Of a DNA stretch of 64,000 nucleotides, positions 1-64,000 are shown one piece after another. The translations under genes and the position numbers were made by a program. The DNA comes from a candidate division WOR-1 bacterium RIFOXYB2_FULL_45_9. GTDB lineage: Bacteria > Margulisbacteria > WOR-1 > O2-12-FULL-45-9 > XYB2-FULL-48-7. The stretch is from positions 1,055,277-1,119,276 of the forward strand of contig MEUD01000001.1 of the NCBI GenBank assembly GCA_001771575.1, given 5' to 3'. The notes below the pieces were generated by a model. That model worked only from the letters and a program-made list of their open reading frames with translations, had not been told where the DNA came from and searched no databases. The first letter of the stretch is position 1. The number at the start of each line of letters is the position of its first letter.

Positions 1-808
1 AGTCTTTGGTAATAAAGAATATGGCGTTAAGCGGGGAGACCGAGGAGGGGAACGGATCGACATTGTTCCAGCCGGTGCCGCCGGTCGTCGTCCGGCTGAC
101 GGTCCCGTCCGCCAGGGCGATAAACCCGCTCAACCGATCGTAAAAGAAAAGATCATTGACCGCCGAGTCAAAGTAAGTGACTGAATTAATAGTCGCCGTC
201 GCGGCATTGTAATTGATCGCGCAATTGGAGCCGGTTGAAGTGACCCCCCAGAGCCAGGTATCGATCGCCGCTCCTTCACCGGTAGTAAAAACCCCGCCGA
301 CCGCGAACGACGCGCCGTCAATTAAATTGGTAATATTTGTGGTCGTCCAGGCAAGCCCATCGTCTGACGTGACCAGATAGCTGGTCGCGGGAGCGGTCGC
401 CAGGTTGTAACCAACGATCGAGATCCTGGCTCCATAATTATGTCCTCTTAAAAAATTAGTGTTGGCGGCAACCGCGAAGGTAGAGCCGACCTCGGTGACG
501 GTCGCTCCGTCGCTCTTGTAAGCTTCTTTTGTAGTTAAAAAATATCCGGCGCTGGTGCTTGGAAAAAAAACATCGTTAAAGTCGGAAGCGCTCATTCCGG
601 GAAAAACAGCCCAGGTGGTCCCGCCATTAGTCGACTTGAGCGCGGTCCCGGCGCCGCCGGCGGCATAACCGACGGTGTTGCTGGGAAAATGAATAGCGTT
701 GATATTTTGCGTGGTCCCGGATTCTTGAGTAATCCAATTTGCCCAGGAAGTCCCGGCAAAGGCAACGGAGAGCGAGATCAGCAGTGTTATAAATATTTTG
801 CTCTTCAC
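1..808 (-). CDS. Secreted Ycf48/BNR-repeat-like protein, 3' end outside window
   Basis: An uninterrupted minus-strand frame runs from a GTG at 808 past the window's left edge (269 codons visible). It opens with a signal peptide (KSKIFITLLISLSVAFAGTSWA). The exported part has degenerate repeats of the BNR/Ycf48 (Hcf136-like) beta-propeller type: segments such as VGYAAGGAGTALKST followed by NGGTTW, then SDDGLAW and TTTGGTGW. Such proteins are usually extracellular or periplasmic propellers of unknown ligand; nothing here argues for photosystem assembly. GTG is chosen because it directly precedes the signal peptide and no upstream in-frame start exists. It is divergent from cca. The call as a secreted propeller is solid, the function unknown. 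Confidence 0.75.
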   Translation of the reverse strand, partial: MKSKIFITLLISLSVAFAGTSWANWITQESGTTQNINAIHFPSNTVGYAAGGAGTALKSTNGGTTWAVFPGMSASDFNDVFFPSTSAGYFLTTKEAYKSDGATVTEVGSTFAVAANTNFLRGHNYGARISIVGYNLATAPATSYLVTSDDGLAWTTTNITNLIDGASFAVGGVFTTGEGAAIDTWLWGVTSTGSNCAINYNAATATINSVTYFDSAVNDLFFYDRLSGFIALADGTVSRTTTGGTGWNNVDPFPSSVSPLNAIFFITKD

Positions 809-878
809 GATTGTGTGAGAATTTTATAACATGTCAAAAACAAATGCAAGTGTTTTTTTTGGGTCGCCCCATTCGTTG

Positions 879-908
879 TTTAACCGCGGAATTAATTCCG
901 CGGTTAAA
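879..908. repeat. 30-bp perfect palindrome upstream of cca
   Basis: The sequence from 879 to 908 is a perfect inverted repeat without a spacer, centred between 893 and 894 (half-site TTTAACCGCGGAATT). It lies between the divergent GTG start at 808 and cca, and its right end overlaps where a -35 element for the cca promoter would sit. There is no T-tract on either side in the correct orientation for a terminator (the T8 run at 853-860 lies upstream on the + strand). A dimeric repressor operator or an RNA hairpin are both possible. Confidence 0.85.
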
Positions 909-923
909 GGTCGGCGATTTTGG

Positions 924-932
924 TGTTATAAT
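924..932 (+). promoter_or_regulatory. Extended -10 promoter for cca
   Basis: TGT followed by TATAAT (927-932) overlaps the first candidate ATG (931). A transcript from it would begin near 939, just before the second ATG at 943, so the cca mRNA may be nearly leaderless and start translation at 943. No good -35 is seen. Confidence 0.6.
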
Positions 933-2265
933 GATCAGCACAATGATCGAAATCGACAGCGGCGCCGCGGAAATAGTCTCTACCCTAAGATCGGCCGGTT
1001 TCCAGGCTTACCTGGTCGGCGGGTCCGTCCGCGATCTACTGCTCGGCTTATCTCCGGACGAATGGGACATCGCAACCTCGGCCAAACCCGAGGAGGTTAT
1101 TAAACTTTTTGCGAAGGTTGTGCCAACCGGAATTGATTTTGGGACCGTTCTGATAGTTTTACCGGACGGCCAATATGAGGTGACCACCTTCCGCTCCGAT
1201 TCCCGATATACCGACGGGCGGCATCCGGAGAGCGTCTTGTTCACCGTCGACCTTAAAACCGACCTGGCAAGGCGGGATTTTACGATCAACGCCCTCGCCC
1301 TCGACCCGGCGGAAAACAAAATCATCGACCTTTTTAACGGGCAAGCCGACCTTAAACGCCGCCTGATCAAGACCGTCGGCGATCCACTTGAGCGTTTCCT
1401 TGAGGACGGGCTCCGCCCGGTTAGGGCCTGCCGACTGGCCGCCAAGCTCGACTTTTCGGTCGATCCCGCGACTCTGGCGGCAATCCCCCCCTCCCTGGAA
1501 ACGGTCAAAAAAGTCGCGCCTGAACGTTTTCACGACGAGCTGGTCAAGATCCTGAAAACCAAAAAGCCCTCCGTCGGCTTTGAGCTGATGCGGCAAACCG
1601 GCCTGCTCAAGCTGATCCTCCCCGAACTTGACGCCTGCTTTGGGGTTGACCAGCCAGCCGAATTCCACACCCATGACGTTTACTGGCATAGCCTCCTCGC
1701 CTGCGACGCCGCTCCGGCGGACGAGCTGGTCGTCCGACTCGCTGCCCTTCTGCACGACATCGGCAAACCTGCCTGCAAAGAAGGAATGACCTTTTACAAC
1801 CACGACCAGGTTGGGGCCAAGCTCGCGGTCGAACTGCTCCGCCGCCTCCGTTTCGGCGGGAGCGAGATCGAATTAACCTCCCTCCTTATCGCCGGCCACA
1901 TGTTCGATTATCGGCCGGAGTGGAGCGACTCCGCGGTCAGGCGGTTTATCCGCCGAGCCGGAGGAATAGAAAGCATCGGCCTCCTCTTCGCCCTTCGCCG
2001 CGCCGACGCCCAAGCGATGAAAGAGACGGTCGGGACCGATTATCTGAACGAACTTCGCCGGCGAATAGACAAAATAATCGCCGAAGAAAACGCCCTGCAC
2101 CTCAAGGACCTAAAGATCAACGGGACCGATGTCATGAAAGCGCTGGGTATCCCGCCTGGGCCTAAGGTCGGCCTGATCCTTGAGCAATTATTGGAAAAAG
2201 TGCTCGATGACCCAACCCTCAACCAAAAAGAAACTCTGCTAAAATTAGCTAAAACATATGGGTAA
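931..2265 (+). CDS. cca: CCA tRNA nucleotidyltransferase with HD domain
   Basis: Class II tRNA nucleotidyltransferase of about 444 residues that adds or repairs the 3' CCA end of tRNAs. The N-terminal nucleotidyltransferase signature is clear (GGSVRD, then DEWDIAT holding the metal-binding acidic pair, here E-W-D), followed by RRDFTINA and ERFHDE. A C-terminal HD domain (LLHDIGKP) follows. The frame is open back to 811, but the upstream 40 codons do not resemble the family; 931 or, given the promoter position, 943 is the start. The enzyme is needed here, since the tRNA-Gln in this window lacks an encoded CCA. It overlaps the downstream amidase by 8 bp. Confidence 0.93.
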   Translation: MISTMIEIDSGAAEIVSTLRSAGFQAYLVGGSVRDLLLGLSPDEWDIATSAKPEEVIKLFAKVVPTGIDFGTVLIVLPDGQYEVTTFRSDSRYTDGRHPESVLFTVDLKTDLARRDFTINALALDPAENKIIDLFNGQADLKRRLIKTVGDPLERFLEDGLRPVRACRLAAKLDFSVDPATLAAIPPSLETVKKVAPERFHDELVKILKTKKPSVGFELMRQTGLLKLILPELDACFGVDQPAEFHTHDVYWHSLLACDAAPADELVVRLAALLHDIGKPACKEGMTFYNHDQVGAKLAVELLRRLRFGGSEIELTSLLIAGHMFDYRPEWSDSAVRRFIRRAGGIESIGLLFALRRADAQAMKETVGTDYLNELRRRIDKIIAEENALHLKDLKINGTDVMKALGIPPGPKVGLILEQLLEKVLDDPTLNQKETLLKLAKTYG

Positions 2266-3307
2266 GTTCTTTTTAACCGTTTTTCTTCTGTTCCTGACCT
2301 TCTCTTCCTCCTCACTCGCCGCCCCGGCGGCCATTACCAATATCGAAGCGATCAGGGACCGGGGGATCGACTATTTGGACATCTACACCAGCGGTTGGTC
2401 CGAAGCCAAAGGACTCCTCCTGGAAAGGACCCTCTACATTGATTTTCCGGGGGCCATTAAATCATCTAATATTATAATAAGTAAGGGAAAATCAAAGAGG
2501 ATCGGGAATTTTTATGTTACCCAAAAAGACCGGAATACCGCCAGGCTAACAGTCCACTTAAAAAAAGATGTTGACTATGACATTATCAACGTTTTTGGGC
2601 GTAATAAAACGGTAATTGAAATATACGACCGCTCGGATACGGCATATTCAGATCAATATTCATGGGAAGCAAAAAACACCAAGCCTAAATTTGCCCGCTT
2701 AAAACCGGTCAAGTTATCACCGGTTTTACCTTCAACTATACATAAAGCCGGCAAGGGACCGCTTCATGGAAAAACCATTATTCTCGATCCGGGACATGGC
2801 GGGGGCGATCCGGGGGCGACCTCCTGCAACGGGGTCCAGGAAAAATACCTCACCTTGTCAACCGCTCGCCGCGCCGCCAGACTATTGCGCGAAGCGGGAG
2901 GAACAGTCTATCTGACCAGGAACGAAGATCGCCGATCGAGCTTAAGCGAGGTCGCCGCTTTTGCCAATAAAACAAGAGCTGACATTTTCATTTCAATTCA
3001 TTATAATTCAACCAAGGACCAAGGGATCAAGGGGACCGAAACTTACTATTATAATCCGATCAGCCGCCGGCTGGCCGGGACCATGCATGAGGCGCTGGTC
3101 AGGGGGTTGGGCCGCAAAGATCGGGGGCTCCGCCGGGTCCGGTTCTTCATCGTCAAGCACGCGAGTATTCCCGCGGTCCTGCTTGAGCCATGTTACCTCT
3201 CCAATGGCGGAGAGGCCAACCTGGCCCGTTCGGCCGAGTTTGAAGAGCTGGTCGCCGGCTCGATCCTGAAAGGGGTAGAATTATATTTTAGAAATAGCCC
3301 ACGTTAG
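2258..3307 (+). CDS. N-acetylmuramoyl-L-alanine amidase (Amidase_3) with AMIN domain
   Basis: Exported peptidoglycan amidase, 349 residues, cutting the bond between MurNAc and the stem peptide. It has a signal peptide (residues 1-21), an AMIN-like all-beta targeting domain (about 25-125), a linker, and a zinc amidase domain from about 172. Expected zinc ligands are H180 (DPGHGG), E195 and H248 (SIHYN), with catalytic E310 (LLEPCYLSN). It overlaps cca by 8 bp and runs into murI. The AMIN domain presumably holds it near the wall or division site; this is family knowledge. Its 3' end overlaps the apparent murI frame, which lacks a standard start codon. Confidence 0.9.
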   Translation: MGKFFLTVFLLFLTFSSSSLAAPAAITNIEAIRDRGIDYLDIYTSGWSEAKGLLLERTLYIDFPGAIKSSNIIISKGKSKRIGNFYVTQKDRNTARLTVHLKKDVDYDIINVFGRNKTVIEIYDRSDTAYSDQYSWEAKNTKPKFARLKPVKLSPVLPSTIHKAGKGPLHGKTIILDPGHGGGDPGATSCNGVQEKYLTLSTARRAARLLREAGGTVYLTRNEDRRSSLSEVAAFANKTRADIFISIHYNSTKDQGIKGTETYYYNPISRRLAGTMHEALVRGLGRKDRGLRRVRFFIVKHASIPAVLLEPCYLSNGGEANLARSAEFEELVAGSILKGVELYFRNSPR

Positions 3308-4172
3308 CAAGGTTGCCGCCGATATTGTTAGGGAAAAACACTCTCCGATCCGGAGCGAACACAAGGTCCCTCCCTCTTCTCCAATTGGGGTCTTTGATTC
3401 CGGGGTCGGCGGGCTCACGGTACTCAAAGAGATCACCCGCCAGCTTCCGGGAGAGGATGTTATTTATTTCGCCGACACCGCCCGCGTCCCGTACGGTGGG
3501 CGAGCGCCGGAAGAGATCGTCTCGTTCAACCGGGAAATAATCCCCTTCCTGATCAAACGGGGGGCAAAACTGGTCATTATGGCCTGCGGGACCTCTTCGT
3601 CGATCGCTTATCCGATCATTAAAGACGACTATTCCGTATATTTGGTAAGCCTAATTGTCCCGGGTGCGGAAGCGGCCCTGGCCGCGAGCCGCCGGGGAAG
3701 GATCGGGGTCATCGCGACCGCCGGAACGATCAACTCCGGCTCGTACGAAAAGGCGCTTAAGTCGCTGAACAAAGAAATTGTTGTCGCCTCGCAAGCCTGC
3801 CCGCTCTTCGTCCCATTGGTCGAGGGAGGGTTGTTTGACTCCGATGAGGCCCGCAAAGCGGCCAAGGAATACCTAACTCCGTTGATCAAGGAAAAGATCG
3901 ACGCTTTGGTCCTGGGGTGCACTCATTATCCTCATTTGGCAAAGGTCATCCGCGAAGTCGTCGGTCCGGAGGTCGCTCTGGTCGACCCGGCGGGAGCGGC
4001 GGTCGCCGCCGCGAAAAAGCTCCTGCAAAAAGAAGGAACGTTAAGGACCGGAACAAACCCCTCTTATGAATACCTAACAACCGCCGATCCGCTCCGTTTC
4101 CAGGAGATCGGCTCCCGGCTCCTCGGCAGAAATATCGTCAGAGCGACCCAGGTGGATTTACCTCTAAAATAG
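3285..4172 (+). CDS. murI: Glutamate racemase without a canonical start codon
   Basis: The frame encodes a full glutamate racemase (makes D-Glu for peptidoglycan): DSGVGGLTVL, ADTARVPYGG, first catalytic Cys in MACGTSS (usually ACNTAS) and second in VLGCTHYPHL. The frame is open from the TAG at 3276, but no ATG, GTG or TTG occurs in frame before 3579, which is inside the catalytic core. The coordinate given uses an ATT at 3285, about 9 nt after an AAAGGGG purine tract; this adds some 33 residues before the usual N-terminus. ATA 3294, ATT 3324 or ATT 3384 are alternatives, as is a +1 frameshift from the overlapping amidase frame. The product is clear, the start is not. Confidence 0.85.
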   Translation: MLEIAHVSKVAADIVREKHSPIRSEHKVPPSSPIGVFDSGVGGLTVLKEITRQLPGEDVIYFADTARVPYGGRAPEEIVSFNREIIPFLIKRGAKLVIMACGTSSSIAYPIIKDDYSVYLVSLIVPGAEAALAASRRGRIGVIATAGTINSGSYEKALKSLNKEIVVASQACPLFVPLVEGGLFDSDEARKAAKEYLTPLIKEKIDALVLGCTHYPHLAKVIREVVGPEVALVDPAGAAVAAAKKLLQKEGTLRTGTNPSYEYLTTADPLRFQEIGSRLLGRNIVRATQVDLPLK

Positions 4173-4175
4173 GTG

Positions 4176-4181
4176 TAAAAT
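4176..4181 (+). promoter_or_regulatory. -10 box of leaderless queD promoter
   Basis: TAAAAT ends 6 nt before the queD ATG (4188), so the predicted +1 is the A of the start codon. The box lies just past the murI stop. The -35 is weak. Confidence 0.55.
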
Positions 4182-4187
4182 ACAGCC

Positions 4188-4541
4188 ATGTTCGAGCTAA
4201 TGGTGGAAGATACTTTTGACGCCGCTCACGCTCTGCGGGGCTACGAAGGCCCCTGCGAGAACCTCCATGGCCATACCTGGCGGATCCAGCTTTTTCTGCG
4301 AGGGAACAAACTAAACAAGCTCGGCCTGCTGGAAGATTTTAAGGCGATCAAAAAGGTCCTGGCCGCGACCCTTGACCAGTTTGACCACAATTACATCAAC
4401 GAAACGCCCCCTTTCGACAAGATCAATCCGACCTCGGAAAATTTGGCCAAATATTTGTTTGATAGGTTGAAAATACGTTTTAAGTTCATCCACAAAGTCA
4501 TTGTCTGGGAGAGCGCGAGGACCTATGCCGCTTACTATTAA
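4188..4541 (+). CDS. queD: 6-carboxy-tetrahydropterin synthase (QueD / PTPS family)
   Basis: A 117-residue enzyme of the 6-pyruvoyl-tetrahydropterin synthase family; short bacterial members usually make 6-carboxytetrahydropterin for queuosine/7-deazaguanine synthesis. Zinc ligands are visible as H14 (FDAAHAL), H27 and H29 (NLHGHTW); C23 is the catalytic Cys, with D66-H67 and E108 (WESART) completing the site. No other queuosine genes are nearby, so folate or tetrahydropterin roles cannot be excluded. It overlaps dapF by 17 bp and seems to start a transcript of its own from a leaderless promoter. Confidence 0.87.
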   Translation: MFELMVEDTFDAAHALRGYEGPCENLHGHTWRIQLFLRGNKLNKLGLLEDFKAIKKVLAATLDQFDHNYINETPPFDKINPTSENLAKYLFDRLKIRFKFIHKVIVWESARTYAAYY

Positions 4542-5325
4542 CTTTACCAAGACGCAAGGGCTGGGAAACGACTTTATTTTGATCGACACCCGCCGGGAAA
4601 AACTTGACGGCATCGATCTAAAGCGATTGGCGATCGACCTGTGCGACCGGCACTTTGGGATCGGGGCCGACGGCCTCCTGCTCGTTTGGCCGTCCTCCAA
4701 AGCGCACTACCGGATGCAGGTTATCAATCCCGACGGGAGCGAGGCCGAAATGTGCGGCAACGGGATTCGCTGTTTTGCCCGCTATGTTTACGAGACCGAC
4801 AAGTTATCCGAAGAGGTGATCTCGGTGGAGACGCTGGCCGGAACTCTTTTGCCGGCAATCATCAAAGAGAACGGGCTGATCAGCGGCGTTGAGGTCGATA
4901 TGGGTCAACCAAAAAACGAAGGGCCCGTCACACTCAACGGCTTTCAGTTCCAAAAGATCTCCATGGGAAACCCCCATGCCGTTACTTTTGTCGAAAATTT
5001 AACCGAGATCGATCTGGCCAATGTCGGCCCAGAGATCGAGAACGATCCCCACTTCCCCAACCGGACCAATGTTGAATTCGTGAAAGTGATAAGCAACAAG
5101 GAAATCGAGGTCAGAGTTTGGGAACGAGGAGCGGGTGAAACCCTCGCCTGCGGGACCGGCGCCTGCGCCGCGCTCGCCGCCGCCAATCTGGCCGGGAAAA
5201 CCGGCCGACGGGCGATAATCAGGCTCCCGGGCGGTAACCTTGACATCGAATGGGGAGAAGACAATCACCTCTTGATGCGCGGCCCGGCGGAAAAAGTTTT
5301 TGAAGGGAGCTATTCTCGTGAATAA
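4525..5325 (+). CDS. dapF: Diaminopimelate epimerase
   Basis: Converts LL- to meso-diaminopimelate for lysine and peptidoglycan. The 266-residue product has both catalytic Cys motifs: C77 in the MCGNGIRC segment and C209 in LACGTGAC. The frame is open from a TTG at 4501, but the family N-terminus (NFTKTQGLGNDF) fits ATG 4525. It overlaps queD by 17 bp and dapL by 8 bp, so translation is probably coupled. Together with dapL it makes the short aminotransferase branch to meso-DAP. Confidence 0.95.
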   Translation: MPLTINFTKTQGLGNDFILIDTRREKLDGIDLKRLAIDLCDRHFGIGADGLLLVWPSSKAHYRMQVINPDGSEAEMCGNGIRCFARYVYETDKLSEEVISVETLAGTLLPAIIKENGLISGVEVDMGQPKNEGPVTLNGFQFQKISMGNPHAVTFVENLTEIDLANVGPEIENDPHFPNRTNVEFVKVISNKEIEVRVWERGAGETLACGTGACAALAAANLAGKTGRRAIIRLPGGNLDIEWGEDNHLLMRGPAEKVFEGSYSRE

Positions 5326-6484
5326 ATCCAAGCGGCTTGAGAAGATCCCCCCCTATCTTTTCGTCAAGATCGAGGAGAAAAAGGCCGAACTGATCAAGTC
5401 AGGGGTGGATGTCATCGACTTTGGGATCGGCGACCCCGACCTGCCGACCCCCTCTCGTATTTTCAAAAAGATGCGCGATGTCCTGGAAACAAAAGAGGCG
5501 GGGAATTATCCCTCAACCAAGGGGGAACTATCATTTCGCCAGGCGGTCGCTAACTGGTATAAAAAACGCTTTAACGTCAACCTTGATCCGGCGGACGAGG
5601 TTTGCAGTCTGATCGGCTCCAAAGAGGGGCTCGCCCATCTTTCCCTTGCCTTCATCGATCAGGGGGATATTGCCCTGGTCCCCGATCCTTCATACCCGGT
5701 TTATAAGATCGCGACCACCCTGGCCGGGGGAGAAGTTTTTGATCTCCCGCTGACCGCGCGAAATAATTTTCTCCCTGAACTGGACAAGGTTCCCGAAGCG
5801 GTCTTAAAAAAAGCCAAAGTCCTATACGTTAACTACCCAAATAACCCGACCGGGGCGGTGGCCGACCTGACTTTCTTTGCCGGAGCGGTCGCTTTCGCCA
5901 AAGAACACAACCTCCTCCTGGTCTCCGACCTAGCCTATTCGGAAATGGGTTATGCCGGCTATAAACCGCCCAGCCTCCTGGAGGTTCCCGGCGCGAAAGA
6001 AGTCGCGATCGAGTTCCATTCGCTCTCCAAAACGTATAACATGACCGGCTGGCGGATCGGCATGGCGGTCGGCAACCCTGAAGCGGTCCAGGCCCTGGCA
6101 ACGATCAAATCCAACGTCGACAGCGGCGTTTTCAAGGCGATCCAATTCGCCGCAATCGAAGCTCTCTCCGCCGACCGGCAATGCGTCGCAAGTAACAACG
6201 CGGTTTTTGAAGAGCGGGGAAAAATCCTGGTCAAAGGGCTTAATTCCCTCGGCTGGAAAATGGCCGATCTCAAAGCGACCTTCTACGCCTGGGTCCCGGT
6301 CCCCAAAGGGGAAAGCTCGGCATCGTTTACCGAAAAACTGCTCGATAAATGCGGCATCCTGGTCGTCCCGGGAAGCGGCTACGGCCCCTCCGGCGAAGGA
6401 TATGTCCGCTTCGCCATCACCCTGCCGAAAGAACGGATCGAAGCGGCGATCGACCGCCTGGCCAAAGCCCAGATCCGCTTTTAA
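5318..6484 (+). CDS. dapL: LL-diaminopimelate aminotransferase
   Basis: PLP class I/II aminotransferase, 388 residues, converting tetrahydrodipicolinate directly to LL-DAP. Visible marks are GIGDPDLPTP, YPSTKGE, NYPNNPTGA, SDLAYSE and the PLP lysine K238 in FHSLSKTYNMTGWR. The start is a GTG at 5318, 9 nt after GGGAG; a TTG at 5300 is upstream but worse placed. DapL is typical of Cyanobacteria, plants, Chlamydiae and some anaerobes and replaces DapD/C/E. Its position next to dapF supports this specific function over a generic aspartate aminotransferase. Confidence 0.9.
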   Translation: MNKSKRLEKIPPYLFVKIEEKKAELIKSGVDVIDFGIGDPDLPTPSRIFKKMRDVLETKEAGNYPSTKGELSFRQAVANWYKKRFNVNLDPADEVCSLIGSKEGLAHLSLAFIDQGDIALVPDPSYPVYKIATTLAGGEVFDLPLTARNNFLPELDKVPEAVLKKAKVLYVNYPNNPTGAVADLTFFAGAVAFAKEHNLLLVSDLAYSEMGYAGYKPPSLLEVPGAKEVAIEFHSLSKTYNMTGWRIGMAVGNPEAVQALATIKSNVDSGVFKAIQFAAIEALSADRQCVASNNAVFEERGKILVKGLNSLGWKMADLKATFYAWVPVPKGESSASFTEKLLDKCGILVVPGSGYGPSGEGYVRFAITLPKERIEAAIDRLAKAQIRF

Positions 6485-6485
6485 C

Positions 6486-7325
6486 ATGGAAGTCCTTGTC
6501 GCCAAACACGCCGGTTTCTGCGTCGGAGTGGAAAGAGCCTACAAGATCGCCCTTCAGGAACCCGAAAATCAGCCGGTTTATATGCTGGGGAACCTGGTCC
6601 ACAACAAACAGGTAGTTGAACGGCTCCGCGCGCGAGGAATAATCGGCGTCCACTCCCTCTCCGAGATCAGTGCCAAAGGGACCCTTCTTATTTCGGCGCA
6701 CGGCGCCTCGCCGGAGATCTACGAAGAAGCGAAACAAAAAGGGCTAAAGATCATCGATACGACCTGCCCCTGGGTAAAGAAAGCACAAAAGATCGCCGCC
6801 GAGCTGGCCGGACGGGGCTGTCGGGTAGTGATCGTCGGCGACAAGGGGCACGCCGAGGTCAAAGGGCTCCTTGGCTGGAGCGGCGGACGCGGCACGGTGG
6901 TCGAAACCCCGGCTGACGTTTCAAACTTGACGGTCGCCGAAAACTGCCTGGGGATGATCGCGCAAACGACCCAGGCGGAAGAACAATTTCAAAATATCGC
7001 CGCCGCCCTGCGGGCCAAGTTTGCCAACGTTGAGGTCCATAACACGATCTGCGGCGCGACCTCGCATCGCCAGAGTGCGGCGATCGAGATCGCCAAACAA
7101 GTCGACCTGATGCTGGTCATTGGGGACAAAATGAGCGCCAACACCAACCGATTGACCGAGCTTTGCGCCAAGACCGGGACCAAAACCTTTCAGATCGAAA
7201 CCGCCGCCGAACTCGATCCTTCCTGGCTGACCGGCAAAACGAAGGTCGGCGTCACCGCCGGAGCCTCAACTCCCAAGTGGATTACCGGTGAAGTCATTAG
7301 TCTACTCTCGAAGATTGTGTTATAA
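6486..7325 (+). CDS. ispH: 4-hydroxy-3-methylbut-2-enyl diphosphate reductase
   Basis: Last enzyme of the MEP isoprenoid pathway, an oxygen-sensitive [4Fe-4S] protein yielding IPP and DMAPP. The 279-residue product carries the three cluster cysteines C12 (AGFCVGV), C94 (DTTCPWV) and C189 (NTICGAT), and the substrate-binding region TTQAEEQF. ATG 6486 is directly behind the dapL stop. The open frame upstream to 6207 is only the overlap with dapL. Confidence 0.95.
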   Translation: MEVLVAKHAGFCVGVERAYKIALQEPENQPVYMLGNLVHNKQVVERLRARGIIGVHSLSEISAKGTLLISAHGASPEIYEEAKQKGLKIIDTTCPWVKKAQKIAAELAGRGCRVVIVGDKGHAEVKGLLGWSGGRGTVVETPADVSNLTVAENCLGMIAQTTQAEEQFQNIAAALRAKFANVEVHNTICGATSHRQSAAIEIAKQVDLMLVIGDKMSANTNRLTELCAKTGTKTFQIETAAELDPSWLTGKTKVGVTAGASTPKWITGEVISLLSKIVL

Positions 7326-7326
7326 T
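7318..7326 (+). promoter_or_regulatory. Extended -10 promoter (TGT-TATAAT)
   Basis: TGT plus consensus TATAAT at 7321-7326 overlaps the ispH stop; +1 would be near 7333, giving an 18-nt leader for the gene starting at 7351. No convincing -35. Confidence 0.55.
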
Positions 7327-7350
7327 GCCGCCAAGGTAATTTCCCGAGCA

Positions 7351-8841
7351 ATGAAAAGAATTGTCTCTATTTTAATTGCTTTTGCCCTCGCTTTCTCGGC
7401 GGCTCAAGCAGAGCGTTTGGAGAAGATCCGGCTCGGTTACTATCCCGAACGGATCAGGGCGGTTTTTGACTTTAACTCCATTTTTACTTATTCCCCGGAA
7501 GAAAGCAAAGAAAAGATCACCCTCCACTTCCCCAACGCCGAGGCAAGCCGCGACATCCCAAGCTACGTCGAGGTCAACGACGTCATTGTCCGCTACTTTG
7601 AAGTTGAAAAAGAAGGGAACGGACTAAAGATCACCATTCCCCTGGGAGAGCCGATCCCCTACAACATCTTCGCCCTGACCGATCCCTATCGCCTGATCGT
7701 CGATTTTGACCGCGATTTTACCAATTTAACTTCCGGCGGGACGATCATCGACGGCGTCGAGGCTCTTACCGTTAATAAAGGGACCCAGAACGGACGGGTC
7801 GTTGCCCAGGTCCTGAAGGTCGATCCCACCAGGGCCGACCTCTCCCCCGCCCTGGCAAAAAAACACAAACCCAACACGCTGACCTCGTTCGCCGACGTCC
7901 TCACCCCCTGGTCAAACCAGGAAGAAGAGAAGAGCGACCAGCATTTCTTCCGGGCGACGGTCGGCAAAATAGCCGAAGAGCAGGGAGCGGTCGCGGCGAT
8001 CAACGGAACCTATTTCGCCTACAACGGCAAGCCTCTCGGAACTCTTCTGATCGACAAAGAGTTGGTCTCCACCCCGATCTATGACCGGACCGCCCTGATC
8101 CTTTCCGACGACGGCAAGGCATTTGTCGACAATATCCAGATCGAATGCTATTTTAACTCACCCGCCAACGAGCGCTTTGATATCACCGGGGTCAATCAGG
8201 GGATCGGCAATAATTCCATCATCATGTATACCCCGGTCTGGGGGGAAAAGACCGGAACCGCCCGGGGCGGGGTCGAGCTGACTGTGGTCAACTCAAAAGT
8301 CGCTAGCATCGGCCTGGCCAACTCTACCATCCCTCAAAACGGCTACGTTCTCTCGACCACCGGGACGGTCAGCCAGTTTATAACCGATAAGTTCAAGATC
8401 GGCGACCCGGTCGATCTGCGCATCAGGGTGATCCCCTACGTCAGCTCACCCAGCAGTATCCTCCATCTTGTTTCCGGAGGTCCGCGGCTGGTCAAAGAGG
8501 GTCAGGTTTACGTTTCCAAGCATGAAGAAAATTTTCGGCCGGACATTGCCAAGAGCCGGGCGGCCCGTTCCGCCGTCGGCATCACCAAAGACAACAAGAT
8601 CCTCCTGGTCACCGTTGACGGACTGCCGCGCCAGAAGAAGAGCCGGAGCGAAAAGAGCAGTATCGGGATGACCCTTGAGGAGTTGGCCGAATTAATGATC
8701 AATCTGGGAGCGGTCGAAGCGATGAACCTGGACGGCGGGGGCTCCACCACCATGTGGATAGACGGAAAGACCGTCAACCGGCCGGTCAACGGAGGCGCCT
8801 CTCCGGTCAGCAACGCCCTGGTCATCAGACCTAAGTATTAA
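7351..8841 (+). CDS. Secreted phosphodiester glycosidase (NAGPA-type) with AMIN domain
   Basis: A 496-residue exported protein: signal peptide 1-20 (cleavage after AQA), an AMIN-like beta domain to about residue 120, then a NAGPA/DUF2233 domain as in phosphodiester glycosidases that uncover N-acetylglucosamine-type phosphodiesters. Typical motifs are AAINGTYFAYNGKPLG, LVSGGPRLV, RSAVGI and the C-terminal MNLDGGGSTTMW. In bacteria such proteins are thought to act on wall or exopolysaccharide phosphodiesters, but the substrate is unproven. With the amidase at 2258 it is the second AMIN protein in this stretch. Its stop overlaps the convergent redoxin gene by 4 bp. Confidence 0.85.
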   Translation: MKRIVSILIAFALAFSAAQAERLEKIRLGYYPERIRAVFDFNSIFTYSPEESKEKITLHFPNAEASRDIPSYVEVNDVIVRYFEVEKEGNGLKITIPLGEPIPYNIFALTDPYRLIVDFDRDFTNLTSGGTIIDGVEALTVNKGTQNGRVVAQVLKVDPTRADLSPALAKKHKPNTLTSFADVLTPWSNQEEEKSDQHFFRATVGKIAEEQGAVAAINGTYFAYNGKPLGTLLIDKELVSTPIYDRTALILSDDGKAFVDNIQIECYFNSPANERFDITGVNQGIGNNSIIMYTPVWGEKTGTARGGVELTVVNSKVASIGLANSTIPQNGYVLSTTGTVSQFITDKFKIGDPVDLRIRVIPYVSSPSSILHLVSGGPRLVKEGQVYVSKHEENFRPDIAKSRAARSAVGITKDNKILLVTVDGLPRQKKSRSEKSSIGMTLEELAELMINLGAVEAMNLDGGGSTTMWIDGKTVNRPVNGGASPVSNALVIRPKY

Positions 8842-9152
8842 TTGATCTCTTTTTTATCAACGACCACTGTTTCCGAGATAAAATATTCCTTGAACTCTTC
8901 CGAAAGCGGCACTTTGCCGTCCCAGCGGCGAACGACGTCGGCCTTGCGCTCGATCACGGTAGCCGGGATCTTGGTCACGCTGTAAAACGCTCCTTCGGCC
9001 AGCCCGTCGACCGTTTCCATGTCGTAAAACGACAGTTTAGCCACAGTATCATCAATGTTCCAGCGACCAAAAAAGGTCTCGAACTTTTTCACTGTCGTCT
9101 TGCAAAACTCGCACCCCGGCTTACCGAACACTTTTACTTCCATTTGTTCCAT
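8838..9152 (-). CDS. Thioredoxin/glutaredoxin-like redoxin linked to class III RNR
   Basis: A 104-residue redoxin with a CEFC active site (C14, C17) near the N-terminus and a cis-Pro region KIPATV. ATG 9152 is preferred over the frame's first ATG at 9179 because GGAAAGGGGA lies 6 nt upstream. It directly follows nrdD in the same operon. Some class III RNRs (the NrdD2 type) take electrons from a thioredoxin-like protein instead of formate, so it is a candidate reductant for one or both NrdD copies. That role is inferred from position. Confidence 0.75.
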   Translation of the reverse strand: MEQMEVKVFGKPGCEFCKTTVKKFETFFGRWNIDDTVAKLSFYDMETVDGLAEGAFYSVTKIPATVIERKADVVRRWDGKVPLSEEFKEYFISETVVVDKKEIN

Positions 9153-9178
9153 GATATTTCCCCTTTCCTTTTTCAGCA

Positions 9179-11284
9179 TTATAACACTCCCGACAGATCA
9201 GCGGAGCGGAACCTATCCTTGAGCTCTCCCATCTTACCTTTGTTCCATCCCGGGACCCGGGAAAAGTAGCCGGTGATCCTGGTGATCCCTTCAATATTGG
9301 CGGAACTGCAGTGCGGACAGCGCTCCACCAGCCCCCGGGTCACCTTGCCGCAATCGTCGCAGGCGGTAAACTCCGGCGAAAAAGCGATCTGGGCGTTATC
9401 GGTGTTCTTGAAGGTCTTAATGACAAAGTTGGCGATAGATTTGGCGTCGGGCCGAGATTCGCCGAGCCAAATATGGGTCAGGGCACCGGCGTCGATCAAC
9501 GGGTGGAAAAGCCCTTCCTGCTTGACCCGGTCGATCGGGCTCATCTTGTGGGAAACATTAATGTAGGTGGAATTGGTATAATATATTTCCGACCCTTCAT
9601 AGTTCCCTTTGATCACGCTGGTCGCCTGGGTCGGGAACTGCTGGAGGTCGAGCCGGGCAAAACGGTAAGCGGTCGATTCGGCCGGGGTCTGCTCCAGGAC
9701 AAAATGCAGATCGTACTTTTCGGAAAGCTGTTCGCATTTAAACTTCATGAACGAAATGACCTTGAGGCCAAAACGGACCGCTTGCGGATCTTCGTGCAAT
9801 TCCTTGCCGAAATGGAACTGGACCAGCTCGTTTAACCCGAGCACGCCGATCAGGTGGGTCACCCGCCGCAAACGAAGATAAGCTTCACCGTCCCGCTTCA
9901 TCGCCAACAATGAGAGGGGGCCGTTGCTCCCTTCCTTGAGCAAGGCTTCAATAAAACGCCGCTTCTCCCGGTGGGCCTGGGCGGCGATCTCCAGTTTTTT
10001 CTCGATCTCTTCGAACAGCTTTTTCTCGTCTCGGGCGGCGAGATAGGCGAGCCTGGGGAGGTTAAGCGTCACGTTCTGGATCGCCGAATAGCGCATCCGC
10101 CAGGGCTCCCGCGCGTCCTGCAGGTCGGAATAATCAAGTTTGAATGAGAGTCGGCAGCATTCGGATATTTTCGCGGTCTCCCCCCGGTCAAAAACAAAGT
10201 AAGTCGTCCCTTTCTCCGCCGCTACCTTTGAGATCAGCTCCAGGAACTCTTCGTGTCCCGGTGTGTTGAAGAACTTTTCGGTCATGTGAACCAGCGGTTT
10301 GGGAAAAAAGAACGGCCGTCCCGCCCCATCGCCTTCCAGATAGACCTCGAACATCGCGTTGGCAAAAGCCTGCGCTTCGGCCACATAGTCCCCATAAGTC
10401 TTGCCGGTATATTCTCCCCCCGGTCCCATCGCCGGAACTGTCTCAAAATGTTTGGGGATCTCCCAATAAATATTCAGGTCGGAAAACAACCCCTGACCCC
10501 CGCGCGCAACCGCCGCGGTCGAGAATTCCAGGATCAGCTGGCGGGCGAGCTTCCTGATCCGCTCCGGTCCCAGCCCGACAATAAACGGGGCGATAAAGAT
10601 GTTGACCGCATCCCAGCCGATGGCGCCGGCAAAATGCCCGTGGAGGGCGATCGAATATTTAACAACCTGCGAGATAAGCTCATCCGGTTCACGGGCCGGT
10701 TTTTCCATCCCCCGGGCGTCCGGCAGGTCGAGCCCGAATTTTTTCACGAACTCGATCGACTGCCCGCTGCAGTACGGCCGATCGGCAAATCCCAGGTCAT
10801 GGAGATGAATGTCCCCCCGCATGTGAGCGTCGGCCACCGGCAGGGAAAAGACATTGAGTAGGGCAAACTCTTTTTTAATGTTCTCGGCCAGGGTCAGGTT
10901 GGTCGCTTCCGGAGAATGGGGGGTGTTGGCGTTCTCCTTGTTCTTGTGAAAGATGATTTTCTTAACATCATAGACCGGGACCCCGAGGCGGGTGTGCTTG
11001 CGCCGGGCCTCTTCAAGGCCGTACTCAAGGAGTTTGACGTCGACCAGCTCGCGGATCAGTGGAGCGGTGATCGTCTTGACCGCCATCGCCTTGATCTGCT
11101 TTTCCACTTCAATGGCGATAATAAGCGCGATCTCCGGCTTGAGCTCGGTCTCCCTGATCAGTGCGTCGATTATCCGGTCGCGATCCCAGGCGACGATATC
11201 GTCGGTCGAGGTCCGAACAAAGACCGACAGGTCGGTCGCTTCTTCTTCCCGCTTGACGGGCGGTTTAGCTGTTAACGTTTCCAT
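9179..11284 (-). CDS. nrdD: Anaerobic ribonucleoside-triphosphate reductase, copy A
   Basis: Class III glycyl-radical RNR, 701 residues, reducing NTPs to dNTPs without oxygen. Order: ATP-cone (about 20-115), catalytic barrel with C172 (YCSGQS) and C376-C377 (SECCRLSF), a zinc site C642/C645/C656/C659, then the glycyl radical loop RITGYF with G672. All expected catalytic elements are present. ATG 11284 follows GAGAGG. It overlaps copy B by 20 bp and the two are close paralogues with nearly identical DNA stretches, e.g. near 10870-10910 and 12950-12990. No NrdG activase is in the window. Confidence 0.93.
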   Translation of the reverse strand: METLTAKPPVKREEEATDLSVFVRTSTDDIVAWDRDRIIDALIRETELKPEIALIIAIEVEKQIKAMAVKTITAPLIRELVDVKLLEYGLEEARRKHTRLGVPVYDVKKIIFHKNKENANTPHSPEATNLTLAENIKKEFALLNVFSLPVADAHMRGDIHLHDLGFADRPYCSGQSIEFVKKFGLDLPDARGMEKPAREPDELISQVVKYSIALHGHFAGAIGWDAVNIFIAPFIVGLGPERIRKLARQLILEFSTAAVARGGQGLFSDLNIYWEIPKHFETVPAMGPGGEYTGKTYGDYVAEAQAFANAMFEVYLEGDGAGRPFFFPKPLVHMTEKFFNTPGHEEFLELISKVAAEKGTTYFVFDRGETAKISECCRLSFKLDYSDLQDAREPWRMRYSAIQNVTLNLPRLAYLAARDEKKLFEEIEKKLEIAAQAHREKRRFIEALLKEGSNGPLSLLAMKRDGEAYLRLRRVTHLIGVLGLNELVQFHFGKELHEDPQAVRFGLKVISFMKFKCEQLSEKYDLHFVLEQTPAESTAYRFARLDLQQFPTQATSVIKGNYEGSEIYYTNSTYINVSHKMSPIDRVKQEGLFHPLIDAGALTHIWLGESRPDAKSIANFVIKTFKNTDNAQIAFSPEFTACDDCGKVTRGLVERCPHCSSANIEGITRITGYFSRVPGWNKGKMGELKDRFRSADLSGVL

Positions 11285-13364
11285 TGCGGTACCTCTCTTT
11301 TAGTTCGGCGAGCTTCCCCTTGTTCCAGCCGGAGATCCGGGAGAAATAACCGGTGATCCGGGTTATCCCTTCGATGTTCTCTGACCGGCAATACGGACAC
11401 TGGTCGCGCAGGCCGCGGGTGATCTTGCCGCATTGGTTGCAAGAGGTAAATTCCGGCGAAAACGCGATCTGGGCATTCTGGGTGTGGCGAAAGGTCTTGG
11501 TCACGAAATTCGCGATCGAATCCGGCGACGGCTTGCTCTCTCCCAGCCAGACGTGGGTCAGCGCTCCGGCGTCGATCAGCGGGTGGAAGAGCCCTTCCTG
11601 TTTGACCCGGTCGATCGAGCTCATGGAGTTGGAGACGTTGAAATAGGTCGAGTTGGTATAGTAGATCTCATTAGTCCCTTTATTCCCCTTGACCACCCGA
11701 TCGGCCGCCTCCGGAAAATGCTCCCGGTCAAGCTTGGCAAAGCGGTAAGCGGTCGATTCGGCCGGGGTCTGCTCCAGGACAAAGTGCATATCGTACTTCT
11801 TGGAAAGGACTTCGCAGGTCAATTTCATATGAGAGATGACCCGCAGACCGAACTTGAGCGCCTCCGGCGATTCATGCAATTCCTGGCCTTTGTGCGCCTG
11901 GACCACTTCATTAAGCCCCAGGATCCCCATCAGGTAGCTGACGCGGAACATTCTAAGGTACTGCTGACCGTCCCGGTTCATCGCCAGGAGCGACAGTGGC
12001 CCCCTCTGGCCGGCCGCCAGGATCTCGGAAATAAAGGTCTTCTTCTGGAGATGGGCCTTGGCCGCCAATTCCAAATGCTGGTCGATCAGCTCAAACAGTT
12101 TGGCGTCCGATCCTTCGGCTTTGAAAGCTAAGCGCGGCAGGTTGACCGTCACGTTCTGCAGGGCGGAGTAGCGCATCCGCCACGGCTCCTTGGCGTCATC
12201 CAGGTCCGATTGCTCCAGTTTAAACGACAACCGGCAGCATTCGGAGATCTTGGCGGTTTCGCCGCGATCAAACACAAAATAGGTGTTACCCATTTCCGTG
12301 GCGACTTCGGAAATATGGCGCAGGAACTTTTCGTGCCCTTCGGTCTCAAAAAACTTTTCGGTCATATGGACCAGCGGCTTGGGGAAAAAGAACGGGCGGC
12401 CGGAGCCGTCCCCTTCTTTATAGACGTCGAACATCGCCCAGACAAAGCGCTGGGAATCCTTAATATAATCGCCATAAGTCTTGCCGGTGTATTGTCCGCC
12501 CGGACCCATCGCCGGAACTTTTTCAAAATGCTTGGGAACCTCCCAGTACAGATTGATATCGGAAAAGATCGCCTGACCGCCCCGGGCGACCGCCTGCTGG
12601 CTGTATTCATAGATCATCATCTGGGCGATCTGCCGAACTTCAGCGTCGGACATACCGACCAGGAAAGGGGCAAAAAAGATATTGACCGCGTCCCAGCCGA
12701 TGGCTCCGGCAAACACCCCCTGAAGGGCGGCCGAAAATTTGACCATCTGCGCCAGGAGAACCTCGGCGTGTCTGGCCGGTTTGGCGATCGAAAGGGCGTT
12801 GGGGAGATCAAGACCGAACTTTTTGACGTATTCGACCGATTGGCCGCTGCAATATGGCCGGTCAATAAAGCCAAGGTCATGGAGATGGAGGTCCCCCCGC
12901 ATATGGGCGTCGGCAATATCCGACGAAAAAACCGAAAGGAGGGCAAATTCTTTTTTAATGTTCTCGGCCAGGGTCAGGTTGGTCGCTTCCGGACCGTGGG
13001 GAACGTTGGCGTTCTCCTTGTTCGGATTAAAGATAATATTTTTGACGTCGTAAAGCGGGGAGCCAAGGCGGGTGTGCTTGCGCCTGGCGTCTTCCAGTCC
13101 ATATTCCAATAATTTAACGTCGACCAATTCGCGGATCAGCGGGGAGGTCACGTTTTTAAGGTTAAGGCTCTTTATCTGGACCTCAACCTCCTTGCCGATC
13201 ATCTCGGCGACATTCTGGTCGATCCCGGTCTCGCGGACCAGCGCGGCGACGATCTTCGCCCGGTCCCAGCCGACGATATCCTCTTCCGAGGTCCTGACAA
13301 AAAGGGCCAGGTCGGTCGAATCGTCAAATTTACTCATTTTTTCAGCCATCAAATCAGTGGACAT
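11265..13364 (-). CDS. nrdD: Anaerobic ribonucleoside-triphosphate reductase, copy B
   Basis: Second full class III RNR (699 residues) with the same architecture: N-terminal ATP-cone, YCSGQS, SECCRLSF, a four-Cys zinc site (CNQC and CPYC) and RITGYF glycyl loop. ATG 13364 has GGGAGG 7 nt upstream and overlaps nrdR by 11 bp. Since neither copy shows decay, both are probably made; they may differ in allostery or substrate, or form mixed dimers. The order nrdR-nrdD-nrdD-redoxin indicates one NrdR-controlled operon. Confidence 0.93.
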   Translation of the reverse strand: MSTDLMAEKMSKFDDSTDLALFVRTSEEDIVGWDRAKIVAALVRETGIDQNVAEMIGKEVEVQIKSLNLKNVTSPLIRELVDVKLLEYGLEDARRKHTRLGSPLYDVKNIIFNPNKENANVPHGPEATNLTLAENIKKEFALLSVFSSDIADAHMRGDLHLHDLGFIDRPYCSGQSVEYVKKFGLDLPNALSIAKPARHAEVLLAQMVKFSAALQGVFAGAIGWDAVNIFFAPFLVGMSDAEVRQIAQMMIYEYSQQAVARGGQAIFSDINLYWEVPKHFEKVPAMGPGGQYTGKTYGDYIKDSQRFVWAMFDVYKEGDGSGRPFFFPKPLVHMTEKFFETEGHEKFLRHISEVATEMGNTYFVFDRGETAKISECCRLSFKLEQSDLDDAKEPWRMRYSALQNVTVNLPRLAFKAEGSDAKLFELIDQHLELAAKAHLQKKTFISEILAAGQRGPLSLLAMNRDGQQYLRMFRVSYLMGILGLNEVVQAHKGQELHESPEALKFGLRVISHMKLTCEVLSKKYDMHFVLEQTPAESTAYRFAKLDREHFPEAADRVVKGNKGTNEIYYTNSTYFNVSNSMSSIDRVKQEGLFHPLIDAGALTHVWLGESKPSPDSIANFVTKTFRHTQNAQIAFSPEFTSCNQCGKITRGLRDQCPYCRSENIEGITRITGYFSRISGWNKGKLAELKERYRNGNVNS

Positions 13365-13821
13365 CTAAGTACCTCCCAGTTAATTCTTCTACTTCTCTTT
13401 GGAACTCCGAGACATGTTCGAACTTCCGATATACCGACGCGAACCTGATATACGCGACCTTATCGATCTGGTGCAGTTTTTCCATGATCAGCTCTCCGAC
13501 CTTCGAACTAATTACCTCCCTCCCGGCTTCTCGATGCAGAGCCTTTTCCACTTCATCCACAATCGCTTCCATTGTTTCCAGCGAGACCGGCCGCTTTTCA
13601 CAGGCGCGCAGGATCCCGGTCAAGACCTTTTGCCGGCTGAACTGTTCCCGCCGCCCATCCCGTTTAATGACCAGGACCGGCCGTTCTTCGATCCTTTCGT
13701 ACGAGGTAAACCTCCCCCGGCAGGAGAGACACTCCCTCCGCCGCCGAATTGACTCCCCGTCATCAATTTCGCGGGATTCCAGGACCTTGTCTTCTATGCT
13801 ATCGCAAAATGGGCATTTCAT
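13354..13821 (-). CDS. nrdR: Transcriptional repressor NrdR
   Basis: A 155-residue NrdR: N-terminal zinc ribbon with C3, C6, C31 and C34 and an ATP-cone from about residue 48. It senses ATP/dATP and represses ribonucleotide reductase genes. It heads the operon with both nrdD copies, so it should be autoregulated along with its targets. Confidence 0.96.
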   Translation of the reverse strand: MKCPFCDSIEDKVLESREIDDGESIRRRRECLSCRGRFTSYERIEERPVLVIKRDGRREQFSRQKVLTGILRACEKRPVSLETMEAIVDEVEKALHREAGREVISSKVGELIMEKLHQIDKVAYIRFASVYRKFEHVSEFQREVEELTGRYLDVH

Positions 13822-13832
13822 AGATTTAGTGT
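13817..13832 (-). promoter_or_regulatory. Possible NrdR box over the nrdR start
   Basis: On the minus strand ACACTAAATCTATGAA matches the left half and centre of the NrdR consensus (acaCwAtATaTwGtgt) but not the right half. It overlaps the nrdR start codon. An imperfect CCAC...GTGG inverted repeat lies just upstream. Weak on its own. Confidence 0.3.
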
Positions 13833-13839
13833 GCTGGAA

Positions 13840-13869
13840 AGATTACCACGCTACCTGTGGGGGAGTCAA
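13840..13869 (-). promoter_or_regulatory. nrdR operon promoter
   Basis: Minus-strand -35 TTGACT (13869-13864), 18-nt spacer, -10 TAATCT (13845-13840). The transcript would start about 12 nt before nrdR and pass through the candidate NrdR box. Confidence 0.5.
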
Positions 13870-13884
13870 TAGGCGATTTTCCCC

Positions 13885-14832
13885 TTAATTGGGAAGGGTT
13901 TCACCGATTTTTACGTCGTGCCCAGACAGGAAACTCTTACAGGACATCCGTTTCCCGCCATCTAACTGCAGTTCTACGATCAAAAGATGCCCAATCCCGG
14001 TTGCAACAACTATCCCTTCCTCTTTAATTATAGCGACTATTTCTCCGGGTAAGCTGGAGGGAGTTAAACCTGGCAGATCAACCGGCTTAACCTTGAAAAG
14101 CCTTAACTGCCTACCCCTAAATATAGTGTGGGCAACAGGCCAGGGGACCATTCCTCTGGTCAGATTAGCTATTTCCAAGGCGCTTTTACGCCAATCTACC
14201 GCGCCGCTCTCCTTGTTTAGGGTTGGGGCAAAGGTCGCTTCCGCGTCATTTTGAGGGATCAGAGGGGCCTCTCCAGCCGCAATTTTCGGCAACAGAGATA
14301 ATAGAAGGTCCTGGCCAACTCCAAAGACTTTCTTTAGCAGAGTTTCCGCGTCATCTTCCGGGGAGATCGGGACCGCGAGCTGGGCCAGGACCGGCCCGGC
14401 ATCCAACTGTTCGGCAAGCCTAAATATGGTCATCCCGCTCTCTTTTTCCCCCTTGATCAAAGCCCATTGGACAGGGGCCGCTCCCCGGTACTTTGGAAGA
14501 AGAGAAGCGTGCAGATTGATGAAGCCATGTTTCGGCAGGTCCAAAATCTCTTTGGGAATTATCTGACCATAAGCGACGACAATGCCAATATCGGGCCGAA
14601 GCGATCCCAGGATCGACTTAAAGAGCGGGTTATTCTTGACCTTTTCCGGCTGTTCCAGCGGAAGACCGTTCTTCAGGGCGATCTCTTTGACCGGAGAGAA
14701 GGCGAGTTTTTGTCCGCGGCCTTTTTGGCGGTCGGGCTGGGTAACCACCCCAACGACCTCCCCCTTTTCTTTTAACAGCGCCGCCAGGACGTCGGCGGCC
14801 ACCTCCGGGGTGCCGAAGAAAACTATTCTCAC
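13885..14832 (-). CDS. fmt: Methionyl-tRNA formyltransferase
   Basis: Formylates initiator Met-tRNA from 10-formyl-THF. The 315-residue product has the catalytic region NLHASLLPKYRGAAP (N, H and later D) and SGMTIFRLAEQLDAG, plus a C-terminal tRNA-binding domain. Its ATG overlaps the def stop by 4 bp (ATGA-type), the usual def-fmt coupling. Confidence 0.95.
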   Translation of the reverse strand: MRIVFFGTPEVAADVLAALLKEKGEVVGVVTQPDRQKGRGQKLAFSPVKEIALKNGLPLEQPEKVKNNPLFKSILGSLRPDIGIVVAYGQIIPKEILDLPKHGFINLHASLLPKYRGAAPVQWALIKGEKESGMTIFRLAEQLDAGPVLAQLAVPISPEDDAETLLKKVFGVGQDLLLSLLPKIAAGEAPLIPQNDAEATFAPTLNKESGAVDWRKSALEIANLTRGMVPWPVAHTIFRGRQLRLFKVKPVDLPGLTPSSLPGEIVAIIKEEGIVVATGIGHLLIVELQLDGGKRMSCKSFLSGHDVKIGETLPN

Positions 14833-15311
14833 AGCAGTTCTTCCTTGGGCTCTTTTTTAGCGACAAACTTGATCAGACTCGGGTCCTTGACCCGGTCGAT
14901 CAGGACTTTGCCGTCAAGGTGGTCAACTTCATGCTGAAAAACAGTCGCCAAAAAACCATTGGCTTCAATTTCCAATAATTTACCGTCACGTGACAACCCC
15001 TTAATAATAATCTTTGAGGCCCGTTCGACCGGAGCTTCAACCCCGGGGAGCGAAAGACACCCTTCGATATAGCATTGTAAACCACTTCGTTTAGTGATCC
15101 TGGGGTTGACCAGAGCGATCGGACCCGTTCCGACATCAACAACGATCACCTGAAGAGATTGACCAATCTGCGGCGCCGCCAGACCGACCCCCGGCGCGGC
15201 ATGCATTATTTCGATCATCTGATCGATCAATCTCACGATCTCCGGAGTGACCTTTTTGACCGCCCGGCTTTTTTTGCGCAGGACCGGATTTGGGAATTTA
15301 AGTATCGCCAT
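14829..15311 (-). CDS. def: Peptide deformylase
   Basis: Removes the N-formyl group from new proteins. The 160-residue protein has all three motifs: GVGLAAPQ, EGCLS (metal ligand C85) and QHEVDH (H127, E128, H131). It has its own leaderless promoter although it lies in the gmk-rpoZ-coaBC-priA-def-fmt string. Confidence 0.95.
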   Translation of the reverse strand: MAILKFPNPVLRKKSRAVKKVTPEIVRLIDQMIEIMHAAPGVGLAAPQIGQSLQVIVVDVGTGPIALVNPRITKRSGLQCYIEGCLSLPGVEAPVERASKIIIKGLSRDGKLLEIEANGFLATVFQHEVDHLDGKVLIDRVKDPSLIKFVAKKEPKEELL

Positions 15312-15317
15312 GCCTTA

Positions 15318-15323
15318 ATTATA
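15318..15323 (-). promoter_or_regulatory. -10 box of leaderless def promoter
   Basis: Minus-strand TATAAT ends 6 nt before the def ATG at 15311, so +1 coincides with the start codon. A second TATAAT-like run lies about 12 bp upstream; -35 is poor. Confidence 0.5.
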
Positions 15324-15351
15324 TCCTACATTATATAGTAAGAAAACCGGC

Positions 15352-17337
15352 TTATAAGAGATTGAGAGGATCAACGTCGATCGTCAGCCTGACCTTGGCC
15401 TGATCAAAATCGATCGGCACGGACCTAACCAGCCGCCTTAGCTCGTCCAGCTCTCCTTTTAATAAAATACGATAGCGCCATTCGCCGTGCAGTTTCGCGA
15501 TCACCGCCGGCGCCGGTCCCAACACCCCTTCCCGCTTGACCGACATCAGTCGGCGCCCAAATTCCTCCGCCGCCTTGATCACCAGCGATGATTCAACCCC
15601 GGAAAAAAGGAGACTGATCAACCTTGAGAACGGCGGATACCCAAGTTCCTGGCGATGAACGATTTCCTGGCTAAAAAAAAGCTCATAATCCTGCCTGGCC
15701 GCCGCCTGGATCGAATAATGGTCCGGCAGGTGGCTCTGGACGATCACCTTCCCGGGGAGATTGTGTCGGCCGGCCCGTCCCGCGACCTGGGTCAATAGCT
15801 GAAAAGTATATTCGGCCGACCTAAAATCCGGCAGGTTGAGAGCGGTATCGGCCGAGACCACTCCGACCAGGGTAACCCGCGCGACGTCAAGCCCCTTGGC
15901 AACCATTTGCGTCCCGATCAGCACGTCGGCCTTCCCTTCCGCGAAGATCGAAAAAAACGCCTCGTGCGATCCCCGCTTGCTCACCGAATCGCGATCATAG
16001 CGAAGGATCCTGGCGGCGGGAAAAACATCGGCGACTTCATTTTCGATCCGCTGGGTCCCGGTCCCAAAATAACCGAGTAGGCGGCTATTGCATTGCGGAC
16101 AGGCGGTTGGCGGCGGAGCACTATAACCGCAGCGGTTGCATAAGAGTTTTTTTTCACTGCTGTGATAGGTCAACGAGATCGAACAGTGCGGGCAGTGGAG
16201 GGGAAATCCGCAGTCGCGACACTGAACATAGGTAAAGTAGCCGCGCCTGTTAATGAAGAGGATCGCTTGCTCTCCTCGCTTCAATGTTTTAAATAATTCA
16301 TCCCGCAGTTTTTGGGAAAGCAGGCCGCTTCGCTCCCGGCGCATGTCGACGACCTCGACCGGAGGGAGAGGCCGGGCGTCGATCCTGTTCGGCAATGTTA
16401 ACTTGACCAGCGATCCCAGTTCCGCCTGATAATAAGTCTCAACCGAAGGGGTCGCCGAACCAAGAACGATGGTCGCCCCGGTTAATGCGGCAAGGTATTC
16501 GGCGGTTTCCCTGACATGATAGCGTGGGGCGTTATCTTGTTTATATGAGCGCTCATACTCCTCGTCAATAACGATCAAACCAAGGTTGACCGCAGGGGCA
16601 AAAATAGCCGAACGGGCGCCAAGGATGATCCTGGCCTCTCCTTCGGCGATTCGCTCCCATTCCCGGCGCCGCTTCGCTCCGGTCAGGTCACTGTGGACCA
16701 GGGCGATACCATCGCCAAACCTGGCCTTAAACCGCTGGACCAACTGCGGGGTCAGCGCGATCTCGGGGACCATAACGATCGAGCTTTTTCCCTGGCTAAG
16801 CGCCTGTTCCACGCTCTTCATATAAACTTCGGTCTTGCCGGAGCCGGTCACCCCAAAAAGTAAAAATCGGCCGCCGTCCGTCTCTTGGATCGAGCGGGTG
16901 ATCTTCTCGACCGCGCCGGCCTGGTCTGCCGTCAAATCCGGACCGGAACTTGCGCCCTCTGCCTTAGCCTTGGGCTCTGCCTTCTCCCCCCTTGGTTTCG
17001 ACTTTAGACTTTTAACATCCTTTTTTCCGGGGGGCATCACCAGCCTTAGAGCGGAGAGACGAAAAGCAGAGTAATATTCGGCCAGCCAGTTGGCCAGTTT
17101 GACCTGGTTTTCATTAAATAGCGGTTTTTCACACGCGATCGAATCGATCTCTTTTGTCCGCTCGACATCAGCCTTCTCAACAAAACCGACCACGTAACCG
17201 GTCTCGCTCCGTTTGCCAAAAGGGATGGCGACCGCCTGGCCGATCTTGATCTTATCGATAATCGGTCCCGGGATGGCGTAATGATATATCTTGTCGATCC
17301 GGTCCGCTGCTTTAGAGAGGATAACCTCGGCGTACAT
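15352..17337 (-). CDS. priA: Primosomal replication restart helicase PriA
   Basis: A 661-residue 3'-5' helicase that reloads the replisome at stalled forks. Present are the N-terminal DNA-binding domain, Walker A GVTGSGKTEV, motif II as DEEY (the family usually has DEEH), GSATPSVET, and a double zinc-binding region with eight Cys (CRDC, CPHC, CNRC, CPQC). Its ATG overlaps the coaBC stop by one base (TAATG). The DEEY change is unusual but need not be inactivating. Confidence 0.94.
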   Translation of the reverse strand: MYAEVILSKAADRIDKIYHYAIPGPIIDKIKIGQAVAIPFGKRSETGYVVGFVEKADVERTKEIDSIACEKPLFNENQVKLANWLAEYYSAFRLSALRLVMPPGKKDVKSLKSKPRGEKAEPKAKAEGASSGPDLTADQAGAVEKITRSIQETDGGRFLLFGVTGSGKTEVYMKSVEQALSQGKSSIVMVPEIALTPQLVQRFKARFGDGIALVHSDLTGAKRRREWERIAEGEARIILGARSAIFAPAVNLGLIVIDEEYERSYKQDNAPRYHVRETAEYLAALTGATIVLGSATPSVETYYQAELGSLVKLTLPNRIDARPLPPVEVVDMRRERSGLLSQKLRDELFKTLKRGEQAILFINRRGYFTYVQCRDCGFPLHCPHCSISLTYHSSEKKLLCNRCGYSAPPPTACPQCNSRLLGYFGTGTQRIENEVADVFPAARILRYDRDSVSKRGSHEAFFSIFAEGKADVLIGTQMVAKGLDVARVTLVGVVSADTALNLPDFRSAEYTFQLLTQVAGRAGRHNLPGKVIVQSHLPDHYSIQAAARQDYELFFSQEIVHRQELGYPPFSRLISLLFSGVESSLVIKAAEEFGRRLMSVKREGVLGPAPAVIAKLHGEWRYRILLKGELDELRRLVRSVPIDFDQAKVRLTIDVDPLNLL

Positions 17338-18500
17338 TAAAAGATCGCGTCTAGTATCCGGGAGGCGATCGTTTCCTTATCGGCCAGCGGCAGATCAACA
17401 CGTCTCCCCGCCCGGTCAATTAGCACTCCCCGGGCCTGATCGCTCCCAAAGTTCTCCGGCCCGTTGGCAAAGATCAGGTCCAGGTTCTTCTCGGCCAGTT
17501 TCTTTTTGGCATTTTTTACCAGGTTTTCCGTCTCCAGCGCGAAGCCGACCAGTTTTCTTTTCCCTTTTTTCCCGGCCAGCTTCTTCAGGATATCCGACGT
17601 CGCTTCAAGCTCTAAGACCAGGCCTTTCCCCTTTTTGATCTTTGCTCTTTTACTTTTGACCTTAAAATCGGCGACCGCCGCCGCCATGATCACCGCGTCC
17701 GCATTTTGGGCGCCGCCGGCAACCGCGGCCAGCATCTCCCGGGCAGACTCAACTTCGACCAACCTAACACCAGCTGGGACCGGAAGGGACGCGTTGGCCG
17801 AGATCAAGGTGACCGCCGCGCCGCGCCGGCTGGCCGCTTTGGCGATCGCATACCCCATTTTTCCCGATGAGCGGTTCGCCAGATACCTGACCGGATCGAT
17901 CTGCTCGCGGGTCCCGCCCGCCGTTATTAAGATCTTTTTTCCTTTAAGGTCCCGGGGAGCGACCAGCAGTTCTATTATCCTGGATATTATCTCCTCCGGC
18001 TCGCTCATTCGCCCGATATCAAGATCGCCGCAGGCAAGTTTTCCTTCCTCCGGGCCGATCAATTCCCAGCCAAGCTTAACGATCTTTTCCGAGTTGGCGG
18101 CAACCGCCGGATTGCGCCACATCTCGCAGTTCATCCCCGGAGCAAGCAGTTTTTTGGCGGTCGTCGACAAAGCCATGGTAGATAACGCGTCGTCCGCCAA
18201 ACCGCCGGCGATCTTGCCGATCATGTTGGCGGTCGCCGGCGCAATAACCAGCAGGTCGGCTTTTTGGGAAAGCGAAATATGCGGAACGGGGGTGGCGATC
18301 TCCTGGGAATACAGATCTAAGATAACCGGATTGCCGGACAACGTGCGGAAAGTAAGCGGGCCGACCAGCTGGGCCGCCTCGGCTGTCATGACGACCCAAA
18401 CCTCGGCGTCAAGGTCTTTTAAGCGGGAAACCAGCGTCGCGGCTTTATAAGCGGCAATACAACCGGTCACCCCTAAAATGATTGTCTTGCCTTTTAACAT
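17337..18500 (-). CDS. coaBC: Bifunctional phosphopantothenoylcysteine decarboxylase / phosphopantothenate-cysteine ligase
   Basis: Two-step coenzyme A synthesis enzyme, 387 residues. The N-terminal FMN-dependent CoaC half has VTGCIAAYK, the active His in PVPHISL, APGMNCEMW and the flap Cys in ACGDLDIGRM. The CoaB half starts near residue 190 with LITAGGTREQIDPVR and RSSGKMG. It lies between rpoZ and priA, the common order. Confidence 0.95.
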   Translation of the reverse strand: MLKGKTIILGVTGCIAAYKAATLVSRLKDLDAEVWVVMTAEAAQLVGPLTFRTLSGNPVILDLYSQEIATPVPHISLSQKADLLVIAPATANMIGKIAGGLADDALSTMALSTTAKKLLAPGMNCEMWRNPAVAANSEKIVKLGWELIGPEEGKLACGDLDIGRMSEPEEIISRIIELLVAPRDLKGKKILITAGGTREQIDPVRYLANRSSGKMGYAIAKAASRRGAAVTLISANASLPVPAGVRLVEVESAREMLAAVAGGAQNADAVIMAAAVADFKVKSKRAKIKKGKGLVLELEATSDILKKLAGKKGKRKLVGFALETENLVKNAKKKLAEKNLDLIFANGPENFGSDQARGVLIDRAGRRVDLPLADKETIASRILDAIF

Positions 18501-18516
18501 AATTTACCCGAAGCCG

Positions 18517-18837
18517 TTATTTTTTCTTTTTCGGCTTTTCTCTTGGTTTTTCTTTCGCCCCTTTAGCCAGTCGGTCAAGCTGGGAGGGGGCGTTCTCGTC
18601 GTCGTCGGCCAACAGTATCTCCTGCGGTTTTTTGCTGTCGGCGCTGGTAACCTTGATCCGGAACTTATCGGCGGCGATCTCCCGCAGGGAGGTGATCACC
18701 GGATTGGTCGGGTCAAAATTGTCAATGTACGGCAGAGACCCGTCCGAGACCTGCTTGGCCCTGGCGGAAGCGGCGTTCACCAATAAAAATTTGTTCTTGG
18801 CCTTGGTCAATAAATTATCAACTGATAGTTCTGTCAA
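18517..18837 (-). CDS. rpoZ: DNA-directed RNA polymerase omega subunit
   Basis: A 106-residue RpoZ-like protein with the conserved segment FLLVNAASARAKQV and a lysine-rich tail (KEKPREKPKKKK). It overlaps gmk by 4 bp and precedes coaBC, a context that strongly supports the call. Omega assists RNA polymerase assembly and in many bacteria helps bind ppGpp. Confidence 0.88.
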   Translation of the reverse strand: MTELSVDNLLTKAKNKFLLVNAASARAKQVSDGSLPYIDNFDPTNPVITSLREIAADKFRIKVTSADSKKPQEILLADDDENAPSQLDRLAKGAKEKPREKPKKKK

Positions 18838-19445
18838 TTTAGCAACGTCCTTTCTTTTTCAACATTTATGATCGCCCTGATCTTGTCAGCGGCTGATTCG
18901 ACCTTGTCATTTACCACTATGTAATCGTATTTTTCCATAACCTGGAGCTCGGCTATCGCCGCCCGCAGACGATAGTTCATGACCTCCTGATCCTCGGTCT
19001 TTCGCTTCTTGAGGCGGAAAGCCAGGATGTCGACCGACGGCGGGATCAGAAAAACAAAAACCACCGCCGCTTTCAGCGCCGCCCCTTCCACCGACCGCTT
19101 GATCGAAGCCGCTCCCTGCACGTCGACTTCCAGGATCACCACTCCCCCCCTGGCCAGTTCTTTTTCAACGTAAGAGCGGGGGGTCCCGTAATAGCTCCCG
19201 TGGACCTTGGCCCATTCGAGCAAGTCGCCGTTCTTGACCAACCGGTCAAACTCGTCCCGTTCCACAAAATGATAGTGTTCGCCGCTCATTTCTCCCGGAC
19301 GGGGCTGGCGAGTCGTCATGGAAACTGAAAGGGATAGGTCCGGATTTTTCTTTAAAAGACGGCGAACGACCGTTGATTTTCCAACTCCGGAAGGACCGGA
19401 AATCACTACCAGCAGGCCGCGCTTGTGCCGGGCTTTTTTGGTCAT
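18834..19445 (-). CDS. gmk: Guanylate kinase
   Basis: Phosphorylates GMP to GDP. The 203-residue protein has the P-loop GPSGVGKS (17-24), SMTTRQPRPGE and the GMP-binding HYHFV region. It is first in the gmk-rpoZ-coaBC-priA-def-fmt string and has a strong near-leaderless promoter. Confidence 0.96.
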   Translation of the reverse strand: MTKKARHKRGLLVVISGPSGVGKSTVVRRLLKKNPDLSLSVSMTTRQPRPGEMSGEHYHFVERDEFDRLVKNGDLLEWAKVHGSYYGTPRSYVEKELARGGVVILEVDVQGAASIKRSVEGAALKAAVVFVFLIPPSVDILAFRLKKRKTEDQEVMNYRLRAAIAELQVMEKYDYIVVNDKVESAADKIRAIINVEKERTLLN

Positions 19446-19455
19446 CTATTAAGTA

Positions 19456-19484
19456 ATTTTAGCATATAACCTTCCCGGAATCAA
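19456..19484 (-). promoter_or_regulatory. gmk operon promoter
   Basis: Minus strand: -35 TTGATT (19484-19479), 17-nt spacer ending in TGC, -10 TAAAAT (19461-19456). The box ends 10 nt before the gmk ATG, leaving a leader of only a few bases. Confidence 0.75.
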
Positions 19485-19494
19485 GCGCCCGGGG

Positions 19495-19523
19495 TTGACA
19501 AAGAAGCGGGTGAAGTCTAAAAT
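19495..19523 (+). promoter_or_regulatory. Near-consensus sigma-70 promoter
   Basis: TTGACA (19495-19500), 17-nt spacer, TAAAAT (19518-19523). It drives the gene at 19556, which also has a strong ribosome site AGGAGG (19543-19548) 7 nt before ATG. This is one of the few genes here with a classical leader, fitting high expression of an outer-membrane protein. Confidence 0.85.
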
Positions 19524-19555
19524 TACCCAACTAGTTTGCATTAGGAGGTTACATA

Positions 19556-20653
19556 ATGAAAAGAATCATAGTTGTCTGCGCGATCCTTGGTTCAATGATC
19601 TCCGCCGGTTTTGCTCTCGAATCGGGACTTCTCCCTTACGGCGTTGGGGCCAAATACGCCGGAATGGGCGGGGCCGCTGCCGCGATCGTTGACGATATTT
19701 CTTCCGCCTACTTCAATCCGGCGGGGATCGTTAAATCAGGTCGGGTCGAACTCAAGCTCGGAGCGGGAGCCGCGACCGAGGGACTGGCCGATATCATGAA
19801 GGTTTTCGGGAATGTCTCCGACCCGACCAAATTTATTGCCGACAACGTCTCCAACACCATCAACGTTAATGGGAACATGAACGCTTTGATCGGCTTGAAC
19901 ATCGCCAAGATCGGCCTTACGGTCATTCCGGTCGGTTCATTGGCTTTTGTTAAACCGGCCGGCTTCAACGGAAACGCCGTCGCGATGATGGCCTACGAAG
20001 GGATCTTGACCCTGGGGTACGGTCTTTCCACCCCGATCCTGCCGGTCGCCACGCTTGACTTGGGGGCTAACATCAAATATGTTGGCGCCGCCGCCGCCAC
20101 CGTCGCCGCCAACCTGAACGCTTCGACCAACAGCGTCACCAATTATTCCGGCACCGGGTTCGACCTGGGAGCTAAAGCAAAGATCGACACCTTCGCCATT
20201 CCGTTCTCGGTCGCGGTCGTTATCAAGGACCTGGGGGAGACGCTTAGCGGCACGACCAAAGCAACGACCTCTACTTATGACCCAGCGACCGGCACCACCA
20301 CCACTTCTCCCGCGACCGAAACCAACACCAGCATTACCGCCCCTCAAACGATCGTTATCGGCGCCTCCACCACCATCCCCGGGATCGGCTTAAAGGTCGC
20401 CGCCGACATCGATTCGGTCGGCAGTACCTCTTACCAATCGGCTTACACCGTCACCCACCTTGGGGTTGAATATCCCCTGGCGGTTCTAGCCCTGCGCGCT
20501 GGCTTGATCACCGGCGGGACCAATGGGAGCATCTCCATGACCACCATTGGGGCCGGGCTCAACTTTTTTGGCAACCTGAACATCGCCATGATCATGGATG
20601 GAAAGAACACTAAAAACAACCAGATGGTATTTGACACCGGATTCGCGTTCTAA
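19556..20653 (+). CDS. Outer-membrane beta-barrel protein (PorV/TraF_2/FadL-like)
   Basis: A 365-residue exported protein: signal peptide 1-20 (SAGFALES), then the motif GMGGAAAAIVDDISSAYFNPAG, which is typical of FadL/PorV-like barrels. Alternating hydrophobic strands follow, and it ends in phenylalanine (TGFAF) like a BAM beta-signal. A low-complexity Thr/Ala loop (about residues 240-265) is probably extracellular. Its strong promoter and ribosome site suggest an abundant protein. Substrate is unknown. Confidence 0.75.
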   Translation: MKRIIVVCAILGSMISAGFALESGLLPYGVGAKYAGMGGAAAAIVDDISSAYFNPAGIVKSGRVELKLGAGAATEGLADIMKVFGNVSDPTKFIADNVSNTINVNGNMNALIGLNIAKIGLTVIPVGSLAFVKPAGFNGNAVAMMAYEGILTLGYGLSTPILPVATLDLGANIKYVGAAAATVAANLNASTNSVTNYSGTGFDLGAKAKIDTFAIPFSVAVVIKDLGETLSGTTKATTSTYDPATGTTTTSPATETNTSITAPQTIVIGASTTIPGIGLKVAADIDSVGSTSYQSAYTVTHLGVEYPLAVLALRAGLITGGTNGSISMTTIGAGLNFFGNLNIAMIMDGKNTKNNQMVFDTGFAF

Positions 20654-20677
20654 TAATTAGGAGGAGGAGTAATAATA

Positions 20678-21490
20678 ATGAAGAAGATATTTAGTTTGGC
20701 CTTGCTTCTGACCGTCGCTCTGTTCATGGCTTCCGGCTGCAGCACCACTTCGAGCGGGGGAACGGTCTCCACGACGATCCCGGCTTCGGCGGCGGCCACC
20801 AGCATCGGGGCACTCGCTTCCACCAGTCTTTCCGTGGATAACAACATTTTGGGGGTCACCTCTTACGCCTCGATCAGGTCAAGCCAGGTCAAAGCTTCCG
20901 CCCCTGCCGCCCCGGCATATTCCGGAGGCTGGTGGACCACTAGCGCCACCTGGGAAGAAACTGCCGGCGGCTATTCGTATTCTTACGATTGGCAGTACAG
21001 ATTTAGAATTTGGAACGCGGCCGGGGACGAAATCAAAACCACCGCCGGGCTCGACCCTGACGGTGAAGGGCTAAGCTCGTCCGACGTCAGCCAGATCTGG
21101 GCTTATGTCACTTTTGACTACACCCTGACCACCACCGCCGGAGCCTATACCACTCATTACCAATTCGGCGAGAGCACCGACAAACCATTTAAAATGGAAG
21201 GTTTTGGGACCGCCTCCAGGATGATGGACGGCTATACCAAGTTCGTCGGCGCCTACAGCGGCGATTCATATACCATCGCCTTTACCTACAACAGTCTTTC
21301 TCTTACCGCTTCCGGTTATCCGTCCGGTTCGGTCAGTTTCTCCTTTGGCGTCAGCGCCGGAGAAGCCTACGCCGGAACGATCACCTACGATGGGACCGTC
21401 ACCGCAGTCTTGGCCTTTACCAGCGGCGGGACCGGGACCTACGCGATCGATTTGGAAAAAGGGACAACTACGGTCGCGGCGGCTTATTAA
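20678..21490 (+). CDS. Putative lipoprotein of unknown function
   Basis: A 270-residue protein with a lipoprotein signal (lipobox ASGC, Cys near residue 21), then a Ser/Thr/Ala-rich linker and a beta-rich, aromatic (Tyr/Trp) domain with no family I recognise. Ribosome site AGGAGGAG precedes ATG. It lies 24 bp behind the barrel gene and ahead of a strong terminator, so the two form one transcript and may be partners in the outer membrane. Confidence 0.7.
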   Translation: MKKIFSLALLLTVALFMASGCSTTSSGGTVSTTIPASAAATSIGALASTSLSVDNNILGVTSYASIRSSQVKASAPAAPAYSGGWWTTSATWEETAGGYSYSYDWQYRFRIWNAAGDEIKTTAGLDPDGEGLSSSDVSQIWAYVTFDYTLTTTAGAYTTHYQFGESTDKPFKMEGFGTASRMMDGYTKFVGAYSGDSYTIAFTYNSLSLTASGYPSGSVSFSFGVSAGEAYAGTITYDGTVTAVLAFTSGGTGTYAIDLEKGTTTVAAAY

Positions 21491-21513
21491 GCGATTCCAC
21501 TAGCGCTACCTAG

Positions 21514-21545
21514 AGAGGGCGGACTTTTGTCCGCCCTCTTTTTTT
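21514..21545 (+). terminator. Rho-independent terminator
   Basis: An 11-bp GC-rich stem (AGAGGGCGGAC with GTCCGCCCTCT) with a TTTT loop, followed by T7. It ends the 19556-21490 transcript. Confidence 0.93.
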
Positions 21546-21555
21546 ATGGTATAGT
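21527..21555 (+). promoter_or_regulatory. Promoter for tamB-bamA
   Basis: TTGTCC (21527-21532), inside the terminator hairpin, then 17 nt and TATAGT (21550-21555). The transcript would start near 21562, followed by GGTGAGG before ATG 21582. Confidence 0.45.
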
Positions 21556-21581
21556 TATTTCTCACCTTGCCGGTGAGGACT

Positions 21582-24500
21582 ATGCGTAAGTTATTATTAT
21601 TATTCCTTCTCTCTATTATTATTAGTACAGCGCTTCACGCCTTCTCACTTCAGGACTGGAAAAACTCTCTTGACATGTCGATCCGCGACCAGGCGGAAAA
21701 AGGGTTTGCGGACCTTTTTAAGACCAAAGTCTCGATCAAGGAGGCCGGAGGAAGCCTCATTGGACAGATCGTCCTCAAAGGGGTCTCAATCAAAGATATC
21801 GGCGAGATCGACGAAGTCGTTCTACATTTCAATCCCATTAAATTCGCGATCAATAAAGGGGACATTATCCCCTCATTAACCAAACTTAGTTTTATTAACG
21901 GAAAGATCTCCGTCGCCCGTGACTTGAAAGGGAAATGGAACATCGACCCTTTGCTCCCAAAACCAAACGATAAGGCCGCCCCTCCTCCCCCTTTTTCCGG
22001 ACAGATCGTCCTCGAAAACTGCGAGATCGCCTACATCGACCTGGTCGGGTTCATGGGTGAACCGACCAATTTCCAGGCGATCGCCAAAGGAGTAAACGGA
22101 GAAGTCGACTTAAGAAATATTGAACGGATCACCTTTTCGGCGGCCGGCGCCGTTCCGGAAAAGGTCAAGGCGGCCGGCCTGGTCAACTCCAAGACCGGAC
22201 GCTATGAATTAACGGTAACCGCCGAACAGCTCCCCTTTAGCAAATGGGGGGTATACACCATCCCGCTCCCGGGTCTCTCGCCCGAGCAGGGAAAAGTCGA
22301 TCTCTCGCTCAAGCTTACTCCGCCAAAAACAAAAGGGTGGCCGGTTTCGCTTAGCGGCAAGGCAACCTTTCACGACGCCGCGGCCAGGTACGGCAATTAC
22401 GATCTGACTTCCATCCGGGGAAATATTTTTATAGCGGATGAAAGCCTTGCCTTCCAGGGGATATCCGGCCAACTAAACGACCTGCCGGTGAGCTTAAACG
22501 GCCGCCTGACCGGCTTTCAAAGTCTGGACCTAACAATCGGGATCAAACAAGGCGAGATCAACAAGCTTGCCGCCATCCTCCCATTTTTAAAGACGGTCCC
22601 GGTCGGCGGCTTATTTAGCGCCAACCTCAGGGTCGGCGGAACGATCGGCGCCCCCACCCTATCCGGATCGACCAGCGTTATCAATGGAAAAGCTTATGGA
22701 CAGGCATTTTCGGGCGGAGGGGATCTCTCTTTCGGCGGCAAAACGTTCCGGGCGGACCTGCGCGACGTCGTTTTTTACGGCGGCACTCTTTCCGGTCCGG
22801 TAACCATCAATCTGACAGGAGTTCCCCAACTCGATTTAATGCTAAACATCTCCGGCCTTAACCTGGCCACCCTGTCGCAAAACACCCCCGGAATAACCGG
22901 CCTGGCCGGCGGAGACCTCGCGATCACCGGACCATTTTCCCAATTAAAGGGGAAATTGAACGGCAGATTGAATCGGACCGCCGTATTTGGCCAGCCGCTG
23001 AATTCACTGCGAGCCGCCTTTCAGATCAAAGAGGGGGAGTTTTTTCTCGACAACCTTATCGGGGAATCGGAGCAAGCCGGCATCAGCGCCAAAGGGAGGA
23101 TCAGCCGCGACCTGACCTTTGACCTGCTGACCGAAGCAAGCGGGCTCAAGCTTGCCGGCCGGGGGATCTTTGGGCCAATGCGCGCTTCTTTGAACCGCTT
23201 TAACGGACGGGTCAGCTGGAAACTGACCCCCGCCTTCCTCTCGTCGCCGCTCCGGAACATGGAAGCGGACGGAGAGGTCTCCTTGAGCGACGGAGAGATC
23301 GGAGAACAGCAATTCGACCGGGCCGATGGGACAATCGAGATCGATCACGGCAAGATCGACGTCAAGAACGCTTCCCTGATAAAAGGGGGATCAAAGCTTT
23401 TTATCGCGGGGCAAACCGGGATCGGAACTGAAACAAGTTTGGTCTTCTGGACCAACGGCTCGCGCCTGGAGGATTATAAGATCCTAAATTATTTTTTACC
23501 TGATGACCTAAAATACCCGTCCGGGAATATTAGCGCCAGCTTTGAGGCGACCGGCTATCTCCCTCCGGAAACCAGGCTAACCGAGATCGACCAGCTTCTC
23601 GACTTGAATATCAACGGGCGGATCGCTCTGGCAGACGGCAGAATCGGCGGGGTGAAGCTAACCAGCGCCTTAGCCGGGATAGGCTGGCGCGAGCGGGCCC
23701 TCTTCATCGAAGAAGCCCGTCTTACCGGCCCTCTTCTCCGCCTGACCGCCGACCTGATGATCTCCAAGCGGTCCCTGTCGGGAGAGATCCAGGGGGCGGC
23801 CGATCTTTTTTCTCTTGAAGAATTTACCTATCGCTACGGCCGTTTTTCCGGCGAGATCGGCGCGACGATCAAACTTAGCGGGACCCCCAGCTCCCCGGCC
23901 ATCGCCGCGACTTTTCGGGCCGAAGAGCTGAAGATCAACGACCTTTATTTTGATGAGGCGGCCGGGAGCGTCTATTGGGCAAACAAGCAAATAATGACCC
24001 TGACCCCTTTGCTTTTTCGCGACGAAGAAACCAGTCTCTATCTAAACGGCCGGGCAATCATCGACGAACACTCCCTGGAAAACTCCTTCCTTGATCTTGA
24101 ACTTAAGACCGATGGGGCCGATATGGCGGCGATCTATCAGTTACTGCAGGGGATCCGGGGGGAGGCTTACCGCTGGGGAATAACCTCGCCCAATAAGATC
24201 GCCCCGCAAAAGCTATCTTTGGCAAACCTTTCTTATTCGGCCCAGCGGGCCGAAGACGGAAAAACCGTTTGGTACGACGCCGATCCGCGCGCGCCGAATT
24301 TCGTCCGGGATTGGGGGGCTCTCCGCGCCGAATTTGAAAAAAAAGAGGCCGGCATTCCGAGCGAAAACTTAAAAGGGGAACTAAAGGCTCTCCTGAAATT
24401 CAAGGGAAAGATCAGCTCCCCTGCCGGTTCACTGCGGGCCGAGATAAAAAAGGGGGGGGCCGGCGCTTTTCGTTATGATTCACTCGTCTTTTCCGCTTCC

Positions 24501-26489
24501 CTGGCGGACCGGAAAGTCTCGATCGAGAAAGCGGTTTTATCCAAAGAGCGGGGGGAGCTCACTGCGACCGGCGGGACCGACCTGTCCGGGAACCTCGACC
24601 TGAAGATCAAAGCAAAGGAGATGCCGCTGGATATTTGCGTGATCTTCTTCCCCGGCAAAGAGTTTAAAGGGACCTTTAATCTCAACGCGGCGCTAAGCGG
24701 CCCATACTACGCCCCATATTTTTCCCTTTCCGCCAATGGACGCAACAATCTTGTCGCCGGCGCCAATTTCTCTTCCTGGTCGACGGACATCGATTACCAA
24801 AAGGAGCGGCTTACCGTTCACCGGTCGCTGATCAAGACCGGCAATGACCTTTCTACGATCGAAGGAACGGTCATCTTCTCCGGCCCGGCCATGATCGACC
24901 TTAAGGCCCAGATCAATAACGGCGGTTTCGGTTTGCTGAACTTGTGGAACGACGAAGTCTCCTGGGTCAAAGGGGAAGCCAGCTTATCCCTGCGGGCCGA
25001 GGGAAGCCTGGACACGCCAACGATCAACGGCCAGATAAAGCTGAACAATGCCGAGGTCAAATTAAGGTCCCTGGCGTCCAGCCTGCGAGACATCGACGGG
25101 ACCGGCCAGATCAAAGCAAGCCTGCTCAACATCGAAGGGTTGACCGCGATCTGGACCGGCGAGCGGACCCGCTATTTCTCAAACCTGCTGGGGCTCTCCG
25201 GCTATATCGACCTGAAGCGGGCGCTCGTCGCCAACCCGGAAATCGACCTGAATCTGGCGGTCAGCCCGACCAGAATTTACGCCGCCTTTCCCAATATATT
25301 CGTCGGTTCGCTAAAGACCGGCCAGCTATCGATCATTGGCCCGCTCCGGCTTGACCAAACCTTAGGCCCGACCTTGAGAGGAGCGATCGAGATAGAAAAC
25401 TCGGTCATTACACTCTCCAAATCCAGCGGCCAGCCGGGAAAGGGGATCCCCTTCCAGTTTGAGCTTGAGGTCGATCTCAACAAGAACGTCTACGCGGTGA
25501 TGGGGGACATTGGAACGCTCGATTTAAGCAACATCTTCATGAACCTGGAGATCGAAAGCCAGAAACTGCAGATCACAGGCGACATGAGAACCCCTACTTT
25601 GCTGGGAAGAGTCCGGGTCAAAAGAGGGACGGTCAACCTGCTCAGCCGGGAATTCACCATCCTTACAGCCGATCAGCAACAGCGATATTTCCCATACAGC
25701 TCGGAACAGATCAGCGACAACACGGCAATTTTTACCGGAGAAAAAGGGACCGAAGGCTATCTTCCTCAAATTAGGATAACTTCACTGGTCAACGTCGACG
25801 ACCAGGAAAGGGACGCGGAAGGGAAGCTCTATAAAAAGAGGGTAATCATCGTAGCTAAACTGACCGGGCTGATCGGCGCCAGAGAAGAAGCCCGCGGCCT
25901 TAGGATCAACCTGACCAGCTTCGTCGAAGACAAGACCAAGTCGCCGCCGGAAATGCGCCCGGCCAGTTACAGCGAATCCGACCTCAAGGTCCTGCTCCTC
26001 CCTGAATTTATCAAGGGCTTGACCGGGATCAAGACCGGTACCAAGGGGACGGACGGTTCGCAGGTCGACACCAACCTGGTCGTCGCCGACTTTGTCAGCA
26101 GTCGGATCCAAACGATCCTCTTTCGCGGCTTAGAGCGCGAGGTAGAACAAAAGCTGGGCCTTGAAAGCCTGACCCTGGAATACAACCTCGGGCCAAAGGT
26201 CCGGGAAGCAATGGGGCTTAGGGAAATCAACAGTATGCAGGAAGATCGGCCGGCCTGGAGCGTCGGTTTCGTCAAAGGCTTTTTTGACCGGCTGTATATC
26301 GACATCCGCTACTCCCAGGCGGGAGAGCAAACGGTTGCGACGGCCGCCCAGAACGCCTTTAATTATCAACTGACCTTCAAAATCACCCCCATATGGTCTA
26401 TAATATATTACCGGGAACCAATCAACCTAAACGAACCGGCGACCGGCTATCAAAAGGTCACCCTAAAAGCCGGATTCTATCTTTGGTAG
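21582..26489 (+). CDS. tamB: TamB / AsmA-like envelope translocation protein
   Basis: A 1635-residue protein with an N-terminal signal anchor (about 1-24), a very long run of repetitive beta-strand sequence (the hydrophobic-groove rod of AsmA-like proteins), and a C-terminal TamB/DUF490 domain in the last 350 residues (TPTLLGRVRVKRGTVNLL, ending KAGFYLW). TamB-like proteins bridge inner and outer membranes for phospholipid transport and barrel insertion. ATG 21582 is chosen over TTG 21567 because of the GGTGAGG site. It is followed after 15 bp by bamA, which supports a joint envelope function. Confidence 0.88.
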   Translation: MRKLLLLFLLSIIISTALHAFSLQDWKNSLDMSIRDQAEKGFADLFKTKVSIKEAGGSLIGQIVLKGVSIKDIGEIDEVVLHFNPIKFAINKGDIIPSLTKLSFINGKISVARDLKGKWNIDPLLPKPNDKAAPPPPFSGQIVLENCEIAYIDLVGFMGEPTNFQAIAKGVNGEVDLRNIERITFSAAGAVPEKVKAAGLVNSKTGRYELTVTAEQLPFSKWGVYTIPLPGLSPEQGKVDLSLKLTPPKTKGWPVSLSGKATFHDAAARYGNYDLTSIRGNIFIADESLAFQGISGQLNDLPVSLNGRLTGFQSLDLTIGIKQGEINKLAAILPFLKTVPVGGLFSANLRVGGTIGAPTLSGSTSVINGKAYGQAFSGGGDLSFGGKTFRADLRDVVFYGGTLSGPVTINLTGVPQLDLMLNISGLNLATLSQNTPGITGLAGGDLAITGPFSQLKGKLNGRLNRTAVFGQPLNSLRAAFQIKEGEFFLDNLIGESEQAGISAKGRISRDLTFDLLTEASGLKLAGRGIFGPMRASLNRFNGRVSWKLTPAFLSSPLRNMEADGEVSLSDGEIGEQQFDRADGTIEIDHGKIDVKNASLIKGGSKLFIAGQTGIGTETSLVFWTNGSRLEDYKILNYFLPDDLKYPSGNISASFEATGYLPPETRLTEIDQLLDLNINGRIALADGRIGGVKLTSALAGIGWRERALFIEEARLTGPLLRLTADLMISKRSLSGEIQGAADLFSLEEFTYRYGRFSGEIGATIKLSGTPSSPAIAATFRAEELKINDLYFDEAAGSVYWANKQIMTLTPLLFRDEETSLYLNGRAIIDEHSLENSFLDLELKTDGADMAAIYQLLQGIRGEAYRWGITSPNKIAPQKLSLANLSYSAQRAEDGKTVWYDADPRAPNFVRDWGALRAEFEKKEAGIPSENLKGELKALLKFKGKISSPAGSLRAEIKKGGAGAFRYDSLVFSASLADRKVSIEKAVLSKERGELTATGGTDLSGNLDLKIKAKEMPLDICVIFFPGKEFKGTFNLNAALSGPYYAPYFSLSANGRNNLVAGANFSSWSTDIDYQKERLTVHRSLIKTGNDLSTIEGTVIFSGPAMIDLKAQINNGGFGLLNLWNDEVSWVKGEASLSLRAEGSLDTPTINGQIKLNNAEVKLRSLASSLRDIDGTGQIKASLLNIEGLTAIWTGERTRYFSNLLGLSGYIDLKRALVANPEIDLNLAVSPTRIYAAFPNIFVGSLKTGQLSIIGPLRLDQTLGPTLRGAIEIENSVITLSKSSGQPGKGIPFQFELEVDLNKNVYAVMGDIGTLDLSNIFMNLEIESQKLQITGDMRTPTLLGRVRVKRGTVNLLSREFTILTADQQQRYFPYSSEQISDNTAIFTGEKGTEGYLPQIRITSLVNVDDQERDAEGKLYKKRVIIVAKLTGLIGAREEARGLRINLTSFVEDKTKSPPEMRPASYSESDLKVLLLPEFIKGLTGIKTGTKGTDGSQVDTNLVVADFVSSRIQTILFRGLEREVEQKLGLESLTLEYNLGPKVREAMGLREINSMQEDRPAWSVGFVKGFFDRLYIDIRYSQAGEQTVATAAQNAFNYQLTFKITPIWSIIYYREPINLNEPATGYQKVTLKAGFYLW

Positions 26490-26504
26490 AGAAGGGATTT
26501 TTCC

Positions 26505-28190
26505 ATGAAAAAAATAACTGTGGGGCTCCTGTTAGGCGTAACTCTCCTCTCCGGCGGCCTTTTTGCCGCCCCTAAAAAAACGGCCGAAGTCGAGCTGGTC
26601 CCCATGATCACCTCCCTTGAGATCCGGGGCGACTCGACTGTCCCGGAAAAAGAGATCGTCGACGTGATCTTTAGCCGGGTCGGCAACACCATCACCGACG
26701 AAAAGATCAGGGCCGACCTGAAAGCGATCTACACCCTGGGCTATTTCGCCGACGTCTCTTCCTCGTTCGAAGCCTTCTCCGGCGGGACCAAAGTTATCTT
26801 CAATGTCGTTGAAAATCCCCGGATCAACGCCATTGTTTTTGACGGCAACTCCGTCTACTCGACCGCCGAACTGCAGGCGCTGATCAAGATCAAACAGGGG
26901 AGCATCCTGAACTTTAAGAGCCTCCAAGACGACATCGCGGCGATCAACGACCTGTATAAAAAAGACGGCTACATGCTCTCCCGGATCGCCGACGTCGACA
27001 CGGACAAAAAGAGCGGGACACTGACCTTCAAGATCGTTGAAGGGCGACTGGAATCGATCGTCCTGGCCGGCAACGACTCGACCAAGGATTACGTTATCCT
27101 GCGCGAATTCAAATCCCTTCCAGGGACCGTCTTGAACGAGGTCCAGCTAAAAAAAGATCTGCGCAACGTTTTCAACCTTGGCTTCTTTTCCGAGATCACC
27201 CCCAACTTCGAACCGGGAAGCACCAAGGACAACATCGTACTGGAGCTCAAAATCAAAGAGTCGCGGACCAGCACCATTAACTTTGGCGGCGGCTGGGGAG
27301 AGCGCGAGGGAGGCTTTGGTTTTGTCGATCTTTCGATCAATAACCTGATGGGAACCGCCCAGGGGCTTTTGATCCGCGGCCAGGTCGGACAGCAACTCTC
27401 ATCCTATCAGTTCAAATACACCAATCCCTGGTTCTGGCCGGAAAGATTCGGCGACAAGACCGCTTTCACTTTCCGCCGCTGGCTGACCGTCGGCCGCGAC
27501 GTCTTCCAGACCGACCAGCAGGCACAGTATAACGGCGCCGACGTCTCTTTCGGCAAGCCTCTTGGCGGCAACTACAGCGTCACGCTCACCCTTGGCAGGG
27601 AAAATGTCGATCCGTACGGCGGATCAACATTTGAAGCGTATATCTCCAACACCCTGGCGGTCACCCTCGCCTTTGATACCCGCGACTTCTGGCTCAATCC
27701 CAAAGAAGGCCGCTATTACACCTTGGAACTAAAGCAGGGCTTTAAAGAAGCTGCCGCCAACTCAACCTTTTCCAAAGCCTCCCTTGACCTAAATCATTAT
27801 TACCCGGTTTTTGATAATCAGGTCGCCGCAGTTCACGGCGGATTCGGCGCCGGTACCGGGGATGTTCCGATCGGCGAGCTCTACTGGGCGGGCGGGGCCA
27901 ATACCATTCGCGGCTATTATCCGTCGGAAGCGCATAAGGGGACCCTCAAGATCATTCTCAACGGCGAATACCGGCTCAATTTTTCCGACATGTTCCAGGG
28001 GGTCTTTTTCTACGACTGGGGGAACGCCTGGAGCGGCGACGCTCCCGATACCGCCAATTTCATTTCCGGCTGGGGACCTGGGATGAGGATCAATACTCCG
28101 CTCGGCCCGATCCGGCTTGATTACGGCGTCCCGGCCGGCAGGACCTTCAGCGAAGGGATCATGCATTTTTCTATCGGCCAGGCCTTTTAA
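26505..28190 (+). CDS. bamA: Outer-membrane assembly factor BamA (Omp85), three POTRA
   Basis: 561 residues: signal peptide 1-21, three POTRA domains (about 33-110, 111-187, 188-265) and a 16-strand type barrel with the loop-6 signature NTIRGYYP and a terminal phenylalanine (GQAF). It inserts barrel proteins into the outer membrane. Proteobacterial BamA has five POTRA; three is usual in Cyanobacteria and relatives. The first POTRA start (ITSLEIRGDSTV) is typical. It lies with tamB in one transcript and is direct evidence of a diderm envelope. Confidence 0.92.
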   Translation: MKKITVGLLLGVTLLSGGLFAAPKKTAEVELVPMITSLEIRGDSTVPEKEIVDVIFSRVGNTITDEKIRADLKAIYTLGYFADVSSSFEAFSGGTKVIFNVVENPRINAIVFDGNSVYSTAELQALIKIKQGSILNFKSLQDDIAAINDLYKKDGYMLSRIADVDTDKKSGTLTFKIVEGRLESIVLAGNDSTKDYVILREFKSLPGTVLNEVQLKKDLRNVFNLGFFSEITPNFEPGSTKDNIVLELKIKESRTSTINFGGGWGEREGGFGFVDLSINNLMGTAQGLLIRGQVGQQLSSYQFKYTNPWFWPERFGDKTAFTFRRWLTVGRDVFQTDQQAQYNGADVSFGKPLGGNYSVTLTLGRENVDPYGGSTFEAYISNTLAVTLAFDTRDFWLNPKEGRYYTLELKQGFKEAAANSTFSKASLDLNHYYPVFDNQVAAVHGGFGAGTGDVPIGELYWAGGANTIRGYYPSEAHKGTLKIILNGEYRLNFSDMFQGVFFYDWGNAWSGDAPDTANFISGWGPGMRINTPLGPIRLDYGVPAGRTFSEGIMHFSIGQAF

Positions 28191-28204
28191 AAATGACTGA
28201 CTGA

Positions 28205-28837
28205 ATGAATGATAGAAGATTATTTGAAGTTTATCTTAAAGAACTGATTGAATGGAATAAAAAATTCAATTTAACTTCGATCACCGACCCGGAAGAGGTC
28301 CGCCGCAAGCATTTTGACGACTCGCTACTACTGCTAAGATCCCTCGACCTAAACGACGGATCGGTGATCGACATCGGCGCCGGAGCCGGGTTTCCAGGGA
28401 TCCCCTTAAAGATCGCCCGCCCCAGGATCCGCTTAACTTTGATCGAAGCGACCAAAAAAAAGGTTGAGTTCATGCGCCACCTGGTCTCATTGCTCGATCT
28501 GCAGGATGTGGAGGTCGTCTGGGGACGCGCGGAAGAAGCGCTCGCCGGCCGGCGCGAACAATTCGACCTAGCGGTCGCCCGGGCGGTCGCCGACCTGACG
28601 ACCCTGGCTGAATACTGCCTCCCTTACGTTAAACTTGGCGGCCAATTCGTCGCTTACAAGGAGCTGGCGATAGAGCCGGAGATCAAGAGGGCAGGAAACG
28701 CCCTAAAAACCCTGGGGGGAAAGTTCAACAGGATCGATAAGCACGACGCCAGGTCACTGGTTTTTATCGATAAAATCTCCCCGACACCGCCGAATTTCCC
28801 CCGTCGGAGCGGCATGGCAAAAAAAAGACCCCTATGA
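28205..28837 (+). CDS. rsmG: 16S rRNA (guanine527-N7)-methyltransferase
   Basis: A 210-residue RsmG (GidB): WNKKFNLTSI, SAM-binding DIGAGAGFPGIPL, and ARAVADL. ATG 28205 is 14 bp after bamA. The rsmG-parA-parB order is common near replication origins, though no dnaA or oriC is visible here. Confidence 0.93.
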   Translation: MNDRRLFEVYLKELIEWNKKFNLTSITDPEEVRRKHFDDSLLLLRSLDLNDGSVIDIGAGAGFPGIPLKIARPRIRLTLIEATKKKVEFMRHLVSLLDLQDVEVVWGRAEEALAGRREQFDLAVARAVADLTTLAEYCLPYVKLGGQFVAYKELAIEPEIKRAGNALKTLGGKFNRIDKHDARSLVFIDKISPTPPNFPRRSGMAKKRPL

Positions 28838-28843
28838 TATAAT
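28838..28843 (+). promoter_or_regulatory. Extended -10 box of leaderless parA promoter
   Basis: TGA followed by TATAAT, ending 6 nt before the parA ATG (28850). Predicted +1 is the start codon; no Shine-Dalgarno is present. Confidence 0.65.
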
Positions 28844-28849
28844 CCCGCC

Positions 28850-29617
28850 ATGGCGATAGCATTCGCGGTTGTCAATCAAAAAGGAGGGGTCGGGAAGACC
28901 ACCACGACGGTAAATTTGGCCTCCTATCTGGCCTCTTTCGGCAAAAAGATCCTCCTGGTCGACATTGACGCCCAAAGCAACGCCAGCGCCGGTCTTGGCG
29001 TCGATCGAAGCAACTTAAGCCTTTGTTTATACAACATTTTAATTGAAGGGGTTAATCCCCAGGAAGCGGTCCTAAAAAGCAACATCGCCAATCTTGACGT
29101 TCTCCCTTCCACCCCTCGTCTGGCCGGCGCCGAAGTCGAGCTGGTTTCAATGGACCCGCGAGAAACCAGGCTCAAAGAAGCCCTGGCGACTCTCAAAGAC
29201 CAATACGATTATCTGGTCATCGACTGCCCCCCTTCTCTTTCCCTTTTAACGGTCAACGCCCTGACCGCGGCCGACGAAGTGATCATCCCGATCCAATGCG
29301 AATATTACGCTCTGGAAGGGATCAGCCAGTTGACCCATACCCTGGAGCTTGTTAGGGAAAGCTTAAATCCGAGCCTAAAGATCAGGGGGATCGTTTTGAC
29401 CATGTTCGACCCTCGCACCCTCCTCTCTTCCCAGGTCGCGGATGAGACCAGAAAATATTTTGGCAACAAGGTCTTCAAGACCGTGATCCCCCGCAATGTC
29501 CGCCTGGCGGAGGCTCCCAGTTTTGGTCAACCGATCTTGTTTTACGACCCCGGAAGCAAAGGGGCCGAAGCGTACGAAAATTTATGCCGGGAGGTATTAG
29601 ATGACAACAGGATCTAA
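28850..29617 (+). CDS. parA: Chromosome partitioning ATPase ParA (Soj)
   Basis: A 255-residue deviant-Walker ATPase with KGGVGKTT at 11-18, IDCPPSL and the basic DNA-binding C-terminal region. It forms DNA-bound dimers that move ParB-parS complexes apart. It overlaps parB by 17 bp. Confidence 0.95.
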   Translation: MAIAFAVVNQKGGVGKTTTTVNLASYLASFGKKILLVDIDAQSNASAGLGVDRSNLSLCLYNILIEGVNPQEAVLKSNIANLDVLPSTPRLAGAEVELVSMDPRETRLKEALATLKDQYDYLVIDCPPSLSLLTVNALTAADEVIIPIQCEYYALEGISQLTHTLELVRESLNPSLKIRGIVLTMFDPRTLLSSQVADETRKYFGNKVFKTVIPRNVRLAEAPSFGQPILFYDPGSKGAEAYENLCREVLDDNRI

Positions 29618-30470
29618 CGCTCAAAAAAGAGGTTTAGGCAAAGGGCTCGGGGCTCTTATTCCACAGGGTTCGGTCTTCATGGGGGGACGGACCGTGATCA
29701 ACGTCGACATTAATTCGGTCATTCCCAACCCCCGCCAGCCACGGACCAACTTCAACAAAGAAATGTTGCAGGACCTGGCCGATTCGATCAAAGCCCAGGG
29801 AGTGATCGAGCCGATCCTGACCAGGATGCGCAACGGCAAGTACGAGCTGGTGGCCGGCGAGCGCCGACTTAGGGCCGCCAAAATGGCTGGGATCGCGGCG
29901 ATCCCTTCGATCGTCAAGGATTTTACCGATGAGCAGTCGCTGGAGATCGCCCTGATCGAGAACCTTCAGCGCGAAGACCTGAACCCAATGGACGAGGGAG
30001 AAGGCTACGCCCGGCTCGCCTCCGAATTCGGCATGACCCAGGAAGATATCTCCAAAAAAGTCGGCAAAAGCCGGTCGACGGTCGCCAATATGATCCGGCT
30101 CCTCTCTCTCCCCAAACCGATCAAGGAAAGCCTTCGCGAGAGAGAGATCTTTATGGGGCACGCCAGGACCCTGCTAAGCCTGGATAGCGAGGCAAAACAG
30201 CTCGACCTCTGGAAACAAATGGTCAGGCAAAAAATGAACGTGCGCGACGCCGAAGTGGTCACGCAGTCGAAGCATCGAAAAAAATCGACCGCCAAGCGGG
30301 CTTTTTCCCAAAACACCGAGCTTAATTCCATCATCGAGAAGCTGACCAACCGCCTGGCGACCAAGGTCAAGGTCTACGGCACCCCGGAGAGAGGAAGGAT
30401 TGAGATCGATTACTTCTCGCGCGAAGACCTGGAAAGGGTGCTGGATATTATTGAGGGACGCAAGCGTTAA
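29601..30470 (+). CDS. parB: Chromosome partitioning protein ParB (Spo0J)
   Basis: A 289-residue ParB with the CTP-binding GERRLRA motif (86-92), ENLQREDLNP, a helix-turn-helix (EDISKKVGKSRSTVANM) and a C-terminal dimer domain. It loads on parS as a CTP-dependent clamp. I found no clear parS copy in the window. Its 3' end overlaps the opposite small gene by 23 bp. Confidence 0.95.
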   Translation: MTTGSNAQKRGLGKGLGALIPQGSVFMGGRTVINVDINSVIPNPRQPRTNFNKEMLQDLADSIKAQGVIEPILTRMRNGKYELVAGERRLRAAKMAGIAAIPSIVKDFTDEQSLEIALIENLQREDLNPMDEGEGYARLASEFGMTQEDISKKVGKSRSTVANMIRLLSLPKPIKESLREREIFMGHARTLLSLDSEAKQLDLWKQMVRQKMNVRDAEVVTQSKHRKKSTAKRAFSQNTELNSIIEKLTNRLATKVKVYGTPERGRIEIDYFSREDLERVLDIIEGRKR

Positions 30471-30672
30471 GGGCTTCGATCGCCCCTTCGACCGTGGCAT
30501 CATTTTTGGCCGCTTCGATCAACGCCTGATATAGCTTTTTGGTCCGTTCGTCTTCGCCAAGCAGATTTTTGGCCAGGACCGCCTCAAAACTGGCCCGACC
30601 GGCAGGGGGAAGATACTTATAAGTCTCCAAAAACCCCCGGACTTCTTGCTGCAGTTTTTCTGACAGTTCCAT
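30448..30672 (-). CDS. Small helical protein of unknown function
   Basis: A 74-residue, charged, mostly alpha-helical frame (starts MELSEKLQQEVRGFLETYK) convergent with parB. It has no family I recognise, no signal peptide and no membrane segment. Support for it being real: ATG sits exactly 6 nt behind an extended TGC-TAAAAT box, the same arrangement as well-identified genes here, and its codons look like the neighbours. The overlap with parB could make it an antisense influence on parB mRNA. Confidence 0.6.
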   Translation of the reverse strand: MELSEKLQQEVRGFLETYKYLPPAGRASFEAVLAKNLLGEDERTKKLYQALIEAAKNDATVEGAIEALNACVPQ

Positions 30673-30678
30673 TTGGCC

Positions 30679-30684
30679 ATTTTA
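30679..30684 (-). promoter_or_regulatory. -10 box of leaderless small-gene promoter
   Basis: Minus-strand TAAAAT preceded by TGC, ending 6 nt before ATG 30672; divergent from the promoter at 30716. Confidence 0.6.
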
Positions 30685-30715
30685 GCATGAATTTGGCATT
30701 ATGAAATAAATATGT

Positions 30716-30721
30716 TACAAT
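30716..30721 (+). promoter_or_regulatory. Extended -10 box for the DUF1015 gene
   Basis: TGT plus TACAAT, ending 10 nt before ATG 30732; leader of about 4 nt at most, without a Shine-Dalgarno. Confidence 0.55.
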
Positions 30722-30731
30722 AACCCCAATT

Positions 30732-32069
30732 ATGGCTAGGATTTTCCCGTTCAAAGGGATAATTTACAATAAAAAGAAGCTCGCCAACCTTTCCAAAGTC
30801 ATGGCCCCCCCCTACGACGTCATCAGCCCGGAACTGCAGGAAAAGCTCTACGCCCGGAACGATTTCAACTTTATCAGGCTGATCCTGGGAAAAGAGTTCG
30901 CCTCCGACACTATTTACAACAACCGCTATGTTCGGGCGGCCGCTTTTCTTCAGGGCTGGCTCCGCCACAAGATCATGTTCAAGGACGACCAGCCCAATAT
31001 TTACGCCTATGAACAAAAGTTCAAAGCGCAGGGAAAAACCTACGCCCGACTTGGTTTTATCTCCCTCCTAAGGCTCGAAGAATTCGGCCGGGGGAAGGTC
31101 TTTCCCCACGAATTCACCTACCCGAAAGCCAAACTTGACCGACTGCAGTTGATGCGGGCTTCCAACGCCAACTTTGAATCGATCTTCTCCCTTTATTCCG
31201 ATAAAAAAGAGAAGATCACTAAAACGCTTAAAGCTTTTACCAAACGGAAACCGATAGTCGAAGTAAAGGACGATCTGGGGATCGTTCACCGGCTCTGGCG
31301 GGTCGACCGGCAGGCCGCGATAGGGAAGATCGTTCAGGAGATGAAAGACAAAGCGGTCTACATTGCCGACGGGCATCATCGCTACGAAGCGGCCATCCGT
31401 TTCCGGGATGAAATGAAACAAAAAAACACCAAATTCTCGGAAGACGAGGCATATAACCACATCATGATGTACTTTACCCCGCTGGAAGGGGATGGACTGG
31501 TCATTCTGCCGATCCACCGGGTCGTCCGCGACCTCCGATTTTTTGATCCCAAGCGCTTTGAGGAAGAGCTCGCCCACTTCTTTGACCTGACCCCTTACCA
31601 GGCGACCGCCAAAACCGCCGAAGCGACAAGGAAAAAATTGCTCAAAGATATGGCCAAGGCAGGGGAAAGCCGCCAGTCCTTCGGGCTTTATCTGGGACAC
31701 AACCGGTACCTCATGTTAACCTTAAAGGCAGATCAAAACGTCGACGAGCTGGTCGAAGAAGACCGCTCCCCGGCCTGGAAAAAGCTCGACACCAACGTTC
31801 TGCATCACGCCGTTTTTGGCCGGATCCTCCGAATCGCCCACGAGACGGAAGAGAAAGTCGTATACACTCAAATGGACGATGAAGCGGTCGCCCTGGTCGA
31901 CGCCAAAAAAGCCCAGCTTGCTTTTCTGCTTAATCCTGTTAAGATCGATCAGATCATCGAGATCGCCGGCAGTTTCGAAAAGATGCCCCATAAGTCGACT
32001 TTTTTCTTTCCAAAACTGCTCTCCGGGCTGGTCCTGAACAATTTCGATCATAATGAAAAAATTATCTAA
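30732..32069 (+). CDS. DUF1015 family protein
   Basis: A 445-residue soluble protein of the DUF1015 family, with the conserved N-terminal PFKGIIYN and MAPPYDVIS segments and the signature ADGHHRYEAA near residue 216. Biochemical function is not established; the GHHRYE motif recalls ParB/SerK-fold nucleotide enzymes, so a kinase-like role is possible but speculative. It follows parB and overlaps the next gene by 17 bp. Confidence 0.85.
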   Translation: MARIFPFKGIIYNKKKLANLSKVMAPPYDVISPELQEKLYARNDFNFIRLILGKEFASDTIYNNRYVRAAAFLQGWLRHKIMFKDDQPNIYAYEQKFKAQGKTYARLGFISLLRLEEFGRGKVFPHEFTYPKAKLDRLQLMRASNANFESIFSLYSDKKEKITKTLKAFTKRKPIVEVKDDLGIVHRLWRVDRQAAIGKIVQEMKDKAVYIADGHHRYEAAIRFRDEMKQKNTKFSEDEAYNHIMMYFTPLEGDGLVILPIHRVVRDLRFFDPKRFEEELAHFFDLTPYQATAKTAEATRKKLLKDMAKAGESRQSFGLYLGHNRYLMLTLKADQNVDELVEEDRSPAWKKLDTNVLHHAVFGRILRIAHETEEKVVYTQMDDEAVALVDAKKAQLAFLLNPVKIDQIIEIAGSFEKMPHKSTFFFPKLLSGLVLNNFDHNEKII

Positions 32070-32772
32070 GCAATTAACCCTGGTCATGCTGGCTATCCTG
32101 GCGGTCCCCGCCTGGTCAATTTTTCCTCTCGCCACCGACAACGCCAGGACCACTCCCCCCAACCGGACCGGCCTGGAAATGGGCTACTCGATCTTTCAGC
32201 CACAGAGCGGCGAGCAAAAACAACTTCTTTTTACCGTTAAAAGGGGACTCTCTGGCAACCTTGAACTGGGGACCGATCTGCCGGTCTCCCTTAGCACGCC
32301 GACCGGTCTGCAGGATGTTTCGCTTAATTTAAAATTCCGGCTTCTGCAATTCTCCAGGAGCGAAGGACTTACCCTAAAGTTCTCGACCAAACTGGCCAAT
32401 GGATCACCGGTCATGGGGACCGGGTCCGGCCTGGCAAATTATGGGATAGCGGCGATCATGACCAAGGGCTTTGGCCTGCTTACCGGACACCTAAACCTGG
32501 GCTACACAATGGTCGGCGTCCCGGCCGGGGCGGCCAGCGCCAATTATTCGTCATATTCAGCGGCCCTGGAGACGATCTTTTTTGGCGAGCACGGCGAACT
32601 CTTTACTGAAGTCGCCGGAAATTCCTCGGTCACCCCCGCGCCGTTGACCTTTACGCTCGGCGCCCGCTTCTGGCTCGGCGATTATACCCAATTCGTCGTC
32701 GGCTACGGCAAAGGGCTCTCCGACGGCGGCTATCAGAGCGCCCTGCAAATCGGACTAACCTCGGAAATTTAA
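32053..32772 (+). CDS. Predicted outer-membrane beta-barrel protein
   Basis: A 239-residue exported protein with a signal peptide (cleavage near VPAWS) and about ten amphipathic strands (e.g. GNLELGTDLPV, LFTEVAGNSS, QFVVGYGKGL). It resembles the MetA-pathway/transporter-like barrel families, but no specific assignment is safe. Coupled by a 17-bp overlap to the DUF1015 gene. Confidence 0.6.
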   Translation: MKKLSKQLTLVMLAILAVPAWSIFPLATDNARTTPPNRTGLEMGYSIFQPQSGEQKQLLFTVKRGLSGNLELGTDLPVSLSTPTGLQDVSLNLKFRLLQFSRSEGLTLKFSTKLANGSPVMGTGSGLANYGIAAIMTKGFGLLTGHLNLGYTMVGVPAGAASANYSSYSAALETIFFGEHGELFTEVAGNSSVTPAPLTFTLGARFWLGDYTQFVVGYGKGLSDGGYQSALQIGLTSEI

Positions 32773-32782
32773 TAAAGTGTGC

Positions 32783-32788
32783 TATATT
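32783..32788 (+). promoter_or_regulatory. Extended -10 box of leaderless ABC-F promoter
   Basis: TGC plus TATATT, ending 6 nt before ATG 32795. Another ATG at 32791 would lie upstream of the predicted +1. Confidence 0.6.
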
Positions 32789-32794
32789 TAATGG

Positions 32795-34591
32795 ATGCTA
32801 CAGGTCAACGATCTATCGCTCTCCTTTGTCGGACACGATCTTTTCGATAAGATCAGCTTCACCGTCCATAGTGGTGAGCGGATCGGCCTGGTCGGCCGCA
32901 ACGGCTCCGGCAAAACCACTCTTTTTAAGCTGATAACCGGCGAGCTCCTGCCCGAAGATGGCACGATCTCCCTCCCCAAAAACTACACCGTCGGGTATCT
33001 GAAACAGCATCTTCGCTTCAGCCAGCCTTCCGTCCTTCAGGAGGCCTGCCTGGGGCTCCCGGCCGGAGAAGAAGACCAGATCTGGAAAGCGGAGAAGATC
33101 CTAGGCGGCCTCGGCTTTGCCGAGAGCGAATTTGAAAAGTCCCCGGCGGAATTTTCCGGCGGCTTCCAGGTGAGACTGAACCTGGCCAAGGTTCTCCTCT
33201 CCGAGCCGCACCTTTTACTGCTCGACGAGCCGACCAACTACCTGGATATTATTTCGATCCGCTGGCTTAAGAAGTTTCTCCAGCGCTGGAGCAACGAACT
33301 GATGATCATTACCCACGACCGCGATTTCATGAACAGCGTCACCACCCACACCCTGGGGATCCACCGCCTGAAAACAAAAAAGATCGAAGGCGACACCGCC
33401 AAGCTTTTTGAGCAGATCGCGGTGGAAGAAGAGAGCTACGGCAAGACCCTGCAGAAGGAGCAAAAAAAACGCGAAGAGGCGATGGAGTTCATCAACCGCT
33501 TCCGCGCCCAGGCGGCCCGCGCGAGCCTGGTCCAGTCTCGGATCAAGGCGCTGGAAAAAATGGGGAAGAAAGAAGAGCTGGTGAAAGTCACCGAACTCGG
33601 TTTTCGCTTCAACTCGATCGAATTTGAGGCCAACTACCTGATGCGGGCGGAAAATATCGCCTTCGGTTATTCCCCGGATAGGGTCCTGATCAACGATCTG
33701 TCGATCGATATCGGCAAAGACGACCGGATCTGCGTCATTGGCAAGAACGGCAAGGGGAAATCGACCTTGCTCCGCCTGCTGGCCGGCGAACTCGCACCGC
33801 TGACCGGGGAGATCACCCGCCACCCGGACTGCAAGATCGGCTATTTCGGCCAGACTAACATTGAACGTTTAAACCCTGATCTAACGATCGAGGAAGAGCT
33901 CCACCAGTTGCGACCGGATATGAAATACAGCGACATCAGAAAAACCTGCGGCGCGATGATGTTCACCGGCGACCTGGCCCTAAAAAAGATCTCGGTCCTT
34001 TCGGGAGGAGAACGAAGTCGGGTCACGCTGGGAAAGATCCTCCTCTCCCCCACCAACCTGCTTCTGCTGGACGAGCCGACCAACCATTTGGACGTCGAAT
34101 CGTGCGATTCAATGGTCGCCGCCCTCGACGAATTCCCCGGAGCGGTCATCATTGTGACCCACAGCGAAATGTTTCTCCATCATCTGGCCAATCGCCTGAT
34201 CGTCTTCAATGAAGACCGGGTCTTTGTTTTTGAGGGCCGCTACCAGGAATTCCTGGACAAGATCGGCTGGGAATCAGACGCGCCTAAGAAAGCCAAAAAG
34301 ACCGCCAAGCATAAGGAGCCCAGAAAAGCCGATCACACCAAACAGCGTCAGGCCTTGCTCGCCAATATCGCGGCGGTGGAAAAAAAGATCGATGAAGCAG
34401 AAGGATCGCTCGAAGCGGCCAGCCTGGAGATCGCGCAAGCCAGCGGCAAAAAAAGCGGGACCGAAATCCAACAGTTACAGATCAGCGCCCACCAGCACCA
34501 GCAAGCGGTCGACAGCGGCTACAAAGAACTCGAAGGTCTGATCGCCGAACTCGACACCTTTGACCGTGAGAATTTAACGTTTCGGGGCTGA
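32795..34591 (+). CDS. ABC-F family ATPase
   Basis: A 598-residue protein with two ABC domains and no membrane segment: Walker A GRNGSGKTT and GKNGKGKST, signatures FSGGFQ and LSGGER, Walker B LLLDEPTNYLD and LLLDEPTNHLD. The linker between them (about 200-270) is charged and helical (P-site tRNA interaction motif), and a C-terminal coiled coil follows after a Lys-rich stretch (about 495-598), as in Uup/YheS types. ABC-F proteins act on ribosomes to relieve stalling or antibiotics; which role applies cannot be told from sequence. Confidence 0.9.
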   Translation: MLQVNDLSLSFVGHDLFDKISFTVHSGERIGLVGRNGSGKTTLFKLITGELLPEDGTISLPKNYTVGYLKQHLRFSQPSVLQEACLGLPAGEEDQIWKAEKILGGLGFAESEFEKSPAEFSGGFQVRLNLAKVLLSEPHLLLLDEPTNYLDIISIRWLKKFLQRWSNELMIITHDRDFMNSVTTHTLGIHRLKTKKIEGDTAKLFEQIAVEEESYGKTLQKEQKKREEAMEFINRFRAQAARASLVQSRIKALEKMGKKEELVKVTELGFRFNSIEFEANYLMRAENIAFGYSPDRVLINDLSIDIGKDDRICVIGKNGKGKSTLLRLLAGELAPLTGEITRHPDCKIGYFGQTNIERLNPDLTIEEELHQLRPDMKYSDIRKTCGAMMFTGDLALKKISVLSGGERSRVTLGKILLSPTNLLLLDEPTNHLDVESCDSMVAALDEFPGAVIIVTHSEMFLHHLANRLIVFNEDRVFVFEGRYQEFLDKIGWESDAPKKAKKTAKHKEPRKADHTKQRQALLANIAAVEKKIDEAEGSLEAASLEIAQASGKKSGTEIQQLQISAHQHQQAVDSGYKELEGLIAELDTFDRENLTFRG

Positions 34592-34594
34592 CCT

Positions 34595-34619
34595 CTGGCA
34601 AAGCTAATCGCCAGTTTTT
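34595..34619 (+). terminator. Weak Rho-independent terminator after ABC-F gene
   Basis: CTGGC (34595-34599) pairs with GCCAG (34610-34614), 10-nt loop, then T5. The stem is short, but the position 4 nt after the stop supports it. Confidence 0.5.
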
Positions 34620-34902
34620 CCTGACACATTATCTTACTTAATATTTATTAAACCTACACCTTGTCATCGTTCATAATATTTTTGTATCAGTCTTTCGCCA
34701 ACATACTGGCACATATTATAAAGCTTACTCTCAAAATAACGGCTATAGCTATATTTTTCAAAAACGTGGTCTTGAATACTTGCTTCTAATTCTCTTGCAG
34801 TTCCAACAATCTTCTATTGGATATTTCTCTTTTGTAGTGGAATTCTTTCAAATTATAATATTATCAAACTTTGATTTTTCTATACTTATTTCTTCAGAGG
34901 TA
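34620..34902. other. AT-rich island next to tRNA-Gln
   Basis: About 280 bp that is strikingly AT-rich (roughly 30% GC by eye) against its GC-richer surroundings. It directly follows the 3' end of tRNA-Gln, a usual site for integrating elements. It holds no intact gene; a short degenerate reading frame lies on the minus strand. No integrase, IS end or direct repeat of the tRNA end was recognised. Confidence 0.7.
34664..34813 (-). pseudogene. Remnant of an unidentified foreign gene
   Basis: Minus-strand 49-codon frame between TAG (34814-34816) and a TGA stop (34664-34666). It reads as natural protein (TARELEASIQDHVFEKYSYS, then RYFESKLYNMCQYVGERLIQ) and continues upstream across that stop for about 12 more codons. 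It has no start codon and very AT-rich codons unlike the neighbours. Most likely the 3' tail of a decayed, horizontally acquired gene. I do not recognise the family. Confidence 0.45.
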
Positions 34903-34973
34903 CTGGGGGACAGGGACTCGAACCCCGATTCTCGCCTCCAAAGGGCGGTGTCCTACCATTAGACGATCCCCCA
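34903..34973 (-). tRNA. tRNA-Gln (anticodon UUG)
   Basis: A 71-nt cloverleaf on the minus strand: acceptor TGGGGGA/TCCCCCA with U1-A72 and discriminator G73 (tRNA-Gln identity marks), D arm with AATGGTAG, anticodon loop CTTTGGA giving UUG, and T arm GTTCGAGTC. One mismatch at 27-43. The 3' CCA is not encoded and must be added by the cca product. Confidence 0.93.
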
Positions 34974-34986
34974 TCAGGTCATTAAA

Positions 34987-35015
34987 ATTATACCTTTTTC
35001 CTTGAAATTCTGCAA
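34987..35015 (-). promoter_or_regulatory. tRNA-Gln promoter
   Basis: Minus strand: TTGCAG (35015-35010), 17-nt spacer, TATAAT (34992-34987). Predicted +1 is about 7 nt upstream of the mature tRNA 5' end. Confidence 0.75.
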
Positions 35016-35039
35016 TTTTATTGTCGATAAATACATATC

Positions 35040-37442
35040 GTGAAGATCCACAACAAACCACCAGCCTCAAGCTCTCGACTGGCTCCCGCGATCGATCGGG
35101 CCTTGGACCGAGCGGCCACCCGTCTTTTTCCTGGAACCGGCCATGCGCCCGGATTGGTCCCGGCTTCCGGGCCCGACCTCCGACTGTCTATTCCTATTGT
35201 TATGATGGCCAGCGACCACCCATCAAGCGGCCACCCGGCCAGATCAACCGTCAACTCGACCATTGACAAGGACATTTTCACCTTTTACCGGCAGAATTTT
35301 CCCGATGCCAACCTGCTAAACCTCAAGGCCGCCCTGGATCTTGCCGCATCTTATGGGATCAACCTGTCGGAAAAAGCTTTGGGGATCGAATTGCTGATGA
35401 GCTGGAGCTGTTCCGCCAACGCGGTCGCCGCCTTCGTCCTTTTGGATTTTCCCGAAGCGGATTTGACCAAAGCGGAGATCGACCCAGGCATCATTGAGTT
35501 GATCAACCGGAGTGCGTTAGCCCGCCAGTTCTCTTTTGACCCTGATTTTGGCGGCAATCAGGGGGGGTTGTTCATGAAAATGCTCACTTCCCGCGAAAGG
35601 AACATTGAGGTCCTGCTGATCAACGCCGCCGACCTTTTTTCTCAACTTTCCGCCAATATCGGGGATAAAATCCATCCGCTGGCCCGGGTAGCGGTCTTCG
35701 CTTACGCCCGGTTCCTGAAGGTACTGCACTTTGATTACAGCGCCCAGCAGTTGGAAGACTTGGGCTTTCTAAAAAGCGACCCCGAAAAATATATCGAAAC
35801 CGCGACCTCGACCTTCAGCGGTATTTATCAAAAAGGCCCAAAATATTTTATTGGCGAGATGCGAACGATCGTCGAGCTTTTGGCCGAACAGCTCCCCGAT
35901 TATCATTTTTCCTGGCGCCTGAAAGGGGTTTGGAGCACCGCAAACAAACCGCGCGCCGTACACGACATTCTTGGGGTCTCCTGCGAGACCGATTCCGAGG
36001 AGGCCTGCCGATCGGCCATGACGGCAATAACCGACAACATGTCCGGAATGGGCTACAAGTTAAAAAAATACGAGGATTATATTTTCGCTCCCAGGGGAAA
36101 GGACCCAAAAAACATCAACGAACCAAACGATAAATATTACCAGGCCCTGCATTTGACCTTTATGTCCGACCTGGGATGGGAGATTGAGATCCAGATCAAA
36201 TCGCGGGAGATGGCGCAGAAAGCCGCGGTCGGGGAATGCTCACATATCAGATACAAGCTATCGGGGAGCGGCTTTGACGAAGATTTTATCATTGAGGCCC
36301 CCAACGCCAGGGCGGTCTACGAAGCCACTCATCTGGCGCTGGGAAGCAAAGGAATGGCCTACGTCATCGACGAACAAGAGCGGCTCGTCGACGTCGGCCC
36401 AAAATACGGGGCCGACCCGGTCACCGTTCTGGACTATGCCTTTCGTCTCGGGTTGGAACCCGGCTGTCAGGCGACCGGCGCGGTTATTCAGCGACAAACG
36501 CCTGACGGCTCATGGAAAACGGAGCGGGTCGGGTTTGACTATCCGATCAAAAGCGGGGACAAGATCGCGCTGACCTGCGCCCATGAAGCCCAACCGCTGA
36601 CAAAAGCGCGACGCCGCGCCGCCCGCACCCATCTGGCCATCGCTTCAATTGAACTGATCGCCGCCGGCGTGACCTCCGGACGCTCGGCCAGTTTCAACAA
36701 ATTAGTCAGCGCCGGCGAGGAGCTTTTCACCGATCTCTCCCGGGAATGGGAAGAAAAAGCTTTTTCCCTGTTCAAAGAGATTTGCCGGCGCGATTGCGGC
36801 GGTATCCCAAGATTGCTTTTTTCCTTCCCCAGAATTTACGGTCTGGCCGGCTTCAGGGACTCAAGTTTGTTTCACGCCGCGCTGGGAATCAGCGCCAAGA
36901 CCTCGACGGTACTCCTAACCCGCGTCAAAGAAACCCTGGCCAATTCATCGATCGTCACCGCCGTTTTCGGCGATTCCATTTATATAATGTTCAACAACAC
37001 CAATCAAGGGGCGCTCGCGAGACTGCTGGAATATTTTGAAGGGTCAAAATTGGACCTAAAGGAACTCTCTTTGGCGGAGGGAGAAGGCTATTGTCTGGCG
37101 CGTTTCAAGGTCGCCGCCGAGCGGTCGGCCATGGAAGATTTCTGCGGGAGACTTAGCGAGCTCTACAAACATTCTTACGCCGCCGAACCTCTCCCCATCA
37201 GACAGTCAAAGATCGAGGTCGGTTTCAATCTTGATCGGTCGCTTTTCGTCGCCGCTCTTTCCGCTTTGAACAGATTAAGCGCCAGAGTAATAGAATTTGA
37301 GGCTTCGCCAAAAACTTTTGACCGGGATGTTCGGGCCAGGATCATTCTTCCAGCGATTTCAGTGTTAAAATTTGAAGATCTGATCGACAAACGGCTGTTC
37401 GGTAAGGCGAAAAAAGTAAAGGTCACGATCGCTAAAGATTGA
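35040..37442 (+). CDS. Divergent RelA/SpoT-like protein with degenerate HD domain
   Basis: 800 residues. Region 95-280 follows the HD hydrolase fold of long RSH proteins (LLMSWSCSANAVAAFVLLDF, ERNIEVLLINAADLFSQL) but has lost the metal-binding His-Asp residues. Region 290-406 matches the (p)ppGpp synthetase domain: AVHDILGVS (D309), KYEDYIFAP, KYYQALH (Y367), EIQIKS (E383) and AAVGECSHIRYK, several residues altered. A TGS domain spans about 438-515 (ending YPIKSGDKIAL); the last 280 residues are unassigned. The GTG start has TAAATA 6 nt before it. Could be a synthetase-only enzyme or a non-catalytic sensor. The 3' end overlaps the convergent gene by 11 bp. Confidence 0.7.
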   Translation: MKIHNKPPASSSRLAPAIDRALDRAATRLFPGTGHAPGLVPASGPDLRLSIPIVMMASDHPSSGHPARSTVNSTIDKDIFTFYRQNFPDANLLNLKAALDLAASYGINLSEKALGIELLMSWSCSANAVAAFVLLDFPEADLTKAEIDPGIIELINRSALARQFSFDPDFGGNQGGLFMKMLTSRERNIEVLLINAADLFSQLSANIGDKIHPLARVAVFAYARFLKVLHFDYSAQQLEDLGFLKSDPEKYIETATSTFSGIYQKGPKYFIGEMRTIVELLAEQLPDYHFSWRLKGVWSTANKPRAVHDILGVSCETDSEEACRSAMTAITDNMSGMGYKLKKYEDYIFAPRGKDPKNINEPNDKYYQALHLTFMSDLGWEIEIQIKSREMAQKAAVGECSHIRYKLSGSGFDEDFIIEAPNARAVYEATHLALGSKGMAYVIDEQERLVDVGPKYGADPVTVLDYAFRLGLEPGCQATGAVIQRQTPDGSWKTERVGFDYPIKSGDKIALTCAHEAQPLTKARRRAARTHLAIASIELIAAGVTSGRSASFNKLVSAGEELFTDLSREWEEKAFSLFKEICRRDCGGIPRLLFSFPRIYGLAGFRDSSLFHAALGISAKTSTVLLTRVKETLANSSIVTAVFGDSIYIMFNNTNQGALARLLEYFEGSKLDLKELSLAEGEGYCLARFKVAAERSAMEDFCGRLSELYKHSYAAEPLPIRQSKIEVGFNLDRSLFVAALSALNRLSARVIEFEASPKTFDRDVRARIILPAISVLKFEDLIDKRLFGKAKKVKVTIAKD

Positions 37443-38238
37443 TCGCTCCTCTTAATTTGGCTTCCTGTTCGCTCCCCAGATTCTTCCCCCGCCGACCCAT
37501 GACCATTTTGACCGCGGCGATAAATTTTTCCGGCTCGACCCGTTCCACCCCGCCCCAGGAAAAATTAGGCACGACCTTGGAGAGCATACCTCCGCCAAAA
37601 CAATTTGCCCCGACGCCGATAACCGCGCCAGTCGGGACCAGGCTTCCAATCCCCAGCTTGGCGTGATCGCCGATAAGACAGCCCAGGAACCGTTCTCCGC
37701 TATCTAACGTCTCGCCGTTTATCGTCATCTTTACCGTGCCGTAAGTGTTCTTAAGGTTGGAATTGGTCGTCCCCGCCCCCAGGTTCACCCATTCCCCAAC
37801 GTAGGAATGGCCGATAAAACCATAATGGGCTTTGTTGGAGTAGCCATGAAAGATCGAGTTCATAACTTCCCCGCCGATCCGGCACTCCGGACCGATGTAA
37901 AGAGGCCCGCGCAGATAGCTTTGCGGCCTGATGACCGTATTGATCCCGATATAGATCGGCCCGCTGCGGGCATCAAGGACCGCCAGCGCTTCGACCTGCG
38001 CCCCCTCTTCAATGATCATGTTCTCGGGAGCGTAGAGTACCGCCGATGGATGGACCGTCCCCCTGATCTTCGCCCCAAGAACTTTTAGATCGGCCATAAG
38101 GTCATCTTTTAACCCGGAGATAAGCTCCCAGGGATAGTTGATCATTCTTTCCGGATGGTCGCGCAGGGTCAGCGCGCCGCAGCGCAGTTCCTCGGCTTCC
38201 CGCAAGCAGGTCAAAGGATAAAAGTTATCTTTGTTCAT
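37432..38238 (-). CDS. Left-handed beta-helix (hexapeptide) transferase-like protein
   Basis: 268 residues with many hexapeptide turns from about 55 to 230 (GTVHPSAVLYAPENMIIEEG, then GPIYIGINTVIRPQSYLRG and GAVIGVGANCFGGGML). It resembles the C-terminal acyltransferase half of GlmU or of the fused sugar nucleotidyltransferases, but the N-terminal nucleotidyltransferase domain is absent. Role probably acyl transfer to a sugar phosphate or nucleotide sugar. Its start overlaps the ackA stop by 4 bp, an odd pairing that may reflect acyl-CoA or acetyl-phosphate use, or just operon packing. Confidence 0.75.
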   Translation of the reverse strand: MNKDNFYPLTCLREAEELRCGALTLRDHPERMINYPWELISGLKDDLMADLKVLGAKIRGTVHPSAVLYAPENMIIEEGAQVEALAVLDARSGPIYIGINTVIRPQSYLRGPLYIGPECRIGGEVMNSIFHGYSNKAHYGFIGHSYVGEWVNLGAGTTNSNLKNTYGTVKMTINGETLDSGERFLGCLIGDHAKLGIGSLVPTGAVIGVGANCFGGGMLSKVVPNFSWGGVERVEPEKFIAAVKMVMGRRGKNLGSEQEAKLRGAINL

Positions 38239-39503
38239 TCGGCCTTCCTTTTATATTTGGGGTCCTCAAAGCTGTAAGTAAAATGAGTATGTGTTTCGTA
38301 GCGCCCTTCCAGGATCGCGATCACGTCCTCAATAAAGACCAGTTCTTCGTCGGTCGGGATCACGTAGACCTTGACCGGAGAGTCGTCGGTCGTGATGAGC
38401 GATTCTTTCTCCCTGGTGTTGGCGGCGGCGTTCCTTTTGGCGTCAAGGACGATGCCGATGTTTTCCAGACCGCTTAAGACCCGCTCGCGCAGGCGAATGT
38501 TTCTCTCGCCGCCTCCGGCGGTAAAAACTATCGCGTCAACCCGGCCCAGGGCCGCGGAGTAAGCGCCGATGTATTTGCGCAGGCGGTACGCCTCGATCTG
38601 CTGGGCCAGCTTGGCCCGGTGGTCGCCGTCATCGGCCGCTTTATCAACGTCGCGCCGGTCCATGAATTTGCCGGTGATCCCGAGCAGGCCGCTTTTTTTG
38701 TTCAAGATCTTTTCCAGTTCTTCAACGTAAAAGCCTTCCTTTTCGATCATAAAGAGGATGATCGACGGATCAAGGTCGCCGCAACGGGTCCCCATCACCG
38801 CTCCTTCCAGCGGGGTCAAGCCCATCGTCGTATCGACCGAAATCCCCCCCTTTATCGCCGCGGCGCTGACCCCATTGCCGATATGCATGGTGATCAGGTT
38901 CGCCTCCAGCGGGGTTTTCCCAAGCAGGGCGGCCGCCCGCCGGGAAACGTAGAGGTGGGAGGTGCCGTGAAAACCGTAACGTCTGACCCCGTACATCCCG
39001 TACCATTCGTAAGGGACCGCGTAAAGATAGGCTTGCTCCGGCATCGTCTGGTGGAAAGCGGTATCAAACACGGCAACGTGAGGAATGTCGGGAAGGACCT
39101 CTTTGGCCGCTTCAATCCCCATGATATTGGGGGGGTTATGGAGCGGCGCCAGGTCCTGCACTTCTTTGATCGCCGCCAGGACCTCATTGTTGATCATGAC
39201 CGAACTTTTAAATTTCTCTCCGCCATGCACGACCCGATGTCCAACCGCCGCTATCTGCGAAAGGTCGCCGAGTATCCCATATTGCCGGTCGGTCAAGACC
39301 TCGATGATCGATTTCAATGCGGCCCGATGGTCGTGACATTCAAATTCCTTTTTGACCTCTTTGCCGGAAATGGCGAAAGAGAGGAACGACCCGGAAATCC
39401 CGATCCTTTCAACTTCTCCGCTGGTCAGCGATTTTCTCTCGCCGGATTTATAGAGCTTGAACTTGACCGAGGAACTACCGCAGTTTAAAGCCAAAATTAT
39501 CAT
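38235..39503 (-). CDS. ackA: Acetate kinase
   Basis: A 422-residue ASKHA kinase making ATP from acetyl phosphate, the last step of acetate fermentation. Motifs: ALNCGSSSVKF, GHRVVHGGEKF, VFDTAFHQTMP, RRYGFHGTSH, MGLTPLEGAVMGTRCGD and a GGGERN segment where FTAGIGEN is usual. ATG 39503 after AAGGGA is preferred over the open frame start at 39527. It overlaps apbE by 29 bp. No phosphotransacetylase is in the window. Confidence 0.93.
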   Translation of the reverse strand: MIILALNCGSSSVKFKLYKSGERKSLTSGEVERIGISGSFLSFAISGKEVKKEFECHDHRAALKSIIEVLTDRQYGILGDLSQIAAVGHRVVHGGEKFKSSVMINNEVLAAIKEVQDLAPLHNPPNIMGIEAAKEVLPDIPHVAVFDTAFHQTMPEQAYLYAVPYEWYGMYGVRRYGFHGTSHLYVSRRAAALLGKTPLEANLITMHIGNGVSAAAIKGGISVDTTMGLTPLEGAVMGTRCGDLDPSIILFMIEKEGFYVEELEKILNKKSGLLGITGKFMDRRDVDKAADDGDHRAKLAQQIEAYRLRKYIGAYSAALGRVDAIVFTAGGGERNIRLRERVLSGLENIGIVLDAKRNAAANTREKESLITTDDSPVKVYVIPTDEELVFIEDVIAILEGRYETHTHFTYSFEDPKYKRKAE

Positions 39504-40329
39504 ATATTTTTCCCTTCTTATCAACAATTACCGCCTGGGCGGCAAGTTTGTTCGCCAGTTCCATCCCTTTTTCCGGGCCCAACACAAAGATCGCCGTCGA
39601 GAGAGCGTCGGCGATCGCCGCGTCTTGCGCGATCACGGTCACCCCTAAACATTGCTCGGCCGTTTGACCGGTGCGCGGGTCGATAATGTGTCCCGGCTGT
39701 TCGTAGCCGCCGGAGGTCGAAAGCGTTTCTCCATCATCAAGAACAGCCACGCCAAGGACCCTGGAAGCTCCCCGGCCGGCGAGCCGCGGGTCGACGATGC
39801 CGATCTTCCACGATCGGCCGATCGCCCCGATCGAAGAGCGCATGTCAACCAGCGTCTTGTTCCCTCTATCGGCGCGCAAAAGACGTTTGATCTTCTCGAT
39901 CGCGTACCCTTTGCCGATCCCGCCCAGATCGATCTTCATTCCCTTTCGGGCAAGGAAAATTTTTTGTTCTTTGCCGTTTAGCGCGATATCCCGCCAATTA
40001 CCATTCTCCCCCATGGTAACGTCAAAGGCGCCGTCTGATAGTTCTGAAATAATAAGAGAGATGGCAATCACGTCAAAGGTTTCCCTGGATACTTTGACCG
40101 GATGGAGCCCCGCGGCCAGGTTGATCGCCGAGACTTCAGAGCTGGGGTCGAATCGGTTAAGCAACGCGTTTAATCGCCCGGCTTCGGCGATCGCGATCTC
40201 CCGGCCATCCCCTTTGACCCGGAGGGTCGTCCCCATGGTAAAAATGGTTTGTTCTCTTGGAGACAATAAAAATAGGCTGAGCCCGAGAAGAGAAACGCCC
40301 ACCACGATGAATAGCAGATATTTTTTCAT
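39475..40329 (-). CDS. apbE: FAD:protein FMN transferase
   Basis: A 284-residue ApbE with an N-terminal signal anchor (about 1-23), MGTTLRV, KIDLGGIGKGYA, STSGGYE and HIIDPRTG. It covalently attaches FMN to Thr/Ser of exported flavoproteins such as RnfG/NqrC-type subunits. No such target was noticed in the window, so its substrate must be encoded elsewhere. It is divergent from pyrB. Confidence 0.9.
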   Translation of the reverse strand: MKKYLLFIVVGVSLLGLSLFLLSPREQTIFTMGTTLRVKGDGREIAIAEAGRLNALLNRFDPSSEVSAINLAAGLHPVKVSRETFDVIAISLIISELSDGAFDVTMGENGNWRDIALNGKEQKIFLARKGMKIDLGGIGKGYAIEKIKRLLRADRGNKTLVDMRSSIGAIGRSWKIGIVDPRLAGRGASRVLGVAVLDDGETLSTSGGYEQPGHIIDPRTGQTAEQCLGVTVIAQDAAIADALSTAIFVLGPEKGMELANKLAAQAVIVDKKGKIYDNFGFKLR

Positions 40330-40335
40330 GGAATT

Positions 40336-40341
40336 ATTATC
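40336..40341 (-). promoter_or_regulatory. Possible -10 box of leaderless apbE promoter
   Basis: Minus-strand GATAAT ends 6 nt before the apbE ATG (40329). The area is AT-rich, so chance matches are likely. Confidence 0.4.
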
Positions 40342-40348
40342 CCTATAA

Positions 40349-40357
40349 TGATATAAT
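40349..40357 (+). promoter_or_regulatory. pyrB promoter -10
   Basis: TGA plus TATAAT (40352-40357) upstream of pyrB, giving a leader of about 17 nt with a weak AAGAAG purine tract. Confidence 0.5.
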
Positions 40358-40380
40358 ATATAAGAAGAATAATCAATTGT

Positions 40381-41316
40381 ATGAATAAGGTCAAAGGGCT
40401 CAAAAATAAGGATCTCCTCGGCCTCAAAGACCTCTCCGTAGAGGAACTTCAGCTCATTTTAAAGACCGCCGTCTCCATGAAAGAGGTCATCAGCCGCCCG
40501 ATCCCCAAGGTCCCCACCTTGCTCGGCAAACACCTGGTCACTCTTTTTTATGAACCCTCGACCCGGACCAGGACCTCTTTTAATATGGCGGCCAAGGTCC
40601 TCTCCGCCAACATCACCAACGTTGCCCTGTCGTCATCGAGTATTTCCAAGGGAGAAAGCCTGATCGACACCGCGAAAAACCTGGAAGTGATGGGGGTCGA
40701 CGCGATCATCATCCGCCACAACATGGCCGGAGCGGCCCATCTTTTAGCCCGCCAGACCCGGGCCTGCGTGATCAACGCCGGGGACGGCTGTGATGAGCAT
40801 CCGACCCAGGGATTGCTCGACATCTTCACCATGATCGACAAAAAGAAGACCGTTAAAGGGAAAAAAGTCGTCATCGTCGGCGACATCGCCCACTCCCGCG
40901 TCGCCAAATCCAACATCTGGGGGCTCAATAAGCTGGGAGCAAATGTCGTGGTCGTCGGCCCGCCGACCCTGATGCCGGACGGGATCGAAGAGCTGGGGGT
41001 TAAAGTATCCTATGATCTGGACCGGGAGCTAAGGGACGCCGACTTCGTCAACATGCTCCGGATCCAGCGGGAGAGGATGGACAAAGGATTTTTCCCTTCG
41101 ATCGGCGAGTACGCCAAACTTTACGGACTGAACGCCGGGCGGCTGAAAAACGCGAGGCCCGATCTGGTCATTATGCATCCGGGACCGATCAACCGGGGAA
41201 TTGAAATGACGTCGGAAGTCGCGGACGGCCCGAACACCGTTATTCTCGAACAGGTCACCAACGGCGTGGCGGTCAGGACCGCCCTCCTCTTCTTACTGCT
41301 TAGCGGAAATAACTGA
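40381..41316 (+). CDS. pyrB: Aspartate carbamoyltransferase catalytic subunit
   Basis: First committed step of pyrimidine synthesis. The 311-residue product has the carbamoyl-phosphate site STRTRTSF, the HPTQGLLD loop and the C-terminal MHPGPINRG. No pyrI or other pyr gene is adjacent, so a class without regulatory subunit is likely. It is convergent with the symporter gene, 5 bp apart. Confidence 0.95.
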   Translation: MNKVKGLKNKDLLGLKDLSVEELQLILKTAVSMKEVISRPIPKVPTLLGKHLVTLFYEPSTRTRTSFNMAAKVLSANITNVALSSSSISKGESLIDTAKNLEVMGVDAIIIRHNMAGAAHLLARQTRACVINAGDGCDEHPTQGLLDIFTMIDKKKTVKGKKVVIVGDIAHSRVAKSNIWGLNKLGANVVVVGPPTLMPDGIEELGVKVSYDLDRELRDADFVNMLRIQRERMDKGFFPSIGEYAKLYGLNAGRLKNARPDLVIMHPGPINRGIEMTSEVADGPNTVILEQVTNGVAVRTALLFLLLSGNN

Positions 41317-41321
41317 ACGCC

Positions 41322-42644
41322 TCATTTGATCCCTTTTAGAGAATGAAGCTCCCTGATCTTTTGCTGAACTTCCCTTATTTTACTTCCGGCCAATGGATAA
41401 ATATTGATTATCGCGCAGGCTAAACCAAAAGCGATCATCGGGATCACAATGACCAGGGCCGATATTCCGGTGTAAAAAGCCTTGGGCTGGGTAAAAACAT
41501 ACGGATTATAGCCGCACAACAAAAAGACCGAGCTGATCGTCAGCGACTGGATCACTATCGCGAAGCGGCTGACCAATGAACGGATGCCAAAAAACATCCC
41601 TTCCCGGCGCCGGCCGGTCGCCACTTCATCCTCGTCGATAATATCGGAAAGGACCACGTCGGAGACCATTAAGTAGCCGGCGAGCGAAGCGCAAAAAATG
41701 GCCGCGGTCAATAAAATAACGCCAGAAGCGCGGCTGAATAGAAGAGGAGAAAGGCTTAGCGCCATGGAACCGGCCGCGGCCATCATCGCAAACTTCGCCC
41801 CCCGGCGAACAATGATCGTCCGCCAGACAAAAAGCATGGGGAAGGCGACAAAGAAGGCAAGGCCAAAAAGCAGGGTCACTTCCTGCGGACTTCTTTCCAG
41901 AACGTATTTCACGTAGAACGGGATCGAAGCGAGCAGGGTAATGAATCCGAAAGAGATCATCAGGTCGGACGCCGCGTAAAGCAAAAACGAGCGGTCGGCC
42001 AGCGTCGCCTTTAACGCCGAAAGCAAGGGAAGCGAGCTCTCTTTGCTAAATTCTTTCTTTTCCCGACAGCCAATCAGGGTCGCCAGCCAGAGAAGGGTGA
42101 TCGCCGCGCCAAAGATTAGTCCCATGTTCGCCCAGCCGAATTTAACAAAGATCTGGGGTGGCAGGGCGATCCCAAACAAAAAACCAAGCAGGGCAAACCC
42201 CTGGCGGAAAATGTTGATCAGGGAACGCTCTTTCAGTCCGCTGAACATTTCGGGGAAAAGCGACGACCAGTTCAAGACCACGATCGTGTAAAAAGCGTCG
42301 AACAGGCAGATCAGACAGACAAAGTAGAGGAAAAGAAAATACGGCTCGTCAAGGCCGAAGAAAGGGGCCCGCCATAAAAAGTAGAAAGTCAGCCCGAGTG
42401 GGACCGCCCCCAATAAAATATAGAGCGTTCGGCGGCCAAATCTGGAATGGGTGGAATCAGACAAAAACCCGGCCAGCGGATCGTTGAGCGCGTTCCACAG
42501 GCCATAGATCAACATGGCGGACCCGGCCATATAGACCGGGAGCCGCATCACGTCGACATAATAGAAAACGATATAAGCGGCAAAAACCTGATACGAAAGC
42601 GAGGCGGCAAAAGCTCCAAGGCTATACGTTAGATTTTTGAACAT
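41322..42644 (-). CDS. GPH-family sugar:cation symporter (MelB-like MFS)
   Basis: A 440-residue membrane protein with about 12 TM segments and the GPH/MFS_2 marks: LWNALNDPLAGFLSD after TM2 and FGRRTLYILLG. It likely imports a glycoside or oligosaccharide with Na+ or H+. It lies 4 bp behind a ferredoxin gene at the tail of the hydrogenase operon, but its likely partners are the glycoside phosphorylases beyond 55 kb. Confidence 0.85.
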   Translation of the reverse strand: MFKNLTYSLGAFAASLSYQVFAAYIVFYYVDVMRLPVYMAGSAMLIYGLWNALNDPLAGFLSDSTHSRFGRRTLYILLGAVPLGLTFYFLWRAPFFGLDEPYFLFLYFVCLICLFDAFYTIVVLNWSSLFPEMFSGLKERSLINIFRQGFALLGFLFGIALPPQIFVKFGWANMGLIFGAAITLLWLATLIGCREKKEFSKESSLPLLSALKATLADRSFLLYAASDLMISFGFITLLASIPFYVKYVLERSPQEVTLLFGLAFFVAFPMLFVWRTIIVRRGAKFAMMAAAGSMALSLSPLLFSRASGVILLTAAIFCASLAGYLMVSDVVLSDIIDEDEVATGRRREGMFFGIRSLVSRFAIVIQSLTISSVFLLCGYNPYVFTQPKAFYTGISALVIVIPMIAFGLACAIINIYPLAGSKIREVQQKIRELHSLKGIK

Positions 42645-42647
42645 TCG

Positions 42648-42821
42648 CTATATATTGATCGCTTCGACCGGGCAGGCGCTGGCGACGTCTTCGAGACTGC
42701 AATTCTCACAGTCGTTCTTGATCGCCTGGGCTTTCCCTTCGGCGGTCAGCGTAAATACTTCAGGGCACATATCGACGCAAACGCCGCAACCGATACAAAG
42801 AGCTTGGTCAACTGAAACCAT
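42648..42821 (-). CDS. Small [4Fe-4S] ferredoxin
   Basis: A 57-residue ferredoxin on the minus strand: C9, C12, C15 and C19-Pro, then C38, C41 and C50-Pro (ACPVEAI). The second motif lacks its middle Cys, so one [4Fe-4S] cluster (C9/C12/C15/C50) is most likely. GGGGGG lies about 6 nt before ATG. Placed behind the hydrogenase genes, it is a natural electron carrier for that complex. Confidence 0.9.
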   Translation of the reverse strand: MVSVDQALCIGCGVCVDMCPEVFTLTAEGKAQAIKNDCENCSLEDVASACPVEAINI

Positions 42822-42839
42822 GATTATCCCCCCTTATCT

Positions 42840-43076
42840 TTATTTAATATTTAAAAGCTGATTGATCTTGGGCTTATCGAAACCGACCACGATCTGGCCG
42901 TCGATCTCCACGACCGGGACCCCCATCTGCTTGGATTTCGCGATCATCTCCTGGGCCGCCGCCTGATTGACCGAAACATCAACGTCCTCAAATCCAATCG
43001 CGTGCTCGGTCAAATATCCCTTGAGCATTTTACAATACGGGCAGGTTGGGGTTGAATATATTTTGACGCTGGCCAT
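42840..43076 (-). CDS. Glutaredoxin/NrdH-like redoxin
   Basis: A 78-residue redoxin with CPYC (C12, C15), the cis-Pro loop GVPVVEIDGQ and GFDKPKI. A strong AGGAGG site lies upstream. It lies between the DUF1858 and ferredoxin genes, suggesting a shared thiol/electron-transfer role; it could also serve the RNRs. Confidence 0.88.
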   Translation of the reverse strand: MASVKIYSTPTCPYCKMLKGYLTEHAIGFEDVDVSVNQAAAQEMIAKSKQMGVPVVEIDGQIVVGFDKPKINQLLNIK

Positions 43077-43087
43077 CTCCTGCCTCC

Positions 43088-43282
43088 TTATGCCTGGTTG
43101 ATCTCGTTCAGCAACTCATTAACGTCCAGGCCGTGGACCTCGGCCGCCTGGGCAATGGTCTCGCCGGAAGCGATAACACAGCCGATGCAATGCATCCCTT
43201 TCCCCATTAAAACGGCGGCAATGTGCGGTTTTTTCTTCAGGGCGTCAGCGATCGTCATTTCGGCCGTGATCTTTTCTTCCAT
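43088..43282 (-). CDS. DUF1858 redox-disulfide protein
   Basis: A 64-residue DUF1858 protein (hybrid-cluster-associated redox disulfide type) with CIGC at C32-C35 in the context GKGMHCIGCVIASGE. Such proteins accompany anaerobic metalloenzymes; function is unknown. It has its own leaderless promoter and begins the three-gene tail of thiol/Fe-S carriers. Confidence 0.87.
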   Translation of the reverse strand: MEEKITAEMTIADALKKKPHIAAVLMGKGMHCIGCVIASGETIAQAAEVHGLDVNELLNEINQA

Positions 43283-43289
43283 GAAATAA

Positions 43290-43295
43290 ATTATA
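43290..43295 (-). promoter_or_regulatory. -10 box of leaderless DUF1858 promoter
   Basis: Minus-strand TGA plus TATAAT, ending 7 nt before ATG 43282. Confidence 0.6.
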
Positions 43296-43300
43296 TCATA

Positions 43301-43762
43301 TTATTGCCGGGCGATAAACAGACCGGCGATCCGCTCAATAGCCGCCCCCACCGGTCGGCTCACCCCCTCACCCAACCCGGCATCGGCCGGCTGAACCCCC
43401 AATAACACGACCTTCAATCCGTGAAGCGTTTGCTTAAGATATTCGGCAAAAGTTTTCAACGATAAATTGTGGGTGGAAAAACTGTTTAAACTAATTTCGT
43501 CCGGACGAAACAAAGCGATCGTTCCCGGCTCGGCGCCAAAATCCGCCGCGTCAATTATCAACAACAGATCGGGCCTTAACCTGGCGATCCGGCCCAGGTG
43601 GTTTTCCGGAGTTGTTCCAGCATCGAGGAGCGGGTATTTGGCAAAGCCCCGATCGGTTAACGCTTTTATGACCAACGGGCCAAGAGCATCGTCTCGCTTT
43701 AGCCAATTGCCGACCCCCATGATCACCGTCCGCTCGACAAGCAGTCCCGCTAGCTCTACCAC
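43301..43762 (-). CDS. [NiFe]-hydrogenase maturation protease (HycI/HyaD family)
   Basis: Up to 153 residues; cuts the C-terminal tail of the hydrogenase large subunit after nickel insertion. Motifs: GVGNWLKRDDALG, IIDAADFG and STHNLSL. The given GTG (43762) overlaps the preceding Fe-S gene by 7 bp; a second GTG at 43726 fits the usual family N-terminus as well. Note that the large subunit at 48166 continues about 38 residues past its last Cys, which would be the cleaved tail or a non-cleaved extension. Confidence 0.88.
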   Translation of the reverse strand: MVELAGLLVERTVIMGVGNWLKRDDALGPLVIKALTDRGFAKYPLLDAGTTPENHLGRIARLRPDLLLIIDAADFGAEPGTIALFRPDEISLNSFSTHNLSLKTFAEYLKQTLHGLKVVLLGVQPADAGLGEGVSRPVGAAIERIAGLFIARQ

Positions 43763-44361
43763 TGTTCGTTAACGATCATTTCCCGGCGGCAAGTTGGGCA
43801 AAGAAGCCGCAGATGCCCTCCCCTTTGGTGAGGAGTATTTTCCGGACGGGAAGAATATAGTTTTAGCTCCGCCCCCCTGGCCATCAGCAAGGTCGGGTTG
43901 GCGTAAAGCAGGTGCCCGACCTTTTTGGCCAGGAAACGGAGCTGGTCCTCCGGTGCCAGGACCCCGCCGCAATGTTCGCAGATAACCAACTTTTTAACCG
44001 ACCTGGTCGTCGCCTGAAACCGATCATAAGTTGCCAGATCGTATTCGGCGGTCAACTTGATCCCTTTTTCGGTAATGCAGGATTTTTCGCACTGCTGGCA
44101 GTAAACACATTGGTCCTGATGGTGGACCAGGGTCCTGGTCTTCGCCTTAAGATCGTCGATGATCTCAATCGCCCTGGCCGGACATACTTCGGAGCAGGCG
44201 CCACAGCCGACGCAATCTTTTTCATAAAATTGCGGTTTACCGCGAAACCCAGGCGGAACCTTGGTCGGAGTAAAGGGATAGCGGTTAGTGTACGGGCCAA
44301 AGATCAGCGCCCGGACCGCCTCACGCAGGATCCTAAATTGGAATAGCCCCGGGACCCTCAT
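43756..44361 (-). CDS. NuoI/HycF-like hydrogenase subunit with two [4Fe-4S] clusters
   Basis: 201 residues: two ferredoxin motifs (CVGCGACSEVCP and CVYCQQCEKSC) in the first 115 residues, as in NuoI, MbhN and HycF. After that comes a C-terminal extension with paired Cys (CEHC and CPTC) resembling a zinc ribbon, as in some HycF-type proteins. It would pass electrons toward the hydrogenase small subunit. It starts at the stop of the preceding antiporter-like gene. Confidence 0.88.
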   Translation of the reverse strand: MRVPGLFQFRILREAVRALIFGPYTNRYPFTPTKVPPGFRGKPQFYEKDCVGCGACSEVCPARAIEIIDDLKAKTRTLVHHQDQCVYCQQCEKSCITEKGIKLTAEYDLATYDRFQATTRSVKKLVICEHCGGVLAPEDQLRFLAKKVGHLLYANPTLLMARGAELKLYSSRPENTPHQRGGHLRLLCPTCRREMIVNEQW

Positions 44362-45839
44362 TAATTCCCTCCCATTAGTTTTCCGTATCCGGTCCCGTTA
44401 AAGACCGAAACGACCGCCGGATTAAGCAGGTATTGACTGATAAACGGGACAAATAGCCCAACCGCAAAACAGCACCCGGCCAAAATAACGATCGGTAAAG
44501 CGATAAGCCAAGGCGTTCTTTCATTTACCTCGCCGTTCGGCCGGCCAAAGATCGCTCCGGTAAGGAAGATCAAATACGAAGCCAGAGTTAAGATACTGCC
44601 GATCGCAATCACCATGGCCAAAAAAAGGTTGCCGGTCTGCGCCGCCGCGACGATTACGAACATTTTGCTCCAAAACCCATTAAACGGGGGGAGACCGGAG
44701 ATCGCCAATGAGCCGACGATCGAAGAGGCCGAAACGACCGGAAGCCGGAAGAACAACCCCCCCATTTTTCTAATGTCGCGCGTTCCGGTCGCCCGATAAA
44801 TCGCCCCCGCGTTGAAAAACATCATTGGCTTGATCAGGGCATGGTTGAACGAATGGAAGATCCCTCCCATAATTCCAAGCGGCGAACCAAGTGAAAGCCC
44901 GGCGACAATGATCCCGATCTGCGAAATGCTTGAGTAGGCCATCAAACGTTTTATATCGTTTTGCCCGATGGAAAGAAGCCCTCCCAAAATAATGGTCACC
45001 CCGCTTAAAACCATTAAGACCAACGAAAGCTGACCGGTCATGCCGAAAACATTATATAAGATCCTGATCAGCGCGTAGACCCCAAGAGTTTTAATGATAA
45101 CGCCCGAAAGGAGTGCCGAGATCGGGCTGGGAGCGGAGGCGTGAGTGTCCGGCAGCCAGGCGTGGAAAGGGACCAGCGCCGCCTTCATCCCGAACCCTGC
45201 CAAAAACAAGACCAGGATGGCGGCTTTAACGGCGGAGGCATCGGCGGGAAAAGACTGGGAGACCTTCGCCATGTCATAGGTCCCGGTCGTCGCGTATACC
45301 AGGCCGATACCGATCAGGATAAAAAGAGAGGCCGTTTCACCAAGGATCAAATATTTGAACGCCGCTTCGATCTCGGCCCGGCGATTGCCAAAGGCGACCA
45401 GAGCGTAAGCGGACAAAGCGGCGATCTCCAAGAAAATAAACAGGGTAAAAAAGTCCCCGGTCAAGATCACGCCGTTAATGCCGGTCACCAGCAGGAGGAG
45501 GAGGGCGTAATAGCCGGTCCGGTTGGTGTATTTTCTCATGTACGCGACCGAATACAGAGCGACCAGCCAGGCGACAAAATTAGCGACCAATATATGCAAA
45601 TGGCTTAATCCGTCAAGAATTAGGTGGCTCCCTCCCGGCGGCAGCCAGCCGCTAAGATCATAGATCATCAGCGTATTAAACGGTCGAAAAAAATACAAAC
45701 CAACCGCGGCGGCAAAAAGGGCGGCGGCAACCAGGTTTGTCAAAAGTTCCGCTCCAGGTTTCTTGAGCCAAAAAAAGGCGCCCGCCAAACAAGCGGCAAA
45801 AAGGGGAAGGACGATAAAAAGCGGCAAAAGAAGGGTCAT
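44361..45839 (-). CDS. NuoN/MrpD-like ion-translocating membrane subunit
   Basis: A 492-residue antiporter-like protein with about 14 TM segments. Key charged residues of the pump are present: the TM5 Glu in FIFLEIAALSAY, the TM7 Lys in GMKAALVPFHAWLPD and the discontinuous-helix region SISQIG. It is the complete one of the two antiporter-like subunits in the operon. It overlaps its neighbours on both sides by 1-4 bp. Confidence 0.9.
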   Translation of the reverse strand: MTLLLPLFIVLPLFAACLAGAFFWLKKPGAELLTNLVAAALFAAAVGLYFFRPFNTLMIYDLSGWLPPGGSHLILDGLSHLHILVANFVAWLVALYSVAYMRKYTNRTGYYALLLLLVTGINGVILTGDFFTLFIFLEIAALSAYALVAFGNRRAEIEAAFKYLILGETASLFILIGIGLVYATTGTYDMAKVSQSFPADASAVKAAILVLFLAGFGMKAALVPFHAWLPDTHASAPSPISALLSGVIIKTLGVYALIRILYNVFGMTGQLSLVLMVLSGVTIILGGLLSIGQNDIKRLMAYSSISQIGIIVAGLSLGSPLGIMGGIFHSFNHALIKPMMFFNAGAIYRATGTRDIRKMGGLFFRLPVVSASSIVGSLAISGLPPFNGFWSKMFVIVAAAQTGNLFLAMVIAIGSILTLASYLIFLTGAIFGRPNGEVNERTPWLIALPIVILAGCCFAVGLFVPFISQYLLNPAVVSVFNGTGYGKLMGGN

Positions 45840-46099
45840 CCTTTTAGCTCCTTTAGCTCATCCGCGTCCAGCGTGCCGAACGATTCCTGGACCCTAATTA
45901 TGATCGCCGCCGCGATCAGGGTCGCGGAAAGAACGATCAAGGCCGTTCCCCACTTTCGGTTGCCGATCAACACCAGAAAAGAATCGACCGCGAACTCCAT
46001 GATCAAGACGCTGATCACGATTTTGTAAATATGGCGCTTGACCATCACTCCGTATAGTCCGATCATGAACAGGCCAAAACAACCCAAATAACTAATCAT
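45836..46099 (-). CDS. NuoK/MrpC-like small membrane subunit
   Basis: 87 residues, three TM helices, with an in-membrane acidic pair (VLIMEFAVDSFLVLIG) as in MrpC/MbhG/NuoK. This subunit typically lies between the hydrogenase membrane arm and antiporter-like proteins. It overlaps both neighbours by a few bases. Confidence 0.82.
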   Translation of the reverse strand: MISYLGCFGLFMIGLYGVMVKRHIYKIVISVLIMEFAVDSFLVLIGNRKWGTALIVLSATLIAAAIIIRVQESFGTLDADELKELKG

Positions 46100-46551
46100 T
46101 ATCTTTTATCCTTGTGTTTTCTCGCTTTAAATAAAGAAGAAATCGCGACAGCGGCAACGCAGACAACGATAAGCATCCCGACAACGTCAAAGGTCCTAAG
46201 CGTTTCGGTATATTTGACCTGGAGCGGGTCCGGCAAAGCGGCCAGAGCGGGAAAAAAGGCGGTTCCGGCAAACCCGGCGAAGGCCAGCGCCGCCAAATAG
46301 TTCCAAACCGAACTTCGCGGCTGATCGTCCCTGACTATTTTTTGCCGTTTCTGGACCAGCAGTAAAACGTAAACGATCGCGGAAACGACCGCCAGCTGGA
46401 AAGCGGCAAAAAAGTACGATTCAAAAGTTAGAAAGGCCAAAGCAAGACAGGCGCCGACCCCGCCTAAGGCGTAAGTCGAAAGCTTAAGGTCTTTTGCTTC
46501 TACCGCCGCGGCGGCGCAGATCACCGCGACAAAAATAATTCCTTCAAGCAT
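46099..46551 (-). CDS. MbhD-MbhE / MrpA C-terminus-like membrane subunit
   Basis: 150 residues with about five TM helices. The first half (GGVGACLALAFLTFESYFFA) resembles the DUF4040/MbhD unit; the second (TLRTFDVVGMLIVVCVAAVA) matches the YRxFDTxGE-type stretch of MbhE and MrpA C-termini. It therefore looks like a fused MbhD-MbhE; a NuoJ relation is the alternative. It would join the hydrogenase module to the ion-pumping module. Confidence 0.65.
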   Translation of the reverse strand: MLEGIIFVAVICAAAAVEAKDLKLSTYALGGVGACLALAFLTFESYFFAAFQLAVVSAIVYVLLLVQKRQKIVRDDQPRSSVWNYLAALAFAGFAGTAFFPALAALPDPLQVKYTETLRTFDVVGMLIVVCVAAVAISSLFKARKHKDKR

Positions 46552-46566
46552 CCCTTTCTCCTTTAT

Positions 46567-48162
46567 TTACTTCAAAATGATCGCTACCAACGCGATCCCG
46601 GCCAGCATCCAGGCCAAATAATTTTTTACCGATCCATTATGGAAGCAGCAAACCAAACCTGACAGCCAGGTTGCCGGTCTGGCGGTCAGCTCGTAGAGGT
46701 TAAATATTTTTCCGATCAGGTACCCCTCTTTCAAAGGCTCGGTTTCTTTGATTGTGTTATAAAACTCCACTCCGGAAATCCTGGTTTCCGCCTCGCTTAG
46801 CTTCTCTCCCCCAATGTAGGGCTCTTTGGTGACGGCCTTGCCGACCCCCCCCAGCCAGTAGAAGAAGAGCCCAAGGACCAGCCCGGCGGCGATCAAAACT
46901 GTCGCCGTCTCTGAGCTCCAAAGGCCGGTAAGAGAGATCGTTGGTATCGCCGGTAGGATCATCAGCTTTAGCGGGAAAGAAGCAAAGACACCAAATAGAA
47001 CACAGATAAAGGCCGCCACCCCCAGAGGCAGCAGCATCCCCCATGGGGCTTCGGCCACTTCGCTTCGGTCATAATTTCCCGGAGCCAAGAAAACCGCGTG
47101 AATAACCTTGATAAAGCTGGCCAGGGTCAAGGCGCTCCCAAACATCGCCGTTCCCAGCCAGAGGAGTCCCCATCCCCCCAGATCAAGCAGACCAAGATAG
47201 ATCAGCCATTTCGAGGCAAAACCATTGAGCGGCGGGATCCCCGAGATCGAAAGCGCTCCGATCAGAGAAAAGCTGAAGGTCCAGGGAAGGGCTTTTGCCA
47301 ATCCTCCCAATTTCTTCAGGTCATCAGTTCCGGTCCGCCGCTCAACGATCCCAGCGGCCAAAAAGAGCAGGGATTTATATAAGGCATTGTTGATCAAATG
47401 AAATATCCCGCCGGCTACGGCCACCGGAATACCGCTCCCAACGCCCAGGATCATGTAGCCGACTTGAGAGATCGCATGATAGGAGAGGAGTTTTTTTAAT
47501 TTATGCTGGACCAGCGCGGCCAGGACGCCGAACATAAGCGTCGCCGCGCCGATCGTCATTAAGATTATTGAAACGATCGAGTTTGGCACGATCACGTAGA
47601 CATCAAGGCAGAGGCGGGCAAGCAAATATATCCCGATCAGCTTGTCGAGAGAGGCCGGCAGGAAGGCAAGGATCGCCGGCGGGGTATCGTCCGCGGCGGC
47701 CGGGACCCAAAAGTGGACCGGCAGTGCGCCGACTTTGGCCAAAATGCCGATCAACAGCAAGAAAAAAGAAGCGATCGCCGGCCAGCTTGTCAGCCCCACC
47801 TTGACCGCGCCAATGGTCGGGGTGGCGGTCAGCGCCGCCAGCAGTCCGATGCCGCAAAGCATCAGAGCGTCGGAGCCGCCGACCAAGAGCAAGGTCTTGC
47901 GGGCCGCTTCTCCTCCCCGTTCCGCGTCGATGCCGATCAACAAATAAAGCAAGACCCCCAGCCCCCCCCAATAAAAGATCAGCAAAATAAAGTCGGTCGC
48001 GAAGAAAAAACCGGCCGCCAAACCGAGCGTCATCAGGATATAGGCATAATACTCCACCCGACGCCGCCCGCCGCCGCCATCGGCAAGGGAATAGACGCAA
48101 ACCAAAATGGTCAACAAGACCGATATGGCAAAAAAAACACCACCGAGAAAATTAAACTGCAC
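46567..48162 (-). CDS. NuoL/MrpA-D-like membrane subunit, N-terminally short and lacking TM5 Glu
   Basis: A 531-residue antiporter-like protein. TM7-8 features remain (LAKVGALPVHFWVPA, LLSYHAISQVG), but it begins at the equivalent of TM3, so TM1-2 are missing, and no upstream start is available since the hydrogenase large subunit ends 4 bp before. The WE pair of TM5 is replaced by W65-G66 in LIFYWGGLGVLLYL. A long C-terminal extension (about 430-531) with an amphipathic stretch and a last TM resembles the NuoL lateral helix. It may be a structural or altered pump. Confidence 0.87.
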   Translation of the reverse strand: MQFNFLGGVFFAISVLLTILVCVYSLADGGGGRRRVEYYAYILMTLGLAAGFFFATDFILLIFYWGGLGVLLYLLIGIDAERGGEAARKTLLLVGGSDALMLCGIGLLAALTATPTIGAVKVGLTSWPAIASFFLLLIGILAKVGALPVHFWVPAAADDTPPAILAFLPASLDKLIGIYLLARLCLDVYVIVPNSIVSIILMTIGAATLMFGVLAALVQHKLKKLLSYHAISQVGYMILGVGSGIPVAVAGGIFHLINNALYKSLLFLAAGIVERRTGTDDLKKLGGLAKALPWTFSFSLIGALSISGIPPLNGFASKWLIYLGLLDLGGWGLLWLGTAMFGSALTLASFIKVIHAVFLAPGNYDRSEVAEAPWGMLLPLGVAAFICVLFGVFASFPLKLMILPAIPTISLTGLWSSETATVLIAAGLVLGLFFYWLGGVGKAVTKEPYIGGEKLSEAETRISGVEFYNTIKETEPLKEGYLIGKIFNLYELTARPATWLSGLVCCFHNGSVKNYLAWMLAGIALVAIILK

Positions 48163-48165
48163 TAT

Positions 48166-49353
48166 TTAGCTCCTAATTTTTCGCCTGATCTCTTCCGTCC
48201 GTTCCTGGCTTAGTCTGACCAGCTCTTCGCCGGTCAATAAAGTTTTATTGTTCTGCGGGTCGATTGCCGCCATTCTTTCGGTACAGCAATAACAGGGATC
48301 GACCGCCGCGGTGATCAAGGCGGCGTCGGAGATCTTTTGGCCAATGACCGTTTTCTTAAAAGAAGGAACATTCATGAACGAAGGAGCCCGGATCTTGTGA
48401 CGCTCCGGATAGTTTGAACCGTTGGAGCGGCTGTAATGAAAAACTTCGCCGCGCGGCGCTTCATGCAGGCCGATCCCTTCGCCAATACCGATCTCCCTGA
48501 CCTCTGTTTCGATCGGACCGGCAGATAATTTTTTGAGCGACTGTCTGATGATCTTGACCGATTCGATTATCTCCAGCAATCTGACGACCGCCCGGGAATA
48601 GACATCCCCTTGCTCCAGGACGATCTTTTCGAATTCGACTTCCCGGTAATTGGCGTAGGGAAAGTCTTTGCGGTTATCGATCGCCAATCCCGATCCTCTG
48701 GCAACCGGACCAACGACCCCCAGATCGATCGCGTCCTGCTTTTTTAACGTTCCGATATTTTTGGTCCGGGCCTGGATGATCGGGTCTTCGCTAACCGACT
48801 TGGCCAGCATCGAGGTAAATTTTTCTACCTCGTCAATCGCTTTGAGCAGGCCCGGAACGTCGTCGTCTTTGATGTCCCGCCTGACCCCGCCAACCTTGAA
48901 CATATTATAATGATTACGGTTGCCGGAGATCGCCTCGAACATATCCAGGACCGGCTCCCGATATTTCCAGGCCCACATAAAGACGGTGTTGTAACCGATA
49001 AAATGGCCGGCCAGCCCGACCCATAACAGGTGGCTGTGGATCCGCTCCAGCTCGCCGATGATCATCCTGATGTATTTCGCCCGCTCCGGGACCTCTATTC
49101 CCGAAATATCCTCTACCGCTTGAGTAAAAGCGAAAGGATGGGAAGTGGAGCAAATACCGCAAATCCGCTCGACCAGAAAAACCCCCTGGTCATAGGTCTT
49201 GCTCTCCAAAAGCTTTTCCACTCCCCGGTGGTTGTAGCCGACCCTGACGTCGGCATCAATGACGGTTTCTCCTTCGACATAGAACTTAAAGAACTCCGGC
49301 TCCTCCAGGAGGGGGTGAAACGGCCCGATCGGGATAATATTCTCTTTAGCCAT
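48166..49353 (-). CDS. Group 4 [NiFe] hydrogenase large subunit (NuoD-like)
   Basis: A 395-residue catalytic subunit. L1 motif VERICGICSTSHP supplies C65 and C68; L2 motif DPCYCCTERM supplies C354 and C357, so all four NiFe ligands are present and it is a hydrogenase, not a NuoD. An extra Cys (C356) sits inside L2. ATG 49353, behind GGAGGGAG, is preferred to the frame start at 49467. Exact subgroup (4d-4g) cannot be decided without phylogeny. Confidence 0.95.
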   Translation of the reverse strand: MAKENIIPIGPFHPLLEEPEFFKFYVEGETVIDADVRVGYNHRGVEKLLESKTYDQGVFLVERICGICSTSHPFAFTQAVEDISGIEVPERAKYIRMIIGELERIHSHLLWVGLAGHFIGYNTVFMWAWKYREPVLDMFEAISGNRNHYNMFKVGGVRRDIKDDDVPGLLKAIDEVEKFTSMLAKSVSEDPIIQARTKNIGTLKKQDAIDLGVVGPVARGSGLAIDNRKDFPYANYREVEFEKIVLEQGDVYSRAVVRLLEIIESVKIIRQSLKKLSAGPIETEVREIGIGEGIGLHEAPRGEVFHYSRSNGSNYPERHKIRAPSFMNVPSFKKTVIGQKISDAALITAAVDPCYCCTERMAAIDPQNNKTLLTGEELVRLSQERTEEIRRKIRS

Positions 49354-49804
49354 TGGCTCCCTCCGGCAGTTCGTTCTCCGACTCAAAGGATTTTTTGCGG
49401 AGCGGATATTTTCCAGCAGGCCAATCGTCCGGTAATAAGAGCCGCTCCAGCCGCGGGTGGCCGACAAAGAAGAGCCCGAACATTTCGCCGATCTCCCGCT
49501 CGATCCAGTCGGCGGCGGGGATAATGTCGGTCAGCGACCCGATCTCAAGCTCCGGCTTATCAACGTGGACCCGAAGCGAAACGATCGCGCCGGCATCGTT
49601 TAGCGCCAAATGATATAAGAGTTCGACCCCGGAGCGCAGGTCGACCGCGGAAATGGTTGAGAGCCTCCCCCCCAGTTCGGCGCAAATAAATCCGGCGACG
49701 GCACGCAGGTCTTCTTTGGCGACCAAAACATAGGTCCGCCCGGCCGGCCGCTCCGTTATTTCCACCCGCGCGAACGCGTTTTTAATTTTTTCGCTGACGT
49801 TCAT
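49346..49804 (-). CDS. NuoC-like hydrogenase subunit (30-kDa subunit family)
   Basis: 152 residues of the complex I 30-kDa family, with the C-terminal hallmark DWIEREIGEMFGLFF and then HPRLERLLLPDDW. It lies between the small and large hydrogenase subunits and overlaps each by 4-8 bp. Structural partner of the large subunit. Confidence 0.92.
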   Translation of the reverse strand: MNVSEKIKNAFARVEITERPAGRTYVLVAKEDLRAVAGFICAELGGRLSTISAVDLRSGVELLYHLALNDAGAIVSLRVHVDKPELEIGSLTDIIPAADWIEREIGEMFGLFFVGHPRLERLLLPDDWPAGKYPLRKKSFESENELPEGANG

Positions 49805-50211
49805 TTATTTATCGCCTTCACGATACCGGCGATGATCGCCTCCGGTTTCGGCGGACAACCAGGCACATAGACATCGACCGGAATGATCTCGTCGACCGGC
49901 TTCACATAATTATAACTGTCCCGAAAGATATCCCCGGAACAAGCGCATACTCCGACCGCTACGACCAGTTTCGGCTTAGGGACCTGGTCATAGACCCGCC
50001 TAAATCTTTCCAGAGATTGGCGATTGACGATCCCGGCGACCAGGATCAGGTCAGCATGACGGGGAGAGCCGACCAGGGTGATCCCCAGCCGTTCAACGTC
50101 GTGCCTGGGGGTCAGCAGATCAAGGATCTCGATATCGCAATTGTTGCAGGCCGACGCCCCAAGATGGTAGACCCAGATCGATTTTTTTTGGCTCCACTTT
50201 AAAATGTTCAT
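49801..50211 (-). CDS. Group 4 [NiFe] hydrogenase small subunit (NuoB-like)
   Basis: A 136-residue NuoB-type protein binding the proximal [4Fe-4S] cluster next to the NiFe site: C22 and C25 (ACNNC), C89 (GVCACSG) and C119 (VPGCPPKPE). Short relative to NuoB, as usual for Ech/Mbh-type enzymes. Confidence 0.94.
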   Translation of the reverse strand: MNILKWSQKKSIWVYHLGASACNNCDIEILDLLTPRHDVERLGITLVGSPRHADLILVAGIVNRQSLERFRRVYDQVPKPKLVVAVGVCACSGDIFRDSYNYVKPVDEIIPVDVYVPGCPPKPEAIIAGIVKAINK

Positions 50212-50213
50212 TA

Positions 50214-51137
50214 TTACCAGCCGACGGCGGCCAGGACCAGGCTAAGCAAGGCAAAGATGGTCCAAGGCCCCCAAAAAAAACTGACCGCCTGATCGATCCG
50301 CAAGCGGGGAGCGGTATTTTTCACCAAAACCATGATCGTCAGGATAATAACATACTTGGCTAACCCGGCCAAAAGCGCGCTGATTGAAAACTGGATCCCT
50401 CCCCAGAAGAGGGTGATCAGCAGGGCCGGCAGGGTCCAGTAAAGCATCGATCTGGAGAGGCGGAAAATAGCCAGCGGCCCGCCTGAATATTCTAAAAGCG
50501 GCCCCGACATGATCTCCTGTTCAGCTTCGGCCGCGTCAAAAGGGACGCTCCCTAACTTTGCCAAACAGACGATCAGAACAACCATAAACGCGATAAAACC
50601 AGATAATGACAGGCCAAGCCAGCCGGCCGCCGCCTGGTAAGCGATAAAGTCACCGATCATAAAAGTCCTGACCTTGACCAGCAGGGCAAGCAATGCGATC
50701 AAAAAAGGAAGTTCATAAGCCAGGACCAGTTTCATCTCCCGGCTCGCCCCCAAAGCGGAAAGGGGGTTGCGGGAAGCCGAACCGGCCAAAACCAAAGCAA
50801 GGGAAGGGATCGCCAGCAGATAGATCACTACAATCAGGTCGCCGATAAAACCTTCGGAAATGTCCAGGTTAGACACCCCTAATATGGTTGAGGCGGCAAT
50901 GACCGATGAAAATGCTAATAGAGGGGCCAGAAGAAAGAGCCATCTCCCTCCTCCATCGGGAACAGCAACCTCTTTGCCGAACAATTTGATGATATCGGCC
51001 AGCGGCTGAAAAATCGGAGGTCCCTTGCGCCACTGCAGACGCGCCGAGAGCTTCCGGTCAAACCAATTGGCGAGCAAGCCAAAGACCAGGGGGACTAAAA
51101 AGCCCGGAACAAGAAACGCGTATAATAACCGGCTCAT
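50214..51137 (-). CDS. NuoH-like membrane subunit
   Basis: 307 residues, about eight TM helices. Conserved loops of the NuoH family are clear: KGPPIFQPLADIIKLFGKE and PFDAAEAEQEIMSGPLLEYSG. It anchors the hydrogenase arm and links the reaction to ion movement. It overlaps the Fe-S gene before it by 4 bp. Confidence 0.93.
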   Translation of the reverse strand: MSRLLYAFLVPGFLVPLVFGLLANWFDRKLSARLQWRKGPPIFQPLADIIKLFGKEVAVPDGGGRWLFLLAPLLAFSSVIAASTILGVSNLDISEGFIGDLIVVIYLLAIPSLALVLAGSASRNPLSALGASREMKLVLAYELPFLIALLALLVKVRTFMIGDFIAYQAAAGWLGLSLSGFIAFMVVLIVCLAKLGSVPFDAAEAEQEIMSGPLLEYSGGPLAIFRLSRSMLYWTLPALLITLFWGGIQFSISALLAGLAKYVIILTIMVLVKNTAPRLRIDQAVSFFWGPWTIFALLSLVLAAVGW

Positions 51138-51616
51138 CTTCTTCTCCCAATAAAATTCGACAGGATCCTGGTCGATTCCAGATTCTTTGTAACGTCAACG
51201 ACCTGCTCATCGACCTCTTCAAATGAAAGGGCGCCGGAAGTGCAGGTGGCGACGCACCGCGGGATCTCCCCTTCCGCCAATCGATCAAGGCAAAGATCGC
51301 ATTTCGGAACAATATGTTTAAAAAGATCGGGCTGGATCACCCCAAAAGGGCAGGCCAGTTCGCAAGAATGACAGCCGACGCATTTTATATGGCTCCGCAA
51401 GACCAGTCCCTCGGCGTTTTTTTTCATCGCATCGTTCGGACAAGCGGCGGCGCAAGCCGGCTGGTCGCAATGCAGACAATGGAGCGGCACGTTCGCCTCT
51501 CCCCGCGGGACCGCGTGTCCAAGTAAAGATTGCAAATGGTGACCGTAAGCACAAGCGGCGGCACAGCTACGACAGCCGCAGCAAAGATCCAGGTTCAAAT
51601 ATATCCTTTTAGCCAT
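51134..51616 (-). CDS. Four-cluster ferredoxin subunit (HycB/CooF/FdhB type)
   Basis: 160 residues with four Cys-rich motifs (CCGCRSCAAAC, CLHCDQPACAAAC, CVGCHSCELAC, CDLC...CVATC), enough for four [4Fe-4S] clusters. HycB-type proteins wire formate or CO dehydrogenases to group 4 hydrogenases. Here it lies between the FDH-like subunit and the membrane hydrogenase, the same position. Confidence 0.92.
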   Translation of the reverse strand: MAKRIYLNLDLCCGCRSCAAACAYGHHLQSLLGHAVPRGEANVPLHCLHCDQPACAAACPNDAMKKNAEGLVLRSHIKCVGCHSCELACPFGVIQPDLFKHIVPKCDLCLDRLAEGEIPRCVATCTSGALSFEEVDEQVVDVTKNLESTRILSNFIGRRR

Positions 51617-51619
51617 ATT

Positions 51620-53026
51620 TTATCTCTTGTTGTTTGCCCGGTACCAAAAAAAGTTGCTCGCCAATTCGTTGCCGGCAAAATTGGTCACATTCTCTACCTG
51701 ACAATCAGGCATGGGCTCAATCTTTGCGGCTTCATTCATGACCGTTTCCAGATCAAAAAGCTCTCCAGCCATTTTCACTGCTGTATCAGCCGCTTGATGG
51801 CGAGCCCCTTCAACATCAAGCTCAAATATCTCCGCGAGCCAGGCCGCAAGATCTCTCCCACCGGCCGCCGGGACAAGCGGCAAAGCATTTTCCCGCCGAT
51901 TTCCGGAAAAAATATACGATCCGGCCAACTCCAGGTGGCTCGCTTGAGGAAAACAGATCGCTTCTCTGCTCAACTTTGACTTGAAAAAGCGGCTTTTGAT
52001 CAATAACTTCGGAGCGACCGATTCCAGATCGGAGAGGTCTTCGCCCAGAAGGAAAAGCCCCTGGATCGCCCCCTGCTTTAACTTCTTGATCAGTTCAAAA
52101 TAACGGGCCCGGCCGGGGTGCCGGCCGTCAAATAAAGCATTCAAGCCGACAATGTTCCCCCCTTCATGAAAAGAGATCCATTTCTTGTTGGTCAAACCGG
52201 CAAGAATTCTGACAAAATAGATCAGCAGGTCGTTGCGCCTCCGGTTGGGGCTCGGCACCACGATCACCGTCCCCGGCTCCGGACCAAAAAGATCGGCCGC
52301 CGTCTCTTTCAAGGCGCTCATAGGCACACCTATCTTGTCGGTCAGCGCGGCAAGCTCCGCCTCATCGGCGCCGCTTAGCAGTTTTACCAGCGCGGCGGCA
52401 AAGAGAACCTCCATCCCTGACTTGAGAGTTATATGCCTGCTCGCGAACCAGGCGGCATGCGAACGATGAGGATCGACAACGATTATCCGGCTCCCTTTCT
52501 TTGCTTTTACCGCGTTGATCCGGCGGGAGAGAACGGGGGTCCTCGTTAAAATATCACCGATAATCAGCAGGCGATCGCTAGTCTCAATCTCCTCAAGGGT
52601 GGCTGGATGGTCTTCCGCCAGCCGCCAGGAGGCTCCAAGAGCGGCGTCATTATCGGCCAACCCGCCTCCCACGCAAAGATAGCGGGTCTTAAGTTTCTCC
52701 GCCAGCGCCGCCGCGATCGCCCCCTCTTCCAGGCTCATCAGGGGCGAAACAACGATCCCGATCGAGCCAGGATCGATCCCCTGAAGTTCGCGCCGTACCT
52801 TGGATGCCGCCTCTCCCCAGGAACCATCCTCTCCCCCCACGCTCGGAGAGGTCAACCGGCCGGGATGATTGAGTAATTCATAGTTATAATAACCGCGCGG
52901 ACAAAGCGCCCCTAAATTGACCGGATTGTTCCGGTCATAATCGATCGCGACCGCCTCCCGGCCCTCGACCCGGCAGGCCAGGCCGCAGCCAAGCGAACAA
53001 AATAGGCAAACCGATTTTTTCACCAT
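51620..53026 (-). CDS. Truncated FDH/NuoG-like molybdopterin oxidoreductase-family protein
   Basis: 468 residues. N-terminal [4Fe-4S] motif C7, C10, C14, C42 (CLFCSLGCGL, GALCPRG) and a molybdopterin-oxidoreductase fold (RTPVLSRRINAVKAKKGSRI, VVDPHRSHAAW). The segment that in formate dehydrogenases has the Mo/W-ligand Sec or Cys is short and has no comparable residue. The C-terminal dinucleotide-binding domain is missing, and the family is usually 650 or more residues. It probably relays electrons like NuoG. ATG 53026, overlapping the FAD subunit by 7 bp, is better than the frame start at 53113. Confidence 0.8.
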   Translation of the reverse strand: MVKKSVCLFCSLGCGLACRVEGREAVAIDYDRNNPVNLGALCPRGYYNYELLNHPGRLTSPSVGGEDGSWGEAASKVRRELQGIDPGSIGIVVSPLMSLEEGAIAAALAEKLKTRYLCVGGGLADNDAALGASWRLAEDHPATLEEIETSDRLLIIGDILTRTPVLSRRINAVKAKKGSRIIVVDPHRSHAAWFASRHITLKSGMEVLFAAALVKLLSGADEAELAALTDKIGVPMSALKETAADLFGPEPGTVIVVPSPNRRRNDLLIYFVRILAGLTNKKWISFHEGGNIVGLNALFDGRHPGRARYFELIKKLKQGAIQGLFLLGEDLSDLESVAPKLLIKSRFFKSKLSREAICFPQASHLELAGSYIFSGNRRENALPLVPAAGGRDLAAWLAEIFELDVEGARHQAADTAVKMAGELFDLETVMNEAAKIEPMPDCQVENVTNFAGNELASNFFWYRANNKR

Positions 53027-53835
53027 GGGTCGGGGATCTCCTTGACCTGTTCCCAGGTAAAGACCGGACCGTCGACACAGCACAAGTGCTTGCCCAAATT
53101 GCAATGGAAACATTTACCGATACCACAGCTCATGTTTTTTTCCATCGATAAATAAATATCCTTATCGCTAAAACCCAGGTCAAGGAGCTTTTTCACCGCG
53201 AACTTCATCATGATCGGCGGACCGCAAACAATGGCCGCCGCCGCTTCAGGGTTCACGTCCCCCGGGAGCATGATCTCCGTCACTACCCCGACCTTCCCCG
53301 GCCACTTCTCGTCCCCGCGATCGACCGTAACAACCAGGTTGGTTTTTTCCCTTTTTCCCCAGGTCGGCATTTCCTGTTTGAAAGGGAGGTCTTCCGGCGA
53401 GCGCGCCCCCAGCCGAAGCTCAATTTTGTTTAAACGCTCAAGCTCATGAAACAGGGCAAGAAGCAGAGCGCGCAAAGGGGCGATCCCCACTCCGCCACCG
53501 ATAATATACACGTCCTTGCCGTGATATTTGTCCAAAGGATAAGGGTGGCCAAAGGGACCGCGCAAGCCGACTGTTTCGCCGGATTTCAGTTCATGCAATC
53601 GGCCGGTCGCCTGCCCCGCTTTCATGACGGTAAATTCGATCATGTCGTTTTTTTTGGGATCTGAGGAGGGGGTGAACGGGGCTTCGCCGACCCCCGGAAT
53701 TGTCACCTGCATAAATTGGCCGGATAAAAAACCGATCTCCTTTTCCGGGGCGAGGACAAAAGTTTTGATCTGCGGCGTTTCCGCGATCACTTCTTTTATC
53801 TCCGCCCTGATCGGCTGATATGGGTTGCTTGTCAT
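53020..53835 (-). CDS. FAD/NAD(P)-binding [2Fe-2S] subunit (HydG/ShyC/AsrB-like)
   Basis: 271 residues of the ferredoxin-NADP reductase superfamily: FAD site (GETVGLRGPFGHPYPL), NAD(P) site (VYIIGGGVGIAPLRALL, VCGPPIMM) and C-terminal [2Fe-2S] Cys cluster (CGIGKCFHC then CC). Such subunits exchange electrons with NAD(P)H in sulfhydrogenases and anaerobic sulfite reductases. No sulfhydrogenase NiFe subunits follow; instead comes the FDH-like protein and a group 4 hydrogenase. Confidence 0.9.
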   Translation of the reverse strand: MTSNPYQPIRAEIKEVIAETPQIKTFVLAPEKEIGFLSGQFMQVTIPGVGEAPFTPSSDPKKNDMIEFTVMKAGQATGRLHELKSGETVGLRGPFGHPYPLDKYHGKDVYIIGGGVGIAPLRALLLALFHELERLNKIELRLGARSPEDLPFKQEMPTWGKREKTNLVVTVDRGDEKWPGKVGVVTEIMLPGDVNPEAAAAIVCGPPIMMKFAVKKLLDLGFSDKDIYLSMEKNMSCGIGKCFHCNLGKHLCCVDGPVFTWEQVKEIPDPW

Positions 53836-53846
53836 TTAGCCTGGCC

Positions 53847-54872
53847 TCACTTTTTTATTTCCCGGTCAAGAGCGGCAAAGATCTCCCGCATATCGATGTT
53901 GCCGGCACAGCCGTCGATACAGCGGCCGCACCCAACGCAGGTATAGCGGGAGAGCCGGTCAAAGGAATAATCAAATTTACAGTGATAGCGGTTTTGCAGT
54001 CGCTGGAAAAGCCTGGGGCGGGAATTACCCCCTCCCGCCACTTTTGCATACCCCGCTTTTAAACAGGCATCCCAGAGTTTGTGGCGCCTGTTTAAGCCGC
54101 TGGACGCCTCATCGACCAGCAAAAAGCAGGAGCAAGTTGGGCAAATAAAATTGCAGGCGCTGCACTCCACGCAATCCTTCGTTAGCCGGCGCCAAATATC
54201 GTTTTCCAGGTTAAGCTTATGGAGGAGGCTTAATTCTCCGGTAGAAAATCCCTGGTTCACCCGCTTGAGCTTTGCCTCGACCTTTTCCCGATTCTCCTTT
54301 TTAGCCGCCGCGGCCGGAGGAAGGACCCTGGCAAAAATATTCCGGTGGTCATCAATGATCTTTTTCCCTTTTTCGCTCCCCACTTCCACCACGTATCCGT
54401 TGGGAACGACCGCCAGGCTCAAGTCAAAGCAGGCGGTCGGATATGGCCCGCCGCCGACCAGCGAACAAAAACAACTGGCGCCGCAGTCGGTGCAATCGGC
54501 GCCGATCAGGACCGTTTTTTCCCGGCTCACCAAATAAAAGGGGTCCTGGTCTCCTTCGCCAAAAACACGGTCTAAAACATTTATCCCTTCCAGATCGCAG
54601 GCGCGCGCTCCCAAAAGAACAAGGGGACCGGCCGACAGATGGGTATCACCGTCAAAGTAGCGGGCGACCAGTTCGGTCGGTTTAAATAAATAAGCTTTGC
54701 ACGGTTCGACCGTTCGATAGCCGGTAAGGTCGATCCGGCCCAAACTATCGCCGTCAACGTCAAACCAATACTTCCGGCCAAACTCGCCGGCCGGAGCCGC
54801 GACACGCGACTTATCCATCAGATCACTGACCAGATAGTTGAAGTCTTTCGTGTTGATGAAATACTCGCTCAT
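53847..54872 (-). CDS. 4Fe-4S dicluster electron-transfer subunit (HydB/ShyB/AsrA-like)
   Basis: 341 residues. An N-terminal region with CTDCGASCFCSLVGGGP typical of HydB/AsrA, then two [4Fe-4S] motifs (CVECSACNFICPTC and CVGCGRCIDGC). It accepts electrons from the FAD subunit encoded 11 bp downstream. The hydB-hydG order matches cytosolic group 3b hydrogenase operons, but here it leads a group 4 locus. First gene of the operon, with a near-consensus promoter. Confidence 0.9.
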   Translation of the reverse strand: MSEYFINTKDFNYLVSDLMDKSRVAAPAGEFGRKYWFDVDGDSLGRIDLTGYRTVEPCKAYLFKPTELVARYFDGDTHLSAGPLVLLGARACDLEGINVLDRVFGEGDQDPFYLVSREKTVLIGADCTDCGASCFCSLVGGGPYPTACFDLSLAVVPNGYVVEVGSEKGKKIIDDHRNIFARVLPPAAAAKKENREKVEAKLKRVNQGFSTGELSLLHKLNLENDIWRRLTKDCVECSACNFICPTCSCFLLVDEASSGLNRRHKLWDACLKAGYAKVAGGGNSRPRLFQRLQNRYHCKFDYSFDRLSRYTCVGCGRCIDGCAGNIDMREIFAALDREIKK

Positions 54873-54885
54873 GTCGATATTTCCG

Positions 54886-54913
54886 ATTTTAACAAATGAG
54901 CCCCCCGTGTCAA
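54886..54913 (-). promoter_or_regulatory. Hydrogenase operon promoter
   Basis: Minus strand: TTGACA (54913-54908), 16-nt spacer ending TGT, TAAAAT (54891-54886), 13 nt before ATG 54872. It overlaps face to face with the divergent promoter at 54925. Confidence 0.8.
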
Positions 54914-54924
54914 GGAAAAGAAAA

Positions 54925-54933
54925 TGCTATAAT
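54925..54933 (+). promoter_or_regulatory. Extended -10 promoter for DUF192 gene
   Basis: TGC plus TATAAT (54928-54933), 11 nt before ATG 54945, so a leader of about 4-5 nt. Confidence 0.6.
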
Positions 54934-54944
54934 TTATTTCTCTT

Positions 54945-55400
54945 ATGCCGATCAATTTATTGGTCTTGATATTGGGACTGACCTTTTGGACCATGCTGGC
55001 CCCCGGCCCCAATCCAGAGGCGATCTTTCACGGCCGGTCGACGACTAACGCGGTCATTGGGGAAAAGCGGTACGAACTGGAAATTGCCGACGATCTGACT
55101 GAACGCGGCCGGGGGCTCTCCTGGAGAAAAACCCTCGCTAAGAATCGGGGAATGCTCTTTATTTTTGAAAAACCGGGCCGCTATATTTTTACCATGGAAG
55201 GGATGCTTTTGCCTCTTGATTTTATCTGGCTAAAGCAGGGGAAGGTCGTTGATCTTAAAGAAGCAGTCAACCCGACTGCCCCGGATCGACCCTCAACCAA
55301 CATCGAAGCAAAAAACGATTTTGATCAAGTTATTGAACTCAACGCCGGAGAGATCAACGCGGCGCGCGTCAAGCTCGGCGACCGGGTCGCTTATTTTTGA
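54945..55400 (+). CDS. DUF192 family exported protein
   Basis: 151 residues with an N-terminal signal or anchor helix (about 1-19) and a DUF192 domain: ELEIADDLTERGRGLSWR, RGMLFIFEK, MEGMLLPLDFIWL and the C-terminal VIELNAGEINA. The family is widespread and uncharacterised. Divergent from the hydrogenase operon. Confidence 0.85.
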   Translation: MPINLLVLILGLTFWTMLAPGPNPEAIFHGRSTTNAVIGEKRYELEIADDLTERGRGLSWRKTLAKNRGMLFIFEKPGRYIFTMEGMLLPLDFIWLKQGKVVDLKEAVNPTAPDRPSTNIEAKNDFDQVIELNAGEINAARVKLGDRVAYF

Positions 55401-55425
55401 CTATTGTCGAGAAAAATGATATAAA
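55397..55425 (+). promoter_or_regulatory. Leaderless promoter of GH94-like gene
   Basis: TTGACT (55397-55402), 17-nt spacer ending TGA, TATAAA (55420-55425), then 6 nt and ATG 55432. A complete promoter whose +1 falls on the start codon. Confidence 0.75.
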
Positions 55426-55431
55426 TTACCC

Positions 55432-58400
55432 ATGAACAAGCCCAAATACTCGATCTCCAAACAGAATGAATTCGTGATCGAGAACTATAACCAGGCTCCG
55501 ACTTTTTCGAGCTTTTTCCCCGGTATAGCTGGTATTTTTGGCTGTCCCATGTGGGTTTTTTATGCCAACCGGGGGCAGTGCATAACCTCCGCCGGGGTCC
55601 AGGATAAGAACGGCGCGATCATCGAGTTCCATGCCGCGAACAAGGCTTACCGGAACGCCCACCTGCAGGGTTTTAGGACCTTTATCAAGGTTGACGGCGA
55701 ATTTTACGAACCATTCTCCGAAACCTCCCCCTACCCGAGCGAACTAAGGATCAATCCTCACGACCTGAAGCTTGTCGAGGAAAATCCCGACCTCAAAATA
55801 AGGGTCGAGGTCCACTATTTCAATGTCCCGGACGAGCACTTTCCCGCTCTGGCCCGGCGGGTCAAGATCGTCAATCTCGGAAAAAAACCACGTCAGCTTG
55901 AGGTAATCGACGGCCTGCCGATCATCATCCCTTTTGGCTTTGAGGATTTCCTGCTCAAGAAAATGAGCCAAACGATCGAAGCCTGGTGCGTGGTAGAGAA
56001 CCTGGAGCAAGGGGCCCCCTTCTACAAGCTGAAGGTCCTCCCCTCCGACAGCTCCGAAACCAAACTACTGCGAAAAGGTAATTTCTATCTCCCGTTTTGC
56101 CGGGACGGCCAGCGGGTAGAGGTGGTCGTCGATCCGGCGATCGTTTTCGGCGAAAACACCAGCCTGGAGCGACCCGACAACTTCCTGGAAAAGACATTTA
56201 AAATTCCGCCAAAACAATTGACCGACGGATTTACTCCAGCCGCCTTCGCCCGCGCGAAGGTTACCCTGACCTGCGACTTTGAGATCTCTTCGATCATCGG
56301 GCAAATTGACAGCCTTGACCTGCTCAACAAAGACAGGCTCCGCCTGATGAGCCGGCAATATCTGGACGCGAAAGCGGACGCCAACCGGGACCTGATCAAC
56401 GGGATCAGCGATCTGATGGACATTAAGAGCGCGAGCCGGAGCTTTGATCTATATTCCCGATATACCTTCCTCGACAACGTTATGCGGGGGGGCCTGCCGG
56501 TCATGATCGGCGGCAAACCGATCTATCTCTATTTTAGAAAGCACGGCGACATGGAGCGGGACTATAACGACTTCCGTCTGATGCCGACCTATTTTTCCCA
56601 GGGGAACGGCAACTACCGCGACATCAACCAAAACCGCCGCAACGATCTTTTCTTCAGCCCGGAGATCGGCGCCGACAATATTTTCCGGTTCTTCAACCTG
56701 GTCCAGCTTGACGGGTTCAACCCGCTGGTCGTCCTGGGGAGCAAATACTTTATCGAATCATCCCATCTTGCCGAGGCACTGGCCAAAAAGCACCTCAAAA
56801 CCCCGACTAAAGAACAGATCGAAAAGATATCCCGGCCCTTTATCCTGGGAGAACTGCTGAAAGGTTTTGAGCATGAGGGAATAGACTATCAAACCTCCAG
56901 GGAAGATTTTGCCGCCGACCTCCTCAAAAGCGGAGAGGTCGAGGAAGGGGCGGTCCACGGCGAGGGTTATTGGATCGACCATCCTTTTTATAACACCGAC
57001 CTGCTGGAAAGCTTTGAAGCGGTCTACCCCGACCGGATCGGCGACGTCCTCTTCAAACAGAAGACCCTGACCTATTACGACAGCGACCATTTTGTCGTCC
57101 CGCGCAAGGAGAAATACAGGCTCTGCGGCGACAAGGTCCGCCAGTACGAGAGCGTGAGGCTCGACCTGGAAAAATCGGCGTCGATCAACCACCGGGCGTG
57201 GAGCAAGAACGCGGTCCGGGTCGATCACGGCAAAGGGAAGATCTATCACACCACGCTGGCGGCCAAACTCCTCTGCCTGATCGCCAACAAAGCGGCCTCT
57301 TTTGACGCCGAAGGGATCGGACTGGAAATGGAAGCGGACAAGCCCGACTGGTACGACGCCTTAAACGGCCTCCCGGGATTGTTTGGTTCTTCGCTCTCGG
57401 AAACGCTGGAGCTAAAAAGGCTTGCCGCCTATCTTCGCCGTCATTTAACGACGGAAGAGATCGCTCTGCCGGTCGAGGTCAAAGAATTTATCGACCGGCT
57501 TCTGCCGGTCCTCGCTGAAGGGGACTGCTTTAAATACTGGGAGAGCTCCGGCCAGCTCAAAGAAAACTACCGTCAAAAGATCAAGCCCGGCGTGAGCGGG
57601 CATGAAAGCTTAATCGAGCCTAAAGAAGCCGGAGACCTGCTCGATCTGGTCGTCGCCCGCTGCGACCAGGCGGTCCAAAAGGTCCTGGCCAAATACGGCA
57701 ACTACCACACCTATTTCATCAATGAGGTCAGCGCCTATGACACGACCGGCCAGAGCGAGATCAAGGTCCGGGAATTCCGCCAAACCCCGCTCCCGCTTTT
57801 TCTGGAAGGCTTCGTCCACGCCCTGAAAGTTGAAAAGGACCAAGGCATTTACCGGCGGGTCAAGGAGAGCCCCCTCTTCGACAAAAAACTTAAAATGTAC
57901 AGGGTCAACTCCCCGCTGACCGAGATGCCGGTCGAGATCGGCCGGACCAGGATCTTTACCCCCGGCTGGTTGGAAAACGAGTCGGTCTTTGTCCACATGG
58001 AATATAAGTACATGCTGGAATTGCTCAAAGCCGGACTGTACAAAGAATTTTTTGCCGACTTCAAAGAGGTCATGGTCCCTTTCATGGACCCGAAGGTCTA
58101 CAAGCGAAGCATCCTGGAAAACTCTTCCTTTATCGTCAGTAGCGCCCACCCCAACGTTAAGAACCACGGTCGGGGCTTTATCGCCCGCCTCTCCGGGGGA
58201 GCGGCCGAATTTATCGACATGTGGCTGATCATGACGACCGGGAAAAATATTTTCTCCCTCGATCCGGAAGGGAAGCTCCGCTTCCAGCTAAAACCGATCC
58301 TCCCCGCCTGGTTATTTAAGCGGCAAGCTTTAAGCTTTAAACTCTTTGGACAAATCGATGTCACCTATATCAATCATAAAGAGAAAGATTCTTTTGGCAA

Positions 58401-58530
58401 GCCCCCCATCTCATATAAACTTTTTTTCGACGGTCAAGAGATTGAGATCGACCAACCCTTTATCGCCGAACCGTATGCCTCAATGATCAGGGAGCGGAAG
58501 ATTGAAAAGATCGTGGCGCGCCTCTCATAG
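55432..58530 (+). CDS. Large GH94-like glycoside phosphorylase family protein
   Basis: 1032 residues, cytosolic (no signal). Resembles the cellobiose-phosphorylase superfamily (clan GH-Q): N-terminal beta domain (VFYANRGQCITSAGV), an (alpha/alpha)6 barrel with GNYRDINQNRRND around D397 where GH94 enzymes have the general-acid RDxxQD, and a C-terminal part with HPNVKNHGRGF. It is 250 residues longer than ordinary GH94 enzymes; GH149/GH161-type beta-1,3-glucan phosphorylases are of similar size and are an alternative. Substrate unknown. First gene of a glycoside cluster with its own leaderless promoter. Confidence 0.65.
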   Translation: MNKPKYSISKQNEFVIENYNQAPTFSSFFPGIAGIFGCPMWVFYANRGQCITSAGVQDKNGAIIEFHAANKAYRNAHLQGFRTFIKVDGEFYEPFSETSPYPSELRINPHDLKLVEENPDLKIRVEVHYFNVPDEHFPALARRVKIVNLGKKPRQLEVIDGLPIIIPFGFEDFLLKKMSQTIEAWCVVENLEQGAPFYKLKVLPSDSSETKLLRKGNFYLPFCRDGQRVEVVVDPAIVFGENTSLERPDNFLEKTFKIPPKQLTDGFTPAAFARAKVTLTCDFEISSIIGQIDSLDLLNKDRLRLMSRQYLDAKADANRDLINGISDLMDIKSASRSFDLYSRYTFLDNVMRGGLPVMIGGKPIYLYFRKHGDMERDYNDFRLMPTYFSQGNGNYRDINQNRRNDLFFSPEIGADNIFRFFNLVQLDGFNPLVVLGSKYFIESSHLAEALAKKHLKTPTKEQIEKISRPFILGELLKGFEHEGIDYQTSREDFAADLLKSGEVEEGAVHGEGYWIDHPFYNTDLLESFEAVYPDRIGDVLFKQKTLTYYDSDHFVVPRKEKYRLCGDKVRQYESVRLDLEKSASINHRAWSKNAVRVDHGKGKIYHTTLAAKLLCLIANKAASFDAEGIGLEMEADKPDWYDALNGLPGLFGSSLSETLELKRLAAYLRRHLTTEEIALPVEVKEFIDRLLPVLAEGDCFKYWESSGQLKENYRQKIKPGVSGHESLIEPKEAGDLLDLVVARCDQAVQKVLAKYGNYHTYFINEVSAYDTTGQSEIKVREFRQTPLPLFLEGFVHALKVEKDQGIYRRVKESPLFDKKLKMYRVNSPLTEMPVEIGRTRIFTPGWLENESVFVHMEYKYMLELLKAGLYKEFFADFKEVMVPFMDPKVYKRSILENSSFIVSSAHPNVKNHGRGFIARLSGGAAEFIDMWLIMTTGKNIFSLDPEGKLRFQLKPILPAWLFKRQALSFKLFGQIDVTYINHKEKDSFGKPPISYKLFFDGQEIEIDQPFIAEPYASMIRERKIEKIVARLS

Positions 58531-58533
58531 TTT

Positions 58534-58542
58534 TGCTACAAT
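58534..58542 (+). promoter_or_regulatory. Extended -10 promoter of GH42 gene
   Basis: TGC plus TACAAT (58537-58542), 9 nt before ATG 58552; near-leaderless. Confidence 0.55.
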
Positions 58543-58551
58543 GTGTGAACT

Positions 58552-60321
58552 ATGTATCCTTTCGGCGTAACTTTCTACCCCGACCAATGGCCCTTGGGAA
58601 CGTGGGAAGAGACCTTCAAGCAAATCAAAGAGAGCGGGCTCAATACCATCCGTTTCGGCGAGATGGCCTGGGATTGGGTCGAGCCGGAACCGGGAAAGTA
58701 CCGTTTTTACGACCTTGATCGGGCACTCGACCTGTGCGAAAAGGTCGGTTTGCAGGTCCTGCTTGGCCTCCCAACTTCGCAGGTCCCCAGCTGGTTCTAC
58801 CGGAAGTATCCCAATAGCCAGCCGGTCGCCCAGGACGGAACTCTTTATCCCGAATACGGCCCCCGACCCAACATCTGCAAAGACAACCCCCATTACCGGG
58901 CGCACGCCGAAAAGCTGGTCCGGACCATGGTCAAACGCTACGCTAAGCATCTGGCGGTCGCCATGTGGCAAGTCGACAACGAACCGGTCTATCCGCCACT
59001 CGACCACACCACCGTCAACGACTTTTGCCATTGCCAGCATTCCCGCCAGGCTTTCATCAATTGGGCGAGGAATAAGTACGGCAACATCAAAAAGCTCAAC
59101 GAGGCGTGGGGGACCAAATTCTGGACCACGACCTTTTTCCGCTTCGAAGATATCCTGACCCCTAAGGCCGGGATCTGGGAAGCGGTCTCCCCCCATATTT
59201 TTCTCGACTGGTTCCGTTTCAAGACCGACAGTTTAAGCCAATGGATCAATCACCTGGCCGACGTTGTCCGCGAATACGACAAACTCCACAAGGTCGGGAC
59301 CAACGGCTTTGTCGGGATCTGCACCCGGGTCCCCGACCACAGCAGAATGGTCGGCAACCTCGACTGGTACGGGCTGGATATTTATCCCAAAGGCGGACGG
59401 ATGGACCCACAGGGACTCGCCTTCCATTACGACCTGTGGCGAAGTTTTGTCCGCGGCACGAAAGCGGAGTTTCATATTACTGAACTTCAGGGCGGACAGA
59501 ATGTCCGCTGGGGAGCGCCGGAATACGTCGAAGGTCCGGAGATCAAAGGGTGGACCACCTCCGCCCTTGACCATGGGGCCGAAGCGATCCTCTACCACGC
59601 CTGGCGGCCTCCCCTCTTTGGCGCCGAAACCGGCGGCTTTGGGATCTGCAATGTCGACGGAACACCGAGCAAGCGCCTGGAAGTGATCAAGAAGTTGGCG
59701 AGCGAGATCCGCTCCGGCAAACTTAAGAAGACCAACGTAAAAGCCAAAGTTGCCATCGCCTACCTGCGCGGCAGTGAGATCCAAACTTATCAGGAACAAG
59801 GCCCACCCCGCGGAATCGCCGGACAATGGGAAGCGGTCCGCTCCGACATCGGCATGATGCATTCGATCCTCTCGATCGGCGGCGCCCACTCCGTCCTTTT
59901 CCAAAAAGGGGAACCGGTCGATTTTATCTTCGAAAGAGAGCTCGATAGCGGCAACTTACCTTACAAAACGATCTTGACGCCTAATCCCTATCTCCTCTCA
60001 CAAAAGCAATACGATAATTTAAAGAAGTGGATCAACGCCGGCGGGAAACTGATCACCGAAGCCCGTTTTGGACTGAAGAATGAGCTGGGACATCTTAACG
60101 AACATCCGCTGATGGAGGATCTGGTTGGCGTTAAATATGAATATACAGAACCAAAACCGGCGGGATTCCTTGATGGCTTGCAGGGAAAACCGCGGACCGA
60201 ACAGGTTTTCACCAGGAAAATCGGCAAGGGAAAAGCGGTTTACGCCAACTTCAGCCTATTCTTACAGATCAAAAACGGTAACAAGAAGTGGACCTCGTTG
60301 GTCGCGAAAGAACTGGCTTAA
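58552..60321 (+). CDS. GH42 family beta-galactosidase-like glycosidase
   Basis: 589 residues. Starts with the GH42 hallmark FGVTFYPDQWP; acid/base E144 in WQVDNEP and nucleophile E311 in FHITELQGG; conserved TSQVPSWF. Shorter than the usual 650-700, with the trimerisation domain (about 395-560) present but the last domain reduced. Cytosolic. It would cleave beta-galactosides or related beta-glycosides together with the flanking phosphorylases. Confidence 0.9.
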   Translation: MYPFGVTFYPDQWPLGTWEETFKQIKESGLNTIRFGEMAWDWVEPEPGKYRFYDLDRALDLCEKVGLQVLLGLPTSQVPSWFYRKYPNSQPVAQDGTLYPEYGPRPNICKDNPHYRAHAEKLVRTMVKRYAKHLAVAMWQVDNEPVYPPLDHTTVNDFCHCQHSRQAFINWARNKYGNIKKLNEAWGTKFWTTTFFRFEDILTPKAGIWEAVSPHIFLDWFRFKTDSLSQWINHLADVVREYDKLHKVGTNGFVGICTRVPDHSRMVGNLDWYGLDIYPKGGRMDPQGLAFHYDLWRSFVRGTKAEFHITELQGGQNVRWGAPEYVEGPEIKGWTTSALDHGAEAILYHAWRPPLFGAETGGFGICNVDGTPSKRLEVIKKLASEIRSGKLKKTNVKAKVAIAYLRGSEIQTYQEQGPPRGIAGQWEAVRSDIGMMHSILSIGGAHSVLFQKGEPVDFIFERELDSGNLPYKTILTPNPYLLSQKQYDNLKKWINAGGKLITEARFGLKNELGHLNEHPLMEDLVGVKYEYTEPKPAGFLDGLQGKPRTEQVFTRKIGKGKAVYANFSLFLQIKNGNKKWTSLVAKELA

Positions 60322-60355
60322 CCCATTTTTCCCTCTTTTCCCATCGCTAGTTTTA

Positions 60356-60364
60356 TGCTAAAAT
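60356..60364 (+). promoter_or_regulatory. Extended -10 promoter of GH94 gene
   Basis: TGC plus TAAAAT (60359-60364). Here a proper leader follows, with AAGAAAGGA (60381-60389) 9 nt before ATG 60399. Confidence 0.6.
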
Positions 60365-60398
60365 ATGGGATATTCCCAGCAAAGAAAGGAACAGTCTA

Positions 60399-62741
60399 AT
60401 GTCTAAGTACGGTCATTTCGATAATCAGAACAAAGAGTTTGTTATTACCCGCCCCGATACCCCACTCCCCTGGATCAATTATTTAGGCGCCGATGAATAT
60501 TGCGCCCTAATGTCCAACACCGCCGGAGGTTACAGCTTCCATAAAGACCCTAAAGAACGGCGCTTGACCCGCTATCGCTACAACAATGTTCCGATGGACC
60601 GGGGCGGACGTTATATTTACGTTCGCGACAATAAGACCGAAAAATTCTTCTCTCCCTCCTGGCAACCGACGATGAAGCTTGATAAATACGAATGCCGCCA
60701 CGGGATCGGTTACACCGTCATCAACTCGGAATACGCCGGGATCAAGACTAAAACCACCTACTTTGTCCCGCTGGGCGAAAATCTGGAGATCTGGATGCTG
60801 GAGATCAGTTCCAATAAAGATCGCGATCTCTCGGTCTTCCCTTTCGTTGAGTTCTGTCTCTGGGATGCCTTAAACGACATGACCGACTACCAATATAACC
60901 TGAACATCGGCCAGACCGAATATAAAGACGGGATAATCTATCACCTCTCCCGCCACCGGGTCAATCCCGACCTCGTCGGCTTCCTGGCTTGCGCCAACGC
61001 CTTGCCAAAAGGCTTTGACACCCAGCGCCGCGACTTCATGGGGACTTATGGCGATTTCTCCGCCCCGCGCGGAGTCGTCGAGGGAAAGATGAAAAACTCC
61101 ATCGCCTGCGGCTGGTCGCCGGTCGGCGCCCTTAAAATTCCCGTTAAACTGAAAAAGGGAGGGACCAAGACCCTGATCTTTGTCCTCGGCTTCGAAGACA
61201 ACCTCGAAGGTCCGGCAAAGAAAGTGAAACAGTTCAGCAAAAAAGAAGTGATCGAAAAAGAGCTCAAAAAATTAGCTGAATACTGGGAAGGGAACCTCAA
61301 CAAATTTGCGGTCGAAACCCCGGATGAAGAATTAAACCTGATGGCCAACGTCTGGAACCAGTACCAATGCCGGACCACTTTCAACTGGTCCCGCTCCGCC
61401 TCCTATTATGAATCGGGGATCGGCCGCGGCATGGGTTTCCGCGATTCCAACCAGGACACCCTCGGTTTCGTCCACATGATCCCGGGTAAAGTTAAAGAGC
61501 GGATCAAAGACCTGGCCGCCACCCAACTAAAAGATGGGAGCGCCTATCACCAGTATTCGCCGCTTTACAAGAAAGCCAATCCTTCCGACCACAAATACGG
61601 CGACGACCACCTCTGGCTGATCTATTCGACCGCCGGCTATGTCAAAGAGACGGGCGACGTTAACTTCCTCAAAGAAGAAGTAACCTTCGCCGGCGAAGAT
61701 TCCGGAACGATGTACGAGCATCTCGCCCGGGCGATCAACTTTTCGACATCAAACATCGGCGAGCATGGGATCCCGCGGATCCTCTTTGCCGACTGGAACG
61801 ACTGTCTCAACCTCGACCAGGGAAAAGGGAAAGCCGAATCGGTCATGGTGGCGCAGATGCTGGTCGGAGGCGCTTATGAAATGGCCAAACTGGCTGACCT
61901 CCTCGGCAAAAAAGATGACGTCAAAAAACATACCAAGATCGCCGATGACATGAAGGCGGTCATCAACGAAAAGTGCTGGGACGGCCAGTGGTACACCCGC
62001 GCTTACACCGACGAACTGGAACCGGTCGGCTCCAAGAACTGTAAAGAAGGAAAGATCTATCTGGAAAGCCAGGCCTGGGCGGTCCTCTCCGGCACCGCCG
62101 ACGAGGCACGGGCCAAACAGTGCATGGACTCGGTTAAAAAGAACCTCTCGACCGAACACGGGATCATGGTCATGACCCCCCCCTATTCCAAATTCTACTG
62201 GCAGCTCGGTTCGATCGGCGTTTATCCTCCAGGGCTCAAGGAGAACGGAGCGATCTTCTGCCATCCTAACCCGTGGGCAATGATCGCTGAATGTTTGATC
62301 GGCCGCGGCGACCAGGCTTTTGCCTATTACCGGGCGATCCTGCCGTCAGCCCGCCTCAAGATCGCCGACCTGCACAAGACCGAACCATACGTTTACTGCC
62401 AAATGATCGCCGGCCGCGACCACAAAGACTTCGGCGAAGGAAAGAATTCCTGGCTGACCGGTTCCGCCTGCTGGAACTTTGTCGCCATGTCGCAATATAT
62501 CATCGGGATCCGCGCCGACTATAAAGGATTGACGATCGATCCTTGTATTCCTAAAGCCTGGAAAGGTTTTACCGCCCGCCGGCAGTTTCGCGGCGCCACC
62601 TACAATATTTCGGTAAAGAACCCCAGCGGGGTCAGCAAAGGGGTTAAACAAGTTACATTGGACGGCAAGGAATTGAAATCCAATATTCTGCCGGTCGGCA
62701 AAGCGGGGGAAGAGTACAACGTCGATGTTGTAATGGGATAG
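60399..62741 (+). CDS. GH94 glycoside phosphorylase (cellobiose/chitobiose phosphorylase type)
   Basis: 780 residues, the normal GH94 length: N-terminal beta-sandwich (MSKYGHFDNQNKEFVITRPD), linker helices and a catalytic (alpha/alpha)6 barrel with GMGFRDSNQD (D349-D353, general acid), ADWNDCLNL and the phosphate-site region near KENGAIFCH. It splits a beta-linked disaccharide with phosphate to give a sugar 1-phosphate, saving ATP. Cellobiose, chitobiose or laminaribiose cannot be told apart by eye. It is convergent with the secreted protein gene at 62750. Confidence 0.9.
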   Translation: MSKYGHFDNQNKEFVITRPDTPLPWINYLGADEYCALMSNTAGGYSFHKDPKERRLTRYRYNNVPMDRGGRYIYVRDNKTEKFFSPSWQPTMKLDKYECRHGIGYTVINSEYAGIKTKTTYFVPLGENLEIWMLEISSNKDRDLSVFPFVEFCLWDALNDMTDYQYNLNIGQTEYKDGIIYHLSRHRVNPDLVGFLACANALPKGFDTQRRDFMGTYGDFSAPRGVVEGKMKNSIACGWSPVGALKIPVKLKKGGTKTLIFVLGFEDNLEGPAKKVKQFSKKEVIEKELKKLAEYWEGNLNKFAVETPDEELNLMANVWNQYQCRTTFNWSRSASYYESGIGRGMGFRDSNQDTLGFVHMIPGKVKERIKDLAATQLKDGSAYHQYSPLYKKANPSDHKYGDDHLWLIYSTAGYVKETGDVNFLKEEVTFAGEDSGTMYEHLARAINFSTSNIGEHGIPRILFADWNDCLNLDQGKGKAESVMVAQMLVGGAYEMAKLADLLGKKDDVKKHTKIADDMKAVINEKCWDGQWYTRAYTDELEPVGSKNCKEGKIYLESQAWAVLSGTADEARAKQCMDSVKKNLSTEHGIMVMTPPYSKFYWQLGSIGVYPPGLKENGAIFCHPNPWAMIAECLIGRGDQAFAYYRAILPSARLKIADLHKTEPYVYCQMIAGRDHKDFGEGKNSWLTGSACWNFVAMSQYIIGIRADYKGLTIDPCIPKAWKGFTARRQFRGATYNISVKNPSGVSKGVKQVTLDGKELKSNILPVGKAGEEYNVDVVMG

Positions 62742-62749
62742 CCCGCGAC

Positions 62750-63301
62750 TTATCGCAATGCGATTACTTTTGTTTTAGCGATCGTGCGGCCGTCTATTAC
62801 TATCCGAACAAAATAGACCCCGTTGTCTACGCTTTCGCCAAAGACCGATCTGCCGTCCCAGACAACCCGACTATAGCCGTCACTCCCGCGATTGGCGCTG
62901 GTATCAGAAATCAGCTTAATAAGTCCTCCGGAAATATCAAAAACATATGCCTTCACTTGAGCGTCTACGGCATACTTATACGCGATGGTCACCGGCTGGC
63001 TAACCGGTACGAACGGATTTGGATAAACTATGGCCTCTCCTTCGCCGCTCGGGATTATCGCGACCGCTCCTCCCGCTTGAGGGAATAGGGGCGTATAGAT
63101 CATTGAAGCCAAGCCAACGCTCCCTCCATAGCCACCACCATAGATCAATCCGGCGACGCTTTCACCCGCCACTCCATAATTAATATAATTTGTTCCGGTA
63201 GAAATGGCCGGGGTCATAGTTAACGCTTCCGGAGTGGTGCTATAAGCAAACCCGGGGGATAAAAACAAAACCAGTGAAACAATGATCAGGAGCAACTTCA
63301 T
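62750..63301 (-). CDS. Secreted protein with FlgD-like C-terminal Ig domain
   Basis: 183 residues: signal peptide (cleavage near GFAYS), a Gly/Ala/Ser-rich middle (YGGGYGGSVGLAS), and a C-terminal Ig-like module of the FlgD/sorting-domain type (VYPNPFVP, then VVWDGRSVFGESVDNGVYFV). Such modules commonly end large surface proteins; here the protein is very small, so it may be a structural partner. It has a leaderless promoter. Confidence 0.75.
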   Translation of the reverse strand: MKLLLIIVSLVLFLSPGFAYSTTPEALTMTPAISTGTNYINYGVAGESVAGLIYGGGYGGSVGLASMIYTPLFPQAGGAVAIIPSGEGEAIVYPNPFVPVSQPVTIAYKYAVDAQVKAYVFDISGGLIKLISDTSANRGSDGYSRVVWDGRSVFGESVDNGVYFVRIVIDGRTIAKTKVIALR

Positions 63302-63307
63302 ATTTAA

Positions 63308-63336
63308 ATCCTATAGTTTTTCACCCGGGGTGTCAA
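63308..63336 (-). promoter_or_regulatory. Leaderless promoter of secreted protein gene
   Basis: Minus strand: TTGACA (63336-63331), 17-nt spacer, TAGGAT (63313-63308), then 6 nt and ATG 63301. Confidence 0.65.
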
Positions 63337-63340
63337 GAAA

Positions 63341-63349
63341 TGCTATAAT
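63341..63349 (+). promoter_or_regulatory. Extended -10 promoter
   Basis: TGC plus TATAAT (63344-63349), followed by AAGAGGTGG and ATG 63371; a normal leader with Shine-Dalgarno. Confidence 0.6.
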
Positions 63350-63370
63350 TATCAAGCAAGAGGTGGCTTT

Positions 63371-64000
63371 ATGAAAACGATTAATTGCGCGGTTAAGTTC
63401 AAAGCACAACAGCTGACAGCCATGCTATTGTTTCTATGCTTGGCCGCTCCCGCTCTGGCCGTCCCATCTTATCTCAATTATCAAGGGGTCCTGCGCGACG
63501 ACCAGGGGCGCCTGGTGACCGGAACCAAAGAATTGACCTTTAAGCTCTATGACGTCGCAACCGCCGGGACTGCTCTTTGGACCATGGCTTCTCCTGAAGT
63601 TGTCGTGAGCAACGGCCTCTACAATGTCCAGCTCGGCCCGCTCGGTTATACCGAGCTCGCCTCCGGCCGCCGCTGGCTCGAAATTACCATTGGGACAGAA
63701 ACTCTCTCTCCCCGACTCGAGATCCTCTCCGTCGCCTACGCGGTAACAGCGGGCCAGGCCGAATCAGCGACCACTCTTGGGGGATATTCACCGGCCGCGA
63801 CCGGCAGTGGCAGCTTTATTCCAGTCACCACCAGCGGAAAACTTGACGCGTCGGTCATTCCAGTCTCCAGCGGCGGGAACGCCGATACGGTCGACAGCTT
63901 TCACGCCAACTCAACCGCGACCGCCGGACAAATCCTCCCACTTGACGACAATAAACAGTTTAAAGGGATGTCGGTTTCAGCGGAGGCGAGCGGGAACAAC
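63371..64000 (+). CDS. Secreted surface protein, 3' end outside window
   Basis: 210 codons visible, open at the right edge. Signal peptide (about 1-30, ending AAPALAVPS), then an all-beta domain beginning SYLNYQGVLRDDQGRLVTG and GLYNVQLGPLG, followed by Ser/Thr/Gly-rich sequence typical of long repetitive surface or fibre proteins. The N-terminal domain recurs in exported proteins of many uncultured bacteria; function unknown. Together with the gene at 62750 it marks a surface-protein region. Confidence 0.75.
   Translation, partial: MKTINCAVKFKAQQLTAMLLFLCLAAPALAVPSYLNYQGVLRDDQGRLVTGTKELTFKLYDVATAGTALWTMASPEVVVSNGLYNVQLGPLGYTELASGRRWLEITIGTETLSPRLEILSVAYAVTAGQAESATTLGGYSPAATGSGSFIPVTTSGKLDASVIPVSSGGNADTVDSFHANSTATAGQILPLDDNKQFKGMSVSAEASGNN

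Follow-up and report, generated by a model that had tools for sequence, protein, structure and literature searches.

We found that the third gene of a formate-hydrogenlyase-type (FHL-type) group 4 [NiFe] hydrogenase operon in a WOR-1 bacterium encodes a formate dehydrogenase-like protein (hereafter FDHL), which is probably a catalytically dead, Mo/W-cofactor-free relative of FdhF that would act as a [4Fe-4S] relay in FdhF's place. The operon lies within the 64,000-nucleotide stretch of DNA analyzed here (the window), which belongs to a genome of 1.67 Mb in a single contig. At the sequence level, the Mo/W ligand, the residues of the pocket, and the greater part of domain IV are gone from FDHL; its cluster motif is kept, the operon is conserved, and the redox motifs of the partner proteins are intact. 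From this, we infer that the cofactor is absent from the protein, and likewise the order of subunit contacts, the flow of electrons via FDHL, NAD(P)H as the partner, and the coupling to ions.

The FDHL gene and its operon

The reading frame of FDHL extends exactly from an ATG at position 53026 to a stop at 51620 (Table 1). Its start lies in a 7-base overlap (ATGGTGA) with the stop of the preceding AsrB/HydG-like gene. Pfam searches matched the protein to Molybdop_Fe4S4 and Molybdopterin. The top NCBIfam models were those of the FDH alpha subunit (E = 2.8e-26), with a score of 92 bits that is far below the cut-off of 666; the NuoG model (E = 2.3e-19) was also far below its cut-off and matched only from position 215. 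A frameshift or an assembly fault was ruled out as the cause of the short length, because the nine WOR-1 homologues share the same end point and the HycB-like gene begins 4 bp past the stop. A pseudogene was ruled out by the open frame, the synteny in two phyla, and the invariant cluster Cys residues. A selenocysteine ligand was also ruled out, since there is no in-frame TGA; genuine TGA-containing FDHs do turn up at other loci (e.g., L019).

Table 1. Features of the hydrogenase operon, with positions in the window.
Feature	Position	Strand	Details
Sigma-70-like promoter, TTGACA-16-TAAAAT, 11/12, extended -10, strong, just before AsrA	54886..54913	-	consensus match only
AsrA/HydB-like, two [4Fe-4S] (Fer4_22), first operon gene	53847..54872	-	341 aa; ShyB 7e-52, HydB 3e-47, AsrA 1e-37, below curated cut-offs
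AsrB/HydG-like FAD/NAD(P)-binding, [2Fe-2S] motif	53020..53835	-	271 aa
FDHL, FDH-like subunit that retains the [4Fe-4S] site but not the Mo/W ligand or the MGD pocket; truncated in domain IV	51620..53026	-	468 aa
HycB/CooF-like, 17 Cys, motifs for four [4Fe-4S]	51134..51616	-	160 aa
NuoH/HycD membrane subunit	50214..51137	-	PF00146
NuoB/HycG small subunit	49801..50211	-	PF01058
NuoC (HycE N-terminal part)	49346..49804	-	PF00329
NiFe large subunit, HycE/NuoD type, both Ni-binding CxxC (RICGIC, DPCYCC)	48166..49353	-	
Antiporter-like NuoL/HyfB-type subunit	46567..48162	-	
MbhD-like small membrane subunit	46099..46551	-	PF13244 weak, below cut-off
NuoK/MrpC-like subunit	45836..46099	-	PF00420
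Second antiporter-like subunit, NuoM/N-like	44361..45839	-	PF00361
NuoI/HycF, two [4Fe-4S] and FHL-type C-terminal Cys quartet (CEHC...CPTC)	43756..44361	-	
HycI-type hydrogenase maturation protease	43301..43762	-	PF01750

The gene order AsrA-AsrB-FDHL-HycB-NuoH-NuoB-NuoC-NuoD-NuoL was found at all WOR-1 loci and, as far as the contigs reach, at the Chloroflexota loci. Of the components expected of an FHL, the operon has HycB, HycF with its Cys quartet, HycG, HycE with the NiFe ligands, HycD, an antiporter subunit, and HycI; the residue alignment revealed no active formate dehydrogenase subunit of FHL in this operon. Both Ni-binding CxxC motifs of the large subunit are conserved in all relatives checked. 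In E. coli, the C-terminal Cys quartet of HycF lies near the FdhF interface (PMC9474812). The putative HydB/HydG (AsrA/AsrB) module has FAD/NAD-binding domains, a [2Fe-2S] motif, and two [4Fe-4S] motifs; because both proteins score below the NCBIfam equivalog cut-offs, they are strictly neither HydB/G nor AsrA/B. FDHL is the fastest-changing and least conserved subunit of the cluster, with 31-59% identity to the window protein among WOR-1, compared with 66-88% for NuoB and 66-86% for HycB.

The end of the promoter-like site and the start codon of AsrA are ~14 bases apart, such that the transcript leader would be very short. Upstream of the operon, the opposite strand carries two large genes of carbohydrate-active appearance, whose products resemble a GH94-type phosphorylase (1032 aa; 55432-58530) and a GH42 beta-galactosidase (589 aa; 58552-60321). 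In most of the WOR-1 relatives, HycB and NuoH are separated by ~700 bp, which contain a gene for a TPR-repeat protein at the one locus where its identity was checked (L025:11120-11797). The window has no such gene, and its HycB and NuoH genes overlap.

Ligand, cofactor pocket, and domain IV

For the residue comparison, 12 FDHL proteins (nine from WOR-1 and three from Chloroflexota) were aligned to FdhF of E. coli, to NuoG, and to FDHs of this and related genomes. The control FDHs (n = 28) were picked by the presence of the ligand Cys and Lys44, and conserved columns were those with at least 90% identity in the catalytic FDHs. The first-pass annotation had described a complete N-terminal four-Cys motif and no Cys or Sec in the region of the Mo/W ligand, and both descriptions hold. 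The motif (C7-x2-C10-x3-C14-x27-C42) is invariant in 12/12, and the column of FdhF Sec140 contains A, S, K, E, N, or Q but Cys in 0/12. In the window protein, the residues corresponding to E. coli FdhF Sec140, His141, and Arg333 are Ala124, Asp125, and His287, respectively. His141 is replaced by Asp or Glu in all 12 proteins, and Arg333 was found in none of them; 27 of the 28 control FDHs also keep these two residues. Lys44, which lies between the cluster and the pterin in FDH, is replaced by Arg in every FDHL, as in NuoG. The alignment is gap-free from a conserved 'TNN' to the ligand column, which indicates that the ligand absence is not an alignment artefact. The Cys residues of the window protein are at positions 7, 10, 14, 18, 42, 118, 358, and 442; the non-motif Cys118 is not conserved.

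Among the FDH-conserved columns, C136-A137-R138, N159, T300-Q301-H302, R333-G334-Q335, V338-Q339, D343, Q428-D429, and R460 are lost in 12/12 FDHL proteins, and the structural-looking columns R61, P65, E115, G174, A212, G340, and G402 are kept in 12/12. We take the lost columns to belong to the MGD region, based on general knowledge of the family rather than a computed contact map. This wholesale loss of cofactor-region residues, combined with the retention of fold residues, suggests that the cofactor site was lost and the fold was not. Neither a conserved Cys ligand nor a complete bis-MGD pocket was found in the 12 proteins. The best conserved part of FDHL is the Fe4S4 domain (residues 1-60), of which the four Cys are invariant across two phyla.

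The predicted structure points to the same fold. An AlphaFold2 model of FDHL based on nine sequences has a mean pLDDT of 82.4 and a pTM of 0.85, with only the last 23 residues having pLDDT below 50. The nearest solved structures in Foldseek are M. hungatei FdhA, NfnABC, catalytic FDHs, NuoG, FwdB, and the Mo-free ElpA; the fold of domains I-III of Mo/W FDHs is present, with an E-value of 1e-22 to FdhA (7bkb_D).

The first-pass annotation had also stated that the C-terminal cofactor domain is lost. This is correct for most of domain IV, as the Pfam search gave no match to Molydop_binding (PF01568) in the window FDHL, but the first ~20 residues of the domain remain. In the alignment, the final ~20 residues of the window protein match the beginning of domain IV, and thus the domain is truncated rather than wholly absent. 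This conserved tail, ITHFGNNxLVxNFFWY in WOR-1, corresponds in the alignment to the initial strand and loop of domain IV, which read SIHFADGSITRNFGW in Chloroflexota FDHL and LFHYHSGNETRR in FDHs. No second gene in the genome supplies the missing domain, since PF01568 was found only inside a real, 907-aa FDH. This rules out, for this genome, an enzyme split in the manner of FwdB/FwdD, with domain IV encoded by another gene.

The Chloroflexota FDHL proteins are 587-599 aa long (from chosen starts) and keep domain IV (PF01568 at 3e-15 to 3e-11), with the ligand absent. These full-length forms are encoded within the same hydrogenase operon at L038:1548-3347, L065, and L066, one of which is labelled Dehalococcoidia. 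The simplest reading, for which the order is drawn from an unrooted tree, is that the ligand was lost first and that most of domain IV was lost later in WOR-1.

Relatives and comparison with known systems

Within our sample of relatives, six further genomes from this family and two from the wider class carry an FDHL orthologue. The named genomes with homologues carry the labels candidate division WOR-1, Saganbacteria, or Margulisiibacteriota, which places the organism of the window in the WOR-1/Saganbacteria lineage. Strong matches were also found in four of the 393 genomes of the Chloroflexota class that carries the operon. In a broader sample of 400 Chloroflexota genomes, the known member alone was recovered at E 1e-60, which indicates that the system is rare among the Chloroflexota sampled. 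Zixibacteria and Omnitrophica are two further groups named in a 2019 paper (PMC6349859). A search of viral contigs found no FDHL homologue. In the phylogenies, FDHL forms one clade with 100/100 support. The tree without long branches placed FDHL with the FDH side and united the NuoG-like sequences (76/96; p-AU of the alternative, 0.166), whereas the tree with long branches gave the opposite arrangement and united the catalytic FDHs (90/95). The loss may have been shared with NuoG or independent, since the alternative was not rejected.

A group 4 NiFe hydrogenase region with a subunit that was left unclassified has been described in Saganbacteria RX5A, for which the HMM result of the FDHL-type gene was formate dehydrogenase (Matheus Carnevali et al., 2019; PMC6349859). 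This region is from the same lineage and almost certainly represents the same system as the operon in the window. The passages on RX5A in that paper make no mention of the loss of the ligand, pocket, or domain IV, of a Mo-free identity, or of the Chloroflexota forms with domain IV (PMC6349859).

Several known systems resemble this operon in part. Similar to E. coli FHL (FdhF-HycBCDEFG), it encodes a four-cluster HycB, the HycF quartet, NuoB/C/D/H homologues, and HycI, with FDHL in the place of FdhF. The differences are that FDHL appears to be dead and lacks most of domain IV, that the operon also encodes a putative NAD(P)H module and additional antiporter-like subunits, and that HycE is split in two. 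NuoG/NDUFS1 likewise has an FDH-like domain in which a [4Fe-4S] site is present, the Mo ligand is missing, and Arg stands for Lys44, and it connects the NADH module with the NuoBCDHI core by its position. However, FDHL begins at the FDH Fe4S4 motif and does not have the N-terminal [2Fe-2S]/[4Fe-4S] domains of NuoG; also, its putative NAD(P)H module is of the HydBG type rather than NuoEF, and the complex is a hydrogenase rather than a quinone reductase. The formylmethanofuran dehydrogenase subunit FwdB has a similar length (~430 aa), the same fold (TMt 0.70-0.72), and no domain IV of its own. FwdB keeps the Cys ligand and receives domain IV from FwdD, whereas FDHL has neither the ligand nor a partner-supplied domain. 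StnC and NfnABC share an inactive FdhF-like domain inside an NAD(P)H electron-transfer complex; unlike FDHL, these are fused to GltD/NfnB-like domains and have flavin-bifurcating partners, and they lack both a hydrogenase and a membrane arm. In the Elp-Hdr complex of Methanothermobacter marburgensis, ElpA is a truncated FdhA homologue that lacks molybdopterin and belongs to an electron-donor arm (PMC12350162). FDHL would match such a relay in that the cluster is kept, the cofactor region is lost, and the gene is encoded with redox partners (Foldseek TMt FDHL vs. ElpA, 0.72-0.74). In contrast, ElpA is shorter (~340 aa) and serves a heterodisulfide reductase with F420H2, while FDHL belongs to a hydrogenase with a putative NAD(P)H module.

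The only other protein of this type in the genome is a complete FDH. It is encoded in an NAD-type cluster (L031:5264-17644; ~341-354 kb of contig C1) with NuoE-like and NuoF-like genes and a 907-aa FdhA that has the Cys ligand. Downstream of this cluster are mobA- and fdhD-like genes, a tungstate/molybdate-type ABC transporter, and a moeA-like gene (names from sequence reading). With a complete FDH and mobA-, moeA-, and fdhD-like genes nearby, the cofactor can presumably be made, such that its predicted absence would be specific to FDHL.

Proposed electron path and alternative explanations

We propose that electrons would pass from NAD(P)H via FAD to the [2Fe-2S] cluster of AsrB, on to the two [4Fe-4S] clusters of AsrA, and through the [4Fe-4S] cluster of FDHL to the four [4Fe-4S] clusters of HycB; these would then deliver them to the NiFe site through the two [4Fe-4S] clusters of HycF and the [4Fe-4S] cluster of NuoB. 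The AsrAB module would be a new point of electron entry from NAD(P)H, with FDHL supplying its cluster alone, and the path may be coupled to ion movement. Electron transfer from NAD(P)H to H2 is uphill at standard potentials, so the complex may evolve H2 at low H2 or with the help of an ion gradient, or may instead work as an H2-oxidising, ion-pumping NAD(P) reductase. The first-pass annotation had suggested an electron relay for a hydrogenase, and the embedding of FDHL between the NAD(P)H module and the HycB-type protein in a [NiFe] operon supports this role. In E. coli FHL, electrons pass from the FdhF cluster to HycB, HycF, HycG, and NiFe in steps of <14 A (PMC9474812). Because HycB and HycF keep FHL features, the FDHL cluster may well occupy the position from which FdhF delivers electrons to HycB. 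A direct precedent is ElpA, an FdhA homologue that was stripped of molybdopterin and is used in an electron-donor arm (PMC12350162).

The counter-precedent is StnC, in which the FdhF-like domain is inactive, the clusters C1 and C2 are off-path, and Cys-to-Ala variants disrupt assembly (PMC10482914). By analogy, FDHL could be a structural adaptor that docks AsrAB on HycB, with its cluster being a dead end or an assembly remnant and electrons bypassing FDHL between AsrA and HycB. The N7 cluster of NuoG in complex I, which superposes on the FdhF cluster, is also off-pathway (PMC9474812), and the low conservation of FDHL relative to the other subunits would fit a scaffold too. The strong conservation of the Fe4S4 domain and its four Cys across two phyla and the FHL features of HycB and HycF argue against a pure adaptor; weighing the precedents of ElpA and StnC, we consider the relay probable and the adaptor unlikely.

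Less likely still, at an improbable level, the enzyme could be ferredoxin-dependent like Mbh, such that ferredoxin would dock on HycB or FDHL and the exchange of AsrAB with NAD(P) would be a side branch. Ferredoxin dependence is hypothesized in the 2019 passages on this region (PMC6349859). The large subunit is closest to that of P. furiosus Mbh among solved structures (6cfw_L, 3e-88), slightly ahead of FHL HycE (4e-83), and the operon has several antiporter-like subunits, as in Mrp-linked enzymes. On the other hand, the operon opens with AsrA and AsrB behind the strong promoter-like site, and their place is kept in both phyla. Moreover, the genome contains no other evident partner for AsrA/AsrB: its only other NuoD-like protein is devoid of Ni ligands, and no AsrC or [FeFe] hydrogenase scores over cut-off. 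It is highly improbable that FDHL remains a Mo/W enzyme for another substrate, with a pterin in the remaining pocket and Mo without a protein ligand, given that T300/Q301/H302, R333/G334/Q335, Q339, D343, Q428, D429, and R460 are absent in 12/12 and that WOR-1 FDHL has neither most of domain IV nor a partner gene that supplies it, unlike FwdB with FwdD. Arsenite oxidase does hold Mo without a protein ligand, and Chloroflexota FDHL retains domain IV. The name given in the 2019 passages, molybdopterin-containing oxidoreductase (PMC6349859), also agrees with such an enzyme.

Mo-free FDH homologues are already known, namely, NuoG, ElpA, StnC, and NfnABC. The present analysis adds the assignment, from sequence comparisons, of this subunit as truncated and without the Mo/W ligand, its link to FHL, and its Chloroflexota relatives with domain IV. 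The relay reading would account for a subunit that was left unclassified in 2019. Tentatively, the whole complex may be an energy-converting NAD(P)H:H+ oxidoreductase that combines an FHL with a cofactor-less FdhF and a HydBG-type module, in parallel to a possible transition from an FHL-like hydrogenase with an FDH-like subunit to complex I. The origin of the dead FDH-like domain of complex I (NuoG) is debated. If true, the re-use of a cofactor-less FDH-like subunit beside an NAD(P)H module in a living hydrogenase would be a testable parallel to NuoG, for which a form with domain IV and a truncated form are both at hand. The stages would still be visible, with the ligand lost and domain IV kept in Chloroflexota and domain IV lost in WOR-1. 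Annotation of FDHL-type genes as formate dehydrogenase would lead to false prediction of formate metabolism in uncultured lineages.

Two further observations concern related proteins. A 561-aa NuoC/D-like protein without Ni-binding Cys is encoded elsewhere in this genome (L102; ~79 kb of C1) and is consistent with the Ehr-type (energy-converting hydrogenase-related) complexes reported in the lineage. Additional Chloroflexota FDH/NuoG-like proteins without the Cys ligand and Lys44 (e.g., 'SARLHNAV' and 'GGSLYDFA') were found at L068, L073, L089, and L092, and these are possibly other Mo-free relays.
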